A DNA stretch of 64,000 nucleotides, taken from Nitrospinota bacterium (lineage in GTDB: Bacteria; JADFOP01). The position numbers and the translations under genes are program-made. The stretch spans positions 6,120-70,119 of the forward strand of contig JADFOP010000007.1 of NCBI GenBank assembly GCA_022562795.1. The letters run 5' to 3'. Position 1 is the stretch's first letter. The number at the start of each line of letters is the position of its first letter. The notes beneath the pieces are model-generated. The model was not told where the DNA came from. It made no database searches and was given only the letters and a program-made list of their open reading frames with translations. Of this stretch, positions 1 through 64,000 are shown one piece after another.

Positions 1-1122
1 ACAGGCCCTGCGGGTGACGTCGGCGGCCTTGCTCAGATTGAGAGGACGGAGGTGATGGGCCACCACCCGGCTTAGGAAGGTCTTCGCCCGCCCGCCCAGG
101 CGAAGCCGCCTCGATATGGCTTTGACGACCTCCGCTCCGACCTCCGCGTGGCCGAAAAAGTGGACCTCGCCGGCGGGGTCCACCGTATGGGTGGCCGGCT
201 TGCCGACGTCGTGCCAAAGGGCCGCCCACTTGGTCAGGGCCCGACGGGTGATATTCGCCCCCATTGGCTCAGCAAGGTGGACCTCCAGGTATTCGGATTC
301 CTCCGGAAGCTCCTTATTCAGGCGCCCGAAAGCCTCCTCCAGATGGCGAAGGGTCGCCAGGGAGTGGGCCCACAAGGTAGAGGTGTGGTGACGGCCCTGC
401 TCAAGCCCCACCATCGAAGGCTGCTCCGGCACGAGGACCTCCAGCAGCCCAATCTGGTGCAACTCCTCGATCCACGGCCAGACGGTCTCGACCGCAAGAA
501 GGGCGAAGAGCTCCTCCCGGACCCTCTCCCCGGCCACTTCGGCCAAGCGCTCGGCTCGTTCGGCGATTGCCTCCCGGGTTTTCCCCTCAATGGAGAAATC
601 GAGCTCAGCCGCCAACCGCACGGCCCGAAGGAGCCTGAGAGGATCGTCGTCCAGCACCCCCGGCGCCGGCGCCCTGACGAGCCGGGCCCGAAGGTCATCC
701 AGCCCACCCGTAGGGTCGAGAACCTCGAGGGGGCGGGCCGTGGGCTGAAAGAGGTCTTTGAGCGAGACGGCGAGAGCGTTAACGGTGAAATCGCGCCGAC
801 CGAGGTCCTCGCCCACCGAAGGGGCTCTGAGGCCCGCTACATCGATCTCCCGCCGCTCCCCTCCCTCCCCCACCACAACCCTAGCGATTTGGCGGTCCTC
901 ATCGAGGGCGACGAAGCTCCCTCCCAGGGCTGCAGCCACCCTCCGCGCAAAGCCGAAGGGATCGTCGGGGACGAGGAGATCTATCTCCAGCGGTCCCGGC
1001 CGACCGCGGAGGGTATCGCGGATCGCACCGCCCACGAGCCACCCCTCCGCCCCGTCGGCGACGAGCCGGCGGGCGACCGCGACGAGGAGCTCGTCGTCTC
1101 CCAGGCGCTCTAACTCCTTCAT
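1..1122 (-). CDS. cca: CCA-adding tRNA nucleotidyltransferase / poly(A) polymerase family, HD-type (C-terminus cut by window edge)
   Basis: Adds or repairs the 3' CCA end of tRNAs in the cytoplasm. The frame is open from ATG at 1122, preceded by GGAGAGG, to base 1, so 374 codons are visible and the C-terminus is missing. Class II nucleotidyltransferase motifs occur in order: VGGAIRD (the GGxxRD nucleotide loop), LEIDLLV (metal-binding position), RRDFTVNALA, then DDDPLRLLRAVRLA. A C-terminal HD domain follows with LWHDVGKP and FFGHAEVGAE. The first metal-binding carboxylate reads Glu (E-I-D) where the family normally has Asp (D-x-D). The five tRNAs near 30 kb appear to encode CCA, so repair rather than first synthesis may be the main task. 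The next gene upstream is the lipM-like gene, 68 nt away on the same strand. Confidence 0.9.
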   Translation of the reverse strand, partial: MKELERLGDDELLVAVARRLVADGAEGWLVGGAIRDTLRGRPGPLEIDLLVPDDPFGFARRVAAALGGSFVALDEDRQIARVVVGEGGERREIDVAGLRAPSVGEDLGRRDFTVNALAVSLKDLFQPTARPLEVLDPTGGLDDLRARLVRAPAPGVLDDDPLRLLRAVRLAAELDFSIEGKTREAIAERAERLAEVAGERVREELFALLAVETVWPWIEELHQIGLLEVLVPEQPSMVGLEQGRHHTSTLWAHSLATLRHLEEAFGRLNKELPEESEYLEVHLAEPMGANITRRALTKWAALWHDVGKPATHTVDPAGEVHFFGHAEVGAEVVKAISRRLRLGGRAKTFLSRVVAHHLRPLNLSKAADVTRRAC

Positions 1123-1190
1123 GGCCTCTCCGTAAATGGCGGTCGGGGTAGTATAGCGAAAAGGGAAGGCTTATGCAGGGGGAGGCAGGC

Positions 1191-2015
1191 TCAGCGACGG
1201 TGCGTCCAGGCGGGGTCGGCGTACTTCTCTGCGGCCAGCGACTCGGCAAGGGCGCTCTCCTCCAGGCTGAGCTTCCCCTCCTTAAGAGTCACACCCAGAT
1301 GGTCCTCAACGCCCTGGACGAGCGCTGAGGCCACCTTCTCCCAACCCAGCCTGCGCCCGGCCACCTCGCCGAGGCCCGCCATCTCCCCGCGCCACCGGGC
1401 GATGAGGGCATCCTCGCGGCCTTCTTCCTTTTCCTCCGGATGCAGGCAGCGGTAGAGCAACGCGAGGTCGAGGGTCAACGGGAGGGAGCCGTGCTGGAGG
1501 AATGCGCGGCGGCTTCTGCGCTGAGCGCTGCCGAGGACCTTTCGGCCGTCCACCATCAGCTCATAGCTCGCCGGGACGGCGAAGCAGACAGGTGTCCTCG
1601 CCCGAAGGGAGCCTGGCTTCCGGGGAACGAGGGCCGCGGCGAGGCCGAGCTTCCCAAGCCCCACCGCGAACGCCTCGGTGACGGTCCGATATACCTCCAG
1701 CAGGTCCTGCCAGCCGGGGAAGGCCCCATGGCGGGCCGCTAGGCTGTAGGTGACCTCGTCGTCGTGCAGGACCGCCTTTCCGGCCGTCGGCCTTCGGACG
1801 AGGTCGATCCCCTCCGCGGCCAGCAGATCGGGATTGACGCTCGACGCCGATGACTGACCGAAGCCCAAGGAGACGGCGGGGGGCGCCCACCTGTAGAGGC
1901 GCAAAGTCGGGGGGCCCGGGCTCGCCTCGACAGCCCGGAAGATGGCCTCATCGACGGCCATATTCCAGGCGCCCGGGGCGGGCCCGTCAATCAAAAGACG
2001 CCATTCTTCTGTCAT
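1191..2015 (-). CDS. LipM-type octanoyltransferase / lipoate-protein ligase family protein
   Basis: Family members attach octanoyl or lipoyl groups to the acceptor lysine of lipoyl domains, LipM acting mainly on GcvH. The 274-residue protein has the BPL/LplA fold signature: NMAVDEAIF near residue 18, RRPTAGKAVLHD near 74-85 (variant of RRxTGGGAVxH), and CFAVPASYEL followed by DGRKVLGSAQRR. Cys144 lies where LipM has its acyl-thioester cysteine and Lys159 is the conserved lysine. It reads in the same direction as, and ends the run of, the glycine reductase genes, whose first member near 8.5 kb is a GcvH. I infer that this enzyme lipoylates that GcvH. The ATG start lacks a clear ribosome binding site. 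LplA activity instead of LipM cannot be excluded. Confidence 0.8.
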   Translation of the reverse strand: MTEEWRLLIDGPAPGAWNMAVDEAIFRAVEASPGPPTLRLYRWAPPAVSLGFGQSSASSVNPDLLAAEGIDLVRRPTAGKAVLHDDEVTYSLAARHGAFPGWQDLLEVYRTVTEAFAVGLGKLGLAAALVPRKPGSLRARTPVCFAVPASYELMVDGRKVLGSAQRRSRRAFLQHGSLPLTLDLALLYRCLHPEEKEEGREDALIARWRGEMAGLGEVAGRRLGWEKVASALVQGVEDHLGVTLKEGKLSLEESALAESLAAEKYADPAWTHRR

Positions 2016-2115
2016 GGGAATTCAACGATTGGTGAGAGAAGGCAAAAGCCGGCAATCAATCCGGGTAGAATCGAGAGCCGCAACGGGCGCTCCTCGGCAT
2101 CGAAAATAAACCCTA

Positions 2116-3294
2116 TCAGATGACCGGCCCCTCATCGGGTAGGAGTCGCGCGCCGATAAGCTTCCCGACGGCAGCCGTCACGTCCTCAGGGGCGACCATA
2201 ATGACGGCGCCGGAGCAGCCCATGCCGCTTGTCGAGTAGATGCCGGCCTTCGATAGACAGCGGACGGCGTCTTCAATCTCTAGGACGTCCACCCCTCCAA
2301 TCGACTCGGAGACGGCCTTAGGCTTAGGCTGAACTACGGGTTCGCCGGCTTCCTCCGTGGATGGTCTTACGAGCTCCTCAAGGATGGACTCCAGCCCTGC
2401 CGCCTTCGCCGCCTGGAACTCCTCCAATACCCGCTCCGGCAAGCGGGCCCGGACCATCTGGGCGATAAAGGCCACCGCCCCGGCAATTACCTCAGCACCG
2501 GAAGCCCTAGAGATAATACCGATAATCCGCTCAAACCCCTCTCCTACACCCGGGCCGTAGCCGAAACCGAAGGCCTCGTAAGAGCCGCCCGTGGTGAAGG
2601 CGCTGAAGAGCTTGACCAGCAGGTTCCCCGTAAGTGTGTCGCAGACGAGTACGTCGGCCGTCCCCCAGAGGCAATCGTTTCCCCTAAGAAGGGGCCCGCC
2701 GTCGGCCCGGATACTCTCAGCCAACCGGATTGGGTACCCACCGGCGGCCAGTGAACTCACGGCACGCTCGACCTGCCGGGCCCCGTCCACCGTGCAGAGC
2801 CCCACCGACGGGTCATCCCATCCAAGAGCCCGAGCCACAGCCCGGCCCAACAAGACGTTCTTGACCATGGCCCCCACGCGGTGGGAGTCGGCAGCCCCCG
2901 TGCACGAGGCGACGAGCATCTCCTTGCCGCGACCAGGCGTCACCACGCGGCCAACCGTAGCGACACCCATTGGAAAGGGGTAATGGAGGGTCACGGCGGC
3001 GTCTAGACGCCCATCCTCCAGGGCCTCTTCCAACGCTGCGTGGCCGGCCTCCTCGCTCTCGACGGCAATCGTGGGGAGGTCCGTGCCTCCCTCGGAACCT
3101 ATGACTACCACCTCGAGGGCATCGTCCCGGCTGGCGGCGAGCTCCGCTCCGCGGATGGCCTCCTCAGGCCCAAGCTCGCTCCCAATAGCGGTCAGCCCTA
3201 CCCTGACGAGCGGCGTTGTAGCCACCCCCTCTACCGCATCGGCGACCTCGGCCAAAACCTCGCCGACCATCCTTCTCAGGCCATCGGGACTCAT
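2116..3294 (-). CDS. grdD: Glycine reductase protein C, subunit alpha (GrdD)
   Basis: GrdD is the PlsX-like subunit of protein C, which phosphorolyses the enzyme-bound acetyl thioester to give acetyl phosphate in the last step of glycine reduction. The 392-residue protein matches the family in length and motifs: DAAVTLHYPFPMGV, VASCTGAADSHR, the glycine-rich GFGYGPGVGEG, and a C-terminal SGMGCSGAVIMV. Cys360 in that last motif corresponds to the thioester cysteine of characterised GrdD. Its ATG overlaps the stop of grdC by four bases (ATGA), which indicates translational coupling. It is the last grd gene of the cluster. Confidence 0.93.
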   Translation of the reverse strand: MSPDGLRRMVGEVLAEVADAVEGVATTPLVRVGLTAIGSELGPEEAIRGAELAASRDDALEVVVIGSEGGTDLPTIAVESEEAGHAALEEALEDGRLDAAVTLHYPFPMGVATVGRVVTPGRGKEMLVASCTGAADSHRVGAMVKNVLLGRAVARALGWDDPSVGLCTVDGARQVERAVSSLAAGGYPIRLAESIRADGGPLLRGNDCLWGTADVLVCDTLTGNLLVKLFSAFTTGGSYEAFGFGYGPGVGEGFERIIGIISRASGAEVIAGAVAFIAQMVRARLPERVLEEFQAAKAAGLESILEELVRPSTEEAGEPVVQPKPKAVSESIGGVDVLEIEDAVRCLSKAGIYSTSGMGCSGAVIMVAPEDVTAAVGKLIGARLLPDEGPVI

Positions 3295-4841
3295 AGAGCG
3301 CCCCCCTCGCCCAATCGTTCCGCCACCTCCCGGAGGGCCTCGGCCACCATTCGGCGGACCTCCTCTTTCGCAAGCCGGGGCTCTTCGGGCTCGGGGCGCC
3401 CGCCGTTCTCCTCCACGACGAACGAGAGCCCGTCGAAGAGGTTCGTCATCCGGCCGAGAAAGAGGCTCCCCTTACCGATCACCATAACCCTTCGGAGGCG
3501 ACCAGCCAGGATGTGGTCGCGGGCCGGCCCGAGATAGGGCACCCCCGAGGGGATATGGCCCTGCGTGGGGGCATAGCCGGGAAACCCATGGCGCGCGACG
3601 AAGGCGGGGAGGTCTTCCCGAGCAAGCTCGCCCCTCATGACGGCTAAGGCCCCGATTAGCCTTAGGTTGTTGTCGGTCACGTCCCCGGCCCCGGCCGGCA
3701 CGGTGACCTCCGGGTTCTGGAGCTCCGGGGCGAACTTATCGACGTCGGCCACTTTAAGTCCGGCCCTACTCAGCGGCTCGGCGACAATCGCTTCGATGAC
3801 CTTCTGGGGCGCGGCGGCAAGCCCGATTGTCTGGCGGCCCACCATATCGGTGCGGATCCACGGGCTCACTCCATCGTCGGCCGAAACCAGAACCGCGAAG
3901 GCGCCTAGCACATCTTCGAGCACGGGCAACCCCTTCTTGACGTGGTCCTTGCCGTTCATGCCCAGCTTGGCCACGCTCCCGCCGCCGACCACGGCCACCG
4001 AAGAGAAGACTCCGGCCTTGACGAGGCTCGCCGCCACCACAACCGAATGGACCGGGGCGGCGCAGAAATTGCGCAGGTCCGAGCCCGTGGCGTTAACGCA
4101 TCCTGCGAACTCTCCTATTGCCTTGGCGAAGTTCCCCCCGCCTCGCTGGTTCATGTCGCCGCAGGCCTCCTCGGAGCACTCGATTAGGTATTCCACGCTG
4201 GCGGGCTCCACCCCGGCGTTCACAAAGAGTTGACGGAGCACCATGACCGCCGAGGCCTTCGCAACGAGGTTCTCCAAAATCACGTGGGCGGTGAGGTTCG
4301 GGTCGAACTCGTGAGCCCTCTTGACGCAGCCCACGAGCTTTCCCCCCTGCCGGAGGGCCTCGGCCCTGCCCTCTTCCACCAGGGCGGCCACGGCCTCAGG
4401 CTCCTCACCCTCGCCGAGCCGCTCCAGATCCTCACTGCCAGCCATAGGATGGGACTTCAAAGCATCCCCGACATCGGCGGTGAAGGCCCGGGTGAGCAGA
4501 ACGAGATCGAAGGTATCGACAATCTTCATCCAGGCCAAGAGCTTCGCCTCTGGCCAAATCTCCCCGTATTTGCCCGTCCGGGGGGCCTTGGAGATAGGGT
4601 TCTCAAGCCACGGCTTTTGCCCCTCGCCGAGCTCCTCTGGGGTGAGGTTCCCGATGTAGGTCTGGTTCGGCGGATAGGCGAGGACCTCTTCGTAGGTCCT
4701 AAGGGACTTTTCCAAATCCCGGAGGTAGGCGCTGTCCGGATCGAGGCGCCTCTCCACTGTCTGGGTCGATCCGTGGTCTCTGAGAACAGAGGGGGCGTGG
4801 ATAAGGCTGTAAGCTGTTCCACGGAGAACGGGGAATGTCAT
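3291..4841 (-). CDS. grdC: Glycine reductase protein C, subunit beta (GrdC)
   Basis: GrdC is the FabH/thiolase-like subunit of protein C. It takes the acetyl group from selenoprotein A and works with GrdD to release acetyl phosphate. The 516-residue length fits the family. Family landmarks include the start TAYSLIHAPSVLRDHGSTQ, the segment AYPPNQTYIGN, a ketoacyl-synthase-like core with ECSEEACGD and GSDLRNFCAAPVHS, and GKGSLFLGRMTNLFDG near the C-terminus. A good ribosome binding site (GAGGAG) precedes the ATG, 44 nt after grdB. It overlaps grdD by four bases. Confidence 0.93.
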   Translation of the reverse strand: MTFPVLRGTAYSLIHAPSVLRDHGSTQTVERRLDPDSAYLRDLEKSLRTYEEVLAYPPNQTYIGNLTPEELGEGQKPWLENPISKAPRTGKYGEIWPEAKLLAWMKIVDTFDLVLLTRAFTADVGDALKSHPMAGSEDLERLGEGEEPEAVAALVEEGRAEALRQGGKLVGCVKRAHEFDPNLTAHVILENLVAKASAVMVLRQLFVNAGVEPASVEYLIECSEEACGDMNQRGGGNFAKAIGEFAGCVNATGSDLRNFCAAPVHSVVVAASLVKAGVFSSVAVVGGGSVAKLGMNGKDHVKKGLPVLEDVLGAFAVLVSADDGVSPWIRTDMVGRQTIGLAAAPQKVIEAIVAEPLSRAGLKVADVDKFAPELQNPEVTVPAGAGDVTDNNLRLIGALAVMRGELAREDLPAFVARHGFPGYAPTQGHIPSGVPYLGPARDHILAGRLRRVMVIGKGSLFLGRMTNLFDGLSFVVEENGGRPEPEEPRLAKEEVRRMVAEALREVAERLGEGGAL

Positions 4842-4885
4842 GGAGAGCTCCTCTGTACCCTTACGGGCCCCAACCTCATCGTATC

Positions 4886-6232
4886 TCAGGCTGTCTGGCT
4901 CACCAATTCACCACCCATCTCGAAGACCGTTTGGACCTCGATGGGCGTCTCGAGCGCCCTTAGGGCCGTCTCCACGAGGCGGCGACGGAGGGCCCGCTCA
5001 TCCTCCAGTGACAAGGTAGGGTCGCCCAAGGGGTGAGGGATCGCGATGGCCGGGATGATTCGGTTGGCCCCCACAGTCTTGGATATGGGAACAATGGAGA
5101 CGATGTGAGCTACTGGAATCCCAATCCTTTCAATCTCTTTGACTATCGTTGCCCCGCAACGAGCGCAGGTTCCTCACGTGGAGACGAGGAGGACTGCGTC
5201 GACTTCGCCCTCCTCTAGCTCCTTGGCGATTTCCTCGCCGAAACCTTTGGCATTTTTGACCGCCGTGCCGTTGCCCACAGTGGAGTAGTAGAAAGGATGG
5301 ATATCCCCGATGATGCCCTCATCCTGGAGCTGACGAATGGTATCTATCGGAAGGACTCGGTCCGGGTCTTCGTTGGCGTACCGGTTATCGTACCCCCCGT
5401 GCACCGTCTGGTGGCTCTCGCCCGTTAGGTCGTTCACCCCATCTAGGCTGTATCGACCGAACTTCGTGGCGTTGGAAGCCTCAATACGGTCGGGGTTGCC
5501 ATGAGGGACGATGCCTCCGGATGTGACCAGCGCCAGCTTGATTGTTGAAAGATCGGTGATGGCCGGTGGAGGATCAATTCGATCGAACACAGGCATCGGG
5601 TACTCGGTGACGAACGGTTCTCCCCGCATCTTCGCCAGCAGCATATCGACCGCACGCCTCGCCCCCCGCTCGCTTCGCTGGATGTTGACTCTCAATCCAC
5701 GGGGCAGATAACCCTCTTCTTCGGGGCTTCCGAGCGACTCCCCACGGGCGAGCTTGAGCCCCAGGCGCGTCATCGTCGCCACCGCCTCGCGCATGCCGGC
5801 GGCGGAGTCCTCCGTCGGAACGATATAAGCGCTCTTGCGGTAGAGCTCCTCCCCGGGGTTCTCCTCGTACATCCCCGTCACCGCCGGCAGGCCCAACGAT
5901 TCCACAGCCAGCTCGCAGACGGCCCCGCAGGCCACCCCATATCGGCCCGCGTTGAAGGCGGGCCCGGCGATGAGGAGGTCGGGGCGAAAGGCCTCAATCA
6001 ACCCCCTCGCCTCTTCCTGGGCGGCGCAGGCATTGGCCGCAAAGTAGTCGTCGCCGCAGATAACGGTCCCGACGATCTCGGCGGCCTCTCCGAAGGCCTC
6101 CTGGAAGGCGAGGCCGGGGCCTACAAAACCATCCCTGGTAGTGAAACCGACCCCCGCCTGCTCCTCGCCGCCCAGTTGTCCGAAGAACTGATTGAGGTAG
6201 TGCACGACCCGTATTTTCGTGCTCCCGCTCAT
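4886..6232 (-). CDS. grdB: Glycine reductase protein B gamma subunit, selenoprotein GrdB (TGA at 5174-5176 read as selenocysteine)
   Basis: GrdB is the selenocysteine subunit of the substrate-binding protein B. Its selenolate attacks the Schiff-base-bound substrate and passes a carboxymethyl group to protein A. Conventional reading would stop at TGA 5174-5176 after 352 codons. Reading on in frame gives LLVST-U-GTCARCGATIVKEIER and GANRIIPAIAIPHPLGDP, the conserved end of GrdB, to a stop at 4886. The full product is 448 residues with the U353-x-x-C356 motif, the usual GrdB size. GGGGAGG precedes the ATG by 7 nt. A hairpin suitable as a bacterial SECIS follows the TGA. GrdF and GrdH (sarcosine and betaine reductases) are close relatives, so the substrate is inferred from the single grdE and grdB set. 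Confidence 0.95.
5146..5162 (-). promoter_or_regulatory. SECIS-like hairpin of grdB
   Basis: On the coding (minus) strand a perfect 7-bp stem, TCGTTGC with GCAACGA, closes a GGG loop. It begins 11 nt after the Sec TGA, which puts the loop guanines 19-21 nt downstream of the codon. Bacterial SECIS elements present a loop G to SelB at roughly this distance. The hairpin lies inside the coding region at the residues after U-G-T-C. Assignment rests on position and structure only. Confidence 0.65.
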
Positions 6233-6253
6233 TCTACATCCTCCCCTCTGTTC

Positions 6254-6718
6254 TCAGTGCTTGGTTAAATCTCCCCGGATTCGGCTCACCGTCTCTCCGA
6301 TCTCCTCTACGGGGAGCACCATCTCCATCATGGCGATCTGCTCCTCGTAGATGGAAGAATCCACGGCAGCCTTAAACTCAGGCTCCAGGACGTGATAGAC
6401 GCGGAGCCCCAACTGAGCTCCAGCCAATGGACCCACATAGGTAGGGTCGCCCGCCGTCACCGTCTCGGCGTTGACGGCCACGGCCCCACCATCCGCCCCG
6501 CCAAGGATGACGACCAGCTTGTCAGCTCCATGCTGCTCAGCGATCTCCTTGATCCGGGCCTGGTTCTCTAGGTCCATCGTCCCAGCAGCCGTTCAGACGA
6601 AACACTCGGTGGCTGAGAAAACCACCTCGGCGCCGGCGCCTTTAACACACGCCTCGATGGCGGGCGCCGGTATGCCATCTCGATCACCGATGACGATGAC
6701 CTTTCTCTCGTTGAACAT
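6254..6718 (-). CDS. grdA: Glycine reductase selenoprotein A, GrdA (TGA at 6593-6595 read as selenocysteine)
   Basis: Selenoprotein A is the small carrier that takes the carboxymethyl group from protein B, forms a selenoether and delivers an acetyl thioester to protein C. The start [20 protein letters not shown] matches the family N-terminus and has AAAGGAGG just upstream of the ATG at 6718. The frame meets TGA at codon 42 in the context [17 protein letters not shown], the invariant GrdA selenocysteine site. It continues through [19 protein letters not shown] and [10 protein letters not shown] to the stop at 6254. Total 154 residues, normal for GrdA. Without Sec readthrough the product would be a useless 41-residue peptide. 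It sits 31 nt after grdE and 21 nt before grdB. Confidence 0.95.
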
Positions 6719-6749
6719 GGACCCTCCTTTCATCTGCAAGCTCTCTCCA

Positions 6750-8039
6750 TCACATGCCGATCGCCGAGAGCCGTTCGTATCCCAAGATGTTTGTAGCCCC
6801 CACGATGGCCTGCAGCTCCACCGTGATTGAGCCGTCATCCGCCAAGCAACCTGCATATCCGCCAGCCAAAACGTCTGCGCTCTCTATATGCCCGATTATC
6901 CGCTTCATGGGAGGCAGGGTGATCGTCGCATTTGCGTTTCCGGACGAGACCACCGCATCGGCCAGTTTGCTGGCATCGACAAGGCTCTGAGAGGCGCCGT
7001 CGCGGCCAGCGAACTCATCGGTCATCAAGACCGTCCTGATGCCCCGCTGCTCAACCTTATTGCAAATCATAATGAGGTCGGTGTCGGGGTTGCCAAAGCC
7101 CTCTTCAGAGATGATGGCGCCGTCGACGCCGAGCATCCCAACGAGCTTGGCCGCATAGTCGCTGGAGCGCTCCTTATCGGCGAGGGTGACGTTCTCGTTG
7201 GTTATGATCACGCCCACAAAGTTGAGCTCCTCGCCATGGCGCTCGTAGAGCTCCTCGATGACCGGGTTGTTCAGGTGGTGATAGGTCGTATTCTTGTCAC
7301 AGGCCGACACGCAGTTGCCGCTGACTATGGCTCCGTCCATGGCCTCCGTCGGGCTTATTATGCTCGGCAAAATGGTCTTCGCATCGACGCCGTATACGTA
7401 GGTATCGTGAAGGAGCCCCTGGCTCTGGAGCATGTAGACGAAGGCGACCTTTGGGAGCCCAGGAAAAGCCGTCAGGGCCTCAGACAAAGCAGGCGCTTCG
7501 TAGCCGGCCACCTCGTCTGGAGAAACTTCGCGCGCGGCCTCGCCCAGGTAAGCCGCCGCCCTGAGGCCCGCCAGCCGAACGGCCGTCTCTTTTTCGCTGG
7601 GCGCGATATCGTCCTTGAAATCGAACAGCAGGACGATGTTGTGGAGTTTCGAGAAAGAGGAGAGTTCCGCCCCAGGGCCCTCCATGTCGATGATGCCTTC
7701 CTGGAAGGCGATGATTTGACTTACAGTGACAACAGCGCAACCCTTTAGGGCCAGGGTCCTGCCGCTTCCTACGGTCTGAACCCCCGAGACGAAGCCCGGG
7801 AAGACCCCTCCGGGTCCGTCCACCTTCACCCTGGGTTCGATTACATCTTTAACCGGCATGATGCGGGTGGACTCCCCCGGGTGGGCGAGCTCGACTCCGA
7901 CGCCGAGGATGCGGTTGTCGTCCCCTTGAGCCTGGCGGCAGAGCTCTTCCCGGTCGATGATGAGCGTCCCGCCGATCACCTGAGTGTTGTCACCAAACTG
8001 GACATCTCGGATGTAAACCTTTCCTACCTCTAAGCGCAT
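6750..8039 (-). CDS. grdE: Glycine reductase protein B proprotein (alpha and beta subunits), GrdE
   Basis: GrdE is made as a proprotein and cleaved into two protein B subunits, one with an N-terminal carbonyl group that binds the amine of glycine as a Schiff base. The 429-residue product carries [16 protein letters not shown]; in characterised homologues cleavage occurs at the Asn-Cys bond, here Asn242-Cys243. Other landmarks are [18 protein letters not shown] near 43, [21 protein letters not shown] near 100 and the C-terminal [16 protein letters not shown]. The ATG overlaps the grdX stop by ten bases. Paralogues GrdG and GrdI act on sarcosine and betaine; no second copy is present here. Confidence 0.94.
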
Positions 8040-8428
8040 GGATTGTCTCTCCCATTTGAAGTGGAATGAGAAGGGTGGAGGCGTCGAATGCCTGTTGAAA
8101 GGAGCTCGAAATCTATTGCCTGAAGGCCTGCCGTCACCCGCTCAGGCGGGGACGGCGGGGGTCCGAAACCCCGGAGCGCCTCCAGAGCGTTCTCGAGCAT
8201 CGTAATGGAGGTGGGTTCTCCGTCGCCACCAGGGCGAGCGCTGAGGACGAAGGAGCGGAAAAAGGCCTGACTCGGCCTAAGGTTTCCGAGCTTTGGGTGG
8301 AGAAGAAAGCGGTGCCCCTTATGGACGGCGTCCCTGACGACCTCCAAGACGTTCATGGGCGGTCCCTCGAGCAGGCGGGCCTCGGGGTAGTGTTGGAGGA
8401 CAAGAGGGTTGTTAGTGAAGATCCGCAC
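8030..8428 (-). CDS. grdX: GrdX family protein
   Basis: GrdX is a small protein of unknown biochemical role that usually opens clostridial grd operons. The 132-residue product shows the family pattern: N-terminal IFTNNPLV, then EGPPMNVLEVVRDAVHKGHRFLLHP, and LGNLRPSQAFFRSFVLSA. It starts with GTG at 8428, with GGCGG five bases upstream, and its end overlaps the grdE start. Its place directly before grdE is the same as in Clostridia and supports the identification of the whole cluster. Confidence 0.85.
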   Translation of the reverse strand: MRIFTNNPLVLQHYPEARLLEGPPMNVLEVVRDAVHKGHRFLLHPKLGNLRPSQAFFRSFVLSARPGGDGEPTSITMLENALEALRGFGPPPSPPERVTAGLQAIDFELLSTGIRRLHPSHSTSNGRDNPCA

Positions 8429-8481
8429 GGTTACCGCCGGAAAGGTTTCCAGGAAAAAGGCGCACCGGTTTGTAAGCGCGG

Positions 8482-8865
8482 TTACTCCTCTTCGATAAGG
8501 CTCTTGTACTGCTCAGCCGTCATCAGGTTTTTCAATTCGGCGTCATCGGCGATAGCAACCGCTATCATCCAGCCCCCGCCGTAGGGGTCGCTGTTAACGA
8601 GCTCCGGCCCATCCTCCAGAGCCCCATTGACTTCCAGAACCTCGCCCGAGATTGGCGCGTGTAGGTCGTTGACCGCCTTGAGCGATTCAACCACCCCAAA
8701 CGAATTCCCTTCCTCGACATTATCGCCGAGCGCGGGAAGCTCAACATAGATAATCTCTCCGAGCTGGTCTTGAGCGTAGGCTGTAATCCCAACGAAACAC
8801 TTTCCATTTCGATCCCGTGCCCATGTGTGTTCCTGGCTATAGAGCAGTTTTCCGGGAATTTCCAC
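8482..8865 (-). CDS. gcvH: Glycine cleavage system H protein
   Basis: H protein carries the lipoyl arm that shuttles the aminomethyl group in the glycine cleavage system. The 127-residue product has the full family pattern: HTWARDRNGKCFVGITAYAQ, GEIIYVELPALGD, the lipoylation motif VVESLKAVNDLHAPISGEV with Lys63 as acceptor, and YGGGWMIAV. The start is GTG with a weak ribosome binding site. No gcvT, gcvP or lipoamide dehydrogenase gene is nearby, so this copy seems dedicated to the grd cluster in which it is embedded, 53 nt before grdX. A role as redox or carbon partner of glycine reductase is inference only. Confidence 0.92.
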   Translation of the reverse strand: MEIPGKLLYSQEHTWARDRNGKCFVGITAYAQDQLGEIIYVELPALGDNVEEGNSFGVVESLKAVNDLHAPISGEVLEVNGALEDGPELVNSDPYGGGWMIAVAIADDAELKNLMTAEQYKSLIEEE

Positions 8866-8883
8866 TTAAGCGTAATTTTTCAC

Positions 8884-9528
8884 CTACTTTATCCAACGGA
8901 GCATAGTCTTGAAATCATCCGTGCCGACCCGCTCCAACATTTCGAAACAAACCATCTCGGTGGACTTGATTAGAGCCCCGGCTTGCCGGGCCAGAGCGAT
9001 GCCGGCTTTACAGTCCTCCTCTCGCCGGGAGATTACGGCATCCTCCACCACATGGCAGACGTAACCTCGATGAATCAGATCGAGGGCCGTCTGGAGCACG
9101 CAGACATGGGCCTCCGCTCCAAGGACCACGAGGTCGGTGGCGCCGGTCTGTGAGATCGCCTCCAGCGTGGGAGCGTCTATCCCCGCCGAGAAGGTATCCT
9201 TGACCAAGGGCTCGTAGACGGGCAATGCCTCTGAGACGGTCTCCTCGGTTGGGCCGAGCCCCTGAGGGTACTGCTCGGTGACGAGGATCGGTACGTTGAA
9301 AGTCTTGGCCAAGGCGATGAGCTTATGGACGTTGACCAGGCGCTCCTTGAGAAGCTGTTGGTCCATGGCTTTGATGAGGTTCGCCTGAAAATCGATGATA
9401 ATGAAGGCGCTTCGCTCGGAAGATATGATAAAGGGGTGACGGTCCATGGACGGCGGGTCCCCCTCAGGGATTAGGGCTGGCGTCGGCGTTCCAGGCGAGG
9501 CAGGGATGAGAAGCTCTTTTCTTCTCAT
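8884..9528 (-). CDS. Isochorismatase-like cysteine hydrolase
   Basis: Members hydrolyse amide or vinyl-ether bonds of small molecules such as nicotinamide, N-carbamoyl compounds and isochorismate. The catalytic triad is visible: Asp in AFIIIDFQ, Lys in EPLVKDTFSA, and Cys in GAEAHVCVLQTALDL, with the cis-peptide region just before the Cys. I start at ATG 9528 because GGAGGAGGAG lies about nine bases upstream; the longer open frame has no such site. The length is 214 residues. It precedes gcvH by 18 nt on the same strand and may be cotranscribed with the grd genes. The substrate cannot be told from sequence. Confidence 0.85.
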   Translation of the reverse strand: MRRKELLIPASPGTPTPALIPEGDPPSMDRHPFIISSERSAFIIIDFQANLIKAMDQQLLKERLVNVHKLIALAKTFNVPILVTEQYPQGLGPTEETVSEALPVYEPLVKDTFSAGIDAPTLEAISQTGATDLVVLGAEAHVCVLQTALDLIHRGYVCHVVEDAVISRREEDCKAGIALARQAGALIKSTEMVCFEMLERVGTDDFKTMLRWIK

Positions 9529-9580
9529 AAATGTATCTCCTCCTCCGGGATCTGTCAACTGGTTTTTTCGTCCTCCGGCC

Positions 9581-11701
9581 CTAGGATGACCCGCTTGGGG
9601 GAGGGAGAACCACCACGTGGTCGCAGACCGACGCGACCGCCTCGTGGTGAGTGAAAAGAATGACCTGGCGCTGCTGGGCGATGGAGGAGAGCAGCTTCAT
9701 GGTAGCCCCGAGGCGCCTTTCATCAAAGGAGCCGAACGGCTCATCGAGCAGCAGCGGTGTCCGCTTATTGCCCGCCAATAGCTCCGTCAGCGTCAGGCGG
9801 GCAGCCAAGAGAAGCTGCTCGGCCGCGCCGAAACTAAGCTCCTGGGACCTCACGAAATCCTCCCGCTCGGGACCCAGCACTTCGAGGGCCGACAGGGTCG
9901 TCCCCAACCTGACCTCCGTATATCTCCCCACGCTCATTTTGGACACATAACGGCCGAGAATCTCCTGAAACCGTTTCGCGGCTGGCCCTATCGCCGCCTG
10001 GCGAGACTCCTCCAGGGCGGTTTTGGCCAACTCTCGCACCTGAAGGCTCCTTCGGTGACGATTGAACTCGCGTTCGGCCGCATCAATGGCCTCCTCCAAC
10101 TCGGCCAGGCCTTCGGACTGATCGAATGAGATCTCGAGTATCGTCATCAGGCGGTCAACCTGCTTCGTGAGCTTGTCCCGACTGACAGCGAGTTTCTCAG
10201 ATTCCATCCCAATTTCCGCAAATTTTTCCGGATCGAGGGCCGGCCCGCCGAAGCGCTCCTCACTCAATCGCTCCTCTAAAACGGCCATCTTCCGTAGAAG
10301 CTCACTCCGCTCCGCCCCTAGGGCCTCCGCAGACCGTCCTCCGAGCAAACCTTCGCGTTCGCTGAGAAGTCTCTCCCGCTCATCCCTGATGCGGGCCGCC
10401 TTCTCGGCCCGGCGGAGAGTCTCTTCGGGCGAGGTCACTCCCGCCCGGTGCGAGAGCTCGCCGAGCCTCTCTTCCACCTCCTCCAGCTCCGCCTCTCGCC
10501 TGGTCGCCTCAGCCCGACGGTCACCTAGCACCCGCCTTGCCACTGCTCTGCGGTACCAGAGCCAGGTGGCGACGGCCAGGGCAACGGCCCCCAGAACCGT
10601 TGCCCCTAGTTTCAGCCAAGGGCTCACCATGCTCGGAGCCAGCAGAGCAGCGATGCCTAAAACTCCCAAAAGCGCCTGGCCCCAGAGGCTCGGAACGGGC
10701 GTATCCTTGAGGGCTTTCCGGGCCTCTTTAAGCGAGGTGGTAAGGATGTCGCGACGTTCCAGCGCCCCCCGTAGCGCCGTGAGGCCTCCGGCCTCAAGAA
10801 GGGCAGCCGAGCCGAGCCCCTCGAGGGCCTTATCGGCCTCCCGGACTCCCTGGGCGTTTTTCTCAAAAGCCCAATGCCGCCTTTCGATTTCAGAATACCG
10901 CTCTTTGTGCTCATTAAGAGAGTCCTGGAGCTTCCGACGTTCGGTCTCAACGGCCAGCAGGGACTGCTTCGCATCGAGGGCGCCTGCAACCTCCAAGAGC
11001 TCCCGTTCGGCGGCCTTCAGGGCTCTTTGGTCCGAAACCCTCTGGGCGTAGATCAAAGCCACCTCTCTGTATCGCCCCTGGAGGCTTGCCAGCCGCTCCT
11101 CGGCCGCCTTAATCGGGCCGGGGGTCTTATAGGCCTTATCCTTCAGGCCTATAGTTAAGTTCTGAATATTCTTGTCGAGGAGCTCGATGGCCCGTTCTGC
11201 GCCGCCTCCTTCTCCTCCGCCGGTCATCGCATTAGCCAATGCCTCCTCCAGGGCCTTTCGACCCTTTCCTCGCTCCGGCAGGACGAGCTGGCCCTGGGCC
11301 ACAGCGGCCGATGCGGCGAAGACCTCTGGGGTCTTCATGCCGAGGAGATCCTCGATTTGGCCGAGGGCCGACTTGGCATCCCGCCATACCTTTCCCGTCG
11401 GCTGCTCTTCGAGGAGGATCTCCTTGCTGTGGAAATCCTTCCAGAGCCGATAGTTGAGATCGCCTGAGCGGAAATGGAGTCGGATGGCGAAGGGCCTCTC
11501 GTCGCCCCAGGCGTAAAGCGAACGGACCTCCTCCCGCGAACTCTTTGGGTCCCAGAATAGGGCTGCCTCCAAGGATTTAAAGATGGTGGATTTGCCCGAC
11601 TCGTTTGGGCCCACGACGGCGTTGAGCCCCGGCCCGAAGTTGCAGGCAAAGCGTGGGGAGAAGCGCCGCACCCTCTCCAGCTCCAGCCGCTCCAGAATCA
11701 C
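9581..11701 (-). CDS. SbcC/YhaN-like AAA family ATPase with internal membrane segment
   Basis: An SMC/Rad50-like ATPase presumed to work with the phosphoesterase encoded just upstream in DNA end processing. The 706-residue protein has Walker A GPNESGKST near residue 33, long coiled-coil stretches, the ABC signature LSFGAAEQLLLAARLTL and Walker B PLLLDEPFGSFDERR near the C-terminus. Around residues 335-385 two strongly hydrophobic stretches predict a membrane hairpin. Canonical SbcC lacks this, but YhaN-type proteins have it. It is shorter than E. coli SbcC and has no zinc-hook CxxC. The GTG start overlaps the stop of the phosphoesterase by four bases. Confidence 0.85.
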   Translation of the reverse strand: MILERLELERVRRFSPRFACNFGPGLNAVVGPNESGKSTIFKSLEAALFWDPKSSREEVRSLYAWGDERPFAIRLHFRSGDLNYRLWKDFHSKEILLEEQPTGKVWRDAKSALGQIEDLLGMKTPEVFAASAAVAQGQLVLPERGKGRKALEEALANAMTGGGEGGGAERAIELLDKNIQNLTIGLKDKAYKTPGPIKAAEERLASLQGRYREVALIYAQRVSDQRALKAAERELLEVAGALDAKQSLLAVETERRKLQDSLNEHKERYSEIERRHWAFEKNAQGVREADKALEGLGSAALLEAGGLTALRGALERRDILTTSLKEARKALKDTPVPSLWGQALLGVLGIAALLAPSMVSPWLKLGATVLGAVALAVATWLWYRRAVARRVLGDRRAEATRREAELEEVEERLGELSHRAGVTSPEETLRRAEKAARIRDERERLLSEREGLLGGRSAEALGAERSELLRKMAVLEERLSEERFGGPALDPEKFAEIGMESEKLAVSRDKLTKQVDRLMTILEISFDQSEGLAELEEAIDAAEREFNRHRRSLQVRELAKTALEESRQAAIGPAAKRFQEILGRYVSKMSVGRYTEVRLGTTLSALEVLGPEREDFVRSQELSFGAAEQLLLAARLTLTELLAGNKRTPLLLDEPFGSFDERRLGATMKLLSSIAQQRQVILFTHHEAVASVCDHVVVLPPPSGSS

Positions 11702-12849
11702 TCCAGTACCCCCTCTCGCCCATCGAGCAAGGCCAGGCCTACCTGTAACGCCTCCTCCACGACACGCCGCTCATCATCGCCTTTGGCTGAGCCGAGGCGC
11801 TTTGCCATGAACCGGACGAATCGGCCGGCCACCGTGGCCTCAGGATGGCGGTCGAGCGCCTCCGCCTCAAGGCGAGAATGCGCGCCATCCGTTATGCGCA
11901 AAAAGTAGAAATGGGGCGCAAGGACCTCCTCCATCTCTTCGAGCGTGTGGGTCGTCCAGGAGCAATCGAGGGGTTTCAGACCAATGAGCCTGACGTCGAG
12001 CATGCTGTCCGGGTCGGCCAGGCTGCGAATGGCCGCCTCAAGAGTTGAAGCCTCGGGATGCTCCTCAATCGACAGGGTGAGGTTTTCGGTCCGACACCGG
12101 CCCACTTCTAGGGACTCGACGACAGTCTCTTGCTCATTGATGGTGACCAGGAGCACCCGACCGGCCCCGGCATCTTTGGGATACAGCACCTCCGGGGAGC
12201 CGCAATACCAGGCGGTTACCCCGCCCCGGGAGTAGTCGGCCGGTTTATGCCAGTGGCCCAACGCCAGGTAGTTGAGGCCGCTCGAGGCAATCTCCCCCGG
12301 TGCGATTGGGAAGTCGCCCTCCCCAAGCAGGTCGCCAAGCGCCACCGAGCCGTGGGCCACGCCGACGACGAGCCCCTCTCGCCCCTTACCATTCACCCCT
12401 CTCATAGGACTCTCCGGCGAGGCGTTGGTCGTGTTGGGCCGGGCAATGAGGGTCAGCCCTAAAGCGGGAATCATCCGCTCCACCACTTCCTCACCGATGA
12501 GGAGCTGGAGCCCCGGGACTTTCTCTTCAAAGGGCACAAGCCGCCAAATCGAGTCGGGCCCATCGTGGTCGTGAGTTCCGGGGGCCAGGGCTACGGTAAT
12601 CCCCGCCTCTCCCAGACGTCTAAGCTCCGCCAGGGCTAGCTCCACGCTGCCCTTAGACGGGGCCGCCGAGTCGAAGAGGTCTCCCGCCACAAGAAAGAGA
12701 TCCACCCGGCGCGACAGCGCCTCCTCCGCCATTCGCTTAAAGGTCTCCGAAACCTGGCGCCGGTGGTCTTTGCCCCTGGGCCCCAGGTAGGGGAAGGACG
12801 CCCCCAGGTGGACATCCGCCGTGTGGAGCAGGGTTATGGGTCGGCCCAT
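11698..12849 (-). CDS. SbcD/Mre11/YhaO-type metallophosphoesterase
   Basis: Predicted DNA exonuclease subunit partnering the ATPase encoded directly downstream. The 383-residue protein has the calcineurin-like metal motifs in order: HTADVHLGASF near residue 9, LVAGDLFDSAAPSKG near 53, APGTHDHDGP near 90 (GNHD-type motif with Thr for Asn) and LALGHWHKPADYS near 197. The C-terminal part is the variable cap. It starts 12 nt after the helicase-nuclease gene and overlaps the ATPase start by four bases, so these genes form one transcription unit. It is closer in layout to YhaO than to E. coli SbcD. Confidence 0.87.
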   Translation of the reverse strand: MGRPITLLHTADVHLGASFPYLGPRGKDHRRQVSETFKRMAEEALSRRVDLFLVAGDLFDSAAPSKGSVELALAELRRLGEAGITVALAPGTHDHDGPDSIWRLVPFEEKVPGLQLLIGEEVVERMIPALGLTLIARPNTTNASPESPMRGVNGKGREGLVVGVAHGSVALGDLLGEGDFPIAPGEIASSGLNYLALGHWHKPADYSRGGVTAWYCGSPEVLYPKDAGAGRVLLVTINEQETVVESLEVGRCRTENLTLSIEEHPEASTLEAAIRSLADPDSMLDVRLIGLKPLDCSWTTHTLEEMEEVLAPHFYFLRITDGAHSRLEAEALDRHPEATVAGRFVRFMAKRLGSAKGDDERRVVEEALQVGLALLDGREGVLE

Positions 12850-12861
12850 CTTTCTATCCCC

Positions 12862-15837
12862 TCACGTTGAGGCCGTGGCCGTATAGGGGCAGACCTCGTT
12901 GTAGGCGCAGAAGCGGCATGCCTGGAATGTGGGTGTGGCCTCGTAACGGCGGGCCCGAATGCCCCGGGCAGCCTCGTCAATTTGCTCCTCTACCGCGGCA
13001 AGCTCCTCGTCGGTCTTCACCGCTCGGCCCACCAGGCCGCTCTCTAAAAAGTGGAACTCCACGGCATCGGACAATCGACCGAAGGCGGAGCGATAAGCCA
13101 TAGCGTAGATGGAGAGCTGGAGGCTCTTAGCCGCCTGCTTGTCTGCCTTAGTCTGCTCACGGACCTGGGAGGACTTAAAATCAATGATGACCGCCTCTTC
13201 GGGGGTCTCGTCCACCCGATCCCAGCGGCCGACGACACGTGTGGTCCCAAGCATGAAGCTGAACTCCTTTTCAACTAAGGTCGGCCTCCTGCCCCTAGCC
13301 TCCTCGTCGGCGAAGAAGCGCTGGAGAGTCCGGCGGCCCTCGTCCAGACGGAGCTCTTCGTGCTCCAGGGTCAAGAACCCCTCGCTCGACCACGCTCCCT
13401 CGAAGGCCCTGATGAGGTCGTCCGGCTCCACAGGGCGCCCCGCCGCTTTGCGGCGGTTGTATTCGGCCACGCCAGCGTGGATTGCCGTACCGTAGGCGAC
13501 CGCATGGTGCCGCAAGATAGGCACCCGTAAGATATTGACGTACTTGTACTTAAGCGGACATGTAAGGTAATCGTCGATCTGCCTGAAGCTCAGCTTGATG
13601 ACCTCATCATCGGGAATCGGGCTCAGGGCCACCGGCTCTGCCGTCTCACCGGGCGCGTGCTGTTGAATGGCCTCCAAGGGATCAACCCGGGTGACGGCGA
13701 CCGTGTCGCGCGCAAGGTCGAGGGCTTCGAGAACGAAACGGCTCACCTTCCTGCGGCGCACCCCCCCGTAGTCCTCGGCGCTGGTCAAATGTAGCTCGTC
13801 CCTGGCCCTCGTCATTCCCACGTAGAAGAGGCGGCGCTCCTCTTGAATATGAAAATCCCCCTCGGGCAGGAGGTCTTTCACCAGGGCGTCGGGCAGCGGG
13901 ATGGCCTCCGAGCGCCGGGACCATGGAAAACGCCCTTCTACGAGGCTCACCAAAAAAACGACGGGAAACTCCAAGCCCTTGGCCCGATGGACGGTCAGGA
14001 CGTTGACGGCGTCGGCGTCAGAGTCGGCCTCGGCTGTTGCGGGGTCATCGCCCGCTTCCATCAGAAGGTCCAGGTGTTTGACGAACTGGGGCACCCGGTT
14101 TTCCCTGAGAACCCCTTCGGCGCTACGTACGATGTTGAAGAAGCGAGCCAGGTTGCCGAGCTCCTCCTCGGCTGAGGCGGAGGCGCGGCGGGCCAAGCGA
14201 CGTATCCAGCCGCTCTCTTGGAGAAAAGCGTAAAGGACCTCGCCCGGAGACCGCCTTAGAGCGAGCTCTACGTAGCCCGAGAGGTCTTTGAGGAGTTCCG
14301 CGATCGTGGCCCTGCTCTCATGCGAGACCTCCTCCAGATTAGGCTCCGCCTCCAGCCGCTCTAAGATGGTATGGAGAGGCCGGTTGATCCGCTTCGCATA
14401 GTTCATGCACCTGGAAAGGTCTACGGCTGAGAGGCTGTAAGCCTCGGAGCTCGCCAGATAATAGAGGGCCATGGAGTCGGTCACGTCGGCCACGGCGCGA
14501 AGGAAATTGATGGCCATCCGCACCTCCGGGCGTCCATAGAGGCCCCGGGTGCCGCTAAACCGGTGCGGGATGGCCCTTGCGTTTAAGGCTCGTATGAAGG
14601 GGTCGGCGTTGTTATTGGAGCGGACGAGGATAGCGAAGTCCCTGTAGCTAAGCTCACCCCCCTCAACAGCCTCATCAATGGTGCGGGCTACGAAGTCGCT
14701 TTCGGACGAGAGGGTGTCGAAGTTGTGGTGACGGATAGCCGCCCCACCGCCCCGGCCGGCGACGATGCGTTTGTCCACCCCCTGCCTGACCTCCAGCCGG
14801 TCGGGGTCGTTGTGGCGGATGAGACGGTAGGCCCCGTCGAGGATCGGCTCGTAGGAACGATAGTTTTCGGCGAGGACGACGGTCGTGGCCTCGGGGTAGT
14901 GGTCCATGAAGCCTAGGATGTTGCTGATGGCCGCCCCGCGAAACTTGTAGATGGACTGGTCGTCGTCGCCAACGACGGTCACGTTGCGGTGGCCCGCCGC
15001 CAGAAGCTTCACAAGCTCGAACTGGCCGTAGTTTGTATCCTGAAACTCATCTACCAGGATGTAGCGGAAGCGCTCTTGATAGGCCTGGAGCGCCGTCGGG
15101 TGCGTCCGAAGAAGTGCCAGGGGGAGGGCCACCTGGTCGCCGAAGTCTATGCACCCGGCCTCGGCCTTGAGCTCGTAATAGGCGGCGTAGGTGCGGGAGA
15201 GCTCGTCCTCGCGCCGGGCCGACTCGGCGAGGGCCTCGTCTTCGGGATTTGCGGCGCTTTGCCCGCGAAGGCCCTCAGCGTATTCGAGGTATTCATCGGG
15301 CGAGACGTCTTCGTCGCGGCATCGGCTGAATAAGGTCACCAGGGCCTGGAGGTAACGGGTGGGGTCCCCCAGCGGCCGAAAGTAATCCAGAGGAAGCCTA
15401 AAGAGGCGTTCTTTGAGGAAGATGACCTGCTCGGCCTGCGTCATCAGGCGGACGTCGGGGGGTAGGCCGAGCTCCAGGGCGTGTTCTCGGAGCAGCCGGT
15501 CCCCAAAGGCATGGAAGGTCGAAATCGAGACGTTGGTGAAGCCGTACGGCAGCAGAACATCGACCCGCTCCTCCATCTCGGCGGCGGCCTTCTCTGTGAA
15601 GGTAAGGGCCAAAATCTCCTCTGGCCGGGCCCGCTTGGTGGCGATGAGGTGGGCGATTCGGTGCGTGATGACGCGGGTTTTGCCCGTCCCGGCCCCGGCG
15701 ATGATGAGCAGCGGGCCCTCGCCGTGCGTCACCGCTTGGAGTTGGGCGTCGTTGAGATCGGCGAGGGTGCGCTCCTCGGCGGGGCTGACAGGAGCGGTCT
15801 CTTCAGCCACGTTCATTTCCTTACCGCTTGGACACAT
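12862..15837 (-). CDS. UvrD/Rep-family helicase fused to a RecB-type Fe-S nuclease
   Basis: A 991-residue superfamily 1 helicase with a C-terminal PD-(D/E)xK nuclease, probably acting in recombinational repair. Helicase motifs: [17 protein letters not shown] (I), [13 protein letters not shown] (II), [15 protein letters not shown] (III), [17 protein letters not shown] (V) and [17 protein letters not shown] (VI). The nuclease begins near residue 745 with [15 protein letters not shown] and continues with [19 protein letters not shown] and [11 protein letters not shown]. The distal [12 protein letters not shown] with the upstream Cys gives the four cysteines of an AddB/RecB-like iron-sulfur clamp. 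ATG 15837 has GGAGAG five bases upstream and lies within the end of the mpg gene. Confidence 0.9.
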
Positions 15838-16402
15838 ATGGGCTCTCCGCCAGATAGCACCGCCAGGGCCTCTCCGTGGCGTGGCGGATGCCGATGCGGC
15901 CCGTCCATACGACCTCAGCCTCCGTTGGGGGGCGATCCTGGTAGATGTAAATAGGCCCCGCCGCGAGGTCGGAGCCGTTTTGAGCCTTGGTGATGCCGAA
16001 TGCCTGAGTGAGGCGGGCCGGGCCGCTGGTCAGCAGACGGACGTTTTTTGCGCTGCCGCGGCGGGCCGCCATGAGCTCCAGGCCCTCCAGGGGCTCGACC
16101 GCCCGAATGAGAACCGCCGCCGGAAAACCCTCTGGCTCGGTTACGGCATTTAGAAGGTAGTGCATTCCGTAGGTGAAGTAGACGTAGGCAAGCCCGGGCG
16201 GGCCGTACATGATTCCGTTTCTGGCCGTCCGGCCACGGGAGGCGTGGCAGGCGGGATCGTCCTCGCCTATATAGGCCTCGCACTCAACGATGCGTCCGGA
16301 CACCCTCCCCTCCTCCGTCTCATGGACGAGAACCGACCCCAAGAGCCCCTCGGCCACCTTGAGAGTCTCCCCCTGGTAAAAGGAGCTAGACAATTGCTTC
16401 AT
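15821..16402 (-). CDS. 3-methyladenine DNA glycosylase (AAG/MPG family)
   Basis: Base excision repair enzyme that removes alkylated purines. The 193-residue frame from ATG 16402 fits the family: [19 protein letters not shown], the active-site region [48 protein letters not shown], and [12 protein letters not shown]. The Glu in VECEAY is the expected catalytic acid. A TTG ten codons upstream would lengthen the frame but has no better ribosome site. Its end overlaps the helicase-nuclease start by 17 bases, which puts it first in the repair block. Confidence 0.9.
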
Positions 16403-16574
16403 GCGAGATAATCCAGCGACTGCCGGAGGCAATGTAAACCAGCGAGCCGCAAGCTGGCCCCCGCCTAGAGGAACATCTGCTCATCGGATAGCCTGTCGCT
16501 AACTATAAGTATTTTCAAAATCTTACCACCTATTTTTTCGTAGATTCCTTGAAGCGCTGGCGTCTCCCCCACAA

Positions 16575-17150
16575 TCAGGCCAGCGGCTCGTAAACGAACT
16601 GCCGGCCTCCTTCCTCGAGATGAGCCTCCCGGCGGGCCATAATACGCAGCTTGTAGCCGTTGAAAAGCCGAGTGGAGGCCGTAGTAAGCTCGATCCCCTC
16701 AAGGGTCGCCAGGTGGCGGGCCGTCAAAGAACCACGTTCATGGAGATTCCGGAGCGTCTCCAGCAGATAGGGCTGAAGAACGCCTACGAGCCCCAGCTTC
16801 CCGCCGTCGAAAACCTCCACGATACATAGCCTTTTGCGCTCAAGAGCGACTTCGATGTTCTCCCGCTTGGTGAGATCCAAGCCCTGCAGGCGAAGGAACT
16901 TCTCACCGTATTCCTGGCCCTGGAGTCGAGTGATGAGCTTGGCGACGACCTCATCTGCACAGGAATAGTCAATGATACCCACCGCTGAGAAGTCGAGGGT
17001 CACCATCGTGCGTGGCCCCAGGCTTCGCAGGCGCTCCTCAATCATCTCCCGCACCGAACGACCCGTCTGCCGGGTTACAAGATTGTTAGAGGCGCCTTGT
17101 TCCTGGGAGAGCTTGCCCAGGTCGATGTCTACGCTAATCAGGGCCGACAA
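16575..17150 (-). CDS. STAS-like domain protein (DUF4325 type)
   Basis: The central part, GRSVREMIEERLRSLGPRTMVTLDFSAVGIIDYSCADEVVAKLITRLQ across residues 30-77, is split here only for description: it has the shape of a STAS-like domain with the characteristic LDFSxVxxIDYSCADE strand-loop. Such domains are found in proteins of partner-switching and phage-defence type contexts, but no function is fixed. The C-terminal 100 residues are unassigned and may hold a winged-helix-like fold. An AT-rich upstream region with a 20-bp near-palindrome (17231-17250) and a TATAAT box suggests specific regulation. It is not tightly linked to neighbours. Confidence 0.6.
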   Translation of the reverse strand: MSALISVDIDLGKLSQEQGASNNLVTRQTGRSVREMIEERLRSLGPRTMVTLDFSAVGIIDYSCADEVVAKLITRLQGQEYGEKFLRLQGLDLTKRENIEVALERKRLCIVEVFDGGKLGLVGVLQPYLLETLRNLHERGSLTARHLATLEGIELTTASTRLFNGYKLRIMARREAHLEEGGRQFVYEPLA

Positions 17151-17230
17151 TATTTAATATTCTCCATTGAGTTATATGCTACAATGTTTTGTATTATATA
17201 TGAATACCACGATTACTATAGATGGTTTCA

Positions 17231-17250
17231 ACGTTTTCAATTGAAACCGT
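17231..17250. promoter_or_regulatory. 20-bp near-perfect palindrome in AT-rich region upstream of the STAS-like gene
   Basis: The arms ACGTTTTCAA and TTGAAACCGT match at nine of ten positions, and a second overlapping inverted pair GGTTTCAA / TTGAAACC spans 17224-17248. This is a typical repressor or activator site. A minus-strand TATAAT lies near 17197-17202, between the palindrome and the STAS-like start, with no good -35 hexamer, which would suit an activator-dependent promoter. The rest of 17151-17482 is AT-rich and holds no convincing gene. Confidence 0.4.
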
Positions 17251-17482
17251 TTCCCATTCTAGAGGGTCCCTATTTATATGTCAAGGGAAGAAATGAAAAA
17301 AGTTCGTCTAAATTATGAAAAGCGGAAAAATCGTACCAATCACAGCTTAGTGGAGGGGATGATTATGAAAATGCGGCCTACCGGTTGGTGTCAGACCTCG
17401 GAGGCAATGGGAGTGCGGGCCCGAGGCGGTGTGACCCAGAGCTCAGCCCTTCTCGCCCTGCCGCCGCCTCTTGTCACCTCCG

Positions 17483-17953
17483 CTAATCGACCCCAGGTCC
17501 TACACCGCTTAAGTCGAGGGCCGTCTCCTCCTTGACCGTTCCCAAGACGACATAGGTCCGGGTGCCCGTGACCCCTTCGATGGAGCGAATATGGTTGGAG
17601 ATGACCTCGCCGAGCGAGTCGGTGTCGCAAGTTCGGACTTTAAGGAGGTAAGAGTACTCCCCGGTGATGTGGTGGCATTCCAGGACCTCGGCCAGGCCCT
17701 CGATCGCCTCAATGAATCTCTGGGCGTAAGTGGGCTGGGAAATCATCACACTAATAAAGGCTGTGGTATCCCTATGGACCAATTTGGGGTCTAGGAGCGC
17801 CACGTAGCGCTTGATGTACCCCTTCTGGGTAAGCTTTTTAATTCTTTCGGAGACGGATGGAGCGGATAGACCGACCGATTGTGCAATGTCGAGGTTCGTC
17901 CGGCGCCCATCTTGCTGGAGAATCTCGAGAATCTGGCGATCGATTCGGTCCAT
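17483..17953 (-). CDS. Lrp/AsnC family transcriptional regulator
   Basis: A 156-residue DNA-binding regulator that usually senses an amino acid. The N-terminal helix-turn-helix is clear: MDRIDRQILEILQQDGRRTN, LDIAQSVGLSAPSVSERIKKL, KGYIKRYVALLDPK. The C-terminal RAM ligand domain follows with HHITGEYSYLLKVRTCDTDSLGE and IRSIEGVTGTRTYVVL. I start at ATG 17953 because it gives the canonical family N-terminus. A consensus promoter sits 66 nt upstream. Its nearest upstream gene on the strand is dapF (lysine and cell-wall precursor), which hints at an amino acid effector but does not prove it. Confidence 0.88.
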   Translation of the reverse strand: MDRIDRQILEILQQDGRRTNLDIAQSVGLSAPSVSERIKKLTQKGYIKRYVALLDPKLVHRDTTAFISVMISQPTYAQRFIEAIEGLAEVLECHHITGEYSYLLKVRTCDTDSLGEVISNHIRSIEGVTGTRTYVVLGTVKEETALDLSGVGPGVD

Positions 17954-18018
17954 GAGCAAATACCCCATGGAGTAAATGTCGTACAATCAAAGATGATAGT
18001 CAGAAAATGCAATTCAAA

Positions 18019-18047
18019 TTAATAGAGCATTTGCTGAAGAATGTCAA
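18019..18047 (-). promoter_or_regulatory. Sigma-70-type promoter of the Lrp/AsnC gene
   Basis: On the minus strand TTGACA (18047-18042) and TATTAA (18024-18019) are separated by exactly 17 nt. Transcription would begin near 18012, giving a leader of about 60 nt before the ATG at 17953. Confidence 0.6.
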
Positions 18048-18135
18048 GGGATGGAGTACGAATAAGGTAAAAATGGCGAATAAAAAAAACCGATAGGCTC
18101 AAATTACCAAAAAATGTTAGCCCATAGAGGGGCTC

Positions 18136-18999
18136 TCACTTATCGCCTCGCCGGCGCGAACGTCGGCCCCCGGTGGGCCACTCCCCCGTGAAGACCTCCT
18201 CTGCGGGCCCCGTCATGTAGACGTGGTCGTCCTCTGCCCACTCAAGCTCCAGGTAACCTCCAAGTAGGTTTACGTTGACGGCCCGCTCGGTCTTTCCCGT
18301 CAATGCCCCGGCCACGCAGACGGCGCTCGCCCCCGTGCCGCAGGCAAGCGTCTCACCGGCTCCCCGTTCCCATGTGCGCATTGAGACTTCGCCCCGGGAG
18401 AGGACCTGGACGAACTCGGTATTGGTCCGCTGCGGGAAGCGACGGTGGCTCTCGATCTTCGGCCCGACTTCGGCCACCGGGAACTCATCCACCTCGTCTA
18501 CGAAGATGACGCAATGTGGATTGCCCATGGAAAGCGCTGTAATTTCATACGTTACGCCATCGACGGCCAACGGCTCCCCCACGACTCGCCCGGCCCGGCC
18601 CCGCATGGGAATCTGACGCCGATCCAGCCCCGGGCTACCCATATCGACCCTCACTTTCCGCCATTTTCCGTTTATGACGGTATTTTCGAGGGCGTGGACG
18701 CCGGCTTTGCTCTCCACCGTAATAACTCTCTCGCGGGCCAGACCGTGCTCATAGGCGTATTTGGCGAGGCACCTGATGCCGTTTCCGCACATTTCGGCCT
18801 CCGAGCCGTCTGCGTTGAACATCCTCATCCTAAGGTCGGCCCGCTTCGAGGGCAGAATGAGAATGAGCCCGTCGCCGCCTACCCCAAAGTGTCGATCGCT
18901 CATCCGGCGGGCCAGTCTCGCGGGATTTGCCACCCGCTCGTTGAGGCCGTCAATGAAGATGTAATCGTTCCCTAAGCCGTGCATTTTGGTGAAACGCAT
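18136..18999 (-). CDS. dapF: Diaminopimelate epimerase
   Basis: Converts LL- to meso-diaminopimelate for lysine and peptidoglycan synthesis without a cofactor. The 287-residue protein has both catalytic cysteines in their motifs: NADGSEAEMCGNGIRCLAKY near residue 63-82 and GETLACGTGASAVCVA near 215-230. The start MHGLGNDYIFID is canonical. AAGGAG lies 11 nt before the ATG at 18999. The HAD gene ends 14 nt upstream, so the two probably form an operon. Confidence 0.95.
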   Translation of the reverse strand: MRFTKMHGLGNDYIFIDGLNERVANPARLARRMSDRHFGVGGDGLILILPSKRADLRMRMFNADGSEAEMCGNGIRCLAKYAYEHGLARERVITVESKAGVHALENTVINGKWRKVRVDMGSPGLDRRQIPMRGRAGRVVGEPLAVDGVTYEITALSMGNPHCVIFVDEVDEFPVAEVGPKIESHRRFPQRTNTEFVQVLSRGEVSMRTWERGAGETLACGTGASAVCVAGALTGKTERAVNVNLLGGYLELEWAEDDHVYMTGPAEEVFTGEWPTGGRRSRRRGDK

Positions 19000-19013
19000 T
19001 CGTATTCTACTCC

Positions 19014-20093
19014 TTAGTCGGAACCCTCCGCTTTCGATACGGCCCCGCCGAAGATGTCGAGGTATTGCAGACCGTCAGGATGGCCCAGGATGATGTCGAC
19101 CCCGACATTCCGGAAAACGGCCGAGGCCCATTTGTACTCCTCTAGCGTTTGGGCCGTCCCGATAGCGAGGAATGGAACTGTAGCATCGGCCGCCCTTGCC
19201 GCCAGGAGGTCGTCGGGGGTATCGCCAACGTAGGCAGCCCTGACCGGCCGCCCCTCAGCGATTCGCCGGACCGCCTCCAGGAGGCTCCAGGGATGGGGCT
19301 TGCTCAACCGCTCAGGCTCGCCCCCCTTGTCGCGCTCGGCCGCCTCGGCCTGGAGCACGTCCTCGTCGTCCACAACCGTGGAGAAGTAATCAGCGATTTC
19401 GTGCCTACTAAGAGCGTGGGCGGCCTCGGCACGGGGACGTCCTGTCGCGATACCGAGAGGCACTTGTGAAGCCAGACGCTCCAGAACGGAGCGGTCGATG
19501 AGGAGCTCCTCGCGCTCGATGAGCCCCGGTTCCTTAAGGACCAGAGGCGCCTCGCCGTATGTAGTCTCAAAAAGCTCCGGGCCCAGATACATCTCTTGGA
19601 AGAGCCGCATGATGACGTTTCCCTCGGTCAGGGATCCAAATGCGACGGGAAAGAGCTCCTCGGAGAGGGCGGCGGCGGCTAGGGCAGAGGCAAGCCCACC
19701 AGCGTCCTCAGACACCTGCTCGGCCAGGCCCATGAGGTCCGCACGGCGGGCGAGCTCCTCAACGCCCACACCCTGGAGGGGCCCCCACTCGCCTAAGATC
19801 TCCAAGTACGAGGCCATCCCCCCTGAATCGGGGTGCGGGGGCAAGGGCTCAGGTAAACTCGCGGCGAACGCCGCCGTCACTGCAGCCGTACACTCCCAGT
19901 CATTGTTGAGCCCACCCGCCAACTTGAAGGCATCCACCTCCTCGGGGCTTACTAGCTCTTCCTCCATCGGCTTGAGCCGACAGATAACCTCGAAGAAGAC
20001 CTGGGGCACACGTCGGATGGCTTCCCGGTAGCTTCCCGAAACATCCACCAGAACACCGTCCATGTCGAAAATGAGGACATCTATCTTGGTCAT
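19014..20093 (-). CDS. HAD superfamily hydrolase, subfamily IA
   Basis: Predicted small-molecule phosphatase. Motif I is IDVLIFDMDGVLVDVSGSY at the N-terminus; motif II is LGIATGRPRAEA near 215; motif III and IV are the Lys in LSKPHPWSLLEA and VRAAYVGDTPDDLLAAR. At 359 residues it is long for a HAD IA enzyme because of an extended cap (about residues 40-200). That architecture resembles the subgroup with an N-terminal VSGSYREAI motif related to HisB-linked phosphatases. Substrate unknown. It is the last core-type gene before the AT-rich island. Confidence 0.8.
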   Translation of the reverse strand: MTKIDVLIFDMDGVLVDVSGSYREAIRRVPQVFFEVICRLKPMEEELVSPEEVDAFKLAGGLNNDWECTAAVTAAFAASLPEPLPPHPDSGGMASYLEILGEWGPLQGVGVEELARRADLMGLAEQVSEDAGGLASALAAAALSEELFPVAFGSLTEGNVIMRLFQEMYLGPELFETTYGEAPLVLKEPGLIEREELLIDRSVLERLASQVPLGIATGRPRAEAAHALSRHEIADYFSTVVDDEDVLQAEAAERDKGGEPERLSKPHPWSLLEAVRRIAEGRPVRAAYVGDTPDDLLAARAADATVPFLAIGTAQTLEEYKWASAVFRNVGVDIILGHPDGLQYLDIFGGAVSKAEGSD

Positions 20094-20339
20094 GAGAGCG
20101 CCCCTGGCTTTAGGATCACCCGATTAAGAAACCGGGGCATTTTAGCGCGGTGGGCAACCCAACGCAACGGCTCCGAGGAGGAAAGCGAGTTTATGGCGTC
20201 AGCGCTCTGGAGGAGGGCTTGCCTGCGCCTTTAAAACTTCAAAGGTTAGATTATTGTGTTGTATATAAATTTATACATATTTAGTGATGTATATTTACAA
20301 TTATCAATTGGACCTATATATTAATTCGCGATTATATAC

Positions 20340-20368
20340 TTGACACAAGGCCCACTATGACCTATATT
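20340..20368 (+). promoter_or_regulatory. Consensus sigma-70-type promoter at the edge of the AT-rich island
   Basis: TTGACA at 20340-20345 and TATATT at 20363-20368 are 17 nt apart. An AGGAGG at 20376-20381 with ATG at 20391 follows, opening a 73-codon frame that resembles no protein I know. The transposase ATG lies 330 nt further on and could be the true target. The preceding interval 20094-20339 becomes strongly AT-rich from about 20235 and shows no gene. Confidence 0.45.
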
Positions 20369-20504
20369 ATACTTTAGGAGGCTTATCACGATGCTTTTCA
20401 TCCATAACCTCTCGGACCTTTTTAATGACCTTCTTAGGGAAAAGGCTCTCCATGAGCTCCTCCGTGGTCATTTCGTCGGCCCGCTTTTTTTTCTTCTTAC
20501 TCAT
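20367..20504 (-). CDS. Small lysine-rich protein, unknown function
   Basis: A 45-codon frame starts at ATG 20504, eight bases after the stop of the small membrane protein, and reads MSKKKKKRADEMTTEELMES at its N-terminus, followed by LFPKKVIKKVREVMDEK. It is very basic at both ends with an amphipathic middle. The tight spacing with the upstream frame argues for coexpression. It lies antisense to the strong plus-strand promoter and ribosome-site pair at 20340-20391, so only one strand may be used. No function can be assigned. Confidence 0.4.
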   Translation of the reverse strand: MSKKKKKRADEMTTEELMESLFPKKVIKKVREVMDEKHRDKPPKV

Positions 20505-20512
20505 ACCGGCAG

Positions 20513-20662
20513 CTATTTCCAAAAGGCGAGATATTCAATGACCAACATTGCCCACCCGCCTACGATGAATATCAATGTGTCTTTTGTGTCCCAAGGAAAT
20601 GTGGTGAAATAGACATAGAGACTAACAAGGCCCATGAATATTAGGAAAGTTAGAAAGTGCAT
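20513..20662 (-). CDS. Small two-helix membrane protein, unknown function
   Basis: From ATG 20662, with GGGAG about eight bases upstream, the frame encodes 49 residues: a hydrophobic MHFLTFLIFMGLVSLYVYF, a short polar loop TFPWDTKD and a second hydrophobic stretch LIFIVGGWAMLVIEYLAFW. Two transmembrane helices are predicted by eye. It is divergent from the transposase gene, whose ATG is 37 nt away, and pairs with the small basic protein downstream. Confidence 0.45.
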   Translation of the reverse strand: MHFLTFLIFMGLVSLYVYFTTFPWDTKDTLIFIVGGWAMLVIEYLAFWK

Positions 20663-20698
20663 ATTTAGGCTCCCAATGAAGGGAAAGGAGTCCTCGCT

Positions 20699-21619
20699 AT
20701 GAGCAAAGAGGCCAAATTCAAAAAGCCCGAAATAAACCTCGTTGAACTCATCGAGCAATACCAGGATGAGGATAAGTGTCGTGCCGCCCTTGAAAGTCTA
20801 CGCTGGCCCGACGGTGTTGAGTGTCCACGGTGTCACCACAAGGGAATCTCAAAAGTAAAGAAGCGCGGACAGTTCGATTGTAACTCATGCCGCTACCAAT
20901 TCTCTGTAACGGCAGGCACCATCTTTCACGATAGTCACCTGCCCCTGTGGAAGTGGTTTCTCACGATCTACATGATGATTGAGTCCAAAAAGGGTGTCTC
21001 TGCCAATCAAGTCAAGCGAACCATCGGAGTCTCGTACAAGACCGCGTGGTATCTCTGCCAACGAATCCGCAATGCCATGACTGAACCCGACCCCCCGAAG
21101 CTGAGGGGCATCGTTGAGGTAGATGAAACGTGGGTAGGCGGCAAGAGAAAGGGCGTCGGGCATGGGTATAAGGGGAACAAGACCGTCGTTGTCGGGGTAG
21201 CTCAACGTGGCGGCAAGGTGAGGCTCCAGGTCGTCCATGCAAGGGACAGAAAGACCCTTCACAAGTTCATTAAAGAGCATACCGCGCCCGATACCGAAGC
21301 CATCTACACCGACGACTGGCCACCCTACAGGGGAATAGCAGACCATGACACAAGGCATGAGACCGTCACTCACCGGAAAGAGGAATGGGTTAGAGATGAT
21401 GTCCATACTAACTCCATCGAAAACGTTTGGAGCCTCTTGAAGCGTTCCATTATGGGTACTTACCACAAAATCAGCGCAAAACATCTTGACGCTTACCTCG
21501 ACGAGCTTGAGTGGCGGTTCAATAACCGAGACAATCCATACCTTTTCCGGGATACGCTGCGTAAACTCATTGGAGCCAACAACCTCACCTACAAGAAATT
21601 GGTGGAACAACAAAACTAA
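20699..21619 (+). CDS. IS1595-family transposase (ISXO2-like DDE domain)
   Basis: Catalyses transposition of an insertion sequence. The 306-residue protein has an N-terminal zinc ribbon (CPRCHHKG ... CNSCRYQFS), a helix-turn-helix region KRTIGVSYKTAWYLCQRI, and an ISXO2-like DDE core: VEVDETWVGGKRK, YTDDWPPYRG and NSIENVWSLLKR, giving D, D and E/N-type catalytic positions. AAAGGAG precedes the ATG by eight bases. I could not find convincing terminal inverted repeats or target duplications, so the element ends are undefined. The gene appears intact. Confidence 0.9.
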   Translation: MSKEAKFKKPEINLVELIEQYQDEDKCRAALESLRWPDGVECPRCHHKGISKVKKRGQFDCNSCRYQFSVTAGTIFHDSHLPLWKWFLTIYMMIESKKGVSANQVKRTIGVSYKTAWYLCQRIRNAMTEPDPPKLRGIVEVDETWVGGKRKGVGHGYKGNKTVVVGVAQRGGKVRLQVVHARDRKTLHKFIKEHTAPDTEAIYTDDWPPYRGIADHDTRHETVTHRKEEWVRDDVHTNSIENVWSLLKRSIMGTYHKISAKHLDAYLDELEWRFNNRDNPYLFRDTLRKLIGANNLTYKKLVEQQN

Positions 21620-21864
21620 TCTTCTAGCTCAATTTCAAACTCAGTTATCATTTTCTTATCTTGATGAAGATGTCCAAAGGCGTCTCCCAGGAGAGATAAT
21701 CCCTCATAAACATAATCCGGATATTCTTTCTTACAAGCAGGACATTCAACTATTTTTACATATTTGTCTAGGTCATATTGTATCCGTGTCTTACAGTACG
21801 GACAGGAAATATCTACGGTTTTAATTTCATAAAGTCCTATGCGGATTGTCTTTCTAACCATCAT
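21616..21864 (-). CDS. Small zinc-ribbon protein
   Basis: An 82-residue protein with two CxxC knuckles, ISCPYCKTRIQYDL and VECPACKKEYPD, 18 residues apart. This is typical of a zinc ribbon that might bind nucleic acid or serve as an adaptor. GGAGGA lies seven bases before ATG 21864. The coding sequence is AT-rich like the rest of the island and its stop overlaps the transposase stop region tail to tail. Function unknown. Confidence 0.6.
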   Translation of the reverse strand: MMVRKTIRIGLYEIKTVDISCPYCKTRIQYDLDKYVKIVECPACKKEYPDYVYEGLSLLGDAFGHLHQDKKMITEFEIELED

Positions 21865-21883
21865 AAATCTTCCTCCCCCAAGC

Positions 21884-22711
21884 TCATTGGCTCTGAGAAC
21901 CCTCCATATCAGGAGGCAACGGATAAATAGGAATATCTTGGTCTATTCCTATATGCTCAACACGAAAACGGAGTCTATACAAATCCGAATATTGAACAAT
22001 TTTATTGAGTTGGTATCTAAGCCTATAATCCTTCCTTCCCCATTCTTTAAATTGTTCTCCATCAGCAAATGGTTGGCCTGTAATCTCTACTCCCCTTCCT
22101 AACCATTGTACCATTTGTCTATAATTATCAAACAAATCTCCGAATAGGTTTTGTAATTGCTCTGAATCAAGCTTTAGCTTGCTATCTGGCCTTAAGGCAC
22201 GAACCAAATTGTTGTGAGCTTTCCTAGCCTGTGGAATAAGATTCTCTTTAAGAAATACTCCAATATTGTGTTTAGCAATGTCATTATCACTATGGAGCAC
22301 CATTGCGGTTTTTTCCAGATATTTATCTGTTTGCGTAAATGCTGGCCTGGCAAAATCTTTGTATATATTCCACAGTTTATCCTTGGCTGGTCTAACAAGC
22401 TCTTCTGCAATTTTTTCCCTCACGGGTTCTTCTGCCTTTTCAGCTTCTCCTAATTCTAAAAATACCTCTCCCTGTCGAATTAGCTCAGGCTTCTCAGTTT
22501 TTAAGGCCTGGAGTTCCCTTTGTTGTCCTAATACAAGTCCGATAACCGAAGCAAAAAATATTCCCAGACCAATAGCGACTTGAATCTTTAAGGGGAGACC
22601 AAGAGAGAAAACACCCCAAGCGTCCATGACTATTGACCCAACCGTCCAGATTGGGCCAATGACCAGGCCCGCCTGCAAAAGCAGTCTACGGATTGTTCTA
22701 AGCTTTCCCAC
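21884..22711 (-). CDS. Predicted membrane protein, unknown function
   Basis: A 275-residue protein with two N-terminal hydrophobic segments (about residues 10-33 and 40-62, the second IQVAIGLGIFFASVIGLVLG) and a long soluble, mostly helical C-terminal part with charged residues. No catalytic motif is visible. Base composition is much more AT-rich than the core genes, so it was probably acquired with the island. It precedes the zinc-ribbon gene by 19 nt on the same strand and may share its transcript. Confidence 0.55.
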   Translation of the reverse strand: MGKLRTIRRLLLQAGLVIGPIWTVGSIVMDAWGVFSLGLPLKIQVAIGLGIFFASVIGLVLGQQRELQALKTEKPELIRQGEVFLELGEAEKAEEPVREKIAEELVRPAKDKLWNIYKDFARPAFTQTDKYLEKTAMVLHSDNDIAKHNIGVFLKENLIPQARKAHNNLVRALRPDSKLKLDSEQLQNLFGDLFDNYRQMVQWLGRGVEITGQPFADGEQFKEWGRKDYRLRYQLNKIVQYSDLYRLRFRVEHIGIDQDIPIYPLPPDMEGSQSQ

Positions 22712-22873
22712 CCCTTAATTCTAGCATGGCTCTTACCTTGTAGCAAGGTGATAAGCGCGTATTAATTATAGAATGTATGCCTCCCAACGCCTACGTTTAT
22801 ATTATATGTGGGCTTTAGGGTGTTCAATCGGAAGGTCATCAATTCTGATGTTTCATGCATAGAAGGACGTGAT

Positions 22874-23146
22874 ATGCCTGCGAGACCTACAATTCCGAGG
22901 GAGAACACAAAGATAAACCTTCAGGTGCCAAAAGACCTTTTAAGGGAAATTGATGAATATGCTGCCGAGGCATCAAAAAGCCGTAGTAGCGTCATTCGAG
23001 AGGCCATGGCTAAGCTTTTGGAATTCAAAAAGCAAAGAGAGCTTGAAGAACTATTGCACGAAGGTTATGAGGCCACAGCAGAGTTGACCCTTAAAATACA
23101 CAGGGAATTTAAACCCACAGAACACGAGCTTGATTGGGAATATTAA
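22874..23146 (+). CDS. Ribbon-helix-helix antitoxin (CopG-like), MazE-type partner
   Basis: A 90-residue DNA-binding antitoxin. KINLQVPKDLLREIDEYAAE followed by SRSSVIREAMAKLLE is a clear ribbon-helix-helix. The acidic C-terminus (HREFKPTEHELDWEY) would occupy the toxin. I start at ATG 22874 because AAGGA is six bases upstream; longer frames are unlikely. The MazF-type toxin begins 21 nt after its stop. The pair probably represses its own promoter in 22740-22870. Confidence 0.85.
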   Translation: MPARPTIPRENTKINLQVPKDLLREIDEYAAEASKSRSSVIREAMAKLLEFKKQRELEELLHEGYEATAELTLKIHREFKPTEHELDWEY

Positions 23147-23167
23147 ATTTAGGTTAAAATTATCAAA

Positions 23168-23524
23168 ATGGCCGGACATGAAATAAGACGTGGAGAAGTA
23201 TGGTTAGTTAACCTAGAACCTGTTGTTGGCAAGGAAATCGGGAAAGTTAGGCCCTGTCTAATTATTCAGAATGATATTGGAAATGAAAGGTCTCCATTAA
23301 CGATTTTTGCCCCAATCACTGGAGTCAAGCATTTAGAGAGACATTATCCCTTTCAGGTTTTTGTACCATCTGGCGAAGGTGGATTAACAAAAGACTGCAT
23401 AATATTGTTAGATCAAATACGAACAAGAGATAAACCAAGGATTATCGAATATGTGGGTAAACTCTCTTCCTCTACAATGGCTCAAGTTGACCAAGCCATA
23501 AAAATTAGCCTGCAACTACAATAG
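23168..23524 (+). CDS. MazF/PemK-type mRNA interferase toxin
   Basis: An endoribonuclease toxin of 118 residues with the family fold: RRGEVWLVNLEPVVGKEIGKVRPCLIIQND, LTIFAPITGV, GLTKDCIILLDQIRTRDK and a closing VDQAIKISLQL. The Arg and Thr residues expected at the active site (RPCLI, DQIRT) are present. It is directly downstream of the RHH antitoxin. AT-rich composition marks it as part of the island. It is the last island gene before rnr. Confidence 0.92.
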   Translation: MAGHEIRRGEVWLVNLEPVVGKEIGKVRPCLIIQNDIGNERSPLTIFAPITGVKHLERHYPFQVFVPSGEGGLTKDCIILLDQIRTRDKPRIIEYVGKLSSSTMAQVDQAIKISLQLQ

Positions 23525-23573
23525 CTTATCTAATAATTTTCATATTCAAACCAGGACAATACCCAGGCAGGTA

Positions 23574-25706
23574 TCACTTTCGGACTGGCCGGGCCAGGAT
23601 GAAGTCGATCCGCCGGCGGGCTATATCGACGTCGGAGACCTCCACCCGAACCTTATCTCCCAGCCGGAAGCTCTTGCCCGTGCGGTCTCCGATGTGGGTG
23701 TGGGTCTTCTCGTCGAAGATGAAGTAGTCGCCGGGGATGTCGCTTAGGCGCACGAGCCCCTCGACAAAAAGCTCCTCCAGCTCCACGAAAAAGCCGAAGG
23801 GCACCACCCCGGAGACGTAGCCGTCGAAGCGCTCACCGATGTGTCCGAGCATATAGTGGCACTTTTTGAGGTCCACCATCTCCCGCTCGGCGGATTCGGC
23901 GATCCGCTCCCGCTCGGAGCATTTCTCTGCAATTGCCGGCAGGCGGCTTGCCCAGCCATCGGCCCGCCGGCCGCTCATTCGGCCTTTCGGTAGGGTATCC
24001 TTGAGGAGCCTATGGACGACGAGGTCGGGGTAGCGCCGGATGGGCGAGGTAAAGTGTGTGTAGCAGTCGAAAGCGAGACCGAAGTGGCCGAGATTTTTCT
24101 CAGAGTAGCGAGCCTGCATCATGCTTCGGAGCATGACAGTCGAGATGAGCCGCTCTTCGGGCCGGCCGCGGACGGCCTCTAGAAGACCCTGAAGCGTAGC
24201 CGGCTTTACGGTTGCAGTCGCCGGCAGGATATGGCCGAAGGTCAGGCATAGGTCGGCGAAACGGCTCATCTTCTCCGGGTCGGGTGGCTCGTGAACCCGG
24301 TATATCATGGGCACCTCGAGACCCGTAAGGTGCCTGGCCACCGTCTGGTTGGCCAGGAGCATGAACTCCTCAATCATCTGATGGGCTTCCGTCCGCTCGG
24401 CCTTTAGGATGGCCTCGATCCGGCCGGCGTCATCGAGGATGATATCGGCCTCGGGCAGGTCGAAATCGATCCCTCCGGCCTCGAGGCGACGGGCCCTGAG
24501 AACCCGGGCGCACTCCGCCATAGCGAGCAGGCTCTCCATGACATGGGCGTATCGAAGCTCGAGCCGCTCCTCCTCGCCCTCCAAGAGCTTCGCCACGTCC
24601 TCGTAAACCATTCGCTCGTCGCTTTTGATGACCGATTCGGCTATCTCATAGCCCTCAAGCTCCCCAGCAGCCGAAAGCTCCATGGTGACGGTCACGGCAA
24701 GCTTCTCTTCATCGGAGCTCAATGTGCATCGTTCGGTGGAGAGGGCGTGGGGTAGCATGGGAATCGCCCTATCGGGAAAGTAGACCGTGCAAGCCCGCTC
24801 GAGGGCCTCATCATCCATCGGACCGTCCTCGGCGACGTAGTAGGAGACGTCGGCTATGTGTACGAAGAGCCTCCAGCCGCCTCCAGGCCGGGGCTCAACA
24901 GAGATGGCGTCGTCATAGTCCCTGGCGGTAAAGGGATCGATGGTAACCGTGATAAGTCCTGTTAAATCAACGCGGCGGGCCCGCTCGTCAGACGGGATGG
25001 CGGAGGGAGTCGCATCGGCTTCAGCTTCGGCTTCGGGAGAGAATTCCTCGGCCAGCCCGTGCTTGGCCACTATGACGGCCACCTCGACATCGGGGTCCTC
25101 GGGCCAACCCAGGACAGCCACGACACGTCCCCGGGCGTCGCGACCGGCCAGGGGGTAGCGGGTTATCTCTGCGAGCACCACCTGGCCCGACTTTGCCCCG
25201 CCGGCCTCGGCGGGAGGGATGTAGATTTCCTGGAGGATGCGGGGCTCATCGGGCACCACCCGGGAGACGGCCCCGGCTCGAACGTAGCGGCCCGCCACGG
25301 TCGTGTGGGCCCTCTCCAGAACGTCTATCAAGGAACCCGACCTGCGGCCGTCTGGCTTTTCGTCATCAATACTGACCTCCACCCTATCGCCGTGCATGGC
25401 ATCCCCCATGGCCCGGCGGCTTAGGTAGACATCGGGCTCCTCAGCAGCCTCGGGGACGACGAAGCCGTAGCCATCTGGGTGGCATGTAAGCCGGCCTACC
25501 GTGTGGCGTACGACATCTGGCAGGCCGTAACGGTTGCCTCTGAGGCGAACGAGGCTGCCCTTCTCGGCAAGGGATTTTATCTTCCTACGAACCGTGGGCC
25601 GGCTGCGGGCGGGCACTTTGAGCGTCTTAAGAAGCTGGCGTATCGGCAGGGACCTGCCACCCCCCGTACGGAGTGCCATGAAAATCTGTTCGTCGGTGAT
25701 GGCCAT
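23574..25706 (-). CDS. rnr: Ribonuclease R
   Basis: A processive 3'-5' exoribonuclease for structured RNA. The 710-residue protein has an N-terminal winged helix (IRQLLKTLKVP), cold-shock domains (LTCHPDGYGFVVPE), the RNB catalytic domain with TIDPFTARDYDDAISVE near 260 (the four aspartates) and HIADVSYYV, then FTSPIRRYPDLVVHRLL and a C-terminal S1 domain (GYVSGVVPFGFFVELEE). I choose ATG 25706 over a GTG six codons upstream. GC content returns to the core level here, marking the island boundary. Confidence 0.93.
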   Translation of the reverse strand: MAITDEQIFMALRTGGGRSLPIRQLLKTLKVPARSRPTVRRKIKSLAEKGSLVRLRGNRYGLPDVVRHTVGRLTCHPDGYGFVVPEAAEEPDVYLSRRAMGDAMHGDRVEVSIDDEKPDGRRSGSLIDVLERAHTTVAGRYVRAGAVSRVVPDEPRILQEIYIPPAEAGGAKSGQVVLAEITRYPLAGRDARGRVVAVLGWPEDPDVEVAVIVAKHGLAEEFSPEAEAEADATPSAIPSDERARRVDLTGLITVTIDPFTARDYDDAISVEPRPGGGWRLFVHIADVSYYVAEDGPMDDEALERACTVYFPDRAIPMLPHALSTERCTLSSDEEKLAVTVTMELSAAGELEGYEIAESVIKSDERMVYEDVAKLLEGEEERLELRYAHVMESLLAMAECARVLRARRLEAGGIDFDLPEADIILDDAGRIEAILKAERTEAHQMIEEFMLLANQTVARHLTGLEVPMIYRVHEPPDPEKMSRFADLCLTFGHILPATATVKPATLQGLLEAVRGRPEERLISTVMLRSMMQARYSEKNLGHFGLAFDCYTHFTSPIRRYPDLVVHRLLKDTLPKGRMSGRRADGWASRLPAIAEKCSERERIAESAEREMVDLKKCHYMLGHIGERFDGYVSGVVPFGFFVELEELFVEGLVRLSDIPGDYFIFDEKTHTHIGDRTGKSFRLGDKVRVEVSDVDIARRRIDFILARPVRK

Positions 25707-25728
25707 GATTGTAAGGCGCCTCACATAA

Positions 25729-25756
25729 CAAAAAAACCCGTCGAGGCCCGACGGGT
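25729..25756 (-). terminator. Rho-independent terminator between the 25.8 kb gene and rnr
   Basis: On the minus strand the stem ACCCGTC / GACGGGT with a seven-base loop is followed by seven T residues. It would end transcripts coming from the methyltransferase and the hypothetical gene before rnr. Confidence 0.85.
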
Positions 25757-25805
25757 GTTCGGTTCTCTAAAGACCACTATATCACCGCGGTTCCAAAAGG
25801 CAAGG

Positions 25806-26114
25806 TCACGCCGAAGATGCGGACCTCAGATGCTCAGTCAGGGGGACACCGCTGCCTGGAGGCTCCCCGACAAGGGGCTCGGTCTCAATTTCCTTGAAGT
25901 AGACATCGAGGATGGACCGCTCGGCCCTAAGTGGCGTCGAGCAGTAGCAGGTCTCGACCCAGCGCACTGCCTCCCCCTCCACCAGCGCCTCTCCCAGCGC
26001 CCGTTGCATCTCGTCCTCGTAGACTTCGCCCGCGGCCAGCCTGCCAGTCTCCAAGGCCTCAAGGAGCGCCCCGGCCTGCTCTGCGCGTAAATTTGCCGTC
26101 ACAAGATATTCCAT
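25806..26114 (-). CDS. Conserved small hypothetical protein
   Basis: A 102-residue protein beginning MEYLVTANLRAEQAGALLEA, acidic, with alternating strand and helix pattern and a double cysteine in VETCYCSTPLRAER. I do not recognise a family. AGGAGAG precedes the ATG. It starts 11 nt after the methyltransferase stop, so the two are cotranscribed, and the pair ends at the terminator. Confidence 0.6.
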   Translation of the reverse strand: MEYLVTANLRAEQAGALLEALETGRLAAGEVYEDEMQRALGEALVEGEAVRWVETCYCSTPLRAERSILDVYFKEIETEPLVGEPPGSGVPLTEHLRSASSA

Positions 26115-26125
26115 ACGAAACTCTC

Positions 26126-26917
26126 CTAGTCAGGCCTGGCGGCGTGGATGGCGACCACCTCGACCTGGCTTCTCAGGGGCTTTTCGCCCCAAACGCGAAA
26201 GAATTGCTCATCGACGAGGGGCGAGGCGGCCTCCCTCTCCGTGGCCGAGAGCCCGCCTAGGAAGCGGCCCTCAGTGGCTGACTCCCAGTAAGCTACAAGC
26301 GACGACGGGGTGTCGAAAGCCATCTGGGCCACGATGCGTTGAGCGGACACCCCTGCAAAGCCGGCCCCCCGTGCGAGGTCAAGCCAATCTTCCAGGGACC
26401 GGCGGGACCAGGTCGCCAACCCGCTCGCCCCGTCCCGGTGGGTGGCGAAGGTCGAATGACTGAAAATCGCCTCCTCCAGGGCTTCTACGAGCGGCGGGTG
26501 ACTCAAAGGAAAGGTAAACGCCAAGGGCCCACCGGGCTTGAGCGACCGGAAGACGGCGCCAAGCGCCTGAGCCGGATCGTCAATGCGGTGGAGTAACAGG
26601 TTGGAGTATACCAGGTCGACGGCCGAGTCCCCGAGGGCCTCCAGCTCCGCCGGGCCGCCTTGCTGGAATGTCACATTGCCAGCCCTGTAGAAGCGCCGGG
26701 CCAACTGAACCCTCCCCTCCGACGGCTCAAGGCCGATTACCTGACCATCGGGAACGACCAGATGGGCGGCATCGATGGCGAGCCGGCCGGTGGCGCTCCC
26801 GAACTCCAAAACCCGCATCCCCGGGCCAATGGCTAGGCTGCGGAGCAACGCCGTCCCGCAGTCATAGTCCCAATCGCCGGTGCGGTGATAGGTCTCGGCC
26901 AGCTCCAGCGCCCCCAT
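26126..26917 (-). CDS. Class I SAM-dependent methyltransferase
   Basis: A Rossmann-fold methyltransferase of 263 residues. The SAM-binding motif I is MRVLEFGSATGRLAIDAA, motif II the acidic end of VIGLEPSEGRV, and motif IV AVDLVYSNLLLHRIDD. The first 30 residues (ETYHRTGDWDYDCGTALLR) resemble UbiE/COQ5-like relatives. Substrate cannot be assigned. The start is ATG 26917 or a GTG three codons upstream. It is cotranscribed with the small downstream gene. Confidence 0.75.
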   Translation of the reverse strand: MGALELAETYHRTGDWDYDCGTALLRSLAIGPGMRVLEFGSATGRLAIDAAHLVVPDGQVIGLEPSEGRVQLARRFYRAGNVTFQQGGPAELEALGDSAVDLVYSNLLLHRIDDPAQALGAVFRSLKPGGPLAFTFPLSHPPLVEALEEAIFSHSTFATHRDGASGLATWSRRSLEDWLDLARGAGFAGVSAQRIVAQMAFDTPSSLVAYWESATEGRFLGGLSATEREAASPLVDEQFFRVWGEKPLRSQVEVVAIHAARPD

Positions 26918-26975
26918 GATCGTCACCCGCGAAACGATCCAAGCCTTCTAGATAACCGTTTCGATATCAATGGTT

Positions 26976-27578
26976 TTATCGCAAAGCACTCCGGCCTTCG
27001 ATTGCTTTGCCCAGAGTCAATTTGTCGGCGTATTGAATGTCTCCACCCATCGGGACCCCTCTCGCAATACGGGTGATCTCGACATCCAGGGGTCTGAGCC
27101 GACGAGCTAGGTACAATGCTGTGGCCTCCCCCTCGGTGGTTGGGCTGGTGGCCAGGATGACCTCCCGAACGTCTCCCGACCGGCACCGCTCCTCGAGCGG
27201 TCCGATCTGGAGCTCCTCCGGGCCAACGCCGTCAAGCGGAGATATGACTCCCTGGAGGACGTGATAGTGGCCGTTGAATACCCCGGTCCGCTCTATGGCA
27301 TACAGGTCGTCGGGAGCCTCGACCACACATACAACAGCGGGGTCGCGCTTGGGGTCGGAGCAGAGAGCGCAGAGCGTCTCATCGGCCAGACCCCCGCAAA
27401 TCGAACAGAAGCGGATCGCCTCTTTGATCTCGGCGATGGCCCCGGCCAGCCCTAATACATCGTCCTTGGGGGCCTTCAGGAGCCAGAAGGCGAGCCGCTC
27501 CGCCGTCCTCTCTCCGATTCCAGGGAGTTTCTTTAAGTAAGCGATAAGGTTTGAGAGGCTCTTAGGACGCCGGGTCAT
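26976..27578 (-). CDS. recR: Recombination mediator protein RecR
   Basis: Works with RecF/RecO to load RecA at gaps. The 200-residue protein has the N-terminal helix-hairpin-helix (KKLPGIGERTAERLAFWLL), the four-Cys zinc finger (CSICGGLADETLCALC), and the Toprim domain (VVCVVEAPDDLYAIERTG ... EVILATSPTTEGEATALYLA). The C-terminal Walker-like GVPMGGDIQYADKLTLGKAIEGR is intact. It follows ybaB and dnaX, the usual dnaX-ybaB-recR arrangement. Confidence 0.96.
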   Translation of the reverse strand: MTRRPKSLSNLIAYLKKLPGIGERTAERLAFWLLKAPKDDVLGLAGAIAEIKEAIRFCSICGGLADETLCALCSDPKRDPAVVCVVEAPDDLYAIERTGVFNGHYHVLQGVISPLDGVGPEELQIGPLEERCRSGDVREVILATSPTTEGEATALYLARRLRPLDVEITRIARGVPMGGDIQYADKLTLGKAIEGRSALR

Positions 27579-27590
27579 GCTATCCCTTCT

Positions 27591-27920
27591 TCATCGACCG
27601 AGGAGGCCCATCAGGTCAAAAGGGAGTCCAAGGCTACCCGTCAGCCTCTTCATTTCCTCGGTCTCGAGGGCCTGAGCCTTTCGAAGCGCTTCGTTTACGG
27701 CAGCGCAGATGAGGTCCTGGAGCATTTCGACGTCAGCCGAGTCCACCACCTGTGTGTCTACGTCCACCGATAGAATTTCTCGCCGCCCGTTTGCCACTAC
27801 TTTGACCATCCCGCCGCCGACAGTAGCCTCCACGGTTCGGCCGGCAAGCTTTTCCTGGAGCTTGGAGAGCTCGGCCTGCATATTTTGGGCCGTCTTCATA
27901 AGATCGATGAGGCCTTTCAC
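27591..27920 (-). CDS. YbaB/EbfC nucleoid-associated protein
   Basis: A 109-residue DNA-binding protein of the YbaB/EbfC family: MKGLIDLMKTAQNMQAELSK, then VEATVGGGMVKVVANGRREI and DLICAAVNEALRKAQ. It starts with GTG 27920, with AAAAGGAG upstream. It lies between dnaX and recR, the conserved context of this family. Confidence 0.93.
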   Translation of the reverse strand: MKGLIDLMKTAQNMQAELSKLQEKLAGRTVEATVGGGMVKVVANGRREILSVDVDTQVVDSADVEMLQDLICAAVNEALRKAQALETEEMKRLTGSLGLPFDLMGLLGR

Positions 27921-27954
27921 GCGATTTCTCCTTTTGATGAGGCGGGTAGAGCCC

Positions 27955-29679
27955 TCAATCCTCTGTTGCGGGGAGAATGCCTTCCTCGATAATCGTGCCG
28001 CCTAAGGTCTCCATAGCCTCCTGGACCATACCATCATGGTGGTCCTCGCCAGGGTGGCCAGGGGGGGCAGGGGAGCCCGTCCCCGGGGCCGCTTTATGGA
28101 GATCAGGGCTTGGTGGGCTCGCCTGGTCGTCAGCCCGGACGACCTGGAGCCTCAAGGAGCGACCTGCCAGGCGCCCGGCCTCCTCTTCAACGAGGCGTCG
28201 GTGCTCGTCCTCTTCGAAATAGGTTGCGCAAAAGGGCGCGACAAAGCTGACGGCGAGGTTACGCTGGTCAAGGGAGACAGGGTGGCCCTCCTTGAGGAGC
28301 TGCGCCACCCGGAAGGCCCGTTGTTCGACGGCTATGATAAGCCGCTCCCAGAGGCCCTCCAGGGTATCGGGTGGAGTCCTTACCGAAGGGGCCGGCAATG
28401 TGGGGCTTGCATCGAGATCTGTCGGCTCGGAGACGACCTCGGGAGTCTCTACAACAGCCTCCGCCACGCTCCCTTCCATCTCGAAGAGGGTCGGCTCCCT
28501 GGGAGCCTCCGTCCCCGAAACTCCTTGCGAGCTGCGGGTCGCCTCCTCCAGAACGGCAAGTTTGGAGAGAATATCCTCCATGGGGGTCACCGGCTCCAAG
28601 GAGGCCAGCCTGAGCAAAGCAGCTTCGAGGACCCACTGGGGCGCGTCGGCACCGCGCACGGCCAGCTCAGCCTGGTGCAGCCCCTCGAAGAGGCGATGTA
28701 GGCTCTCGGCGGAGAACTGGCGGGCCTGCGCCTGCACCTCTGCCACAACTGCTTCGGAGTATGGAACGAGGCCCGCAGGCTCCTTCACCGAACGACATAC
28801 CAGGAGATGTCGGATGTATTCCAGCAGGTCTCGGCAGAAAACCCGAAGGTCTTGCCCGTGGGCGACCAGGTCCGCAACAACTTCCAAGAGTTTGGCGGCA
28901 CCACCCGTCCGGACGGCCTCCACCACACGAGCCAGCAACACCTGGTCGGCCCGGCCCAACAGGACAGCCACATCACCAGCCTCGACAGTTTTGCCAGCTA
29001 GGGCCACGAGTTGATCCAAGAGGCCAAGGGCATCCCGGATGCTTCCCTCTGCCGCCCGGGCAATGAGGGCGACCCCTTCATCGGGGATCGTGAAGTCCTC
29101 TTTAGCACAGACTCGCTTGATGTGGGCCGCGATCTCGGTCGGGGAGAGCTGACGAAAGTCGAATCGCTGGCAACGCGAGAGAACGGTTTCGGGGATTTTG
29201 TGGGGCTCGGTCGTGGCGAAGACGAAGTGTACGTGGGAGGGCGGCTCTTCCAGTGTCTTCAGTAATGCGTTAAAGGCTTCCTTAGTAAACATATGGACTT
29301 CGTCAATAATGTATACCTTGCAGGGGCTCTTAGCAGGTATGTACTGGAGCTTCTCCTGGAGTTCACGTACATTTTCAATGCGGCGGTAAGTAGCCCCGTC
29401 GATCTCGACCACATCGGGACTCGTCCCGGCGCGAATCTCCTTACAGTTCTCGCAGGAGTCACACGGCGTAGGCGTAGGGCCCTCCCGGCAGTTGAGGGCC
29501 TTGGCGAGGATGCGGGCGGTGGTGGTCTTCCCCACACCCCGGGCCCCGCTGAAGCAGTAGGCGTGGGCGACTCGGCTATCGGTTATTGCGTTTTTCAACG
29601 TCTGCGTAACATGGTCTTGGCCAACGACGTCTTCAAATTTCTGGGGACGCCAAGTGCGGGCTAGGACCTGGTAGCTCAC
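27955..29679 (-). CDS. dnaX: DNA polymerase III subunit gamma/tau
   Basis: The clamp-loader ATPase. The 574-residue protein has Walker A FSGARGVGKTTTARILAKAL near residue 45, a zinc-binding cluster (CREGPTPTPCDSCENC), Walker B YIIDEVHMFTKEAFNALLKTLEEPP and the SRC motif TVLSRCQRFDFR. Residues after about 380 are the low-complexity linker and C-terminal region that contacts other subunits. GTG start at 29679 with GGGAGG upstream. I saw no clear frameshift signal for making a short gamma form. Confidence 0.95.
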   Translation of the reverse strand: MSYQVLARTWRPQKFEDVVGQDHVTQTLKNAITDSRVAHAYCFSGARGVGKTTTARILAKALNCREGPTPTPCDSCENCKEIRAGTSPDVVEIDGATYRRIENVRELQEKLQYIPAKSPCKVYIIDEVHMFTKEAFNALLKTLEEPPSHVHFVFATTEPHKIPETVLSRCQRFDFRQLSPTEIAAHIKRVCAKEDFTIPDEGVALIARAAEGSIRDALGLLDQLVALAGKTVEAGDVAVLLGRADQVLLARVVEAVRTGGAAKLLEVVADLVAHGQDLRVFCRDLLEYIRHLLVCRSVKEPAGLVPYSEAVVAEVQAQARQFSAESLHRLFEGLHQAELAVRGADAPQWVLEAALLRLASLEPVTPMEDILSKLAVLEEATRSSQGVSGTEAPREPTLFEMEGSVAEAVVETPEVVSEPTDLDASPTLPAPSVRTPPDTLEGLWERLIIAVEQRAFRVAQLLKEGHPVSLDQRNLAVSFVAPFCATYFEEDEHRRLVEEEAGRLAGRSLRLQVVRADDQASPPSPDLHKAAPGTGSPAPPGHPGEDHHDGMVQEAMETLGGTIIEEGILPATED

Positions 29680-29790
29680 GGCCGGGCCTCCCGGATGGCG
29701 GGGAAATGGTTTAGTAGTCGTGAGTCTATCACTTGAATAGGGTCAGGGCCGCCATTGATTCAGACGGCGGCCCCCCAACTCAACGATTGG

Positions 29791-29879
29791 CGGAGAGAGT
29801 GGGATTCGAACCCACGAGGGGGTTTGACCCCCCTACACGCTTTCCAGGCGTGCCCCTTCAGCCTCTCGGGCATCTCTCC
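29791..29879 (-). tRNA. tRNA-Ser (anticodon GGA)
   Basis: Acceptor stem GGAGAGA / TCTCTCC with G discriminator; anticodon loop CTGGAAA closed by CACGC/GCGTG; long variable arm of a class II tRNA; T-loop GGTTCGAATCC. An encoded CCA follows at 29790-29788. Reads UCC and UCU. Confidence 0.95.
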
Positions 29880-29921
29880 ATGCGATCGCCATCGGCCCAC
29901 CAGCGACCTAATTTCTGCTGG

Positions 29922-30012
29922 CGGAGAGTGAGGGATTCGAACCCCCGGTACCGGTCGCCCGGTACACCAGATTTCGAATCTGGCGCCTTCAACCTGACTC
30001 GGCCAACTCTCC
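29922..30012 (-). tRNA. tRNA-Ser (anticodon CGA)
   Basis: Acceptor GGAGAGT / ACTCTCC, G discriminator and encoded CCA at 29921-29919; anticodon loop TTCGAAA in stem CCAGA/TCTGG; extended variable arm. 91 nt. Reads UCG. Confidence 0.95.
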
Positions 30013-30028
30013 GCGGGTAATTCAATGG

Positions 30029-30102
30029 CGCGCCCAGTAGGACTCGAACCTACGGCCTCCGGATCCGCAATCCGACGCTCTATCCTCCTGAGCTATGGGC
30101 GC
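30029..30102 (-). tRNA. tRNA-Arg (anticodon GCG)
   Basis: Acceptor GCGCCCA / TGGGCGC, G discriminator, encoded CCA at 30028-30026; D-arm GCTC/GAGC; anticodon loop TTGCGGA gives GCG; T-arm GTAGG/CCTAC. Most bacteria read CGN arginine codons with an ACG anticodon edited to inosine; an unmodified G34 copy reads CGC and CGU directly. Confidence 0.93.
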
Positions 30103-30152
30103 ACCAAATGTTAAATCATTGAGCCTATCAGGAGCCGTTCTCGAATTAAGTT

Positions 30153-30243
<91 letters not shown>

Positions 30244-30269
30244 CAAACACTTTGGCGAATAGAGGGTGG

Positions 30270-30358
30270 CGGAGGGAGTAGGATTCGAACCTACGGTCCC
30301 AGTTCCCCGGGACAGCGGTTTTCAAGACCGCCGCCTTAAGCCACTCGGCCATCCCTCC
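30270..30358 (-). tRNA. tRNA-Ser (anticodon TGA)
   Basis: Acceptor GGAGGGA / TCCCTCC, G discriminator, encoded CCA at 30269-30267; anticodon loop CTTGAAA in stem GCGGT/ACCGC; long variable arm. Reads UCA. It is not a selenocysteine tRNA, whose anticodon would be TCA. The following interval 30359-30538 shows no feature. Confidence 0.95.
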
Positions 30359-30538
30359 AATGATTTGCGCCTCTACATGGGTTGGCTACCCGGTCGATTT
30401 AAATCCAACGCGGACCTCGGCCTATCTCTACCATCCGTCCTGTTCAATGTCAACCCGAGGGTCCTCAAGCAAAAGGCTGGAAACGGCCTCTTCGGAGTGC
30501 TAAATTAGAGTGTATGGCAAATCAAAAAGGGGGGCTAC

Positions 30539-30742
30539 ATGCCTTACTGTCTAAATTGCGACAATTCAAATAAATTCGTATACGAGTGTCACACGCACGA
30601 ACTGGTCACCTTCGACGACCTGGGTCGCCTCTCTACCCAAAACGTTTTGGCTAGCACGACGCTTAAGATAAAGTGCTACCTCTGCAACAGCGAAGAGGTG
30701 GATGGATCGCAGGCGTCGGAAGAAAGGGCCTGGGAGGGTTGA
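30539..30742 (+). CDS. Small CxxC protein, possible zinc ribbon
   Basis: A 67-residue frame from ATG 30539 with AAAGGGGGG five to ten bases upstream. Two CxxC pairs, PYCLNCDNSN and IKCYLCNSEE, could form one zinc site. No further homology is recognised. It converges with the XRE regulator gene, the stops being 15 nt apart. Moderately supported by the ribosome site and the paired cysteines only. Confidence 0.45.
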   Translation: MPYCLNCDNSNKFVYECHTHELVTFDDLGRLSTQNVLASTTLKIKCYLCNSEEVDGSQASEERAWEG

Positions 30743-30757
30743 TGGGACGGGCCGTCT

Positions 30758-31099
30758 CTACGACAGCTTCTTGAGCAAAGCCAAGGCCTCTTTGTTGTCG
30801 GGAAAGACCTCTCTCAGTACGCGGATGGCCTGCCGCCGCTTTCTCTGGCTTAAACCTTTCATGTGAGTTTCCAGCGTCTTGGCGGGGCGCCGAGGCGTGC
30901 GCTGAAAGAACCCATGGAGCCGCATCTTATAGCAGCCCGCCAGCTTCTCCAGCGTCTCCACGTTGACACGCCTCTTGTTGTTCTCCAGCATTGAGAGATA
31001 CGAAACCCCCACCCCCGTCCTGCTGGAAACTTCACTAAGCGATAATTTGCGCTCTTTGCGAATTTCCTTCAATCGCTTACCTATGTCATATGACTTCAT
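30758..31099 (-). CDS. XRE-family helix-turn-helix regulator
   Basis: A 113-residue regulator. The HTH covers residues 5-60: IGKRLKEIRKERKLSLSEVS, SRTGVGVSYLSMLENNKRRV, VETLEKLAGCYKM. The C-terminal half is basic (TPRRPAKTLETHMKGLSQRKRRQAIRVL) and unlike known sensor domains. I use ATG 31099 because GGAGGATAATCTT immediately precedes it. A consensus promoter with an inverted repeat across its -10 box lies 110 nt upstream, suggesting autoregulation. Confidence 0.8.
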   Translation of the reverse strand: MKSYDIGKRLKEIRKERKLSLSEVSSRTGVGVSYLSMLENNKRRVNVETLEKLAGCYKMRLHGFFQRTPRRPAKTLETHMKGLSQRKRRQAIRVLREVFPDNKEALALLKKLS

Positions 31100-31208
31100 A
31101 AGATTATCCTCCCCCTCCGTGGAGACCACCCCTGGGGCGGCGCCTCTGATGAGCAGCCAGGGCTCGCCCTCGGCGTTTGTGCCAAATGTGTCTTTTCCCA
31201 GAGTGGAA

Positions 31209-31237
31209 AAAATACCACCTTACCTCGAAACAGTCAA
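31209..31237 (-). promoter_or_regulatory. Promoter with operator-like repeat for the XRE regulator
   Basis: Minus strand: TTGACT (31237-31232), 17 nt, TATTTT (31214-31209). GTGG and CCAC arms flank the -10 box (31218-31203), a possible binding site for the regulator itself. The rest of 31100-31444 shows nothing else. Confidence 0.5.
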
Positions 31238-31444
31238 GTCTTTTTCCTCTTGTGGAGCCGCTCACCGCCCCCAATTATGAAACTCCCCGGCTGAATTGAG
31301 CATCCGGCGCGCTAATGGCCGTAAGTGGGGACCGGGAGGGCACCACGCGAGAGGTTCTCCCCGGGGCGGCCCAACACCCATATGATGGTGGATGCGGTAC
31401 TTGTCACGCCTAATATGTTTCTGGCGACGAGAGGTGAATTCTGC

Positions 31445-32146
31445 TTACGGCGATTTAGGAGCCATCTGGCTCAGGGCTTTGGTGAAGGCGGGATTGACCT
31501 TGTAGCCTAGACGTTCGGCCTCCTCCACCGATTGCCAGGCGAGGGTGAAGTTCTTTACCCCAAAGTAGGCGACGGCAAGCAAGTAATGGGCCTCAGGCAA
31601 GAAAGGGGCCTCGGCGTTGCTGGCATTTAAGGCGATGGATTTCGTGAGTTCTTCTATGGCTTCGGGGTAGCGCCCCTGCTCGCGGCCATAGAGTTTGCCT
31701 AAGTACAAATGAGCCAAGGCTTGGGCGGGGTCGAGGTCGACGGTCTTCTGATAATGCTCTATCGCCTTAGGGTAATTCTTCGTTAGTTGGTAAGCTCTGG
31801 CCAAGTTGAATTGGAACGTTGCCGAGGTGGGCCGTAAAGCTACGGCCTTCTCGAAGGGGTCGATGGCGTCGCGGAATCGCCCCATCCTCATGTAGGTAAC
31901 CCCCAAGTAATTGAAGGCGAAGGAGTTGTCAGGGTCGATGGTGCTGGCTTCCTTGAATGCTTGCACGGCCTCGGGCAGACGGCCCTCCTTGGAAGCCCGA
32001 AGCCCCTCTTGAAGGTATCCTTCGGCTTTGGCGGAAGCCTTTTCCTCTCCTCCTGAAGTCCCTGACCCTATGATGAGCGTAAGGAACCCCACCCCAAGAC
32101 ACAGGGCAACAATAAATAAGGCTCTGTGAGAGCGGTTGGGTCCCAT
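31445..32146 (-). CDS. Membrane-anchored TPR protein
   Basis: A 233-residue protein with an N-terminal membrane anchor or signal (HRALFIVALCLGVGFLTLIIG, residues 7-27, within the limit of one helix) and about five TPR units from residue 40: GLRASKEGRLPEAVQAFKEA, YLGVTYMRMGRFRDAIDPFE, LARAYQLTKNYPKAIEHYQK, YLGKLYGREQGRYPEAIEEL and a final one. Probably a periplasm-facing scaffold. It begins 12 nt after the lipoprotein gene and is likely cotranscribed with it. Confidence 0.75.
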   Translation of the reverse strand: MGPNRSHRALFIVALCLGVGFLTLIIGSGTSGGEEKASAKAEGYLQEGLRASKEGRLPEAVQAFKEASTIDPDNSFAFNYLGVTYMRMGRFRDAIDPFEKAVALRPTSATFQFNLARAYQLTKNYPKAIEHYQKTVDLDPAQALAHLYLGKLYGREQGRYPEAIEELTKSIALNASNAEAPFLPEAHYLLAVAYFGVKNFTLAWQSVEEAERLGYKVNPAFTKALSQMAPKSP

Positions 32147-32157
32147 CGAGATTAACC

Positions 32158-33129
32158 TTAGGGGAGCCTATATTTCTTGTAAGCGCTTTGTTTGAAGTCC
32201 ACCCCGCCGCCGCGTCGAAGAGCGTAGGACTCCAGGTCGCCGGTTGGAGCCTCAGCACACCCGGCTCCCGGCCAGAAGGAGAGCCCTGATTCGCACCGCT
32301 TTTGGTTCTCGAAGAAGATATACGGGTGCTCCTCCTGTGGTCTATAGATATACCAGACGTATCGAATCCTCAGGGGCCTGCCGCCTCGAACGGCCGACTC
32401 GCTAAGAAAAGGACCCGATAGAACACCATCCTCATCGACCCCGAACCAATTCTTCTTGACCGCGTAGTAGTCCTTGAATTGACGTTCGAGGGTGGCTTCC
32501 CGCTCCTCCAGACGGTCGAGCGTATCCAGGAGCCGCCCCAAGATTGTGTCTACATGTCGAAGGGGCTTACTGTGCATCTCGCTGATTCTTCCCTCCAGTT
32601 GCTTCGTCTCCTGGTACACCTCCTCAACGGCAAGCACATACTGCGCGACGCGAAAGCGAGGGGCTTCGGGCCGATCCAGGACATGGGAAAACCCGCGGAG
32701 ATCGGATACCGAGCGAATCTGGATTAGAAAGTCGTCGTTGATGTCATCTGCATGAGCGTAGATTATACCGCTTACGGCCTCCCGGAGCGCATTTGCCCGC
32801 TGTTGAGCTTCTCGAATCCCCTCTAAATTTGGGCTTTTCGGAGGCGGGACGTCGTTACACTCGCATCCGCCGGCATAGTGGGGCTCGAAGCGGTATAGTT
32901 TCTTCCAGCCGGCTAGAGCATGGTGGCGGGCGGCTTGGCAATCAGCCAGGGAAAGGCCTTCGCGATCGACTCCCTGGTTTCCCAACGAAGTGCCGCCACT
33001 CGTCGTCTCTTCCCAATGCCACCAGCCCTGGCACATCTGTGTTTCCGGCGGCGGCCCTTGGGCTACAAATCCGCATCCTGCCAGTCCAAGCAGGAGGGCA
33101 AGGAGCCCAATCAGGCTTAATTGGCGCAA
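32158..33129 (-). CDS. Predicted lipoprotein, unknown function
   Basis: A 323-residue protein with a clear lipoprotein signal: MRQLSLIGLLALLLGLAGC, lipobox LAGC with Cys19. The mature part is charged, helical in the middle (TKQLEGRISEMHSKPLRHVD) and has a beta-like C-terminus (PLRIRYVWYIYRPQEEHPYI). No family is recognised. The start is TTG 33129, supported by AGGAGGA a few bases upstream and by the position of the signal peptide. Confidence 0.65.
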   Translation of the reverse strand: MRQLSLIGLLALLLGLAGCGFVAQGPPPETQMCQGWWHWEETTSGGTSLGNQGVDREGLSLADCQAARHHALAGWKKLYRFEPHYAGGCECNDVPPPKSPNLEGIREAQQRANALREAVSGIIYAHADDINDDFLIQIRSVSDLRGFSHVLDRPEAPRFRVAQYVLAVEEVYQETKQLEGRISEMHSKPLRHVDTILGRLLDTLDRLEEREATLERQFKDYYAVKKNWFGVDEDGVLSGPFLSESAVRGGRPLRIRYVWYIYRPQEEHPYIFFENQKRCESGLSFWPGAGCAEAPTGDLESYALRRGGGVDFKQSAYKKYRLP

Positions 33130-33303
33130 GGCAATTCCTCCTCAAATGATTTTTGTGATGGTAGCACAGGCCCATCTTAGGAGGCAACCGGGCGGGGTAA
33201 GATCAGCGCTCGTCGGGCCTTTACGGGCGGGCGGGAGCGGCGAAACACAACACCCCAGGCCCCACAGCCTCCATCATACCGAGTCAGCCCCCTTCCACAG
33301 GAA

Positions 33304-34521
33304 CTACGTCACCCGACTGGCCGCAAGGCTCCGACGGATGGGTTTACGCATAGCGAGGAATGCTGCTGCAGTTGCTACCATCATCGCACCGTTCAGGATG
33401 AAGCCGACACCATGACCCCACGGCTGGCTGACGACCCCCGCCAGGTAGGCGAACAGCCCCGACGAAAACATATTGATGGTTAAGATGAAGCCAAAGTGGC
33501 CTCCCATTCGAGTATTGGGAAAGATGAGGCTCAAGAGGATGGGGTTCAGGATGAAGAAGAAGGCATCCCCCAATGTGTGGAGGAGCCTGATGGCCACCAG
33601 GCCTGCGAAGGAGCCGGCGAAGGCGGTCGCAGCCTGGAAGATGCCCGACCAAGCCAGGCCAAGGCTCAAAACGACAACCACCCGTCGGGTACGGTCGAAG
33701 GCGTGGCCGGCCAACAGGCCGATGCCGGCGATCCAGACCCCCACACAGGCGTATACGAGGCCGACCTGGGATGAGCCTAACCCAATCATCTCTGTCATCA
33801 GAAGCGTCAGGGAGGTCCGCTCCACACCGGCGTGGGAAGCGACCACAAAGGTGGAGGCTACGAGGAATAGTACGGCTGGGCGCTTCAGGTCGTCGCGGTA
33901 GCGGGCGATTTCGAAGCGAATCGGTCTGGTGTCGGGAAGGTAGGCTACCAACAAGCCTAGGAGGGCAAAGCCGCCCAAAGCGATTGCAAAGAGGGTCTCC
34001 ATAGGAAAGCGGGTCAAAAGCAGCCCACCCAGGAGGGGACCAAAGCCGTAGCCCAGAACCGTCCCGGCGAAGATGGTTGCGATTCTTACCCCCCGCTGCT
34101 CATCTCCCAAGAGTTTGAAATAGAGAGTGTTTAAGGGAATGTAGAAGCAGGTGAAGCCAACTCCGCCGATGATAAAGACTGCGATCAGGCCTACCGTGCC
34201 ATTGAAGAGAGCCAAGCCCCCGGCAAACGCCATGTTGAGCCCGACACCAACAAACATGAGGCGCTTAGGAGAAAAGCGGTCGGAGACGATGCCGAAGGGT
34301 GCCACAAGAAGGCAGGTCGAAAGGGCGAGGATAGCCATGAAGCCTCCTATCGCGTGGCTTCCAAACCCCAACGCCCGTAGGTGCACTGGCAGGTAAGCCA
34401 GCAGCATCCAATCGGTAAGGTTAAAGAAAAAGACGCACGAGGCGAAGAGAAGACTCTTGCGGGTCGGTAATAAAGGACGGGGTTCGGTCGTCCCCCGCAC
34501 CCCTGGCCCTGAGGGTCTCAC
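33304..34521 (-). CDS. Major facilitator superfamily transporter
   Basis: A 12-helix inner-membrane transporter of up to 405 residues. The loop 2-3 motif is present as APFGIVSDRFSPKRLMFVG, and the second half repeats it as AGHAFDRTRRVVVVLS. Helix boundaries are clear throughout. The start is uncertain: the longest frame begins at GTG 34521 without a ribosome site, and the first helix begins only near residue 22. Substrate unknown. Confidence 0.75.
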   Translation of the reverse strand: MRPSGPGVRGTTEPRPLLPTRKSLLFASCVFFFNLTDWMLLAYLPVHLRALGFGSHAIGGFMAILALSTCLLVAPFGIVSDRFSPKRLMFVGVGLNMAFAGGLALFNGTVGLIAVFIIGGVGFTCFYIPLNTLYFKLLGDEQRGVRIATIFAGTVLGYGFGPLLGGLLLTRFPMETLFAIALGGFALLGLLVAYLPDTRPIRFEIARYRDDLKRPAVLFLVASTFVVASHAGVERTSLTLLMTEMIGLGSSQVGLVYACVGVWIAGIGLLAGHAFDRTRRVVVVLSLGLAWSGIFQAATAFAGSFAGLVAIRLLHTLGDAFFFILNPILLSLIFPNTRMGGHFGFILTINMFSSGLFAYLAGVVSQPWGHGVGFILNGAMMVATAAAFLAMRKPIRRSLAASRVT

Positions 34522-34543
34522 CAGACAATATCCACCTTATCGA

Positions 34544-34876
34544 CTAGCCCTGTTTCTTAAACCTGGGGGGCTTGTACTCAATAAACGGACGGTAGACGAG
34601 ATAGGGAACGAGCGCGGCACCGACAACATCTTCTACGACGATCGTGGGTCGTATGTACAAGAAGCCAGGCAGGAAATGGTTGGCCGTCATGAAGCTGAAG
34701 AAGATGTCGAACGCGAAGGAGCCCATAACGCCCAGGAGCATGAATCGCAGGACGAAGGCGCTCTTCTTCAAGTTCATCGTCTCATACATCAGCCCTAAAA
34801 TCCCTCCCACAACCAGGCCTATTACTACGGCCATGGTTAAGTGGAGCACGCTCATGGAAAAAAACTGAAAGAGCAT
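34544..34876 (-). CDS. Small integral membrane protein
   Basis: A 110-residue protein with three hydrophobic segments (TMAVVIGLVVGGILGLMYE, VLRFMLLGVMGSFAFDIFF and VEDVVGAALVPYLVY). The glycine-rich first helix recalls the small GlsB/YeaQ stress proteins, but the match is loose. It sits between the MFS and MltB genes on the same strand. Function unknown. Confidence 0.55.
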   Translation of the reverse strand: MLFQFFSMSVLHLTMAVVIGLVVGGILGLMYETMNLKKSAFVLRFMLLGVMGSFAFDIFFSFMTANHFLPGFLYIRPTIVVEDVVGAALVPYLVYRPFIEYKPPRFKKQG

Positions 34877-34893
34877 CGAGCTAAACTCCCTGG

Positions 34894-35781
34894 CTAGGGT
34901 CGCTGTCGGAGTCTATCGGCATAACCCAAGATGGTCAAGGCGTAGAGGCGGCTGTTGTTGTAGGTCCTAAGGACCTTATACTTCTGAGGCCGGTCAAGGC
35001 CCGGCCGCCACCCATGGCGCTGGAGGTACGCTCCTACGCTGGCGGCGGCATCAGGGAGGATATCGAGGTCTACCTGCCCGTCGCTGTTTCCATCAACGGC
35101 GTAAGTAAGAAAGCTGGAGGGGATGAATTGGGGTATGCCGAACGCCCCAGCCCACGACCCTCTCAGCTCGTGGACGTCCAAGCCCTGCCTGTCCGCCAGC
35201 TGGAGCAGGGCCTTGAGCTCACCGTATGCCCACAACGCTTTTTTACGGGCACGGCCGCGGATTTCGGCCTTGGTTGTGCCGGGATAGCGGGCCTGGAGTC
35301 GTCGGAGAGCCAATTCAATGTGATTCGGCTTCTCCGCTACGGCCAGCGAGGAGTAGACATTAAAGACCCTGTAGCGGCCCACGTCGCGACCGAAACGGCT
35401 CTCCACAAAGAGGATGGCCACGAGAACTTCGGCGGGGACTCCGAATCGCCCTGTCACGCTCTCTAGAAGAAGACGGTGGCGATTTAGAAAGTCCATGCCT
35501 TGACGGACGGACTTCACGGAGAGGAAATGGTTATAGTCGGCGGGCCGCTCTATGCGCTTAAGATTGGTGGCCACCGCCCCGCTAAGATAGGCCGTTCGCG
35601 GATCGGCATAGAGGCGCTCCAGGACCTCCCCGTCGAACCCATCATTGGTGAGCCTCTCCAGCAGGGGTCGGAATGCCTCAGGGACCGGCCCACCGTGGGC
35701 TCCCGCAGTATGATTTGAGCCGGGCCACAGAACAATCCCCGCTATTGCCAAGGCCGCCAGAAGGGCTCGTCCTTCGGTCAT
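34894..35781 (-). CDS. MltB-type lytic murein transglycosylase
   Basis: Cleaves peptidoglycan to 1,6-anhydromuropeptides in the periplasm. The 295-residue protein has a signal peptide (LLAALAIAGIVLWPGS), then FDGEVLERLYADPR, the catalytic Glu in VAILFVESRFGRDVG near residue 128, and SWAGAFGIPQFIPSSFLTYAVDGNSDG with DILPDAAASVGAYLQ, which match SLT family 3 (MltB). No lipobox is seen, so it may be soluble. Its ATG overlaps the stop of the CPBP protease gene. Confidence 0.88.
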   Translation of the reverse strand: MTEGRALLAALAIAGIVLWPGSNHTAGAHGGPVPEAFRPLLERLTNDGFDGEVLERLYADPRTAYLSGAVATNLKRIERPADYNHFLSVKSVRQGMDFLNRHRLLLESVTGRFGVPAEVLVAILFVESRFGRDVGRYRVFNVYSSLAVAEKPNHIELALRRLQARYPGTTKAEIRGRARKKALWAYGELKALLQLADRQGLDVHELRGSWAGAFGIPQFIPSSFLTYAVDGNSDGQVDLDILPDAAASVGAYLQRHGWRPGLDRPQKYKVLRTYNNSRLYALTILGYADRLRQRP

Positions 35782-36644
35782 GACGTCAACACCGCCTCGG
35801 CCCTAAGCTCGGCCGAAGCCCGCTGGAGAAACCTCATTATCTGCCACCCCATATAAGCGACCGCAGCCGACATTAGAGCCAGAGAAACGGCGCTCAGCCG
35901 CTCAGTGTCGTAGCCCGGAAGGAGGTTGAGCACCAATAGATTGACCGAATTATTAGCGAAATGGAATACAACGGCCGGCCACACGCTCCGGTAGCGAATA
36001 ACAATGTAGCCCATTATGTAGCTCACAAGGAGGTCGAAGGGTACCCGAAGTATGCCCAAGTGAACGAAGGCGAAGAGAGCCGCCGTGATCCAAATGCCCC
36101 GCCGGGCCCCCAGGCGTCCGACAAGGGTTGACTGGACATAGCCCCGAAAGAGCAGCTCTTCGACGAGGGCTGGCGCAATGCACACTACCCAAATCTGGCC
36201 CGCCACGGGCAGAGAAAGGATTGTTTTAGTGAAGGTCTCGTAGCCGAAATATGAGTTTAGGTCTATGTAGCGGACGATTTCCGGCACCAACCTGCTGGCC
36301 AGAGCCAGAATGAATACCTGGAAAGCCACCAGGACACAGCCCGCAGCACCGAAAAGGGGAAGGCTGCTCCAGGCGACCCTCCTAAGCTGGAGTGTGTCCC
36401 GTACATCGAGTCGGAAGAAGAGCATCACCAACCCCAAGGGGATGAGGAAAAAGATGATCTCATCCATATAAAGGTCCCATACAAGGGGCAGACCCGCAAA
36501 GACCTTGAACCGAAGGGCCAGGTATATGGCGCCCACTATGATGATCAGGAAAAAATAGACGAGAAGGCTCTTTAAGGGTGGGGCCATCTCTCCAGGCTTA
36601 AGCGTCGCTATTCTCTCCACTCCCCTCTCCAGACATAGGCGCAC
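35778..36644 (-). CDS. CPBP-family intramembrane metalloprotease
   Basis: A CAAX-protease/bacteriocin-processing type membrane enzyme of up to 288 residues with about seven helices. The catalytic motifs are ALVEELLFRGYVQ (EExxxR), LFAFVHLGILR (FxxxH) and AVVFHFANNSVN (HxxxN/D). The start is unresolved: GTG 36644 gives the longest frame; a GTG eight codons in has GGAGAGGGGA upstream. It overlaps mltB by four bases. Confidence 0.82.
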   Translation of the reverse strand: MRLCLERGVERIATLKPGEMAPPLKSLLVYFFLIIIVGAIYLALRFKVFAGLPLVWDLYMDEIIFFLIPLGLVMLFFRLDVRDTLQLRRVAWSSLPLFGAAGCVLVAFQVFILALASRLVPEIVRYIDLNSYFGYETFTKTILSLPVAGQIWVVCIAPALVEELLFRGYVQSTLVGRLGARRGIWITAALFAFVHLGILRVPFDLLVSYIMGYIVIRYRSVWPAVVFHFANNSVNLLVLNLLPGYDTERLSAVSLALMSAAVAYMGWQIMRFLQRASAELRAEAVLTS

Positions 36645-36811
36645 AACGTTTCGTTCCGCATTCTACCGACCAATGACTCGAAGGCGCAATGGGGACCCTA
36701 GTGAGCTGATTGAGGAGGGACTCACACGGGTCGTCTCAGACGTTTAAGGAAAAGTCTCTCAAACAAAAAATCCGCACCCAGATTCTCCCAGAGCAAATAA
36801 AACCCGTCCCA

Positions 36812-38005
36812 CTATTTTATGTAAATGAGCAGGCGTTCACCCGCGTAGATTGGCTCGCCCTTGCGTATGCTGTTCCACTTGCGCAGCGCCTTGATTGTAA
36901 CCCCGTAGCGTTCGGAGATAGCCCAAAGGCTGTCACCCTTCTTGACCCGATATTTGACAGCCTTGCGCCCTTTGAGGGCAGCCATGGTCTGGCGCCTGTT
37001 ACGCTGGCGGATGGCTTTGAGGTTGGCTTGAAAGTCCTTCGCCGCCCCGGCGGGAACGCGGATACGATGGACCCCACGGGGCAGGCTATCGCGGCGCAAC
37101 TGGGGGTTCAGTTTCTTGATGTGGCGGAAGTAGGTCCCGCCCGCCTCGGCCACATCCCTTAGGTGAAGCTTACTGCCGCGCACCCTCAAATTAATCCAAG
37201 TGGTGGCCAAAGGCTCGTAGAGCTCGGCCGCTTCAAGTGCAAATCCATACTTCGCAGGGTTCTCAAGGATAATTTTGGCTGCGATGATTCGGAAGACATA
37301 CCGTTCGGTCTCCCTGGGCAGGGCGAGCTGATAGTAGTTGACGACCCTCTGGGTGAGCATCGCCTCGCGCACCCGTTCGGCCCCGGAGTTGTACGCGGCC
37401 AGGGCCAGGGGCCAGCTCTGAAAATCCTCAAAGAGGTCCTTGAGGTACCGGAGCGCCCCATCGGTGGCCTTCTCAAAGTCGCGCCGCTCGTCCAACCAGT
37501 AGGTATGGCTCATGCCGTAACTCCGTCCCGTCGAACGGATGAACTGCCACATTCCAACAGCCCCGGCCCCACTGCGGGCCTGGGGGTTGAGGCTCGACTC
37601 AACAACCGTCATGTACTTCACATCATCCGGCAGACCTGCAAGACGAATGTGGCTCTCGATGTGGGGGAAGTAACGGTTAGCCCGCTTTAGCCAGAGAATG
37701 ACAAGCGGCTCACCCGAAAGGATGGAAAGAAATTCCCGCTCTAGGCGCTCTTTTACGTCCCAAAGCTCTATGGGAACGTGCTCGCCGCAAAATACGATGG
37801 CCTTCGGGAGCTTGTATGAAGCCAGAGGGAGGCGGTGATTGGCGGCATGGAATTCACTTAGTAAATCGCTGGTGGCATCGCCCGAGGATTCTTGGGCCTG
37901 TGCCGAAACGGCCACGAGGCATATAAGGACAAGAGCAATGGAGAACAGCGCCCGAAGGATGGGGACCCCGCCTGCCGAAACCCCCGCCATCGAACGGCTA
38001 TTCAT
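36812..38005 (-). CDS. MltD-type lytic transglycosylase with LysM domain
   Basis: A periplasmic murein hydrolase of about 397 residues. After a signal peptide (ALFSIALVLICLVAVSAQAQ) comes a transglycosylase SLT domain with the catalytic Glu in YMTVVESSLNPQARSGAG, then AVGMWQFIRSTGRSYGM and LALAAYNSGAERVREA. One C-terminal LysM (YRVKKGDSLWAISERYGVTI) binds peptidoglycan. I start at ATG 38005; the frame extends further upstream without support. It is divergent from the NSS transporter; 38006-38296 is the shared promoter region. Confidence 0.88.
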   Translation of the reverse strand: MNSRSMAGVSAGGVPILRALFSIALVLICLVAVSAQAQESSGDATSDLLSEFHAANHRLPLASYKLPKAIVFCGEHVPIELWDVKERLEREFLSILSGEPLVILWLKRANRYFPHIESHIRLAGLPDDVKYMTVVESSLNPQARSGAGAVGMWQFIRSTGRSYGMSHTYWLDERRDFEKATDGALRYLKDLFEDFQSWPLALAAYNSGAERVREAMLTQRVVNYYQLALPRETERYVFRIIAAKIILENPAKYGFALEAAELYEPLATTWINLRVRGSKLHLRDVAEAGGTYFRHIKKLNPQLRRDSLPRGVHRIRVPAGAAKDFQANLKAIRQRNRRQTMAALKGRKAVKYRVKKGDSLWAISERYGVTIKALRKWNSIRKGEPIYAGERLLIYIK

Positions 38006-38296
38006 AATCGACTCATGGCACACGGAGAAAAAACCCTCCCGAGCAAAGCACTCTTGACCCCAACATTTTAAGCTAACCCATTCGGCAGAACCTTTGCAAC
38101 CATTTTCCACATTTCTTGGAAGTATTCATCGGCTGTGGTATGATTTCGCATCCCGAGCCCTCCTGGCGCTGGGGTAAAAAACAGCTTGTCCCCCAAGGAC
38201 GCCATCGGTGCCGGCCAGCTTTGAGGGCCGTCCATCCCGCGGGCTTGCTTCGTAGCCAAAAACCCCTTTCCAAGCCTGGAGACCGCCACGAAAGAG

Positions 38297-39799
38297 ATGA
38301 GCGCCGGCAGAGAACAGTGGCGAACCCGTCGTGGTTTCCTCTTTGCTGCCATAGGCAGCGCCATCGGCCTGGGCAACATCTGGCGCTTCTCCTACATGAC
38401 TTACACCAACGGCGGGGCGGCTTTTCTTATCCCATACGCACTGGCCCTCATTACGGCTGGCATCCCCATCCTCATCCTTGAGTTCGGCCTGGGCCACCGT
38501 ATGGGGGTAGCCGCGCCCCTAGCCTTCCGACGCATCGATAGACGGTGGGAGCTTCTGGGCTGGTGGCCTATTATCTTTATCATGATCGGAATCGAGCTCT
38601 ACTATACAGTCATCCTCGGATGGTGCGTGAATTACCTAGCCTACGCCACCCGGCTGACCTGGGGCGCCGACGCCAACGCCTTCTTTTTCAAGGAGTTTCT
38701 GCAACTCTCCGGAGGGCCCTGGGAGGTGGGCAAGCCCGTGGGCGTGATAGTAATCGGGCTGGCCATCGTGTGGGCGGCCAACTGGTTCATCTGCACCAAA
38801 GGCATCCAGAAGGGTGTGGAGCGCGCCTGCCTCGTATTCATGCCGCTGTTGGTCTTCCTCATCGCCATGCTCATAATCCGGGGCTTCACCCTCCCCGGCG
38901 CCAAGCAGGGGCTCACTTGGTACCTGAAGCCCGACTTCTCCAAACTCACAAACCTGGCCGTCTGGCGAAGCGCCTATAGCCAAACTTTCTTCAGCCTCTC
39001 CATCGCATTCGGCATCATGATTACCTACGCCAGTTATCTGCCGCGCAAGGCCGACATAACCGCAAGCGCCATCATCACCGGCTGCGCCGACTTCGCCTTC
39101 AGTATCTTCGCAGGCTTAGCGGTCTTTGCGACCATGGGATTCATGGCGCACACCTCCGGGTTGCCCTTCGATAAGGTCGTCACCGAGGGAATCGGGCTCG
39201 CCTTCGTCGCCTACCCAAAGGCCATCAACGCCATGCCCTACTTGCCGGCGGCCTTCGGGATTGCCTTCTTCCTCGCCCTCATCATCGCAGGACTCTCCTC
39301 ATCGGTCTCAATAGTCGAGGCCTTCGCATCGAGCCTCATGGACGAGTACGGCATAAGCCGCGGCGTGACTATCACCCTAAGCTGCATCGCGGGCTTCATC
39401 CTAAGCCTCATCTTCACGACCCGTGGAGGCCTCTTCTGGCTCGATATCGTAGACCACTACATCCTGGAGTACGGGCTCATTGTGGTGGGCCTGCTGGAGT
39501 GTCTCGTGATCGGGTGGGTTTTCGGGGCCGGAAACATGCGGAAACATGTCAACGCCACCAGCTCCATCAAGATTGGGCGCGTTTGGGAGTTCTTCATCAA
39601 GTATTTGACGCCCGCCATCCTGGGCTTCATCCTCGTGGCTACCCTCATCGAAGAGGTTCAGGCCCCCTACGGTGGATACCCCCGGTTGGCAACTCTTCTT
39701 ATAGGCGGTGGGTGGCTGGTAATGACTCTCCTGGTGGCCTGGTTCCTCACCACCCGCCGAAAACGGATCGACGTCCAGCATCTTCCGGAAAGCCCCTGA
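38297..39799 (+). CDS. Sodium-dependent neurotransmitter-symporter (NSS/SNF) family transporter
   Basis: A LeuT-fold, sodium-coupled amino acid type importer of 500 residues and about 12 helices. Helix 1 carries the signature AAIGSAIGLGNIWRFSYMTY with NGGAAFLIPYALALI after it, forming the sodium and substrate site. SQTFFSLSIAFGIMITYASY is the helix 6-7 region. Substrate cannot be read off; amino acids are usual, and the cell also has a glycine-reducing pathway. ATG 38297 with AAAGAG directly upstream. Convergent with the UMF1 transporter. Confidence 0.92.
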   Translation: MSAGREQWRTRRGFLFAAIGSAIGLGNIWRFSYMTYTNGGAAFLIPYALALITAGIPILILEFGLGHRMGVAAPLAFRRIDRRWELLGWWPIIFIMIGIELYYTVILGWCVNYLAYATRLTWGADANAFFFKEFLQLSGGPWEVGKPVGVIVIGLAIVWAANWFICTKGIQKGVERACLVFMPLLVFLIAMLIIRGFTLPGAKQGLTWYLKPDFSKLTNLAVWRSAYSQTFFSLSIAFGIMITYASYLPRKADITASAIITGCADFAFSIFAGLAVFATMGFMAHTSGLPFDKVVTEGIGLAFVAYPKAINAMPYLPAAFGIAFFLALIIAGLSSSVSIVEAFASSLMDEYGISRGVTITLSCIAGFILSLIFTTRGGLFWLDIVDHYILEYGLIVVGLLECLVIGWVFGAGNMRKHVNATSSIKIGRVWEFFIKYLTPAILGFILVATLIEEVQAPYGGYPRLATLLIGGGWLVMTLLVAWFLTTRRKRIDVQHLPESP

Positions 39800-39818
39800 G
39801 GCTGCCTTATACTGTTTC

Positions 39819-41072
39819 TCATTCCGACGGAACGTACCGGTGTAAGATTACCAGGCCCGCCCCCACCATGACGGCCAGCACCGCAACGGCTATCCGATAC
39901 CGGAGCGCCCCTGGCAAGCCGGCGGCCGCCCACACGATGCCGCCCCAGACCAGCGGCCCCACGATGGCGGCGGCTTTGCCGCTCATCGCATAGAGGCCGA
40001 AGAACTCCGCCAGCTCGTCCCCAGGGACAAGCCTTACGAGCAGGGGCCGCGCGGCCGTCCACGTCCCGCCGAGACAGATCCCGATGGCCGAGCCAAGCAC
40101 CCACGCCACGAGCCCGTGGCTGGCCAGGGCGAGAACCACCAGGCAGACGAGCCACCCGACCAGCACCCCCTCGAGGGTCCGCTTCGGCCCCACCCTGTCG
40201 ACCAGCCGACCCAATACCAAAGAGCCCGCGACGGCCGAGACGGTCGATAGGATGAAGAAGGGGGTGAGCTCACTGTCGGTGAAACCCCATACCCGATGGG
40301 CGTAGACGGCCATGAAGATTATCACCGTGGCGATGGCCTCCTCGTAGAGGAACTTTGCTACGAGGAAGGCCCTAAGGCCGGGGTAGAGGCGGGCGTTGGT
40401 AAGGGTCTCACGCACCTTCCCGAAGGCCTCCATCCAGGAGGGACCTCGGGCCGGGGCGGGACGGGGCTCCGATGCCTCGGTCACCCAGAGAAGACAAGGC
40501 ACGGCGAAAAGAGCGAAGAGGACGGCTGTGGGCAGGAACGTCGCAGCGCGGCCGGCGCCCGTGATGAATGGGACGTTCCAGCCGAAGAGGCTGCCGGTGG
40601 CGAAGGGCAGCACGAATATCATCCCGGCTATCGCACCCAAGTAGCCAAGAGCCACTCCGTAGCCCGATATGCGCCCCACTTCGGCCGGGCCGGCCACGGC
40701 CGGCAGGAGGGCGTTGTAGAAGACGAGGCCTCCCTGGTAGGCGTAGTTGGCCGCTATGAAGGCAACGACGGCGGCTGCCGGTGAGACGCGCCCCCCCATC
40801 CCGATGAGAGCAGTGAAGGCGCAGGCGACGGCCGTAAAGACGACAAGGAAGGCTCTACGGCGCCGGCCGTGGTCAGCCAGGACCCCAAGGAGTGGCATGG
40901 AGAGGGCCACAAGGGCCATGGAGCCGCTGTTGGCCAGACTCACCCACAGGTCAGATGCTCCCAGGTCGGCCGTCAACCAGAGGGGAAAGTAGAGGGAGAC
41001 GACGTTCATCGAGAAGATTGTGTTTGCGAAATCGTAGAAGCACCAAGAAGCAACCGTGCGGCGGGAGGACAT
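39819..41072 (-). CDS. UMF1/Atg22-type MFS transporter
   Basis: A 12-helix transporter of 417 residues. The N-terminus VASWCFYDFANTIFSMNVV is the hallmark of the UMF1 (Atg22-like) branch. MFS loop motifs are LLGVLADHGRRRRAFLVVF and LGRLVDRVGPKRTLEGVLV. Substrate unknown; eukaryotic Atg22 exports amino acids from vacuoles. Confidence 0.88.
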   Translation of the reverse strand: MSSRRTVASWCFYDFANTIFSMNVVSLYFPLWLTADLGASDLWVSLANSGSMALVALSMPLLGVLADHGRRRRAFLVVFTAVACAFTALIGMGGRVSPAAAVVAFIAANYAYQGGLVFYNALLPAVAGPAEVGRISGYGVALGYLGAIAGMIFVLPFATGSLFGWNVPFITGAGRAATFLPTAVLFALFAVPCLLWVTEASEPRPAPARGPSWMEAFGKVRETLTNARLYPGLRAFLVAKFLYEEAIATVIIFMAVYAHRVWGFTDSELTPFFILSTVSAVAGSLVLGRLVDRVGPKRTLEGVLVGWLVCLVVLALASHGLVAWVLGSAIGICLGGTWTAARPLLVRLVPGDELAEFFGLYAMSGKAAAIVGPLVWGGIVWAAAGLPGALRYRIAVAVLAVMVGAGLVILHRYVPSE

Positions 41073-41197
41073 TGTGGAGGCTAGTCGACGGGACGACTCA
41101 GGATCAGGATAATCACAGAGAGGCGGACCTCATATTGCGATGAGGGGCTCTGGTAGGCCATCGCCGCCGAGCCCACATGAGGTTCTAGCTACCGGCG

Positions 41198-41761
41198 TCA
41201 GTCGGCGCCCGACCACCGCTCGAAGAGCTTGTGAGCGACCCCCAGCCGGTCGCAGATCTTGCCCACCACATGGTTTACGAGGTCGTCCAAAGATTGGGGA
41301 CGGTGGTAGAAGCCGGGGCTGGCCGGGAGGACGACGGCCCCGATCCGGGCGACTTTCAAGAGGTTCTCCAGGTGTCCCACGTGGAGCGGCGACTCCCTGG
41401 GTACGACGATGAGGGGCCGGCCCTCCTTGAGCATGACGTCAGCCGCCCGGTGGATGAGGTTCGTAGTCAACCCCGCTGCCACGGTAGCCAGGGTGGAGGC
41501 GGAGCAGGGGCATATCACCATGGCCTCGAGGCCCGCGGTGCCACTGGCCGGAGTCGCCCCTATATCCCCAGGATCGTAGCAGGTGTAGGCCCTGGGGGCG
41601 ATGTCGTCTACGGTGAGGTCGAGCTCGTGACCCATGACTTTAGCCCCGGAGCCAGAGACGATGAGATGAATCTCGGAGCCGGCGGCCGCCAGGGCCTCGA
41701 CGAGCTTGACGCCGTAGATAGCCCCTGATGCGCCGGTTATCGCGACAACGATTCGCTGCAC
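41198..41761 (-). CDS. ubiX: UbiX-family flavin prenyltransferase
   Basis: Makes prenylated FMN, the cofactor of UbiD decarboxylases. The 187-residue protein shows the flavoprotein pattern: IVVAITGASGAIYGVKLVEA, VICPCSASTLATVAAGLTTN, HRAADVMLKEGRPLIVVPRE, SPLHVGHLENLLKVA and PASPGFYHRPQSLDDLVN. Length and motifs fit. The GTG start at 41761 has GAGGAG upstream. No ubiD is present in the window. Confidence 0.93.
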   Translation of the reverse strand: MQRIVVAITGASGAIYGVKLVEALAAAGSEIHLIVSGSGAKVMGHELDLTVDDIAPRAYTCYDPGDIGATPASGTAGLEAMVICPCSASTLATVAAGLTTNLIHRAADVMLKEGRPLIVVPRESPLHVGHLENLLKVARIGAVVLPASPGFYHRPQSLDDLVNHVVGKICDRLGVAHKLFERWSGAD

Positions 41762-41842
41762 GGGGGATTGCTCCTCAGGGGGTCTGTGCCATATGTGGGA
41801 ATCTTAGGCCCAGATCGGGGGAAAGTCAACGCGCAAAAAGGT

Positions 41843-42367
41843 TTACCCCCCCAGGGCTTTCACCAGCTCTCGGCAAAACGCCGGCAGGTCGGAGGGCATG
41901 CGGGAGGTGACCAGCGTTCCGTCCACCACCACCTCCTTATCAACCCACGTCGCCCCGGCGTTGACCATATCGTCTTTGATGGCGAAGAAGCTCGTCAGCG
42001 TCTTGCCCTGGAGAATCCCCGCGGAGACGAGCATCCAGCCGGCGTGGCAAATGGCGGCCACCACCTTGCCCTCATCGTGCATGGCACGAACGAAGTCAAC
42101 GAGCTCGGGGCTGCGTCGCATGTGGTCGGGGGCGTAACCGCCGGGGATGACGACGGCGTCGTATGTGGCGGCCTGAGCCTCCTTGGCCTCCACGGTGGCC
42201 TCCACCGGGTATCCGTACTTGCTGGTGAATTTCCCCTTCTTGGCGGCAACGATGTCAACCTGGGCCCCTTCTTCGATGAGCCGATAGTATGGGACCCATA
42301 GCTCCGTATCCTCGTAGAAGTTGTCCGCCAGAACGGCTACCCTCTTGCCCGTCAGATGATGAGACAT
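41843..42367 (-). CDS. DJ-1/PfpI family protein
   Basis: A 174-residue class I amidotransferase-like protein, probably a deglycase or stress protein. KRVAVLADNFYEDTELWVPYY holds the conserved Glu, and VVAAICHAGWMLVSAGIL carries the nucleophile-elbow Cys followed by His, as in PfpI. GYAPDHMRRSPELVDFV is also typical. I start at ATG 42367 because AAGGAG is nine bases upstream. Confidence 0.9.
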   Translation of the reverse strand: MSHHLTGKRVAVLADNFYEDTELWVPYYRLIEEGAQVDIVAAKKGKFTSKYGYPVEATVEAKEAQAATYDAVVIPGGYAPDHMRRSPELVDFVRAMHDEGKVVAAICHAGWMLVSAGILQGKTLTSFFAIKDDMVNAGATWVDKEVVVDGTLVTSRMPSDLPAFCRELVKALGG

Positions 42368-42468
42368 CAGCTCTATCTCCTTATTTATCAAAATGTTTAC
42401 CAGGAATATCTAAAGCATTGCTTTAATCATGTTCCCTCATCCCGGAAGGGAGATACGCCTCCTTCCCC

Positions 42469-43767
42469 TCAAGGTGTGATCCGCCCCATGAGACGCGGGA
42501 ATGGGATCGCCTCCCTGATGTGCCTGAGGCCGCAGAGCCACCCGACGGTGCGCTCGATCCCCAGGCCGAAGCCCCCGTGGGGCACGCTCCCGTAGCGACG
42601 AAGGTCCAAGTACCAATCGAAGGCCTCCTTCGGGAGATCGTGCGCGCCGATCTTCTCTTCGAGACGGGCGAGGTCGTCTTCGCGCTGGCCGCCTCCGATA
42701 ATCTCCCCGTAGCCCTCCGGGGCCAGCATATCGCAACAGAGGGCGAGCTCGGGCCGCTCCGGGTCGTTCTTCATGTAGAAGGCCTTAACTTGGGTCGGAT
42801 AGCGATGGATAAGGAGCGGCTTATCAAAGAGTTCCGAGAGGACCGTCTCCTCGTCGCCGCCGAAATCATCCCCCCACGTCATGGCGACATCTCGGGCCTT
42901 GAGGCTTTCGACGGCCTCGTCGTAGCTTATGCGCGGGTAAGGTTTCTCGGCCGCCGGCTCGAGCGCCGCGACGTCCCTCCCCAACGTCTCAAGCTCCCGG
43001 CCGCACTCGCTTATAGCCCGGCCGACAATGGTCGCCACGTAGTCCTCGGCCAGGTCCATGACGGCATCGAGGTCGGCGTAGGCGACCTCCGGCTCGATCA
43101 TCCAGAACTCCGTGAGGTGGCGTCGGGTCTTCGACTTCTCGGCGCGGAAAGTCGGCCCAAAGCAGTAGACCCGGCCGAAAGCCATCGCGGCCGCCTCCAT
43201 GTAGAGCTGGCCGCTTTGAGTCAGGAAAGCCGTCTCGCCGAAGTAGTCGGTGGCGAAGAGCGTCGAGGTGCCTTCGCACGCCGCAGGGGTGAAGATGGGG
43301 GCGTCTATGAGGGTGAAGCCCCGCTCGTCGAAGTAGTCCCGGCTGGCCTTAATCACGGCGCCTCTGACCTTAAGTATGGCGTGCTGGCGGGCCGAGCGCA
43401 GCCAGAGGTGGCGGTTGTCCATGAGGAAGGCCACCCCGTGCTCCTTGGGACCGATGGGGTAGCCCGGGGCGAGCTGGACCACATCGAGCGTCTCGACCCC
43501 CAGCTCGTAGCCGATGGGGCTTCGGGCATCGGCCCGAACGTTGCCGACCACCACGAGGCTCGACTCCTGAGTGACGGCGTCGGAGCGCTCAAAGACCTCC
43601 GGGCTCACGTCGGCCCTGGAGACCACGCACTGGATCGTCCCCGTGCCGTCCCGCACCTGGAGAAAGTGGAGCTTTCCCGAGGAGCGCTTGCTATAGAGCC
43701 AGCCTTTGAGGGTGATGGTCCGGCCCTCGTGGCGGGCTATGTCGGCTACGTAGACGTGCTCGGACAA
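42469..43767 (-). CDS. asnS: Asparagine--tRNA ligase
   Basis: A class IIb synthetase of 432 residues. It has the OB-fold anticodon domain ([32 protein letters not shown]), motif 2 ([22 protein letters not shown], conserved for AsnRS) and motif 3 ([20 protein letters not shown]). Starting with TTG 43767, eight bases after GGGGGA, gives the canonical N-terminus; GTG five codons upstream is the alternative. Its presence implies direct Asn-tRNA charging. Confidence 0.93.
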
Positions 43768-43955
43768 CGTAGATCCCCCCACTCAAGGCCCATGCACTTC
43801 AATTCCTTAACCGCATGGCGACGGTACCATAGCTGCCCAGGTGAGACAAGGCTTCCGGGTATCGTCGTAAAGGTGGTGTCGGGGTGATCCGCCTGAGGTC
43901 CGCCTGAGGCGGGACTACCCGATGTGGTAACAACCTTGCCGGAAGTGGGTCGACC

Positions 43956-44006
43956 AAAAGAGCTTGCTCTGTTTCACCGAATCTTGTATCATTTTGTAGA
44001 TCTCAT
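43956..44006 (+). repeat. Dispersed element A, copy 1
   Basis: A 51-nt stretch beginning AAAAGAGC and ending TAGATCTCAT. It is nearly identical to the minus strand of 63635-63687. It begins with a small hairpin, AGAGC-TT-GCTCT, whose stem is changed but still paired in copy 2. TTTCAC and TGTAGA, 17 nt apart, could act as a weak promoter in both copies. The preceding 43768-43955 holds only a tandem CCGCCTGAGG palindrome at 43889-43913. Confidence 0.75.
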
Positions 44007-44020
44007 TTTCGTTAGCAAGG

Positions 44021-44045
44021 TGTAGGGACAGCCTTTATGGCTGTC
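44021..44045 (+). repeat. TGTAGGGAC hairpin repeat
   Basis: TGTAGG leads into GACAGCC-TTTAT-GGCTGTC, a 7-bp hairpin. Three related copies lie within 63434-63580. It looks like a REP-type intergenic palindrome. Confidence 0.7.
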
Positions 44046-44056
44046 AGCCCGGACTA

Positions 44057-44154
44057 CATCCTGCAGAACGCCTCGAAGGTGACCGGGAGGGGGAAAGTCA
44101 GTGTACGGAGTTGTAAGCCGAGTTGCCCGTTTAAGGGGCAAGCTCGGCTTTTTT
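44057..44154 (+). promoter_or_regulatory. Structured leader B with rho-independent terminator upstream of pyk (candidate attenuator or riboswitch)
   Basis: About 60 nt of conserved leader (starting CATCCTGC) run into a strong terminator at 44116-44154: stem AGCCGAG plus TTGCCC, closed by GGGCAA and CTCGGCT, then six T residues. The pyk start lies 72 nt beyond. The same leader and terminator occur before the TPR gene at 63356-63260 (minus). Stems are kept by paired changes (CATC/GGTG versus CGTC/GACG; TACG/TGTA versus TACG/CGTA). I cannot match it to a known riboswitch class. Confidence 0.55.
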
Positions 44155-44226
44155 CATTATGGCTGGATTTATATAAGCAACAGACGCGCGGCTCAAAAGT
44201 TGAGGTTTTCAGAATAGAGAATAAAC

Positions 44227-45669
44227 TTGAAGCTACCCAATCATAAAACAAAGATCGTGTGCACGATCGGGCCGGCTTCCCGCTCAGAGTCTGTCCTGAA
44301 GAAACTGGTCAAGAGTGGCATGAGTGTGGCCCGGCTCAATTTTTCTCACGGCACCCTTGAGGGTCACAGGGAAAATATCCGGCGCATACGCTCTGTAGCG
44401 GCCCAGTTAGATCGAGTAGTTACGACTCTTATTGATCTCCCCGGTCCCAAAATCCGCGTTGGCAAACTGCAGAACGAACCGCTTGTGCTTAAGAGAGGTG
44501 ACAACGTGACCCTCACCACTAAGGATGTTCTTGGTACGACCTCCCTTATATCTGTCAATTACGACAGGTTACCAGAGAGCGTGTCTAAGGGTAGCCTCAT
44601 CTTTCTCAACGATGGTTTTGTGGAATTGAAAGTACAGGAGGTATTAAGCAATGAGGTGAGGTGTAAGGTTACGATTGGTGGGCAATTACTATCCTACAAA
44701 GGCCTGAACCTTCCGAATGTAAAATTATTGATAGATGTAGTAACAGACAAAGATCTCGATTTTGTTGATTTTGGATTGAAGGAGGGGGTGGATGCCTTTA
44801 GCGTTTCGTTTGTAGAAAAGGCAGAGGATATCGTCAAGGTCAAGGAATTTGCAAGAAAAAAGGGCAAACCTATTTACGTGGTGGCAAAGATTGAGCGGGA
44901 AGAGGCAGTCAATAACTTCGATGAAATACTGAATGTGGCGGATGCGATTATGATCGCTCGTGGAGACCTTGGGGTGCAGATACCTCTAGAAGAGGTGCCT
45001 GCGGTCCAGAAAAAGCTCATCCACAAGTCAAATCTCTTGGGGCGTCCGGTCATCACCGCTACGCAAATGTTGGAATCCATGACAGAGAACGTACGCCCAA
45101 CTCGGGCTGAAGTAACAGATGTGGCAAACGCAATTTTGGATGGGACCGATGCCGTGATGCTGTCTGGAGAAACTGCGATTGGCCGATATCCTGTGGAGAC
45201 GGTAAGAATGATGGCCAGAATCGCGGTGTCTATTGAACGTCAGCGGCTAAGCATAAGTCCATCATCGAACGTCGAAGAGTCCTTTCTGAGTGGTGTGGGT
45301 CAGAAGACCGTGTCGATTGAGGATGTTGTATCCCTGAATGTGATCGAAGCCATGCGCGCATTAAATGCACGCTTTATTTTGACACCTACCGATACGGGCA
45401 ATACACCTCGTCGTATCTCCAGATTTAAGCCCGATTGTTGGATTCTAGCTTTTAGTAAATGTGAGAGAACACACAGATTTTTATCATTGTCTTATGGAGT
45501 TTACCCATTTTTGATAGAGAACAAGGCTGATAGTTGGCATGATCTGGTAATGAAATTAATGAAAGATGCCAGATTAGGAAAAAGAGGTGACAAGGTGATA
45601 TTAACTGAGGGCTTATCTTCTGGACAGGCTGGTGGTACCGATTCGCTTAGAATAATTACGTTGGTATGA
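44227..45669 (+). CDS. pyk: Pyruvate kinase
   Basis: Transfers phosphate from phosphoenolpyruvate to ADP in the last step of glycolysis. The 480-residue protein has the N-terminal KTKIVCTIGPAS, the B-domain, the active-site Lys region IYVVAKIEREEAVNNFDEI, MIARGDLGVQIP, the signature GRPVITATQMLESM and DGTDAVMLSGETAIGRYPVE, and a C-terminal domain. The start is TTG 44227 with no good ribosome site. Its composition is clearly more AT-rich than its GC-rich neighbours, so transfer is likely. It follows the structured leader with a terminator, so expression is probably controlled by attenuation. Confidence 0.93.
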   Translation: MKLPNHKTKIVCTIGPASRSESVLKKLVKSGMSVARLNFSHGTLEGHRENIRRIRSVAAQLDRVVTTLIDLPGPKIRVGKLQNEPLVLKRGDNVTLTTKDVLGTTSLISVNYDRLPESVSKGSLIFLNDGFVELKVQEVLSNEVRCKVTIGGQLLSYKGLNLPNVKLLIDVVTDKDLDFVDFGLKEGVDAFSVSFVEKAEDIVKVKEFARKKGKPIYVVAKIEREEAVNNFDEILNVADAIMIARGDLGVQIPLEEVPAVQKKLIHKSNLLGRPVITATQMLESMTENVRPTRAEVTDVANAILDGTDAVMLSGETAIGRYPVETVRMMARIAVSIERQRLSISPSSNVEESFLSGVGQKTVSIEDVVSLNVIEAMRALNARFILTPTDTGNTPRRISRFKPDCWILAFSKCERTHRFLSLSYGVYPFLIENKADSWHDLVMKLMKDARLGKRGDKVILTEGLSSGQAGGTDSLRIITLV

Positions 45670-45942
45670 CGACCGAGAACTATCGTTTCTTTTTCACTTT
45701 ACCGCATATCCGTAAAGGGTTCTGGTTCCCAGCTTCCCGGACATTTGATCCGAGTGAGGCCGCCTGGCACCACTGAGGAGGCGGTCGGCGGCCCAGCGTC
45801 TCTCCCTCCCCGCACCAGACCCCTCTGCCCGGCGTCCACAGGTCGTGTCGGGGTTCCGCCTTAGGCTGGAGCCGCCCTTGACTTCCCTGCCTGCCGCCGA
45901 TAGGATGGACGCCTATCTACAAGAAGACCATACCGTGAATTC

Positions 45943-46851
45943 ATGCCTACATACCGCGTTCTCCAGGCCGATGTATTTACCGACCGCCCCTTCGGGGGCA
46001 ACCCCGTTGCGGTGCTGCCCGACGCCGAGGGGTTGGACGAGGCGACGATGCAGGCCATCGCCCGGGAGATGAACCTCTCGGAGACGGCCTTCGTCTTTCC
46101 GCCGACTGACGCCGAGGCCGACGTACATGTCCGCTTCTTCACCCCCAATCAAGAGATCCCCTTCGCGGGACACCCTACCCTGGGCACCCACTACCTCCTC
46201 GCGCTGGAGGGCCGCTACGAGCTCGACGAGCCCGTGACCCGCATCCACCAGGAGATCGGCCTCGGAGTGCTCCCCGTGGACCTCCACGTGGCCGAAGGAA
46301 GGGTGACCCACGTGGTCATGACCCAGGGGCTTCCGGTCTTCGGCCCAGAAGTAAGTGACCGCCGCCTGGTCGCCAGAGCCGTCGGCATGCCGCCGGAGGC
46401 CCTCGCCCCGGGGCTTCCCGTCCAGGTCGTCTCGACGGGGCTGCCCCATCTCATCATCCCCGTAGCCAGCCTCAAGGACGTGGAGGCCGCCTGCGTGGAG
46501 CGGGCCGCGATGGACGAGCTTGCAGAAGCCGTGGGGGTGGACTGCTTCATGCCCTTCAGCCTGGAGACGGCGGACCCGGACAAGACCGTCCACGTCCGGA
46601 TGTTCGCCCCGCGCATGGGAGTTTTAGAAGACCCGGCCACGGGAAGCGGCTCGGGGGCCCTTGGGGCCTACCTCGTCCGCTACCGTCTGGTGGAGGTGAG
46701 CCTGCCCACAACGGTCATCGTCTCGGAGCAGGGGCTCGAGGCGGGCCGTCCCTCCACGCTCCTAATTGAGGTTGACGGGTCAGACGAGATTTTAGGCGTC
46801 AGGGTGGGCGGACAGGTGGTCAAGGTGATGGAAGGGACTCTTACATTTTGA
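45943..46851 (+). CDS. PhzF-family isomerase-like protein
   Basis: A 302-residue protein of the diaminopimelate-epimerase-like PhzF fold. It has the N-terminal VLQADVFTDRPFGGNPVAVL, MNLSETAFVFPPTDAEADVH with the catalytic Glu (NLSET), RFFTPNQEIPFAGHPTLG, and APRMGVLEDPATGSGSGALG. The family includes trans-2,3-dihydro-3-hydroxyanthranilate isomerase, but most members have unknown substrates and no phenazine genes are nearby. The ogt gene follows 10 nt later. The preceding 45670-45942 shows no gene. Confidence 0.9.
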   Translation: MPTYRVLQADVFTDRPFGGNPVAVLPDAEGLDEATMQAIAREMNLSETAFVFPPTDAEADVHVRFFTPNQEIPFAGHPTLGTHYLLALEGRYELDEPVTRIHQEIGLGVLPVDLHVAEGRVTHVVMTQGLPVFGPEVSDRRLVARAVGMPPEALAPGLPVQVVSTGLPHLIIPVASLKDVEAACVERAAMDELAEAVGVDCFMPFSLETADPDKTVHVRMFAPRMGVLEDPATGSGSGALGAYLVRYRLVEVSLPTTVIVSEQGLEAGRPSTLLIEVDGSDEILGVRVGGQVVKVMEGTLTF

Positions 46852-46861
46852 GGAGAAGACC

Positions 46862-47407
46862 ATGGAGCCTATTATTTACAAATCGGAGGTTCTCTCACCC
46901 GCGGGCGCGATACGCCTGGCATGCACCGACCGGGGGGCCTGCGCGCTGGTCCTGCCCGGGGTGGTGAATCCCAAGGAGAAGGTCGCCCGGTCGTTCGCGC
47001 TTGCTAGGCCGGGCCCGGCCGACCACCCGATCCTCCGGCCACTCATCGAGGCCTGCTCGCGCTACTTCGGCGGCGAGCCGGATGCTCTTGAGGGCCAGCC
47101 CGTGGACTTCTCTTTCGTAACGGACTTTCAAGCCCGCGTCTTAGAGGCGGCCCGGACCATCCCTCCGGGAATGGTCCGCTCCTACGGGTGGGTCGCCCGC
47201 AAGTTGGGAAACCCTAAGTCGGCCAGGGCCGTGGGCGGGGCGCTGGCGGCGAATCCGGTTCCGCTGATCGTGCCCTGCCACCGGGTGGTCGCGGCCAACG
47301 GCTCCCTTGGAGGTTTCACGGGAGGAATTGCGTGGAAACGCAGGCTCCTGGCGATTGAAGGAGAGATTTCCGGCCATTCTCTCAAAAAATCGCAAAAAAA
47401 CCCTTGA
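46862..47407 (+). CDS. ogt: Methylated-DNA--protein-cysteine methyltransferase
   Basis: Repairs O6-alkylguanine by transferring the alkyl group to its own cysteine. The 181-residue protein has the C-terminal catalytic domain with IPPGMVRSYGWVARKLGNP, the active-site PCHRVVAANGSLGGFTGG and WKRRLLAIEGE. GAGGAG precedes ATG 46862. It forms an operon with phzF. The -35 box of the downstream small-RNA promoter overlaps its last codons. Confidence 0.93.
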   Translation: MEPIIYKSEVLSPAGAIRLACTDRGACALVLPGVVNPKEKVARSFALARPGPADHPILRPLIEACSRYFGGEPDALEGQPVDFSFVTDFQARVLEAARTIPPGMVRSYGWVARKLGNPKSARAVGGALAANPVPLIVPCHRVVAANGSLGGFTGGIAWKRRLLAIEGEISGHSLKKSQKNP

Positions 47408-47432
47408 CATTTTCCAAACATGGTTTTATATT
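47404..47432 (+). promoter_or_regulatory. Consensus promoter of the small RNA
   Basis: TTGACA at 47404-47409 and TATATT at 47427-47432, exactly 17 nt apart, the same hexamers and spacing as at 20340. The predicted start, 47438-47440, coincides with the first base pairs of the RNA closing stem. Confidence 0.75.
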
Positions 47433-47437
47433 GTTCT

Positions 47438-47541
47438 TGGGTCCGAAAGAGTCGAACGAACGCGCGACCTGCAAAGGGAGCGTGGCCCGGAGCAATCCGG
47501 GGCTCCTCGCAAGAGGGGTTCGGAAGGGTCTTTCGGGCCCA
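47438..47541 (+). ncRNA. Candidate structured small RNA of unknown family
   Basis: The ends pair in a 13-bp stem: TGGGTCCGAAAGA (47438-47450) with TCTTTCGGGCCCA (47529-47541), one G-U pair included. Inside are CGAAC (47453-47457) with GTTCG (47518-47522), GGAGC with GCTCC around CCCGGA-GCAA-TCCGGG (a GNRA-capped hairpin), and an alternative CCTC-GCAA-GAGG. A weak hairpin with T-rich tail follows near 47551-47569. No open frame with a ribosome site fits. I checked it against SRP RNA, 6S RNA, tmRNA and common riboswitches from memory and found no match. Confidence 0.6.
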
Positions 47542-47625
47542 CTACTTTTCCCCGATTTTCCGGGATTTTCCGAATATCCTCGCCCAACACGCCTAGAGCC
47601 ACCACGACCCATCTCACTTTGGCCC

Positions 47626-48624
47626 TTAGACCGCCTCCAGGCGGCGGGCTTCAACCTGCCGCTCCAGCCATCCGAGAACCTCTCGCTCCAGCCTTAGGCC
47701 CAACATAGCATTAAGCCTGGGAATACCCCCCGGCGAGACGACGTTTACCTCGATAAGCCAGGGGCCGATGACGTCGAGGCCAATGAAGGCAAGGCCCTCC
47801 GCCGCGAGCTCGCTGGCCAACGCTTCCCATCGTCCACGAGCAGAGGTGGAGAGCTCCACTGGGGCCACCTGAGCGCCCATGGCCACGTTTGCGCGAAACT
47901 CGCCCGCCGGGGGAATCCGCCGCATGGCTCCGAGCAGGCGCCCTTCAAGACAGAGAATGCGCACATCTCCCGGCATTGGCCCGTGGACCTCCTGCTGGAG
48001 GAGCACCCCCTGCCCGGATGTCAGGCTCTCGGCCAAGGCAGGCTCAGCGGCGATGAGGCTCTCCAGGCGTGAGCGCTCGTCGGCCGGCACTCTGATGATT
48101 CCCAGACCTCCCCTCCCCTCTAGCGGCTTGACGATCAACGAGCCTGGGATCGACGAGGCCGCCTTGCCAAGCCCCTTCGCCGAGCTTACTATCGCCGATG
48201 GAGGCATCAGATGACCAAACCGCTCGACCACGTTGGCCTTCGATGCCCATCGTAGCAGGGCTCTTGGACCGTTGAGGCATGGAATCGTCCCGGCCAGGCG
48301 GGCCAGTAGCTCCGCCGCACCTCGATGAACCGGAGGGTCTTTGCGCCAAATAAGGGCGTCGAGGGTCTTTATATCTAAGGGCACGGACGGACGGCTGACC
48401 ACCCGAGCCTGGAGGCGGCGCCAAAAAATCCCCAGATCGTCTGTGATGGGAAAGTCGATGTCATAGGCCAGGCCGACCAGGCCTCCTGCCTCCTCGCTGA
48501 TGCTCTCGGGAGGTAGACACCATAGGCGGTGGCCCCTGAGATGGGCAGCGTGGAGAAGACAAGCGCCCGTTCTTCTATCAGCGGGAAATAGGATGGGGGA
48601 GGACATAACAACTGCGAGACGCAT
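47626..48624 (-). CDS. Glutathione-synthetase-like ATP-grasp ligase, copy A
   Basis: A 332-residue ATP-grasp protein related to GshB. Landmarks: IWRKDPPVH, SLIVKPLEGRGGLGI (ATP-binding loop), QQEVHGPMPGDVRILCLEGR, LGAMRRIPPAGEFRANVAMG and LIEVNVVSPGGIPRLN (metal-binding Asn). I start at ATG 48624, with GGAG six bases upstream, which matches the length of copy B at 54073-55080. The two are paralogues. No gshA gene is in the window, so a role in glutathione synthesis is unproven; another peptide-like ligation is possible. Confidence 0.8.
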   Translation of the reverse strand: MRLAVVMSSPILFPADRRTGACLLHAAHLRGHRLWCLPPESISEEAGGLVGLAYDIDFPITDDLGIFWRRLQARVVSRPSVPLDIKTLDALIWRKDPPVHRGAAELLARLAGTIPCLNGPRALLRWASKANVVERFGHLMPPSAIVSSAKGLGKAASSIPGSLIVKPLEGRGGLGIIRVPADERSRLESLIAAEPALAESLTSGQGVLLQQEVHGPMPGDVRILCLEGRLLGAMRRIPPAGEFRANVAMGAQVAPVELSTSARGRWEALASELAAEGLAFIGLDVIGPWLIEVNVVSPGGIPRLNAMLGLRLEREVLGWLERQVEARRLEAV

Positions 48625-48798
48625 GAAAGCTCCGGCGTGATGAGCTTGAAGGCTTGGCGCAGATTGTATCAGAGGCCCCTTCTCCGCAACAAGGCGGGGA
48701 TAGCCCAAGGAGGCGGGGAAATGGACACGACGGACCCCCTGCTTTATATTGGCGCTGTCGGCCCACCTCACGCATCTACGAATAGGAGGAAACCGGGT

Positions 48799-49125
48799 AT
48801 GGCCAGACGCTCTCTCATTGCCATCATGCTCCTTGGGTTCATCGGGGCCGTTGCCGTTCCCGCAGCACAAGCCTTTGAGTGTCCCACACGCCAGAAAGAG
48901 GCCCGAAAATTTCTGTATAAAGCCCGGGCCGCATCCCGGCAAGTCACAGACCCTGCAAAGCTGGGAACGATCGAAGAGCTTCTTGAACGGGCGGAGGAAA
49001 AACTTAACCAGTCAGAGACGACCCACTACGGGGCGAAAAGCACTGCCGACCACGCAACCAGCGTTCGGCTGGCTTATGAGGCCTTAGGCGATTCTAAGGA
49101 GGCGTACTACCTGGCCACGAAGTAG
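48799..49125 (+). CDS. Small secreted protein, unknown function
   Basis: A 108-residue protein with a signal peptide (ARRSLIAIMLLGFIGAVAV) probably cleaved after PAAQA, before FECPTRQKEA. The mature part is a helical, charged domain with two parts resembling coiled or TPR-like helices. AGGAGGA precedes ATG 48799. Divergent from copy A of the ATP-grasp gene. No family recognised. Confidence 0.6.
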   Translation: MARRSLIAIMLLGFIGAVAVPAAQAFECPTRQKEARKFLYKARAASRQVTDPAKLGTIEELLERAEEKLNQSETTHYGAKSTADHATSVRLAYEALGDSKEAYYLATK

Positions 49126-49145
49126 GAGAAACCCCGCGGTTAGAA

Positions 49146-52100
49146 TTAAGGAGCCTGGCGTCGAGCCGTCTCGGTGACTTCAAGAGCCTCTTGAGCCCGC
49201 CTGTTGTATGGGTCGAGGGCAAGGGAGCGCTGGTAGGCTTCGCGGGCGGCTTCTGAATCCCCAAGCGCTTTGAGGACATCGCCGATGGCGGCATGGAGCT
49301 TAGCCTTTCTCCCAGGAGTCTCAGCCAATCCGAGGGCCGCCTTGTACAGGGTCAGGGCCCGCCGCCACTGCATGTGTTCGACATATCGGTCCGCGACGGC
49401 GGCAAGCTGCGTGGGGCTCCGCCTGTTGATCTTGGCGTCCAGGGAAACTGAGACGTCATAGAGCTCTTCGGCCACGGGATCGGACGGCATCTCCAAAGCC
49501 AGGACAGCCTCCAGGGCCGGCAAAGCTAGAGGGCCGACTCTCTTCAGGCTCCGGGCCGCTTCGGCCCGGATTGACGGGTCGGCCTCCACAAGCCGCTCCA
49601 ACAGAACAGAAACCGCACGCTCCTCCCCAATCAGCCCGAGCACCCTAACGATCTCCCGCCGCGCGAAGGGGTCCGGGTCGGCCGCATGTGCTATGAGCGC
49701 TGCAATCGCTTTAGACGATGGGTATCGCTCTAAGGCAGCGGCCGAGCTGTAGCGAACCCCAGGGTCGGGGTCGTCGAGCGCTCGGATGAAGAGATCTTCC
49801 TGGGCTCTATCAGGCCTGGCAGCATACGCGCCCAGGGCCGCCGCCCTCACCTCCGCCACCTCGTCGACGACAAGCCGAGCGAGGACGCCATCGGTCGCAT
49901 CACCCCCAATCCTCCCAAGAGCTTCGGCTGTCACCCGTCGGACCTCAGCATCACCGTCGGTGGCACACATAGCCACAGAATTCCTCGCCGCGTGGTCCGC
50001 CAGGTCACCGAGACCCTGGACGGCCTCGGCTCGGATGAGGTGGTCAGGGTCTGTCAGGAGACCCTTCAACGTCGGGATGGCCCGTCGGTCGCGAAGACGT
50101 CGGAGCGTGGCGGCCGCCTCGCGTCGGACTGAGACATCCATCCCCTGGAGGGCCTCCGTCAATACCTCTACTGAGCGGGGGCCGCTCATCCGGCCAAGGG
50201 CTTGAACCGCGGCGCTCTGGACCACCGGAGCCCCATTGGCCAGCAACCTCTGTAGCGTTTGTTGGGCCTCGGAGCTTCGCGCCCGCCCAAGCGCGATCGC
50301 CAAACCCCGCTGTTCCAAGACAGACGAGCCGTTGAGGGCATTCCCAATGGCCGCCACTGCGTCCTTCGTCCCTACCTCCCCCAGGGCCTCGGCCGCCGCC
50401 TGCCTAACCCGGAGGGACTCATCCCCCAATGCCTCCCGCAAGGGGGCAACCGCGCTGGAGGCCTTCATGGCCCCTAAGGCATGAGCCGCTTCTGCCCTAA
50501 CTGCCACATCTGAATCCTTAAGGAGACGGCTCAGGGCGGCCTGGGATTCGGGTCGAGCCAGCTTGCCCAGGGCGCGGGCCGCGAACCTCCGGACCAGACG
50601 ATTCTCATCCGCGAGAGCCTTCTCAAGGGCGACTGTCGCTCCCCGACCGCCGACCTGCCCGAGCACGGTCACGACGCGAGTCCTTAGAGCCGGGGCCTCG
50701 CCGTCCATGAGGGCATCCAACGCGGGGACCACCCGGTCCCTTGGCGCCAGGGCCAGGGCTGCCGCCGCCCCGGCCTGGACCGAGGGGTCCTTATCTTTGA
50801 GGGCGGCCACCAATGGTCCAACCGCTTCAGCCCCGCCGCCACGTTGAAGCCCTACCACCGCCGCCCGCCGAACTCGAGCATCGCGGTCCCGGAGTCCTTC
50901 AAGAAGGGCTGAGTGGGCTGCAGAATTACGGACGTAGCCGAGAACCTTCAAGGCACGCTCCCGGTCAGATGTGAAGGAGGCCTCCCGGGCCTGAGCGACC
51001 AGCTCCTCGGTCAGCTCATCCACGGTGGCACCATCGACCCCCATCGCGCTCGGAAGAAGTCGCGCCGACAGCCGTAGGTAGCGGCGGGAGGCCTTTGGGA
51101 ACTCCTCGGACATGGCACGACGGAGACGGGCGAGAAGAAGATCGAAGATGATCGTCGCATCCTCAACCAGTCCCACTAGAAAGCTTGCGGCATACTGCAT
51201 GGCAGGGTCATCCAGGAAGGGCGCCAGCTCTGCCTCAGCCTTCCCCTCTCGCTCGGCGCCGGGGAGACGGCGGGCCACAGCCGTCGCATGAAAGTATTCG
51301 CGGAAGGACGGCAAGAGAAAGCGCACCTGGTAGCCTGAACTCCACGAAGTCGCGGACGAATCCGCCACAATGAGGTCGGTCTGCAACAAGACCTCCATGG
51401 CCTTAGAAGCTTTTGATATTACCGACACTGAGGGCTCTTTGAGCCGACCCTTCAGGGTCTGGGCGAGGGCCGCCTCAGCCTCAAAGCGTGGGAGGGTCTC
51501 ACGCCTCGGACCTATGGTTTCAGCCAGCTTGCCCAGTAGGTACTCCTTGGCCTGTGGGGACAGGGCCTCACCCTCCTCGTCCTCAGTACGAGAGGAACTC
51601 AATGCCTCGAGCGTGACGGCACGGTAGAACGATCCCAGACGATGCGGCACCGTCCGGTTACGCCGATATTGTTTGAGGAACATGGCCATGACGAGTGGGT
51701 TGCGAAGTGCCCGGGCAACCCGTGGAGTTCTTCGAAGATCGGCCACAACGGCGTCGGGGGCTTGAGGAATAGCATCCCGGACCACACCAGCCAGCTCAGC
51801 TTCCTGAAACTTGGCGACCCAGACTTCCGTGAGCGGACTCAGGGATGGCCGGAGAGAGCGGCGAGCGAATTCGATCCGGTAGCCGACCCACCAGCGGTTA
51901 TTTCTCCAGGATACATCGGATATCAGGGAGCGCACCGCCTCAGCGGTCCTAATCGGATCGCCGCTCGCTTCCAAGCGGGTCACGACCAGCAGGAAGCCGC
52001 CTTCGGCAGCCCGCTGACGGACAACCCTCCCGGGAATCTCAACCCCATGGGATTGAGAGGATGCACGGAGGGTGGCCACTATATGGTTGGCCAGATCGTC

Positions 52101-53102
52101 GGCATCCCCAACAAAATCGGCCAAGTCCACCACAACCGGAATTGTTCCGAAGCGGGGGTGGGGCCTCTTTCGTAGAGCCCTCCACGCCCAGACCTCAAGG
52201 ATCACCGTCTGGAGGGCGCCATCCGAGCTCAAGAGGGCGAGGCCCGGCTTGTGCGCCATAAGGTCGCGGGCCGGAGTAGGCTGGTCATTCCACCTCACCT
52301 CGTCCTGGTGCTCCTCCAAGGAGAGATCGAGCAGACTGATACCGGGCAGGTCGGTGAATAAAGCAATCCGTTCACCCAGGCGGGCCAACTCTCCTTCCTC
52401 GTAAGCGCCGAAGGAGACCTGTTCTTCCATGAGCCGGCCGAAGGCAGGCCTAAGCCAGAATGCTTCCAGGGGATTAAAGGCGTGGATGCGGCTTAGGAAG
52501 GACTCCTCCAGGACGGCGGCGGCCTGCTGGGCCGCCTCAAACTGACGGGCGTCCAGGGCATTTACCACCGCGCGGTAGCGCAGAGCGTTGGTCCCCCACC
52601 CTCCTACAAAGACGGCCGCTATAAGCACAAACACGTACTTGAGTTTGATGACGGGGAAGAGGGTGCCGAGCAGGCCTCGGACAGCGAGGGGAATGCCGCG
52701 GGGTAGCGACTCAGCCTTGAGCTCCGCAGCCCAGAGGTGGCGAAACCAATCGAGCAAGGATTTCCAGAAGCCCAAGATGTTCGAGCCGACCACAGCAAGC
52801 AAGCCCGTCGGCTGGCTCGGCTTAAAGACCTCCTCCCGAACCTCCTCCATACGTCGAGCGAAGGCCTCCTCGCCCTCCTCATGATAGAGGGCTTTGAGCT
52901 CTTCTAAGAAGGAGCCTAGAGCGTTTCGCTGGGCGGGGTCGTCAGCCAGGTCGCCCAGCCCCGTAGCGGCAACCTCCTCGGCCAGGAACTTCTCCCAATT
53001 GGAGTGCGCCCACTCCCCTTTGAAGGCGACGACGAAGCCGTAGGCGGCCAGGCATACCGAGGGCCTGAATTGCGGGTCTAAAAATGCGAGGGCCTCATCC
53101 AC
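49146..53102 (-). CDS. Giant membrane-anchored protein: degenerate NACHT-like module, HEAT repeats and C-terminal TPRs
   Basis: A 1318-residue protein. One transmembrane helix lies near residues 155-171 (KYVFVLIAAVFVGGWG). Residues about 280-540 have the order of a NACHT NTPase: TIPVVVDLADFVGDADDLAN, a Walker-B-like strand GGFLLVVTRLEAS, WWVGYRIEFARR and the NPLVMAMFLKQYRRN segment. The P-loop region reads LALLSSDGALQT without GKT, and the Walker B acid is missing, so it probably does not hydrolyse NTP. From about 720 to 1200 there are some 15 HEAT/PBS-type repeats (for example VRAEAAHALGAMKASSAVAP). Two TPRs end the protein. GTG start with GAGGGAG upstream. It is downstream of GNAT and copy B. 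Confidence 0.7.
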   Translation of the reverse strand: MDEALAFLDPQFRPSVCLAAYGFVVAFKGEWAHSNWEKFLAEEVAATGLGDLADDPAQRNALGSFLEELKALYHEEGEEAFARRMEEVREEVFKPSQPTGLLAVVGSNILGFWKSLLDWFRHLWAAELKAESLPRGIPLAVRGLLGTLFPVIKLKYVFVLIAAVFVGGWGTNALRYRAVVNALDARQFEAAQQAAAVLEESFLSRIHAFNPLEAFWLRPAFGRLMEEQVSFGAYEEGELARLGERIALFTDLPGISLLDLSLEEHQDEVRWNDQPTPARDLMAHKPGLALLSSDGALQTVILEVWAWRALRKRPHPRFGTIPVVVDLADFVGDADDLANHIVATLRASSQSHGVEIPGRVVRQRAAEGGFLLVVTRLEASGDPIRTAEAVRSLISDVSWRNNRWWVGYRIEFARRSLRPSLSPLTEVWVAKFQEAELAGVVRDAIPQAPDAVVADLRRTPRVARALRNPLVMAMFLKQYRRNRTVPHRLGSFYRAVTLEALSSSRTEDEEGEALSPQAKEYLLGKLAETIGPRRETLPRFEAEAALAQTLKGRLKEPSVSVISKASKAMEVLLQTDLIVADSSATSWSSGYQVRFLLPSFREYFHATAVARRLPGAEREGKAEAELAPFLDDPAMQYAASFLVGLVEDATIIFDLLLARLRRAMSEEFPKASRRYLRLSARLLPSAMGVDGATVDELTEELVAQAREASFTSDRERALKVLGYVRNSAAHSALLEGLRDRDARVRRAAVVGLQRGGGAEAVGPLVAALKDKDPSVQAGAAAALALAPRDRVVPALDALMDGEAPALRTRVVTVLGQVGGRGATVALEKALADENRLVRRFAARALGKLARPESQAALSRLLKDSDVAVRAEAAHALGAMKASSAVAPLREALGDESLRVRQAAAEALGEVGTKDAVAAIGNALNGSSVLEQRGLAIALGRARSSEAQQTLQRLLANGAPVVQSAAVQALGRMSGPRSVEVLTEALQGMDVSVRREAAATLRRLRDRRAIPTLKGLLTDPDHLIRAEAVQGLGDLADHAARNSVAMCATDGDAEVRRVTAEALGRIGGDATDGVLARLVVDEVAEVRAAALGAYAARPDRAQEDLFIRALDDPDPGVRYSSAAALERYPSSKAIAALIAHAADPDPFARREIVRVLGLIGEERAVSVLLERLVEADPSIRAEAARSLKRVGPLALPALEAVLALEMPSDPVAEELYDVSVSLDAKINRRSPTQLAAVADRYVEHMQWRRALTLYKAALGLAETPGRKAKLHAAIGDVLKALGDSEAAREAYQRSLALDPYNRRAQEALEVTETARRQAP

Positions 53103-53209
53103 GGAGCGCTCCCTCGGCCATATTGGCAGATTGTGCCTTCAAGATGTAAAACTATACAGGAAACCCGTTAAAATCCAACGCAGTGGCTGGGTTCAGATAA
53201 CAAGAGCGC

Positions 53210-54058
53210 TCAGGCCGGCCGTTCGAGGAGGTAGAATGAACGTCGTACATCATCGAGGATAGTTGTAAAGCACTCGGTCACAGCATACCCGTCAATATTG
53301 ACATACTTTTCTAGAAGTAGCCCCACCCCACGTCGCCAGTCGTTCAGAACTTCCGGGTATTCTCTGTAAGGTGGTAGATCGAGCGGTATCTCCATCATAA
53401 GCCGAGTATCAGCCTTATCCAAGAAGGTCTCGGCCAACCGGGGAAGGCTGCCTTCATCGACGACCCTAGTGACCCAGGTCCCCTCCGGCGGCTTCGGACG
53501 CTCTCCCGCGAGACGGGCCTCAACACGCTTGGAGGTGAGGTCCCAGGAGACGAGAAGCCGCTCATTGGTCAAGAGATGGTCCTCACGACCCTCTGCCGAA
53601 TCGAAATAGTCGGCCTTGTAGGCCCGGCAGATAGCCCCTATGGCGGTGCAATGGAAGTGGGCCGTTCTGGCAAGGAGAGGAGCGAAGGTCCAGCCCATTC
53701 GGGTGAGACCCTGGGCGAGGACGTGGTCTTTCTGGGCCATCTTTAGCAGGCGTCCGAGGCCCAAATTGCGATGGCCGCGGCGCACCGCCAAGGCCACGCC
53801 GAAGAGGTAGGGCCCATCGCTGTCGGATGAGGAGACGGCCACGGCGAATGCGACGAGATTATCCCCTAAGAACCCACCAAGAACCAGGCCTCCGGTGCGG
53901 CTTATTTCGAGAAGCTCCTGTGGGTTGTAAGGTTTAGGGCGCCGCAGTATTTGGCGCTGGGTGGCCTCGACGGCCACCATTTCACTGTAACGAGTGAGGG
54001 TCTTGACCGAAGGGTCCAGGGTTCCCTCAAGATGGGAGACGGCCTCGACGCTCTCCAT
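53210..54058 (-). CDS. GNAT-family acetyltransferase-like protein
   Basis: A 282-residue protein whose N-terminal half holds a GNAT domain: GGLVLGGFLGDNLVAFAVAV, PYLFGVALAVRRGHRNLGLG (acetyl-CoA pyrophosphate loop, RRGHRNLGLG) and RLLKMAQKDHVLAQGLTRMG. The C-terminal half, rich in basic residues and ending VTECFTTILDDVRRSFYLLE, matches the layout of predicted GNAT proteins of the COG3375 type. Substrate unknown. It starts 14 nt after copy B stops, so the two are in one transcript. Confidence 0.75.
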   Translation of the reverse strand: MESVEAVSHLEGTLDPSVKTLTRYSEMVAVEATQRQILRRPKPYNPQELLEISRTGGLVLGGFLGDNLVAFAVAVSSSDSDGPYLFGVALAVRRGHRNLGLGRLLKMAQKDHVLAQGLTRMGWTFAPLLARTAHFHCTAIGAICRAYKADYFDSAEGREDHLLTNERLLVSWDLTSKRVEARLAGERPKPPEGTWVTRVVDEGSLPRLAETFLDKADTRLMMEIPLDLPPYREYPEVLNDWRRGVGLLLEKYVNIDGYAVTECFTTILDDVRRSFYLLERPA

Positions 54059-54072
54059 GATGCTCGCCTGGC

Positions 54073-55080
54073 TCAGGGGCTCGCGGCCACTTGCTTGGCC
54101 ATCAACGCCCGCGCGCGAGCTTCGACGAAGTCTATGACCGCCACTTCTAGCCGCTTGCCTGAGAGGGAATTAATCCGTGGGATTCCACCGGGGGAGATGA
54201 CGTTTATCTCGATGAGCTTATCCTCGATGACATCTATCCCGACGAAGTGGAGGCCGTCGGCCTGGAGCTTCGGCTTAAGGATGTCGATAATATCGAGGTC
54301 CACTGCCGTCACGTCACACTGCAGGAATGCGGCCCCCACGTGGATATTGGCCCGGATCTCGCCCTTCTTGGGGATTCGCCGCATGGCCCCCAGAACCTCG
54401 CCGTCGAGCAGCAAAATCCGCTTATCGCCCTGCCTGGCAGCGCTTAGAAACTCCTGGACGATGACGCTGTTTCTCTCCCGGTAGGGACGGAGATCGTCCA
54501 CATAGTAATGGAGCAGGGAGTCGAGGTTTTCCTCGTCGCGGGTGGAGACTTTGATGACGCCGTGGCCTCCGTGGCCGGCGTAAGGCTTCATAACCATATC
54601 CCCCCCGAACTCCTCTATGACCCGCCTGAGCCGTTTCGGGTCTCGGGAGACGTGGGTTTCGGGGATGACGTCGGGGAAGTTGAGGTTGTAGAGCTTATTC
54701 GAGGCTTTCACAACCCCCATAGGGTCGTTAATGAGGAATACCCGGTCCCGGAGGATCTGGAGGTGACCCGCCATCTCGAGGTTGAGCGGCGGATCTTTCC
54801 GCATGAAGATGACATCGAGGTCCTCAAGGGGTAGGGAGTCAGGGGCCTGAGAGAGCCATGCCTGCTCGACCGCTTCCCAATAAGCCTGCACCCCGAAGGC
54901 TCGGGGAACGGTTACCCGCCACATCCGGGCCATGACCCGGTTCGCCCGAACGTAGAGGTCGTGGGGCTCCAGAAAGAAAACACCATGGCCCCGTTCGTTG
55001 CACTCGGCCATGAGGGCCACGGTGGTCTCGAAACGGGGGTCGATCGATTCCAGGGGGTCCATGATGAAGGCAATTTCCAC
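54073..55080 (-). CDS. Glutathione-synthetase-like ATP-grasp ligase, copy B
   Basis: A 335-residue GshB homologue: IAFIMDPLESIDPRFETTVA at the start, VIFMRKDPPLNLEM, DMVMKPYAGHGGHGVIKVS (ATP loop), GDKRILLLDGEVLGAMRRIP, GEIRANIHVGA and KLIEINVISPGGIPRINSL. These are the typical prokaryotic GshB motifs and length, and this copy is closer to the family pattern than copy A. GTG start at 55080 with AGAGG upstream. It leads an apparent operon with GNAT and the NACHT-like gene. The preceding 55081-55281 is an intergenic region with no gene. Confidence 0.85.
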   Translation of the reverse strand: MEIAFIMDPLESIDPRFETTVALMAECNERGHGVFFLEPHDLYVRANRVMARMWRVTVPRAFGVQAYWEAVEQAWLSQAPDSLPLEDLDVIFMRKDPPLNLEMAGHLQILRDRVFLINDPMGVVKASNKLYNLNFPDVIPETHVSRDPKRLRRVIEEFGGDMVMKPYAGHGGHGVIKVSTRDEENLDSLLHYYVDDLRPYRERNSVIVQEFLSAARQGDKRILLLDGEVLGAMRRIPKKGEIRANIHVGAAFLQCDVTAVDLDIIDILKPKLQADGLHFVGIDVIEDKLIEINVISPGGIPRINSLSGKRLEVAVIDFVEARARALMAKQVAASP

Positions 55081-55281
55081 GAGCAGGTTACCTCTCAGGC
55101 AGTAGAGGTATAAATAGCCGCACCTCTCAACTCCTTGAAATACATGGGAATAGTATTATCGGTGCGCTCAATACCTGTTGTGGTGTTCATGTTATTGCAC
55201 TAGAAAAGATAACATGTTTCAACGCTTATGGCAAATCCCGCCGGGCCTTTCAGGGCCCAACTATCTGGAATGAAAAGGCCC

Positions 55282-56079
55282 TCACCCTCCCCCGGGCTGA
55301 CTCAACTCATCCAGGAAGGTCTCCCAGGCGCTAAGGTAGTCCTCGCCGCCGACGAAGTAGGTGTCGTTGTGGCGTGCGCCCTCGATGGCGTAGAAGCGCT
55401 TGGGCTCGTTCGCCGCCTCAAAAAGCTCCCGTCCCTGGGCGAATGGGACAATCTCGTCGGCCGTGCCGTGGAGGACAAGCAGTGGGACGCGGAGCGCCCC
55501 TATTTTGGCCAAGGAATCATACTTGGTCGAGAGCAGGGAGCCCACCGGCAGCCACGGAAAGATGGCCCGGGCCATGGCTCGAATGCTCGTCATAGGGCTC
55601 TCGAGGATAAGCGCCGCCGGGGCACGGCGCCTGGCAAGCTCCACAGCCACAGCGGCGCCGACTGAGCGGCCGAAGTAGACCAGCCGAGAGGAATCCAAAT
55701 CAGGCCGGCTCATCAAATATGCCAAGGCTCCATCGGCGTCGGTGTAGGTCCCCTCCTCGCTCACCTCGCCCTGGCTGAGGCCGTACTCGCGATAGTCAAA
55801 GAGGAAGATGTTGACGTCGAGACGGTCGTGGAGGAGGCGGGCGTTGTGGAGTCGGTGGGAGATGTTGCCTGCGTTTCCGTGCATCCATAGAATGGTGGGG
55901 CGAGCGGCGCCGCCGCCCCCGGCCGGTATCCACCAGCCGTGGAGCTCCATCCCGTCAGAAGTGAGGAAGAAGACCTCCTCGAAGGCGAGTCCGTACTCGG
56001 CCGGGGTCGCCTCGATGTACTTATCGGGATAATAGATGAGGGTCTTTTCCAGGGGCCACACGCAACCTCCAAGAGCCAT
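55282..56079 (-). CDS. Alpha/beta hydrolase, probably a lipoprotein
   Basis: A serine hydrolase of the BEM46/ABHD13-like group. Visible features: TILWMHGNAGNISHRLHNAR (oxyanion region HGNAGN), FLFDYREYGLSQGE, nucleophile elbow VYFGRSVGAAVAVELA, Asp in LHGTADEIVPFAQG and His in EGARHNDTYFVGG. The ATG 56079 precedes a Cys five residues later (MALGGC). The frame continues upstream without a stop through a hydrophobic stretch, LRLCVPTLVFIVSLPMALGGC in effect a lipoprotein signal, but no standard start codon is found there, so the true start is unresolved. Confidence 0.8.
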   Translation of the reverse strand: MALGGCVWPLEKTLIYYPDKYIEATPAEYGLAFEEVFFLTSDGMELHGWWIPAGGGGAARPTILWMHGNAGNISHRLHNARLLHDRLDVNIFLFDYREYGLSQGEVSEEGTYTDADGALAYLMSRPDLDSSRLVYFGRSVGAAVAVELARRRAPAALILESPMTSIRAMARAIFPWLPVGSLLSTKYDSLAKIGALRVPLLVLHGTADEIVPFAQGRELFEAANEPKRFYAIEGARHNDTYFVGGEDYLSAWETFLDELSQPGGG

Positions 56080-56159
56080 CGGAAGCGAAACGATGAAGAC
56101 GAGGGTTGGGACGCAAAGACGAAGGAGAAGGAATTGCGATGATGGGCTCAGGGCGCGCC

Positions 56160-57071
56160 CTACCTTAACTCATCGGGAGCCTCGCCGTCAGGCTGCTCCT
56201 CTACCCCTTCGCTCTCATCCTCCTCCACACGACCCAGAACAGCCATGTAGTCCTCCATCAGGCTGACCTCCAACAGGGCCTCCCGCTGGAGGTAAATCTC
56301 GCGGAGGTTCCGGACCATCCGCATCAGCATCTCCCGGTTCGTGGAAGGGCTTAGGTAGTCCTCCCGGAAAATGAAGCCCGCCTGGCGGCACAAAGCCGCG
56401 GAGTCTTCGCGGGTCAGGAGGCGACCGTTATGGAAAGGGTCGAAATAGACCCCTCCCTCTTCTGACCCGAAGCGGCAAAGGAAGTGGCCCGGCAGCCCGA
56501 TTCCCGCAAGAGGGAGCCCCAAGCGATGGCCGACGAGAAGACATAGGGCGCTCAACGTTATCGGGATTCCACGGCGACTATCCAGTACCTTGTGAAAGAA
56601 GCCGTTGTCCGGGTCGTAGTAGTCGGCTACGTTCCCTCGGAATCCTTCATCATCGAAAAGGGTTTTAACGAAGCCCTTGAACGCCTGCAGGGGGGGCTCG
56701 ACCCGGCCTGTCCGGCTCCGGACCGCCTCAGCCAGGCGCTCCAGCTCTCTGGTGTAGGGTGCGGTCACCAGGTCGGGGTCGCGAAAGCGGGCCAGACACC
56801 AAAGGCCCGCCTCCAGGTCCACCTCATCGCCACCGGTCTCCACGAGGCGAGCGAGATCCTCCACCGGGGCCCGCCGGGGAGCTAGGAAGGCAAGCTCCTC
56901 GATGCGCCGAGCCACCTCAGGAGCAGCCCGGCCGCTCGCGCCTCGAAGCTGGTCCAGGGCGGCCTGGTCAAGGGAGGCGAGGCTCATCTCCGCCCACGCC
57001 CGGGTCGAGGAGTCGGGGTCTTCCAGAAGCTTAAGGAGAGCCGAAAGCTCGCCATCGGTCATGGTCGGCAT
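56160..57071 (-). CDS. SirB1-family protein with transglutaminase-like domain
   Basis: A 303-residue protein. The SirB1 (YchA) domain covers about 120-240: PLQAFKGFVKTLFDDEGFRG, YYDPDNGFFHKVLDSRRGIP, ITLSALCLLVGHRLGLPLAG, IGLPGHFLCRF. The Cys in SALCLLV and the His in GLPGHFL fit the transglutaminase-fold positions. A HEAT-like N-terminal and an acidic C-terminal tail flank it. It starts two bases after the AAA-VWA gene, so the two are cotranscribed. Confidence 0.85.
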   Translation of the reverse strand: MPTMTDGELSALLKLLEDPDSSTRAWAEMSLASLDQAALDQLRGASGRAAPEVARRIEELAFLAPRRAPVEDLARLVETGGDEVDLEAGLWCLARFRDPDLVTAPYTRELERLAEAVRSRTGRVEPPLQAFKGFVKTLFDDEGFRGNVADYYDPDNGFFHKVLDSRRGIPITLSALCLLVGHRLGLPLAGIGLPGHFLCRFGSEEGGVYFDPFHNGRLLTREDSAALCRQAGFIFREDYLSPSTNREMLMRMVRNLREIYLQREALLEVSLMEDYMAVLGRVEEDESEGVEEQPDGEAPDELR

Positions 57072-57073
57072 GG

Positions 57074-58984
57074 CTAGTTATGATCCTGGAGACACTTTGC
57101 CAGGGCGCCGGGAAGTTCTTCGAGGCTCTTAGCGAAGGAATACGTTCCCTTGCCTTCCCGGGCAAGTTTATCCACTTGGGTCCATTCCCTATACATCGCA
57201 GGGACTCTAAACTCGTAGTCCATGATGTAGCGTGCCGGGTCCTCGAGTCCGATGACGTGAAGCCGACTGTAGAGACGACATATCTCAAGTGGGCTTCCGC
57301 CGTGGGTCCAATCGCCGTCGCTCAACAGAATTCCAAGCTTTTTCGAATAGCCCTGCATCTCCTGAACCCCAATCAAGAGAGCGTCTCGAATATTCGTGTA
57401 GCCGACAGCCGAGAGGCTCAGGACCTCCTCCGCCACCTTCAGGGGCGACATGTGGGCCCGCAAGGGTTTTAGCAAATGGGCCTTCGTGTTGAAGACCACG
57501 ACCCCGAAGTGCTCACGAAAGTGGAGGGCGATGGTCGCGGCGGCCAGGGCCGCCATTGAGACCTTGATGCCCCGCATGGAAGATGAGTGGTCCAAGAAAA
57601 CCATGCAGGCGGTCTCTTCGGGCTTGCGCGCCAGCACCAGGATGTTCTCCTCCAGCTCCCCCGTGGGGTTATCGATAATGCGGGCCAGCGTTCCGTCGAT
57701 TTCCACCTCATCGCTCGCATTGATATCGTTGACCGCTTGGAGGGGGCCCGCCTTAAGGCCCAGGTTGGCGACCTGGCGGGCCATCTTCATGATGAGACGG
57801 CCCGCGTACTTGAGCGCGAGGTCCCTAAGCTCCTCATCGAGATCATCCTTAATGTAGCTGTAAAGGTCGAGGATGAGAGGGCTTTCCACAACGTCCCGGC
57901 CCAGATTCCGGTGGGCGCTGAGGTAGCGGCCAACATCGGCGGGATTCTCCTTCGCATCCCGCAACAAATTGCGGCTGAGCCGGGCCACCTCGTCGTCCTG
58001 GAAGAACTCCAGGTCCACATCGAACGGCAGATCCTGGCTCGGCAGTCGCTTGAGACGCTTCTCTTTCTCCTCCTCCTCCGGCTGGAACTCAGGCCTCCGC
58101 CGCGCCCCGTCGTCGTCGCCGCGTTCCACCTGATAGTAGAGGGCGAAGAAGAGCCGCTCGATAATCTCTTCCGGGGTCTTCTCGGAGGTCTCCCGGAGCC
58201 AAATGCGCCCGCTCATGGCGGAGAGCGCCGCGTCGAGGAGAACCTCGCCGACATCCCCTCCCACCTGCTCCAGGCGCACATGGGCAATCTCCAGCATGTC
58301 GATCGCCCCACGAAGGCTGGAGCCCTGCCTCACGTCGGGGTGCTCACGGGTGGCCCGAGCCAAGTCCACTGCCAGGGGAACCATATTTTGGATGGGCTCG
58401 GGGGCTAAGCTGAGGACGATCTCCTCCTCTTCGTGTTTCGACTGGTAGGAGAGCTCGACGCGGCAGAACCGGTCGTAAATCGCGCGACTGACCCTCTGGG
58501 TGCCCACATCATCGAGGGGGTTTTGGGCGCAAAGGACTCGGAAGGCCGGATGAGCCTCTACAAGGCCGTATCGAGGCACAACGAGACGCCCCTCGGACAA
58601 GACCGAGACGAAGACATTCGCCGTATCGGCAGGCATGCGGTTGAATTCCTCGATGTAAAGCAGGCCCCCCTCCATGGCTCGAACCAGGGGACCTTTCTCG
58701 AACGACTCGGGAGAGAAGCCACGACGAAAAACATCGGCAGGGGGGAAATGGCCCACTAGCTTACTCAAGGTGAGATCGATCCCACCCTCGACGAAGTAGA
58801 CCGGAAGACCACTGGCCCCGGCTATCGCCCTGAGCAACGTGGACTTGGCCGTCCCGGGAGCGCCTTCGAGGATTAGGTGGCGACCGGCGTTCAGGGCCGC
58901 CAAAATCTGCTCGATCTCTCCTCGTCGGCCTACCACCTTGCTCTCGACGGTGGACTGAAGAGCCTGGAAGCTGGGCGCCTGCAT
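57074..58984 (-). CDS. MoxR-like AAA+ ATPase fused to a VWA domain
   Basis: A 636-residue fusion. The N-terminal AAA+ part has Walker A EGAPGTAKSTLLRAIAGA, Walker B GGLLYIEEFNRMPAD and sensor 1 FRVLCAQNPLDD, as in MoxR/BchI proteins. A highly charged linker (PEFQPEEEEKEKRLKRLP) leads to a VWA domain with the MIDAS motif MVFLDHSSSMRG, a conserved Thr in VGYTNIRDAL and the Asp in ILLSDGDWT. This is the BchI/BchD chelatase-type or CoxD/E-like arrangement in one chain. I start at ATG 58984; the frame runs further upstream from TTG. Role: probably a chaperone-like metal- or protein-assembly factor. Confidence 0.85.
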   Translation of the reverse strand: MQAPSFQALQSTVESKVVGRRGEIEQILAALNAGRHLILEGAPGTAKSTLLRAIAGASGLPVYFVEGGIDLTLSKLVGHFPPADVFRRGFSPESFEKGPLVRAMEGGLLYIEEFNRMPADTANVFVSVLSEGRLVVPRYGLVEAHPAFRVLCAQNPLDDVGTQRVSRAIYDRFCRVELSYQSKHEEEEIVLSLAPEPIQNMVPLAVDLARATREHPDVRQGSSLRGAIDMLEIAHVRLEQVGGDVGEVLLDAALSAMSGRIWLRETSEKTPEEIIERLFFALYYQVERGDDDGARRRPEFQPEEEEKEKRLKRLPSQDLPFDVDLEFFQDDEVARLSRNLLRDAKENPADVGRYLSAHRNLGRDVVESPLILDLYSYIKDDLDEELRDLALKYAGRLIMKMARQVANLGLKAGPLQAVNDINASDEVEIDGTLARIIDNPTGELEENILVLARKPEETACMVFLDHSSSMRGIKVSMAALAAATIALHFREHFGVVVFNTKAHLLKPLRAHMSPLKVAEEVLSLSAVGYTNIRDALLIGVQEMQGYSKKLGILLSDGDWTHGGSPLEICRLYSRLHVIGLEDPARYIMDYEFRVPAMYREWTQVDKLAREGKGTYSFAKSLEELPGALAKCLQDHN

Positions 58985-59196
58985 GGTGAGGTTCCCTGGA
59001 ACTTTCCGAACGAACTGGTAGCCGCTCTCCAACAGTATACGTACGGGCCGCCCAAAAGACAACGGCGTCGCATAGACCCTGGCCTTCCCGCCCTTGAAAT
59101 GGAACAAAAACCGCCTGAGATTTGTTTATAAAGGAGGACCCAAGGATCACCCTTCTTAAGCAGCAGAGGGGTCTAGGTAATATGGAGGATACTGGT

Positions 59197-59751
59197 ATGG
59201 GTTCTAGACGATTCCTCACAATATCGGCCGCCCTGGGCGCGGCCCTCCTCCTGGCGGTTTCCCTGGCAGGCGCCAGCGGGCAGGCCCGCCTGACCCAGCT
59301 CCTCTCGCCCCGGGTCGCTAAGGAGTTTCTTATGACTGTGGATTGGGGGCGCTACGAGGCCACACAGATCAACATCGCCGAAGATACCGCCTGGGAGGAC
59401 CCCGCCATTTACCTCGACCTCAAGGGCGACGCATGGACGGTTGAGTTTCCCAACGACAGATTCTTGTCCCATACTCGATTCTTCCTTGGCGACATCGCCG
59501 ACCCACGGCCCGTGAAGGGCGACCTCCAGAAGGCGGCCCTCAAACTTCTGGAGCGCGACCTCGTCTACGTCTTCCGGGTCCGCCTTGGGAAGTCTGAGGG
59601 TCCAGACCAGGCCATAATTCTGACACCATACACCATTCATGCCTTCACGCTCGGAGACACCATCCGTATCAAGCTCGACGACAACGGCCTGCAGACCCGG
59701 GAAGGGGACCTCACCGGCGGCGACGATAAGGGCGGTCCCTCCGGCCGATAG
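59197..59751 (+). CDS. Secreted protein, unknown function
   Basis: A 184-residue protein from ATG 59197, eight bases after GGAGG. It has a signal peptide (RRFLTISAALGAALLLAVSL, cleavage after ASGQA) and a beta-rich mature domain with DTAWEDPAIYLDLKGDAWTV and DLVYVFRVRLGKSEGPDQAI. It ends in a low-complexity glycine-aspartate tail. No family recognised. Divergent from the AAA-VWA gene. Confidence 0.6.
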   Translation: MGSRRFLTISAALGAALLLAVSLAGASGQARLTQLLSPRVAKEFLMTVDWGRYEATQINIAEDTAWEDPAIYLDLKGDAWTVEFPNDRFLSHTRFFLGDIADPRPVKGDLQKAALKLLERDLVYVFRVRLGKSEGPDQAIILTPYTIHAFTLGDTIRIKLDDNGLQTREGDLTGGDDKGGPSGR

Positions 59752-59821
59752 GGCGAGAACCTACCAGACCCGATAAATCCACCCGCCATCCATTGAGGAA
59801 AGGTGCGAGGATACTTCTCCC

Positions 59822-60742
59822 ATGCGCTTCGGAGCCCACGTATCAATTGCCGGAAGCGTGGCCGAGGCCCCGGCCAGGGGCCTTGAGCTGGGGTGCCGCA
59901 CCATCCAGATATTCACCAAGAACGCCCGCCAGTGGAAGGCCAAGCCCTTGGGCGACGAGGAGGCAGATCAATTCCGCGCCGCCGTTGATACAAGCCCCAT
60001 CTGGGAAGTTGCGGCCCATAACACCTACCTCATCAACATGGCCAACCCTGAAGACGCTGGTTGGGAGAAGTCGGTAGAGGCCATGCTCGACGAGGTGGAC
60101 CGCTGCGACGCCCTCGGCGTAAAGCACCTGGTGTCCCATCCCGGCTCTCACCTCGACTCCGGCGAGTCGGCGGGACTGAGGCGCATCGCCGAGGCCCTCG
60201 ATGCCATCCACGAGGCCAGACCCGCCTCAGCATGCCTCATCACCTTAGAGGCCACCGCCGGCCAGGGCACGAACCTCGGCTACCGCTTCGAACACTTCTC
60301 GGAGCTCCTGGGCATGGTCAAAGCCCCTAAGCGGCTGGCCTTCTGCCTCGATACCTGTCACATCTTCGCCGCCGGCTACGACCTCGTCGATAGGTCGGGC
60401 TACGAGGGAACGATGAAGGCCTTCGACGAGTCGGTGGGCCTGGAGAGGCTCGCCCTCTGGCACGTGAACGATTCGGTCAAGGGCCTGGGAAGCCGCCTCG
60501 ACCGCCACGCCCACATCGGCCGGGGCGCAATCGGCCTGAAGGGCTTCCGGCGGCTGGTCAACGACGAGCGCTTCTTTCAAACCCCAATGATTCTGGAAAC
60601 CCCGAAGGATAAGCCGACGGACGACGTTGAAAATCTGAGAACCCTCCGCCACCTCGTGACCGGCAAGGCCAGAAAGGCCACTAAAACCCTCAAGCCGGAA
60701 GAAGCCCTGCCCAATAAGGCCATGACAAAAGCGAAGAAGTAA
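59822..60742 (+). CDS. nfo: Deoxyribonuclease IV (AP endonuclease)
   Basis: Cleaves abasic sites in base excision repair with three metal ions. The 306-residue TIM-barrel protein has MRFGAHVSIAGSV at the start, IQIFTKNARQWK, AAHNTYLINMANP, HLVSHPGSHLDSGES, ITLEATAGQGTNLGYRFEH, AFCLDTCHIFAAGYD, WHVNDSVKGLGSRLDRHAHI and MILETPKDKPTD, all typical Nfo metal sites. A basic C-terminal tail (KARKATKTLKPEEALPNKAM) is extra. Confidence 0.95.
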   Translation: MRFGAHVSIAGSVAEAPARGLELGCRTIQIFTKNARQWKAKPLGDEEADQFRAAVDTSPIWEVAAHNTYLINMANPEDAGWEKSVEAMLDEVDRCDALGVKHLVSHPGSHLDSGESAGLRRIAEALDAIHEARPASACLITLEATAGQGTNLGYRFEHFSELLGMVKAPKRLAFCLDTCHIFAAGYDLVDRSGYEGTMKAFDESVGLERLALWHVNDSVKGLGSRLDRHAHIGRGAIGLKGFRRLVNDERFFQTPMILETPKDKPTDDVENLRTLRHLVTGKARKATKTLKPEEALPNKAMTKAKK

Positions 60743-60796
60743 GCTACGAAAGGAGCCTGACCGTCTGCCAGCCCTTCCATTTGGCCATTTGACACA

Positions 60797-60841
60797 TTTG
60801 ACACTTCTACACACATCTTGGGTTTTTCAAGAAGTGTCAAA
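60797..60841 (+). repeat. 12-bp inverted repeat downstream of nfo
   Basis: TTTGACACTTCT and AGAAGTGTCAAA are perfect complements separated by 21 nt. Without a T-tract it is not a classical terminator; it could be an operator or a processing stem. The rest of 60743-61188 carries no gene but has CCGCCTGAGG-type palindromes at 61095-61144. Confidence 0.6.
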
Positions 60842-61188
60842 TTGAGCCTTGTACATTGATTTTACTGGCCTTATAGAAAATCAGCCCTCGGACATAAGCG
60901 TACAGTGTCCAACAGTGTCCAGAAGCCTCAGCTTACCATAAACCATTGATTATATTGTGGCTATTGGAAATCGTAGGCTTTTGGAAAATGGACAGGTGTG
61001 AAGGAGGTGTCCAACTCTTGTAAGTGGTGGAAATTATAAAGCTTGCGGGCTTTAGCCAGAAATCCCGTGTATTTCGGGATCGGCAGCCCCACCTTCCGCT
61101 TAAGGCGGACCTGAGGCGGAACCCCCCGACCCGCCTGAGGCGGGCTGGCGGTCTCAGGTTCAGGAGCGAACCTGAGCTACCCAAATTA

Positions 61189-61220
61189 AGGGTAGTCGGG
61201 GTCGCCCCTGACCCCGACTC
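61189..61220 (+). repeat. 32-nt inverted repeat, left copy
   Basis: Begins AGGGTAGTCGG and ends CCCCGACTC; it is the exact reverse complement of 63598-63629. Each copy is itself palindromic (GTCGGGGTC / GACCCCGAC). The pair encloses the TPR gene and its leader. Confidence 0.85.
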
Positions 61221-61243
61221 GACCTGTCGAGGGCGCGGTATGA

Positions 61244-63178
61244 TTATTTATTGGCTTTAATTCCCCTTGCGCGCTCAAGCAGTCTCTCCGCTTCGTCTTC
61301 CCTCCCCATTTTCTTATAAAGCACCGCCAGATTTATCAGCTCATTGGTCACATCGGTGTGGCCGGGCCCACGGGTCTTCTCCCTAATCGCCAGGGCCCGC
61401 CGGTACATGACCTCGGCTTCGGAGTACTGGCCCTGCAATGTGTAGATCTTCGCCAGTCGGTTCAGCATAAATACGACCCGGGGATGGTCCGGCCCGATCG
61501 ATTTCTCCCGGAACTCTAAAACCCGCCTGTAGAGAGGCTCCGCCTGGGCGTACTGGCGCTGCTTATAGTAGACAAGAGCCAGGTTGTTCAGGCTCTGGGC
61601 CACAACGGGGTGGTCCGGCCCGAGGGTTTTTTCCCGGATCGCCAGCACCCGCGTGTAGAGAGGCTCCGCATCGACGTACAGGCCTTGCTTTTTATACAGG
61701 AGCGCCAAGCTGTTCAGTGCTTTGCCCACATCGGGATGGTCCGGCCCGAGGGCCTTTTCCCGGATCGCCAGCGCCCGCCTGAAAAGCGGCTCCGCCTTGG
61801 CGTACTCTTTCTTTTTCATGTAGGCATTGCCGAGGCTGTTGAGCGCCTTCTCATCGCCTGGCTTGAGGCGAAGGGACTTCTCGTACGAGGCGATGGCCTG
61901 GTCCAACAGGCCCTTTGCCCCGTAGGCGCGGCCGAGCTCGTAATGGGCCTTGGCATCACCCGGCTTGAGATAGACGGCCTCCCGAAACGCCGAGAGGGCG
62001 GCATCGTACTGGCCCGTCTTGCCGTAGGCCACGCCGAGGTCGTAATACGCAAGGGCATTGGCGGGATCGATGCGGACGGCCTCCTTAAGCGCCGAGATGG
62101 CTGAATCCCACCGGCCTCCCCTGCCGTAGGCCATCCCGAGGCTATAGTGCGCCGACGCATCATCCGGCTTTAAGCGAAGGGCCTCTTTGAACGAGACGAC
62201 AGCCGCATCCCACCGGCCCTTTTGAAAGTAGGCGTCGCCGAGGTTTTGGTATACCTGGGCATCGTCGATTCTCAGGCGAATGGCATTTTGGTATGAGGCG
62301 ATCGCATCATCCCACATACCTTTAATCCCGAAGGCGACTCCTAGGCTATTGTGCGTCCACGCATCGTCCGGATTGAGGCGCAGCGCCTCTTGGTACGTCT
62401 CGATGGCGGAATCCCACTGGCCCTTGTTAACGTAGGCGTCGCCGAGGTTGTTACGCGCCTCGGCAAAGTCGGGCCTTAGGCGAACGGCCTCCCGGTATGA
62501 GGAGATGGCAAAGTCCCACATGCCCTTTACCCCGTACGCCCACCCGAGGTTGTTTTGGACCTGGGCATCGTCTGGCTTGAGGCGAAGAGCCTTCTTGTAC
62601 GAGGCGATGGCAAAATCCCACTGGCCCGCCTTCCCGTAGGCCCAGCCGAGGTTGTTCTGCGCCTTATAGTGGTTCGGGTCGAGGAGGAGGGCCTCCTTGT
62701 AGGCAGCGATGGCGGCATCGTACCGGCCGGTATCCCCGTATGTGACACCGAGGCCGTAATGCGCCCTCGCATCGTCCGGCTTGAGGCGAAGGGCCTCCTG
62801 GTACGAGGCGATGGCGGCATCGTACCGGCCCGTATTTCCTAAGGCCGCCCCGAGGTTTTTGTGCGCCTCCACGAAGTCCGGCTTGAGGCGAAGGGCCTCC
62901 TTGTAGGCGGCGATGGCGGCGTCGTACCGGCCCGTCTTGTTGTAGACCCAGCCGAGGCTGTTATGGGGCTCGGCGAAGTCGGGCTTTAAGCGGATGGACT
63001 CGTTGAACGAGGCGATGGCGTCGTCGTACCGGCCCTGCTGCCACGAGGCAATTCCTTCGTCAAAAGACGTCAGAGCATCGGCTCCCCATGCCTTGGCCAC
63101 AGGCGATGTCAGGGCCGACGCCACGACCAGTGCGAGGGCCAGGACACTCATTGCCAAAAGGCGCATACACCACCTCAT
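61244..63178 (-). CDS. Secreted TPR-repeat protein with kinesin-light-chain-type C-terminal repeats
   Basis: A 644-residue exported scaffold. After a signal peptide (MRLLAMSVLALALVVASAL, ending SPVAKAWGA) come about a dozen 34-residue TPRs, such as GRYDAAIAAYKEALRLKPD, then four longer 42-residue repeats of the kinesin-light-chain kind (RRALAIREKALGPDHPDVGK). The high internal identity suggests recent repeat duplication. I start at ATG 63178, with GGGGAG ten bases upstream. The structured leader B with its terminator lies 81 nt upstream, and exact inverted repeats flank the whole unit. Confidence 0.85.
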   Translation of the reverse strand: MRWCMRLLAMSVLALALVVASALTSPVAKAWGADALTSFDEGIASWQQGRYDDAIASFNESIRLKPDFAEPHNSLGWVYNKTGRYDAAIAAYKEALRLKPDFVEAHKNLGAALGNTGRYDAAIASYQEALRLKPDDARAHYGLGVTYGDTGRYDAAIAAYKEALLLDPNHYKAQNNLGWAYGKAGQWDFAIASYKKALRLKPDDAQVQNNLGWAYGVKGMWDFAISSYREAVRLRPDFAEARNNLGDAYVNKGQWDSAIETYQEALRLNPDDAWTHNSLGVAFGIKGMWDDAIASYQNAIRLRIDDAQVYQNLGDAYFQKGRWDAAVVSFKEALRLKPDDASAHYSLGMAYGRGGRWDSAISALKEAVRIDPANALAYYDLGVAYGKTGQYDAALSAFREAVYLKPGDAKAHYELGRAYGAKGLLDQAIASYEKSLRLKPGDEKALNSLGNAYMKKKEYAKAEPLFRRALAIREKALGPDHPDVGKALNSLALLYKKQGLYVDAEPLYTRVLAIREKTLGPDHPVVAQSLNNLALVYYKQRQYAQAEPLYRRVLEFREKSIGPDHPRVVFMLNRLAKIYTLQGQYSEAEVMYRRALAIREKTRGPGHTDVTNELINLAVLYKKMGREDEAERLLERARGIKANK

Positions 63179-63259
63179 CGCCACATTGCTCCCCTGGGGC
63201 CGGAATGCTTTCTCACGCGGTTTGCCGGATCGTTTCAATGCAATATATCAAATCGCAAG

Positions 63260-63356
63260 AAAAAAGCCGACCTACCCCTAACAGGGTAACTCGGCCTATA
63301 CGGCTACGTATTGCTGAGGCTCCCCAACAGTCAACGTCGCAGCTTTCCGCAGGACG
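63260..63356 (-). promoter_or_regulatory. Structured leader B with terminator upstream of the TPR gene (second copy)
   Basis: Minus-strand leader starting CGTCCTGC at 63356, with the hairpin CGTC/GACG and TACG-tagc-CGTA, ending in a terminator: GCCGAGTTACCC, loop TGTTAG, GGGTAGGTCGGC, then six T residues (63265-63260). It aligns over its length with 44057-44154 before pyk. The terminator precedes the TPR start by 81 nt. Confidence 0.55.
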
Positions 63357-63433
63357 TTGCTTTTTGTATGGACAGGGGAGCAGCCAGGGGCACCCCGCCT
63401 CAGGCGGACTTCCCGCTCCCTGTTCTAAAGGCC

Positions 63434-63580
63434 GGACAGCCATAAAGGCTGTCCCTACATAACCAGAATTCGATGGTTTGGGGACGAATCCCATGTAGGG
63501 ACAGGGTTTACCCCTGTCCGTGGGTTAGACGGGCGGGTCGCTGTCATAAAGGCCGGACACCCACAAGGGGCGTCCCTACA
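63434..63580 (-). repeat. Cluster of three TGTAGGGAC hairpin repeats
   Basis: Three palindromes: 63434-63460 (GGACAGCC-ATAAA-GGCTGTCC, then CTACA), 63494-63519 (TGTAGGGACAGGG-TTTA-CCCCTGTCC) and 63552-63580 (GGACACCC-ACAA-GGGGCGTCC, CTACA). A fourth copy is at 44021-44045. They differ in stem sequence but keep pairing. Confidence 0.75.
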
Positions 63581-63597
63581 GGAAGGACTGCTAAAAG

Positions 63598-63629
63598 GAG
63601 TCGGGGTCAGGGGCGACCCCGACTACCCT
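63598..63629 (-). repeat. 32-nt inverted repeat, right copy
   Basis: Exact reverse complement of 61189-61220, beginning GAGTCGGGGTC and ending GACTACCCT. It lies between the hairpin cluster and element A copy 2. Confidence 0.85.
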
Positions 63630-63634
63630 CATTT

Positions 63635-63687
63635 ATGAGATCTACAAAATGATACAATCTTCGGTGAAACAGCGCAAGCGCTCTTTT
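63635..63687 (-). repeat. Dispersed element A, copy 2
   Basis: 53 nt; on the minus strand it begins AAAAGAGCGC and ends TAGATCTCAT. It differs from copy 1 at 43956-44006 by a two-base insertion and about three substitutions. The first hairpin here is AGCGC-TT-GCGCT. Confidence 0.75.
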
Positions 63688-63732
63688 GAAGGGCCGCCCC
63701 TGGCGGGCGTTTCTACTTCCTCCCCCTTGTTT

Positions 63733-64000
63733 TCATTTGACCAGGTCGTGGAAAATCCAGCCGGGGCGGCCGTCGCTCAAGCGGACCTTCATCCATCCGT
63801 ACCGGAGGTGGGAAGAAGCCGCCCGAACCGTATCGCCCCTCTTGAGGGTCACGGCCACCGGGTAGGCGAGCCCGAAGCCTTCTCGGACGTTGGCCTGCCA
63901 TTTGACGACCTGAACCTTCGTGAGCTCCCCGGTGAGGAAATCAGCGTTGCCCCGCGGGTCCTTTAGCTCGGCGAGCTCCCGCTCCACCTCCCGCGTCACG
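63733..64000 (-). CDS. SH3-domain protein (N-terminus beyond window)
   Basis: The C-terminal 88 or more residues of a protein that runs off the window. QANVREGFGLAYPVAVTLKR, GDTVRAASSHLRYGWMKVRL and GRPGWIFHDLVK match a bacterial SH3-like domain, which often binds cell-wall peptides. A GTG near 63999 could be a start, but a longer protein is more likely. The terminator at 63260-63295 is the first one downstream of it. Confidence 0.55.
   Translation of the reverse strand, partial: VTREVERELAELKDPRGNADFLTGELTKVQVVKWQANVREGFGLAYPVAVTLKRGDTVRAASSHLRYGWMKVRLSDGRPGWIFHDLVK

Follow-up and report, generated by a model that had tools for sequence, protein, structure and literature searches.

Why does the gene for the H protein of glycine cleavage stand at the head of a glycine reductase operon that lacks both of its thioredoxin genes? 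The question is raised by a 64,000-nucleotide stretch of a Nitrospinota bacterium contig (hereafter the window), in which gcvH-grdX-grdE-grdA(Sec)-grdB(Sec)-grdC-grdD runs uninterrupted on the minus strand from position 8865 to 2116, with intergenic distances across these seven genes of −10 to +53 bp. A preliminary description made from the sequence alone had read this as one contiguous run with short gaps or overlaps, and all seven genes lie where it had placed them. The features on which the argument depends are the following.

1191..2015, minus strand: lipM-like octanoyltransferase gene (PF21948, 118 bits; LipM-type Cys144)
2116..3294, minus strand: grdD, component C alpha subunit (NF040747, 494 vs 350 bits)
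3291..4841, minus strand: grdC, component C beta subunit (NF040746, 733 vs 450 bits)
4886..6232, minus strand: grdB, selenoprotein with in-frame TGA as Sec in VSTUGTCARC (TIGR01917, 619 vs 602)
5136..5173, minus strand: SECIS element of grdB (Rfam RF01990, SECIS_4, 46.9 bits vs gathering score 38)
6254..6718, minus strand: grdA, selenoprotein with in-frame TGA as Sec in CFVU (NF040748, 239 vs 130 bits)
6750..8039, minus strand: grdE (PF09338 over its full length, 658 bits; under the cut-off of the sarcosine GrdG exception model)
8030..8428, minus strand: grdX (NF038093, 78.7 vs 40 bits)
8482..8865, minus strand: gcvH, GTG start, 127 aa (TIGR00527, 152.6 vs 115.85 bits)
8884..9558, minus strand: isochorismatase-like hydrolase gene at the place of gcvT in the related genome G001, of doubtful membership in the system (PF00857, 94 bits)
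9581..12849, minus strand: sbcC-like and sbcD-like genes of the upstream flank, with G001 homologs in the same order
16575..17150, minus strand: STAS-like gene of the upstream flank, without a Pfam match (49% identity over 186 aa to its positional counterpart in G001)

GrdX, GrdA, GrdB, GrdC, GrdD, and GcvH were named with the curated cut-offs of NCBIfam, all of which are exceeded. The single in-frame TGA of grdA corresponds to U44 of the printed translation and that of grdB to U353; SECIS_4 lies directly 3' of the grdB TGA, and none of the Rfam SECIS models matched 3' of the grdA TGA. GrdB passes the glycine-specific model TIGR01917 and falls below the exception models for sarcosine (GrdF) and betaine (GrdH). 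A sarcosine or betaine reductase was considered and rejected, with the GrdF, GrdG, and GrdH models all under their cut-offs (632/800, 592/780, and 508/775). The published GrdB motif (PMC9751293) is found with two mismatches, in that A is replaced by V and [QTAP] by N within AHGGxD[QTAP], and the GrdF motif is not matched by this GrdB. Judged by its predicted proteins, then, the cluster grdXEABCD encodes all the components of a selenocysteine-dependent glycine reductase; the in-frame TGAs, the SECIS element, and the glycine-specific GrdB model bear out the identification first proposed, and the exception models for the betaine and sarcosine relatives claim neither GrdB nor GrdE.

The host genome (G000) comprises 2.15 Mb in 84 contigs, is 97% complete, and belongs to a phylum with three genomes in our comparison set. 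G001 comes from another family of the same class, and G002 is a congener. All three carry a tRNA-Sec with anticodon TCA, and selA and selB are adjacent and intact in G002 and G001. Of the Sec machinery that was to be checked, the tRNA is present in the host and selA-selB in its relatives, but a family search of the 97% complete host assembly did not find SelB, which probably lies in a gap between contigs.

GrdE is matched at E below 1e-190 in 4 of 386 genomes sampled across the domain, the host included, and the nearest named grd loci are those of Clostridia at 61–66% GrdE identity, which speaks for a non-clostridial setting as first described. A diderm, here of a rare phylum, is consistent with two proteins that have lytic transglycosylase domains. 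Glycine reductases outside the Firmicutes have been described, in part as products of horizontal transfer (PMC9751293). In a GrdE tree and in concatenated GrdE+C+D trees, the window sits on a long branch with no well-supported partner, and no donor of the grd genes was found in them. A GRDB match in G001 (L003) was rejected as a glycine reductase, since the protein, although GrdB-like, is short and is not encoded within a grd operon.

The leading gcvH is uncommon: 83 other grd loci were compared, 44 with at least 5 kb of sequence on both sides of grdE, and not one has gcvH near its grd genes. Its origin is suggested by G001, in which the genes are ordered on one strand as STAS, PHP, sbcD, sbcC, gcvT, gcvH, gcvPA, gcvPB, and lipM. 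The window reads STAS, a DNA glycosylase and UvrD, sbcD, sbcC, isochorismatase, gcvH, grdXEABCD, and lipM. Identities between the two are 49% for the STAS-like protein, 54% for GcvH, 36% for LipM, 25% for SbcD, and 22% for SbcC. The genes grdX-E-A-B-C-D thus sit at the gcvPA-gcvPB position of G001, and gcvT is missing from the window locus. Thermacetogenium phaeum has the order gcvT-gcvH-gcvPA-gcvPB-(lpd)-lplA (PMC12674515), and since this is the same gcv order, the comparison of gene orders makes the G001 arrangement gcvT-gcvH-gcvPA-gcvPB-lipM the likely ancestor. The adjacency of gcvH to grd genes is then explained because gcvH and lipM remain from such an operon. Pseudogene remnants of gcvT, gcvPA, or gcvPB were not found in positions 1–20000 of the window (tblastn, all E above 0.2). 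In G002, grdD, lipM, and cca share one short contig, and its lipM is 70% identical to that of the host. Since the grdD-lipM junction exists there too, it is a feature of the genus, older than the split between G000 and G002, and not an artefact of chimerism or binning.

One could suppose instead that a donor with a ready-made gcvH-grd operon delivered gcvH and the grd genes at once, given that the genes are contiguous and that no donor has been identified. Such a joint arrival is highly unlikely, in that the window GcvH is closest to that of G001 (54%; the best match elsewhere, in a plasmid collection, reaches 49%), gcvH lies between sbcC and lipM as in the G001 order, and none of the 83 other grd loci supplies a precedent.

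What, then, of the missing thioredoxin genes? Both trxA and trxB are absent from the window operon, as the preliminary description had noted. Of the glycine-type grd loci, 54 extend far enough upstream for a comparison: 46 have trxB and trxA, 6 trxA only, 1 trxB only, and 1 neither; since one glycine-type locus lacks both, their absence alone has precedent. The preliminary description had proposed that electrons may be drawn through a lipoylated H protein. GcvH would then be a working part of the enzyme system: Lpd would keep its lipoyl group in the dihydrolipoyl form, and this would re-reduce GrdA, a task that falls to the grd thioredoxin in Clostridia. The place of gcvH as first gene of a cluster without trxB and trxA invites this idea, as do the presence of both trx genes in 46 of the 54 loci and of one of them in 7 more, the dedicated type of the grd-associated TrxA of Clostridia (PMC10880999), an encoded Lpd, and a lost glutamate (Glu14, below) which suggests that this GcvH is out of glycine cleavage. 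However, synteny is enough to account for the adjacency, no functional link being needed, neither trx genes nor gcvH are present in at least one locus from Clostridia (L067), no other grd locus has gcvH, and the thioredoxin reductase TrxB is encoded elsewhere in the host genome (TIGR01292, 388 vs 343 bits). Nothing beyond adjacency speaks for electrons passing through GcvH as first proposed. We regard a working role of GcvH in glycine reductase as improbable, and a lipoate-run glycine reductase without thioredoxin, in which Lpd would reduce lipoyl-GcvH and GrdA would receive its thiols from it, as quite improbable. The other suggestion, that the trx genes lie elsewhere, is borne out for trxB.

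Gene content and the H protein itself contradict the companion proposal, in which GcvH would carry one-carbon units. The search for gcvP that had been recommended gave no GDC-P match in the host (97% complete) or in G002 (85% complete), genomes in which a gcvP could in principle be missed. The window gcvH is the sole GCV_H match in a family search of the host genome. Its product retains the lipoylation lysine K63 within ESLKA, but an alignment shows Thr in place of Glu14 of the HEW motif, which is Glu in 12 of 12 comparison GcvH sequences. In the pea H protein, Glu14 touches the aminomethyl-lipoate intermediate and holds its aminomethyl group. At the positions invariant among the 12 sequences, the window protein has just two deviations, Thr for Glu14 and Ile for Val39. 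The Acetoanaerobium noterae GcvH encoded in an acs cluster (L185, 3001–3372) has Leu at the Glu14 position (HLW). The GcvH tree lacks the resolution to place the window protein, whose branch length is 0.75 vs 0.24 for that of G001. A weak terminator-like hairpin (n = 1) lies at 8480–8461, between gcvH and grdX; in a scan against shuffled sequences, promoter-like sites were about equally frequent and terminator-like sites fewer, so that co-transcription of gcvH with the grd genes is no more than a possibility.

With Glu14 gone, GcvP lost, gcvT gone from the locus, and a branch longer than that of the G001 GcvH, gcvH could be a relic in decay that no longer serves any function. We think this unlikely: the reading frame is unbroken, K63 survives together with almost every invariant position, and the protein continues to exceed the GcvH cut-off even though the grdD-lipM junction is older than the divergence of two species whose lipM is now 70% identical. 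From its sequence, the window GcvH instead seems to have been freed from glycine cleavage and retained as a lipoyl protein.

What such a protein may be retained for is suggested by the lipM-like gene directly behind grdD, which was absent from the preliminary description. Its product is 274 aa long and consists of a lone lipoyl ligase A/B catalytic domain, in which Cys144, conserved in LipM of all three genomes, is what we take, after B. subtilis LipM, to be the LipM-type catalytic cysteine; the archaeal LplA has Ser there. We expect it to be a LipM octanoyltransferase, a function predicted from these features. The window gene is the only PF21948 match in the host; G001 has two, and the second of them is LipB-like and close to the PDH genes of that genome. 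The host encodes LipA, PDH E1 alpha, E1 beta, and the lipoate-dependent E2, and Lpd, and therefore requires protein-bound lipoate. A LipL-like transferase was not found in the host genome, its only LplA/LipB-family match being the window lipM-like gene. In B. subtilis, GcvH is a lipoate hub from which LipL hands lipoate on to E2 (PMC7253636). Bacteria that have LipM, LipA, and lipoyl domains yet lack LipL have been described but not explained (PMC10332631), and the host fits among them.

The reading that we favor, and hold to be reasonably probable, is an in-place swap of glycine cleavage for glycine reductase, in which GcvH and LipM would have stayed on to handle lipoate and a thioredoxin system encoded elsewhere would supply the electrons. 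It starts from gene content, synteny, the lack of gcvP, a single GcvH, and a single LplA/LipB-family gene, which are observed directly, as are LipA, PDH E1/E2, Lpd, and TrxB in the genome and the loss of Glu14; from these we infer the direction of replacement, the electron source, and the role of GcvH as lipoate carrier. In this swap, grdXEABCD would have replaced gcvPA-gcvPB inside a gcvT-gcvH-gcvPA-gcvPB-lipM locus from which gcvT was also lost, and the organism would have exchanged glycine cleavage, which yields CO2, NH3, and methylene-THF, for glycine reduction to acetyl phosphate and NH3. From the absence of the grd genes in G001 and the exchange in place, we also infer their transfer into the genus. 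Glycine reductase would run in the ordinary way, with glycine bound by GrdE/GrdB, the GrdA selenol yielding Se-carboxymethyl-GrdA, acetyl phosphate released by GrdC/GrdD, and GrdA re-reduced by the thioredoxin system encoded outside the operon. The genes gcvH and lipM would have been retained because LipM, GcvH, and LipA make lipoate for PDH E2: LipM would octanoylate GcvH, LipA would insert sulfur, and a further step would move the group to E2. Alternatively, LipM may also act on E2 directly. Several points count against this model. The step from GcvH to E2 lacks a LipL-like transferase, and GcvH would be dispensable if LipM acted on E2 directly; SbcC and SbcD are only 22% and 25% identical to those of G001, the GcvH tree is without resolution, and the host has no detected SelB.

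The locus offers a clear example of a glycine-degrading system giving way to another in situ, with an H protein left behind, and it cautions that a gcvH beside grd genes need not imply a functional link. It extends the range of glycine reductase to a rare diderm phylum, in a genome that also encodes a PDH complex, and it provides a natural test of the open question of how dehydrogenases are lipoylated in bacteria with LipM and LipA but without LipL (PMC10332631).

Four known systems frame these results. The gcvT-gcvH-gcvPA-gcvPB-lplA operon (G001; Thermacetogenium phaeum, PMC12674515) has gcvH and a lipoate or octanoyl transferase gene in the same places, and the window shares its flanks with G001, but it has grdXEABCD for gcvPA-gcvPB and an isochorismatase-like gene for gcvT. 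The B. subtilis LipM-GcvH-LipL relay (PMC7253636) has its counterpart in the host as a LipM-like gene, GcvH, LipA, and a lipoate-dependent PDH, although here no LipL-like gene was detected, the host is a diderm, and GcvH is without Glu14. The GcvH of the A. noterae acs cluster likewise stands beside another pathway and has lost the Glu of HEW, but its neighbors are acetyl-CoA synthase genes and not grd genes. Finally, the clostridial operon grdX-trxB-trxA-grdE-grdA-grdB-grdC-grdD (for example in C. difficile, PMC10880999, and at A. noterae locus L184) shares all six grd genes and their order with the window, and Sec in GrdA and GrdB as well. The window operon differs from it in the lack of trxB and trxA, in being preceded by gcvH and followed by lipM, and in its host, a diderm from a rare phylum. 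The novelty lies in the gene arrangement; the enzyme itself is already known.

About 9 kb upstream of gcvH lies a gene for an Lrp/AsnC-type regulator (17483-17986, minus strand); in E. coli, gcv is under Lrp regulation. The product of the STAS-like gene at 16575-17150 (minus strand), which has no Pfam match, shares 49% identity with that of a gene in the same relative place in G001, a genome of the same class.

Two further features of the window are as follows.

29788-30358, minus strand: tRNA cluster of four tRNA-Ser genes (GGA, CGA, GCT and TGA) and one tRNA-Arg gene
38297-39799, plus strand: transporter of the sodium:neurotransmitter symporter family

This transporter is possibly an amino acid importer, perhaps with glycine as its substrate. 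A pyruvate kinase-like gene (44227-45669, plus strand) has a GC3 of 0.49, compared with about 0.75 in many neighbours. At 22808-23524 (plus strand), within a stretch of low GC3, an RHH antitoxin-like gene precedes a PemK/MazF-family toxin gene, and an IS1595-family transposase gene (20699-21619, plus strand) adjoins this stretch. The minus-strand gene at 49146-53102 encodes a HEAT-repeat protein of 1318 aa that matched PADLOC HEAT models.

The acs cluster of Acetoanaerobium noterae also holds a GcvH (positions 3001-3372 of its locus, L185), in which the HEW motif reads HLW and the Glu is thereby lost. This protein is a further GcvH that is not in a glycine cleavage operon and is without the HEW Glu.
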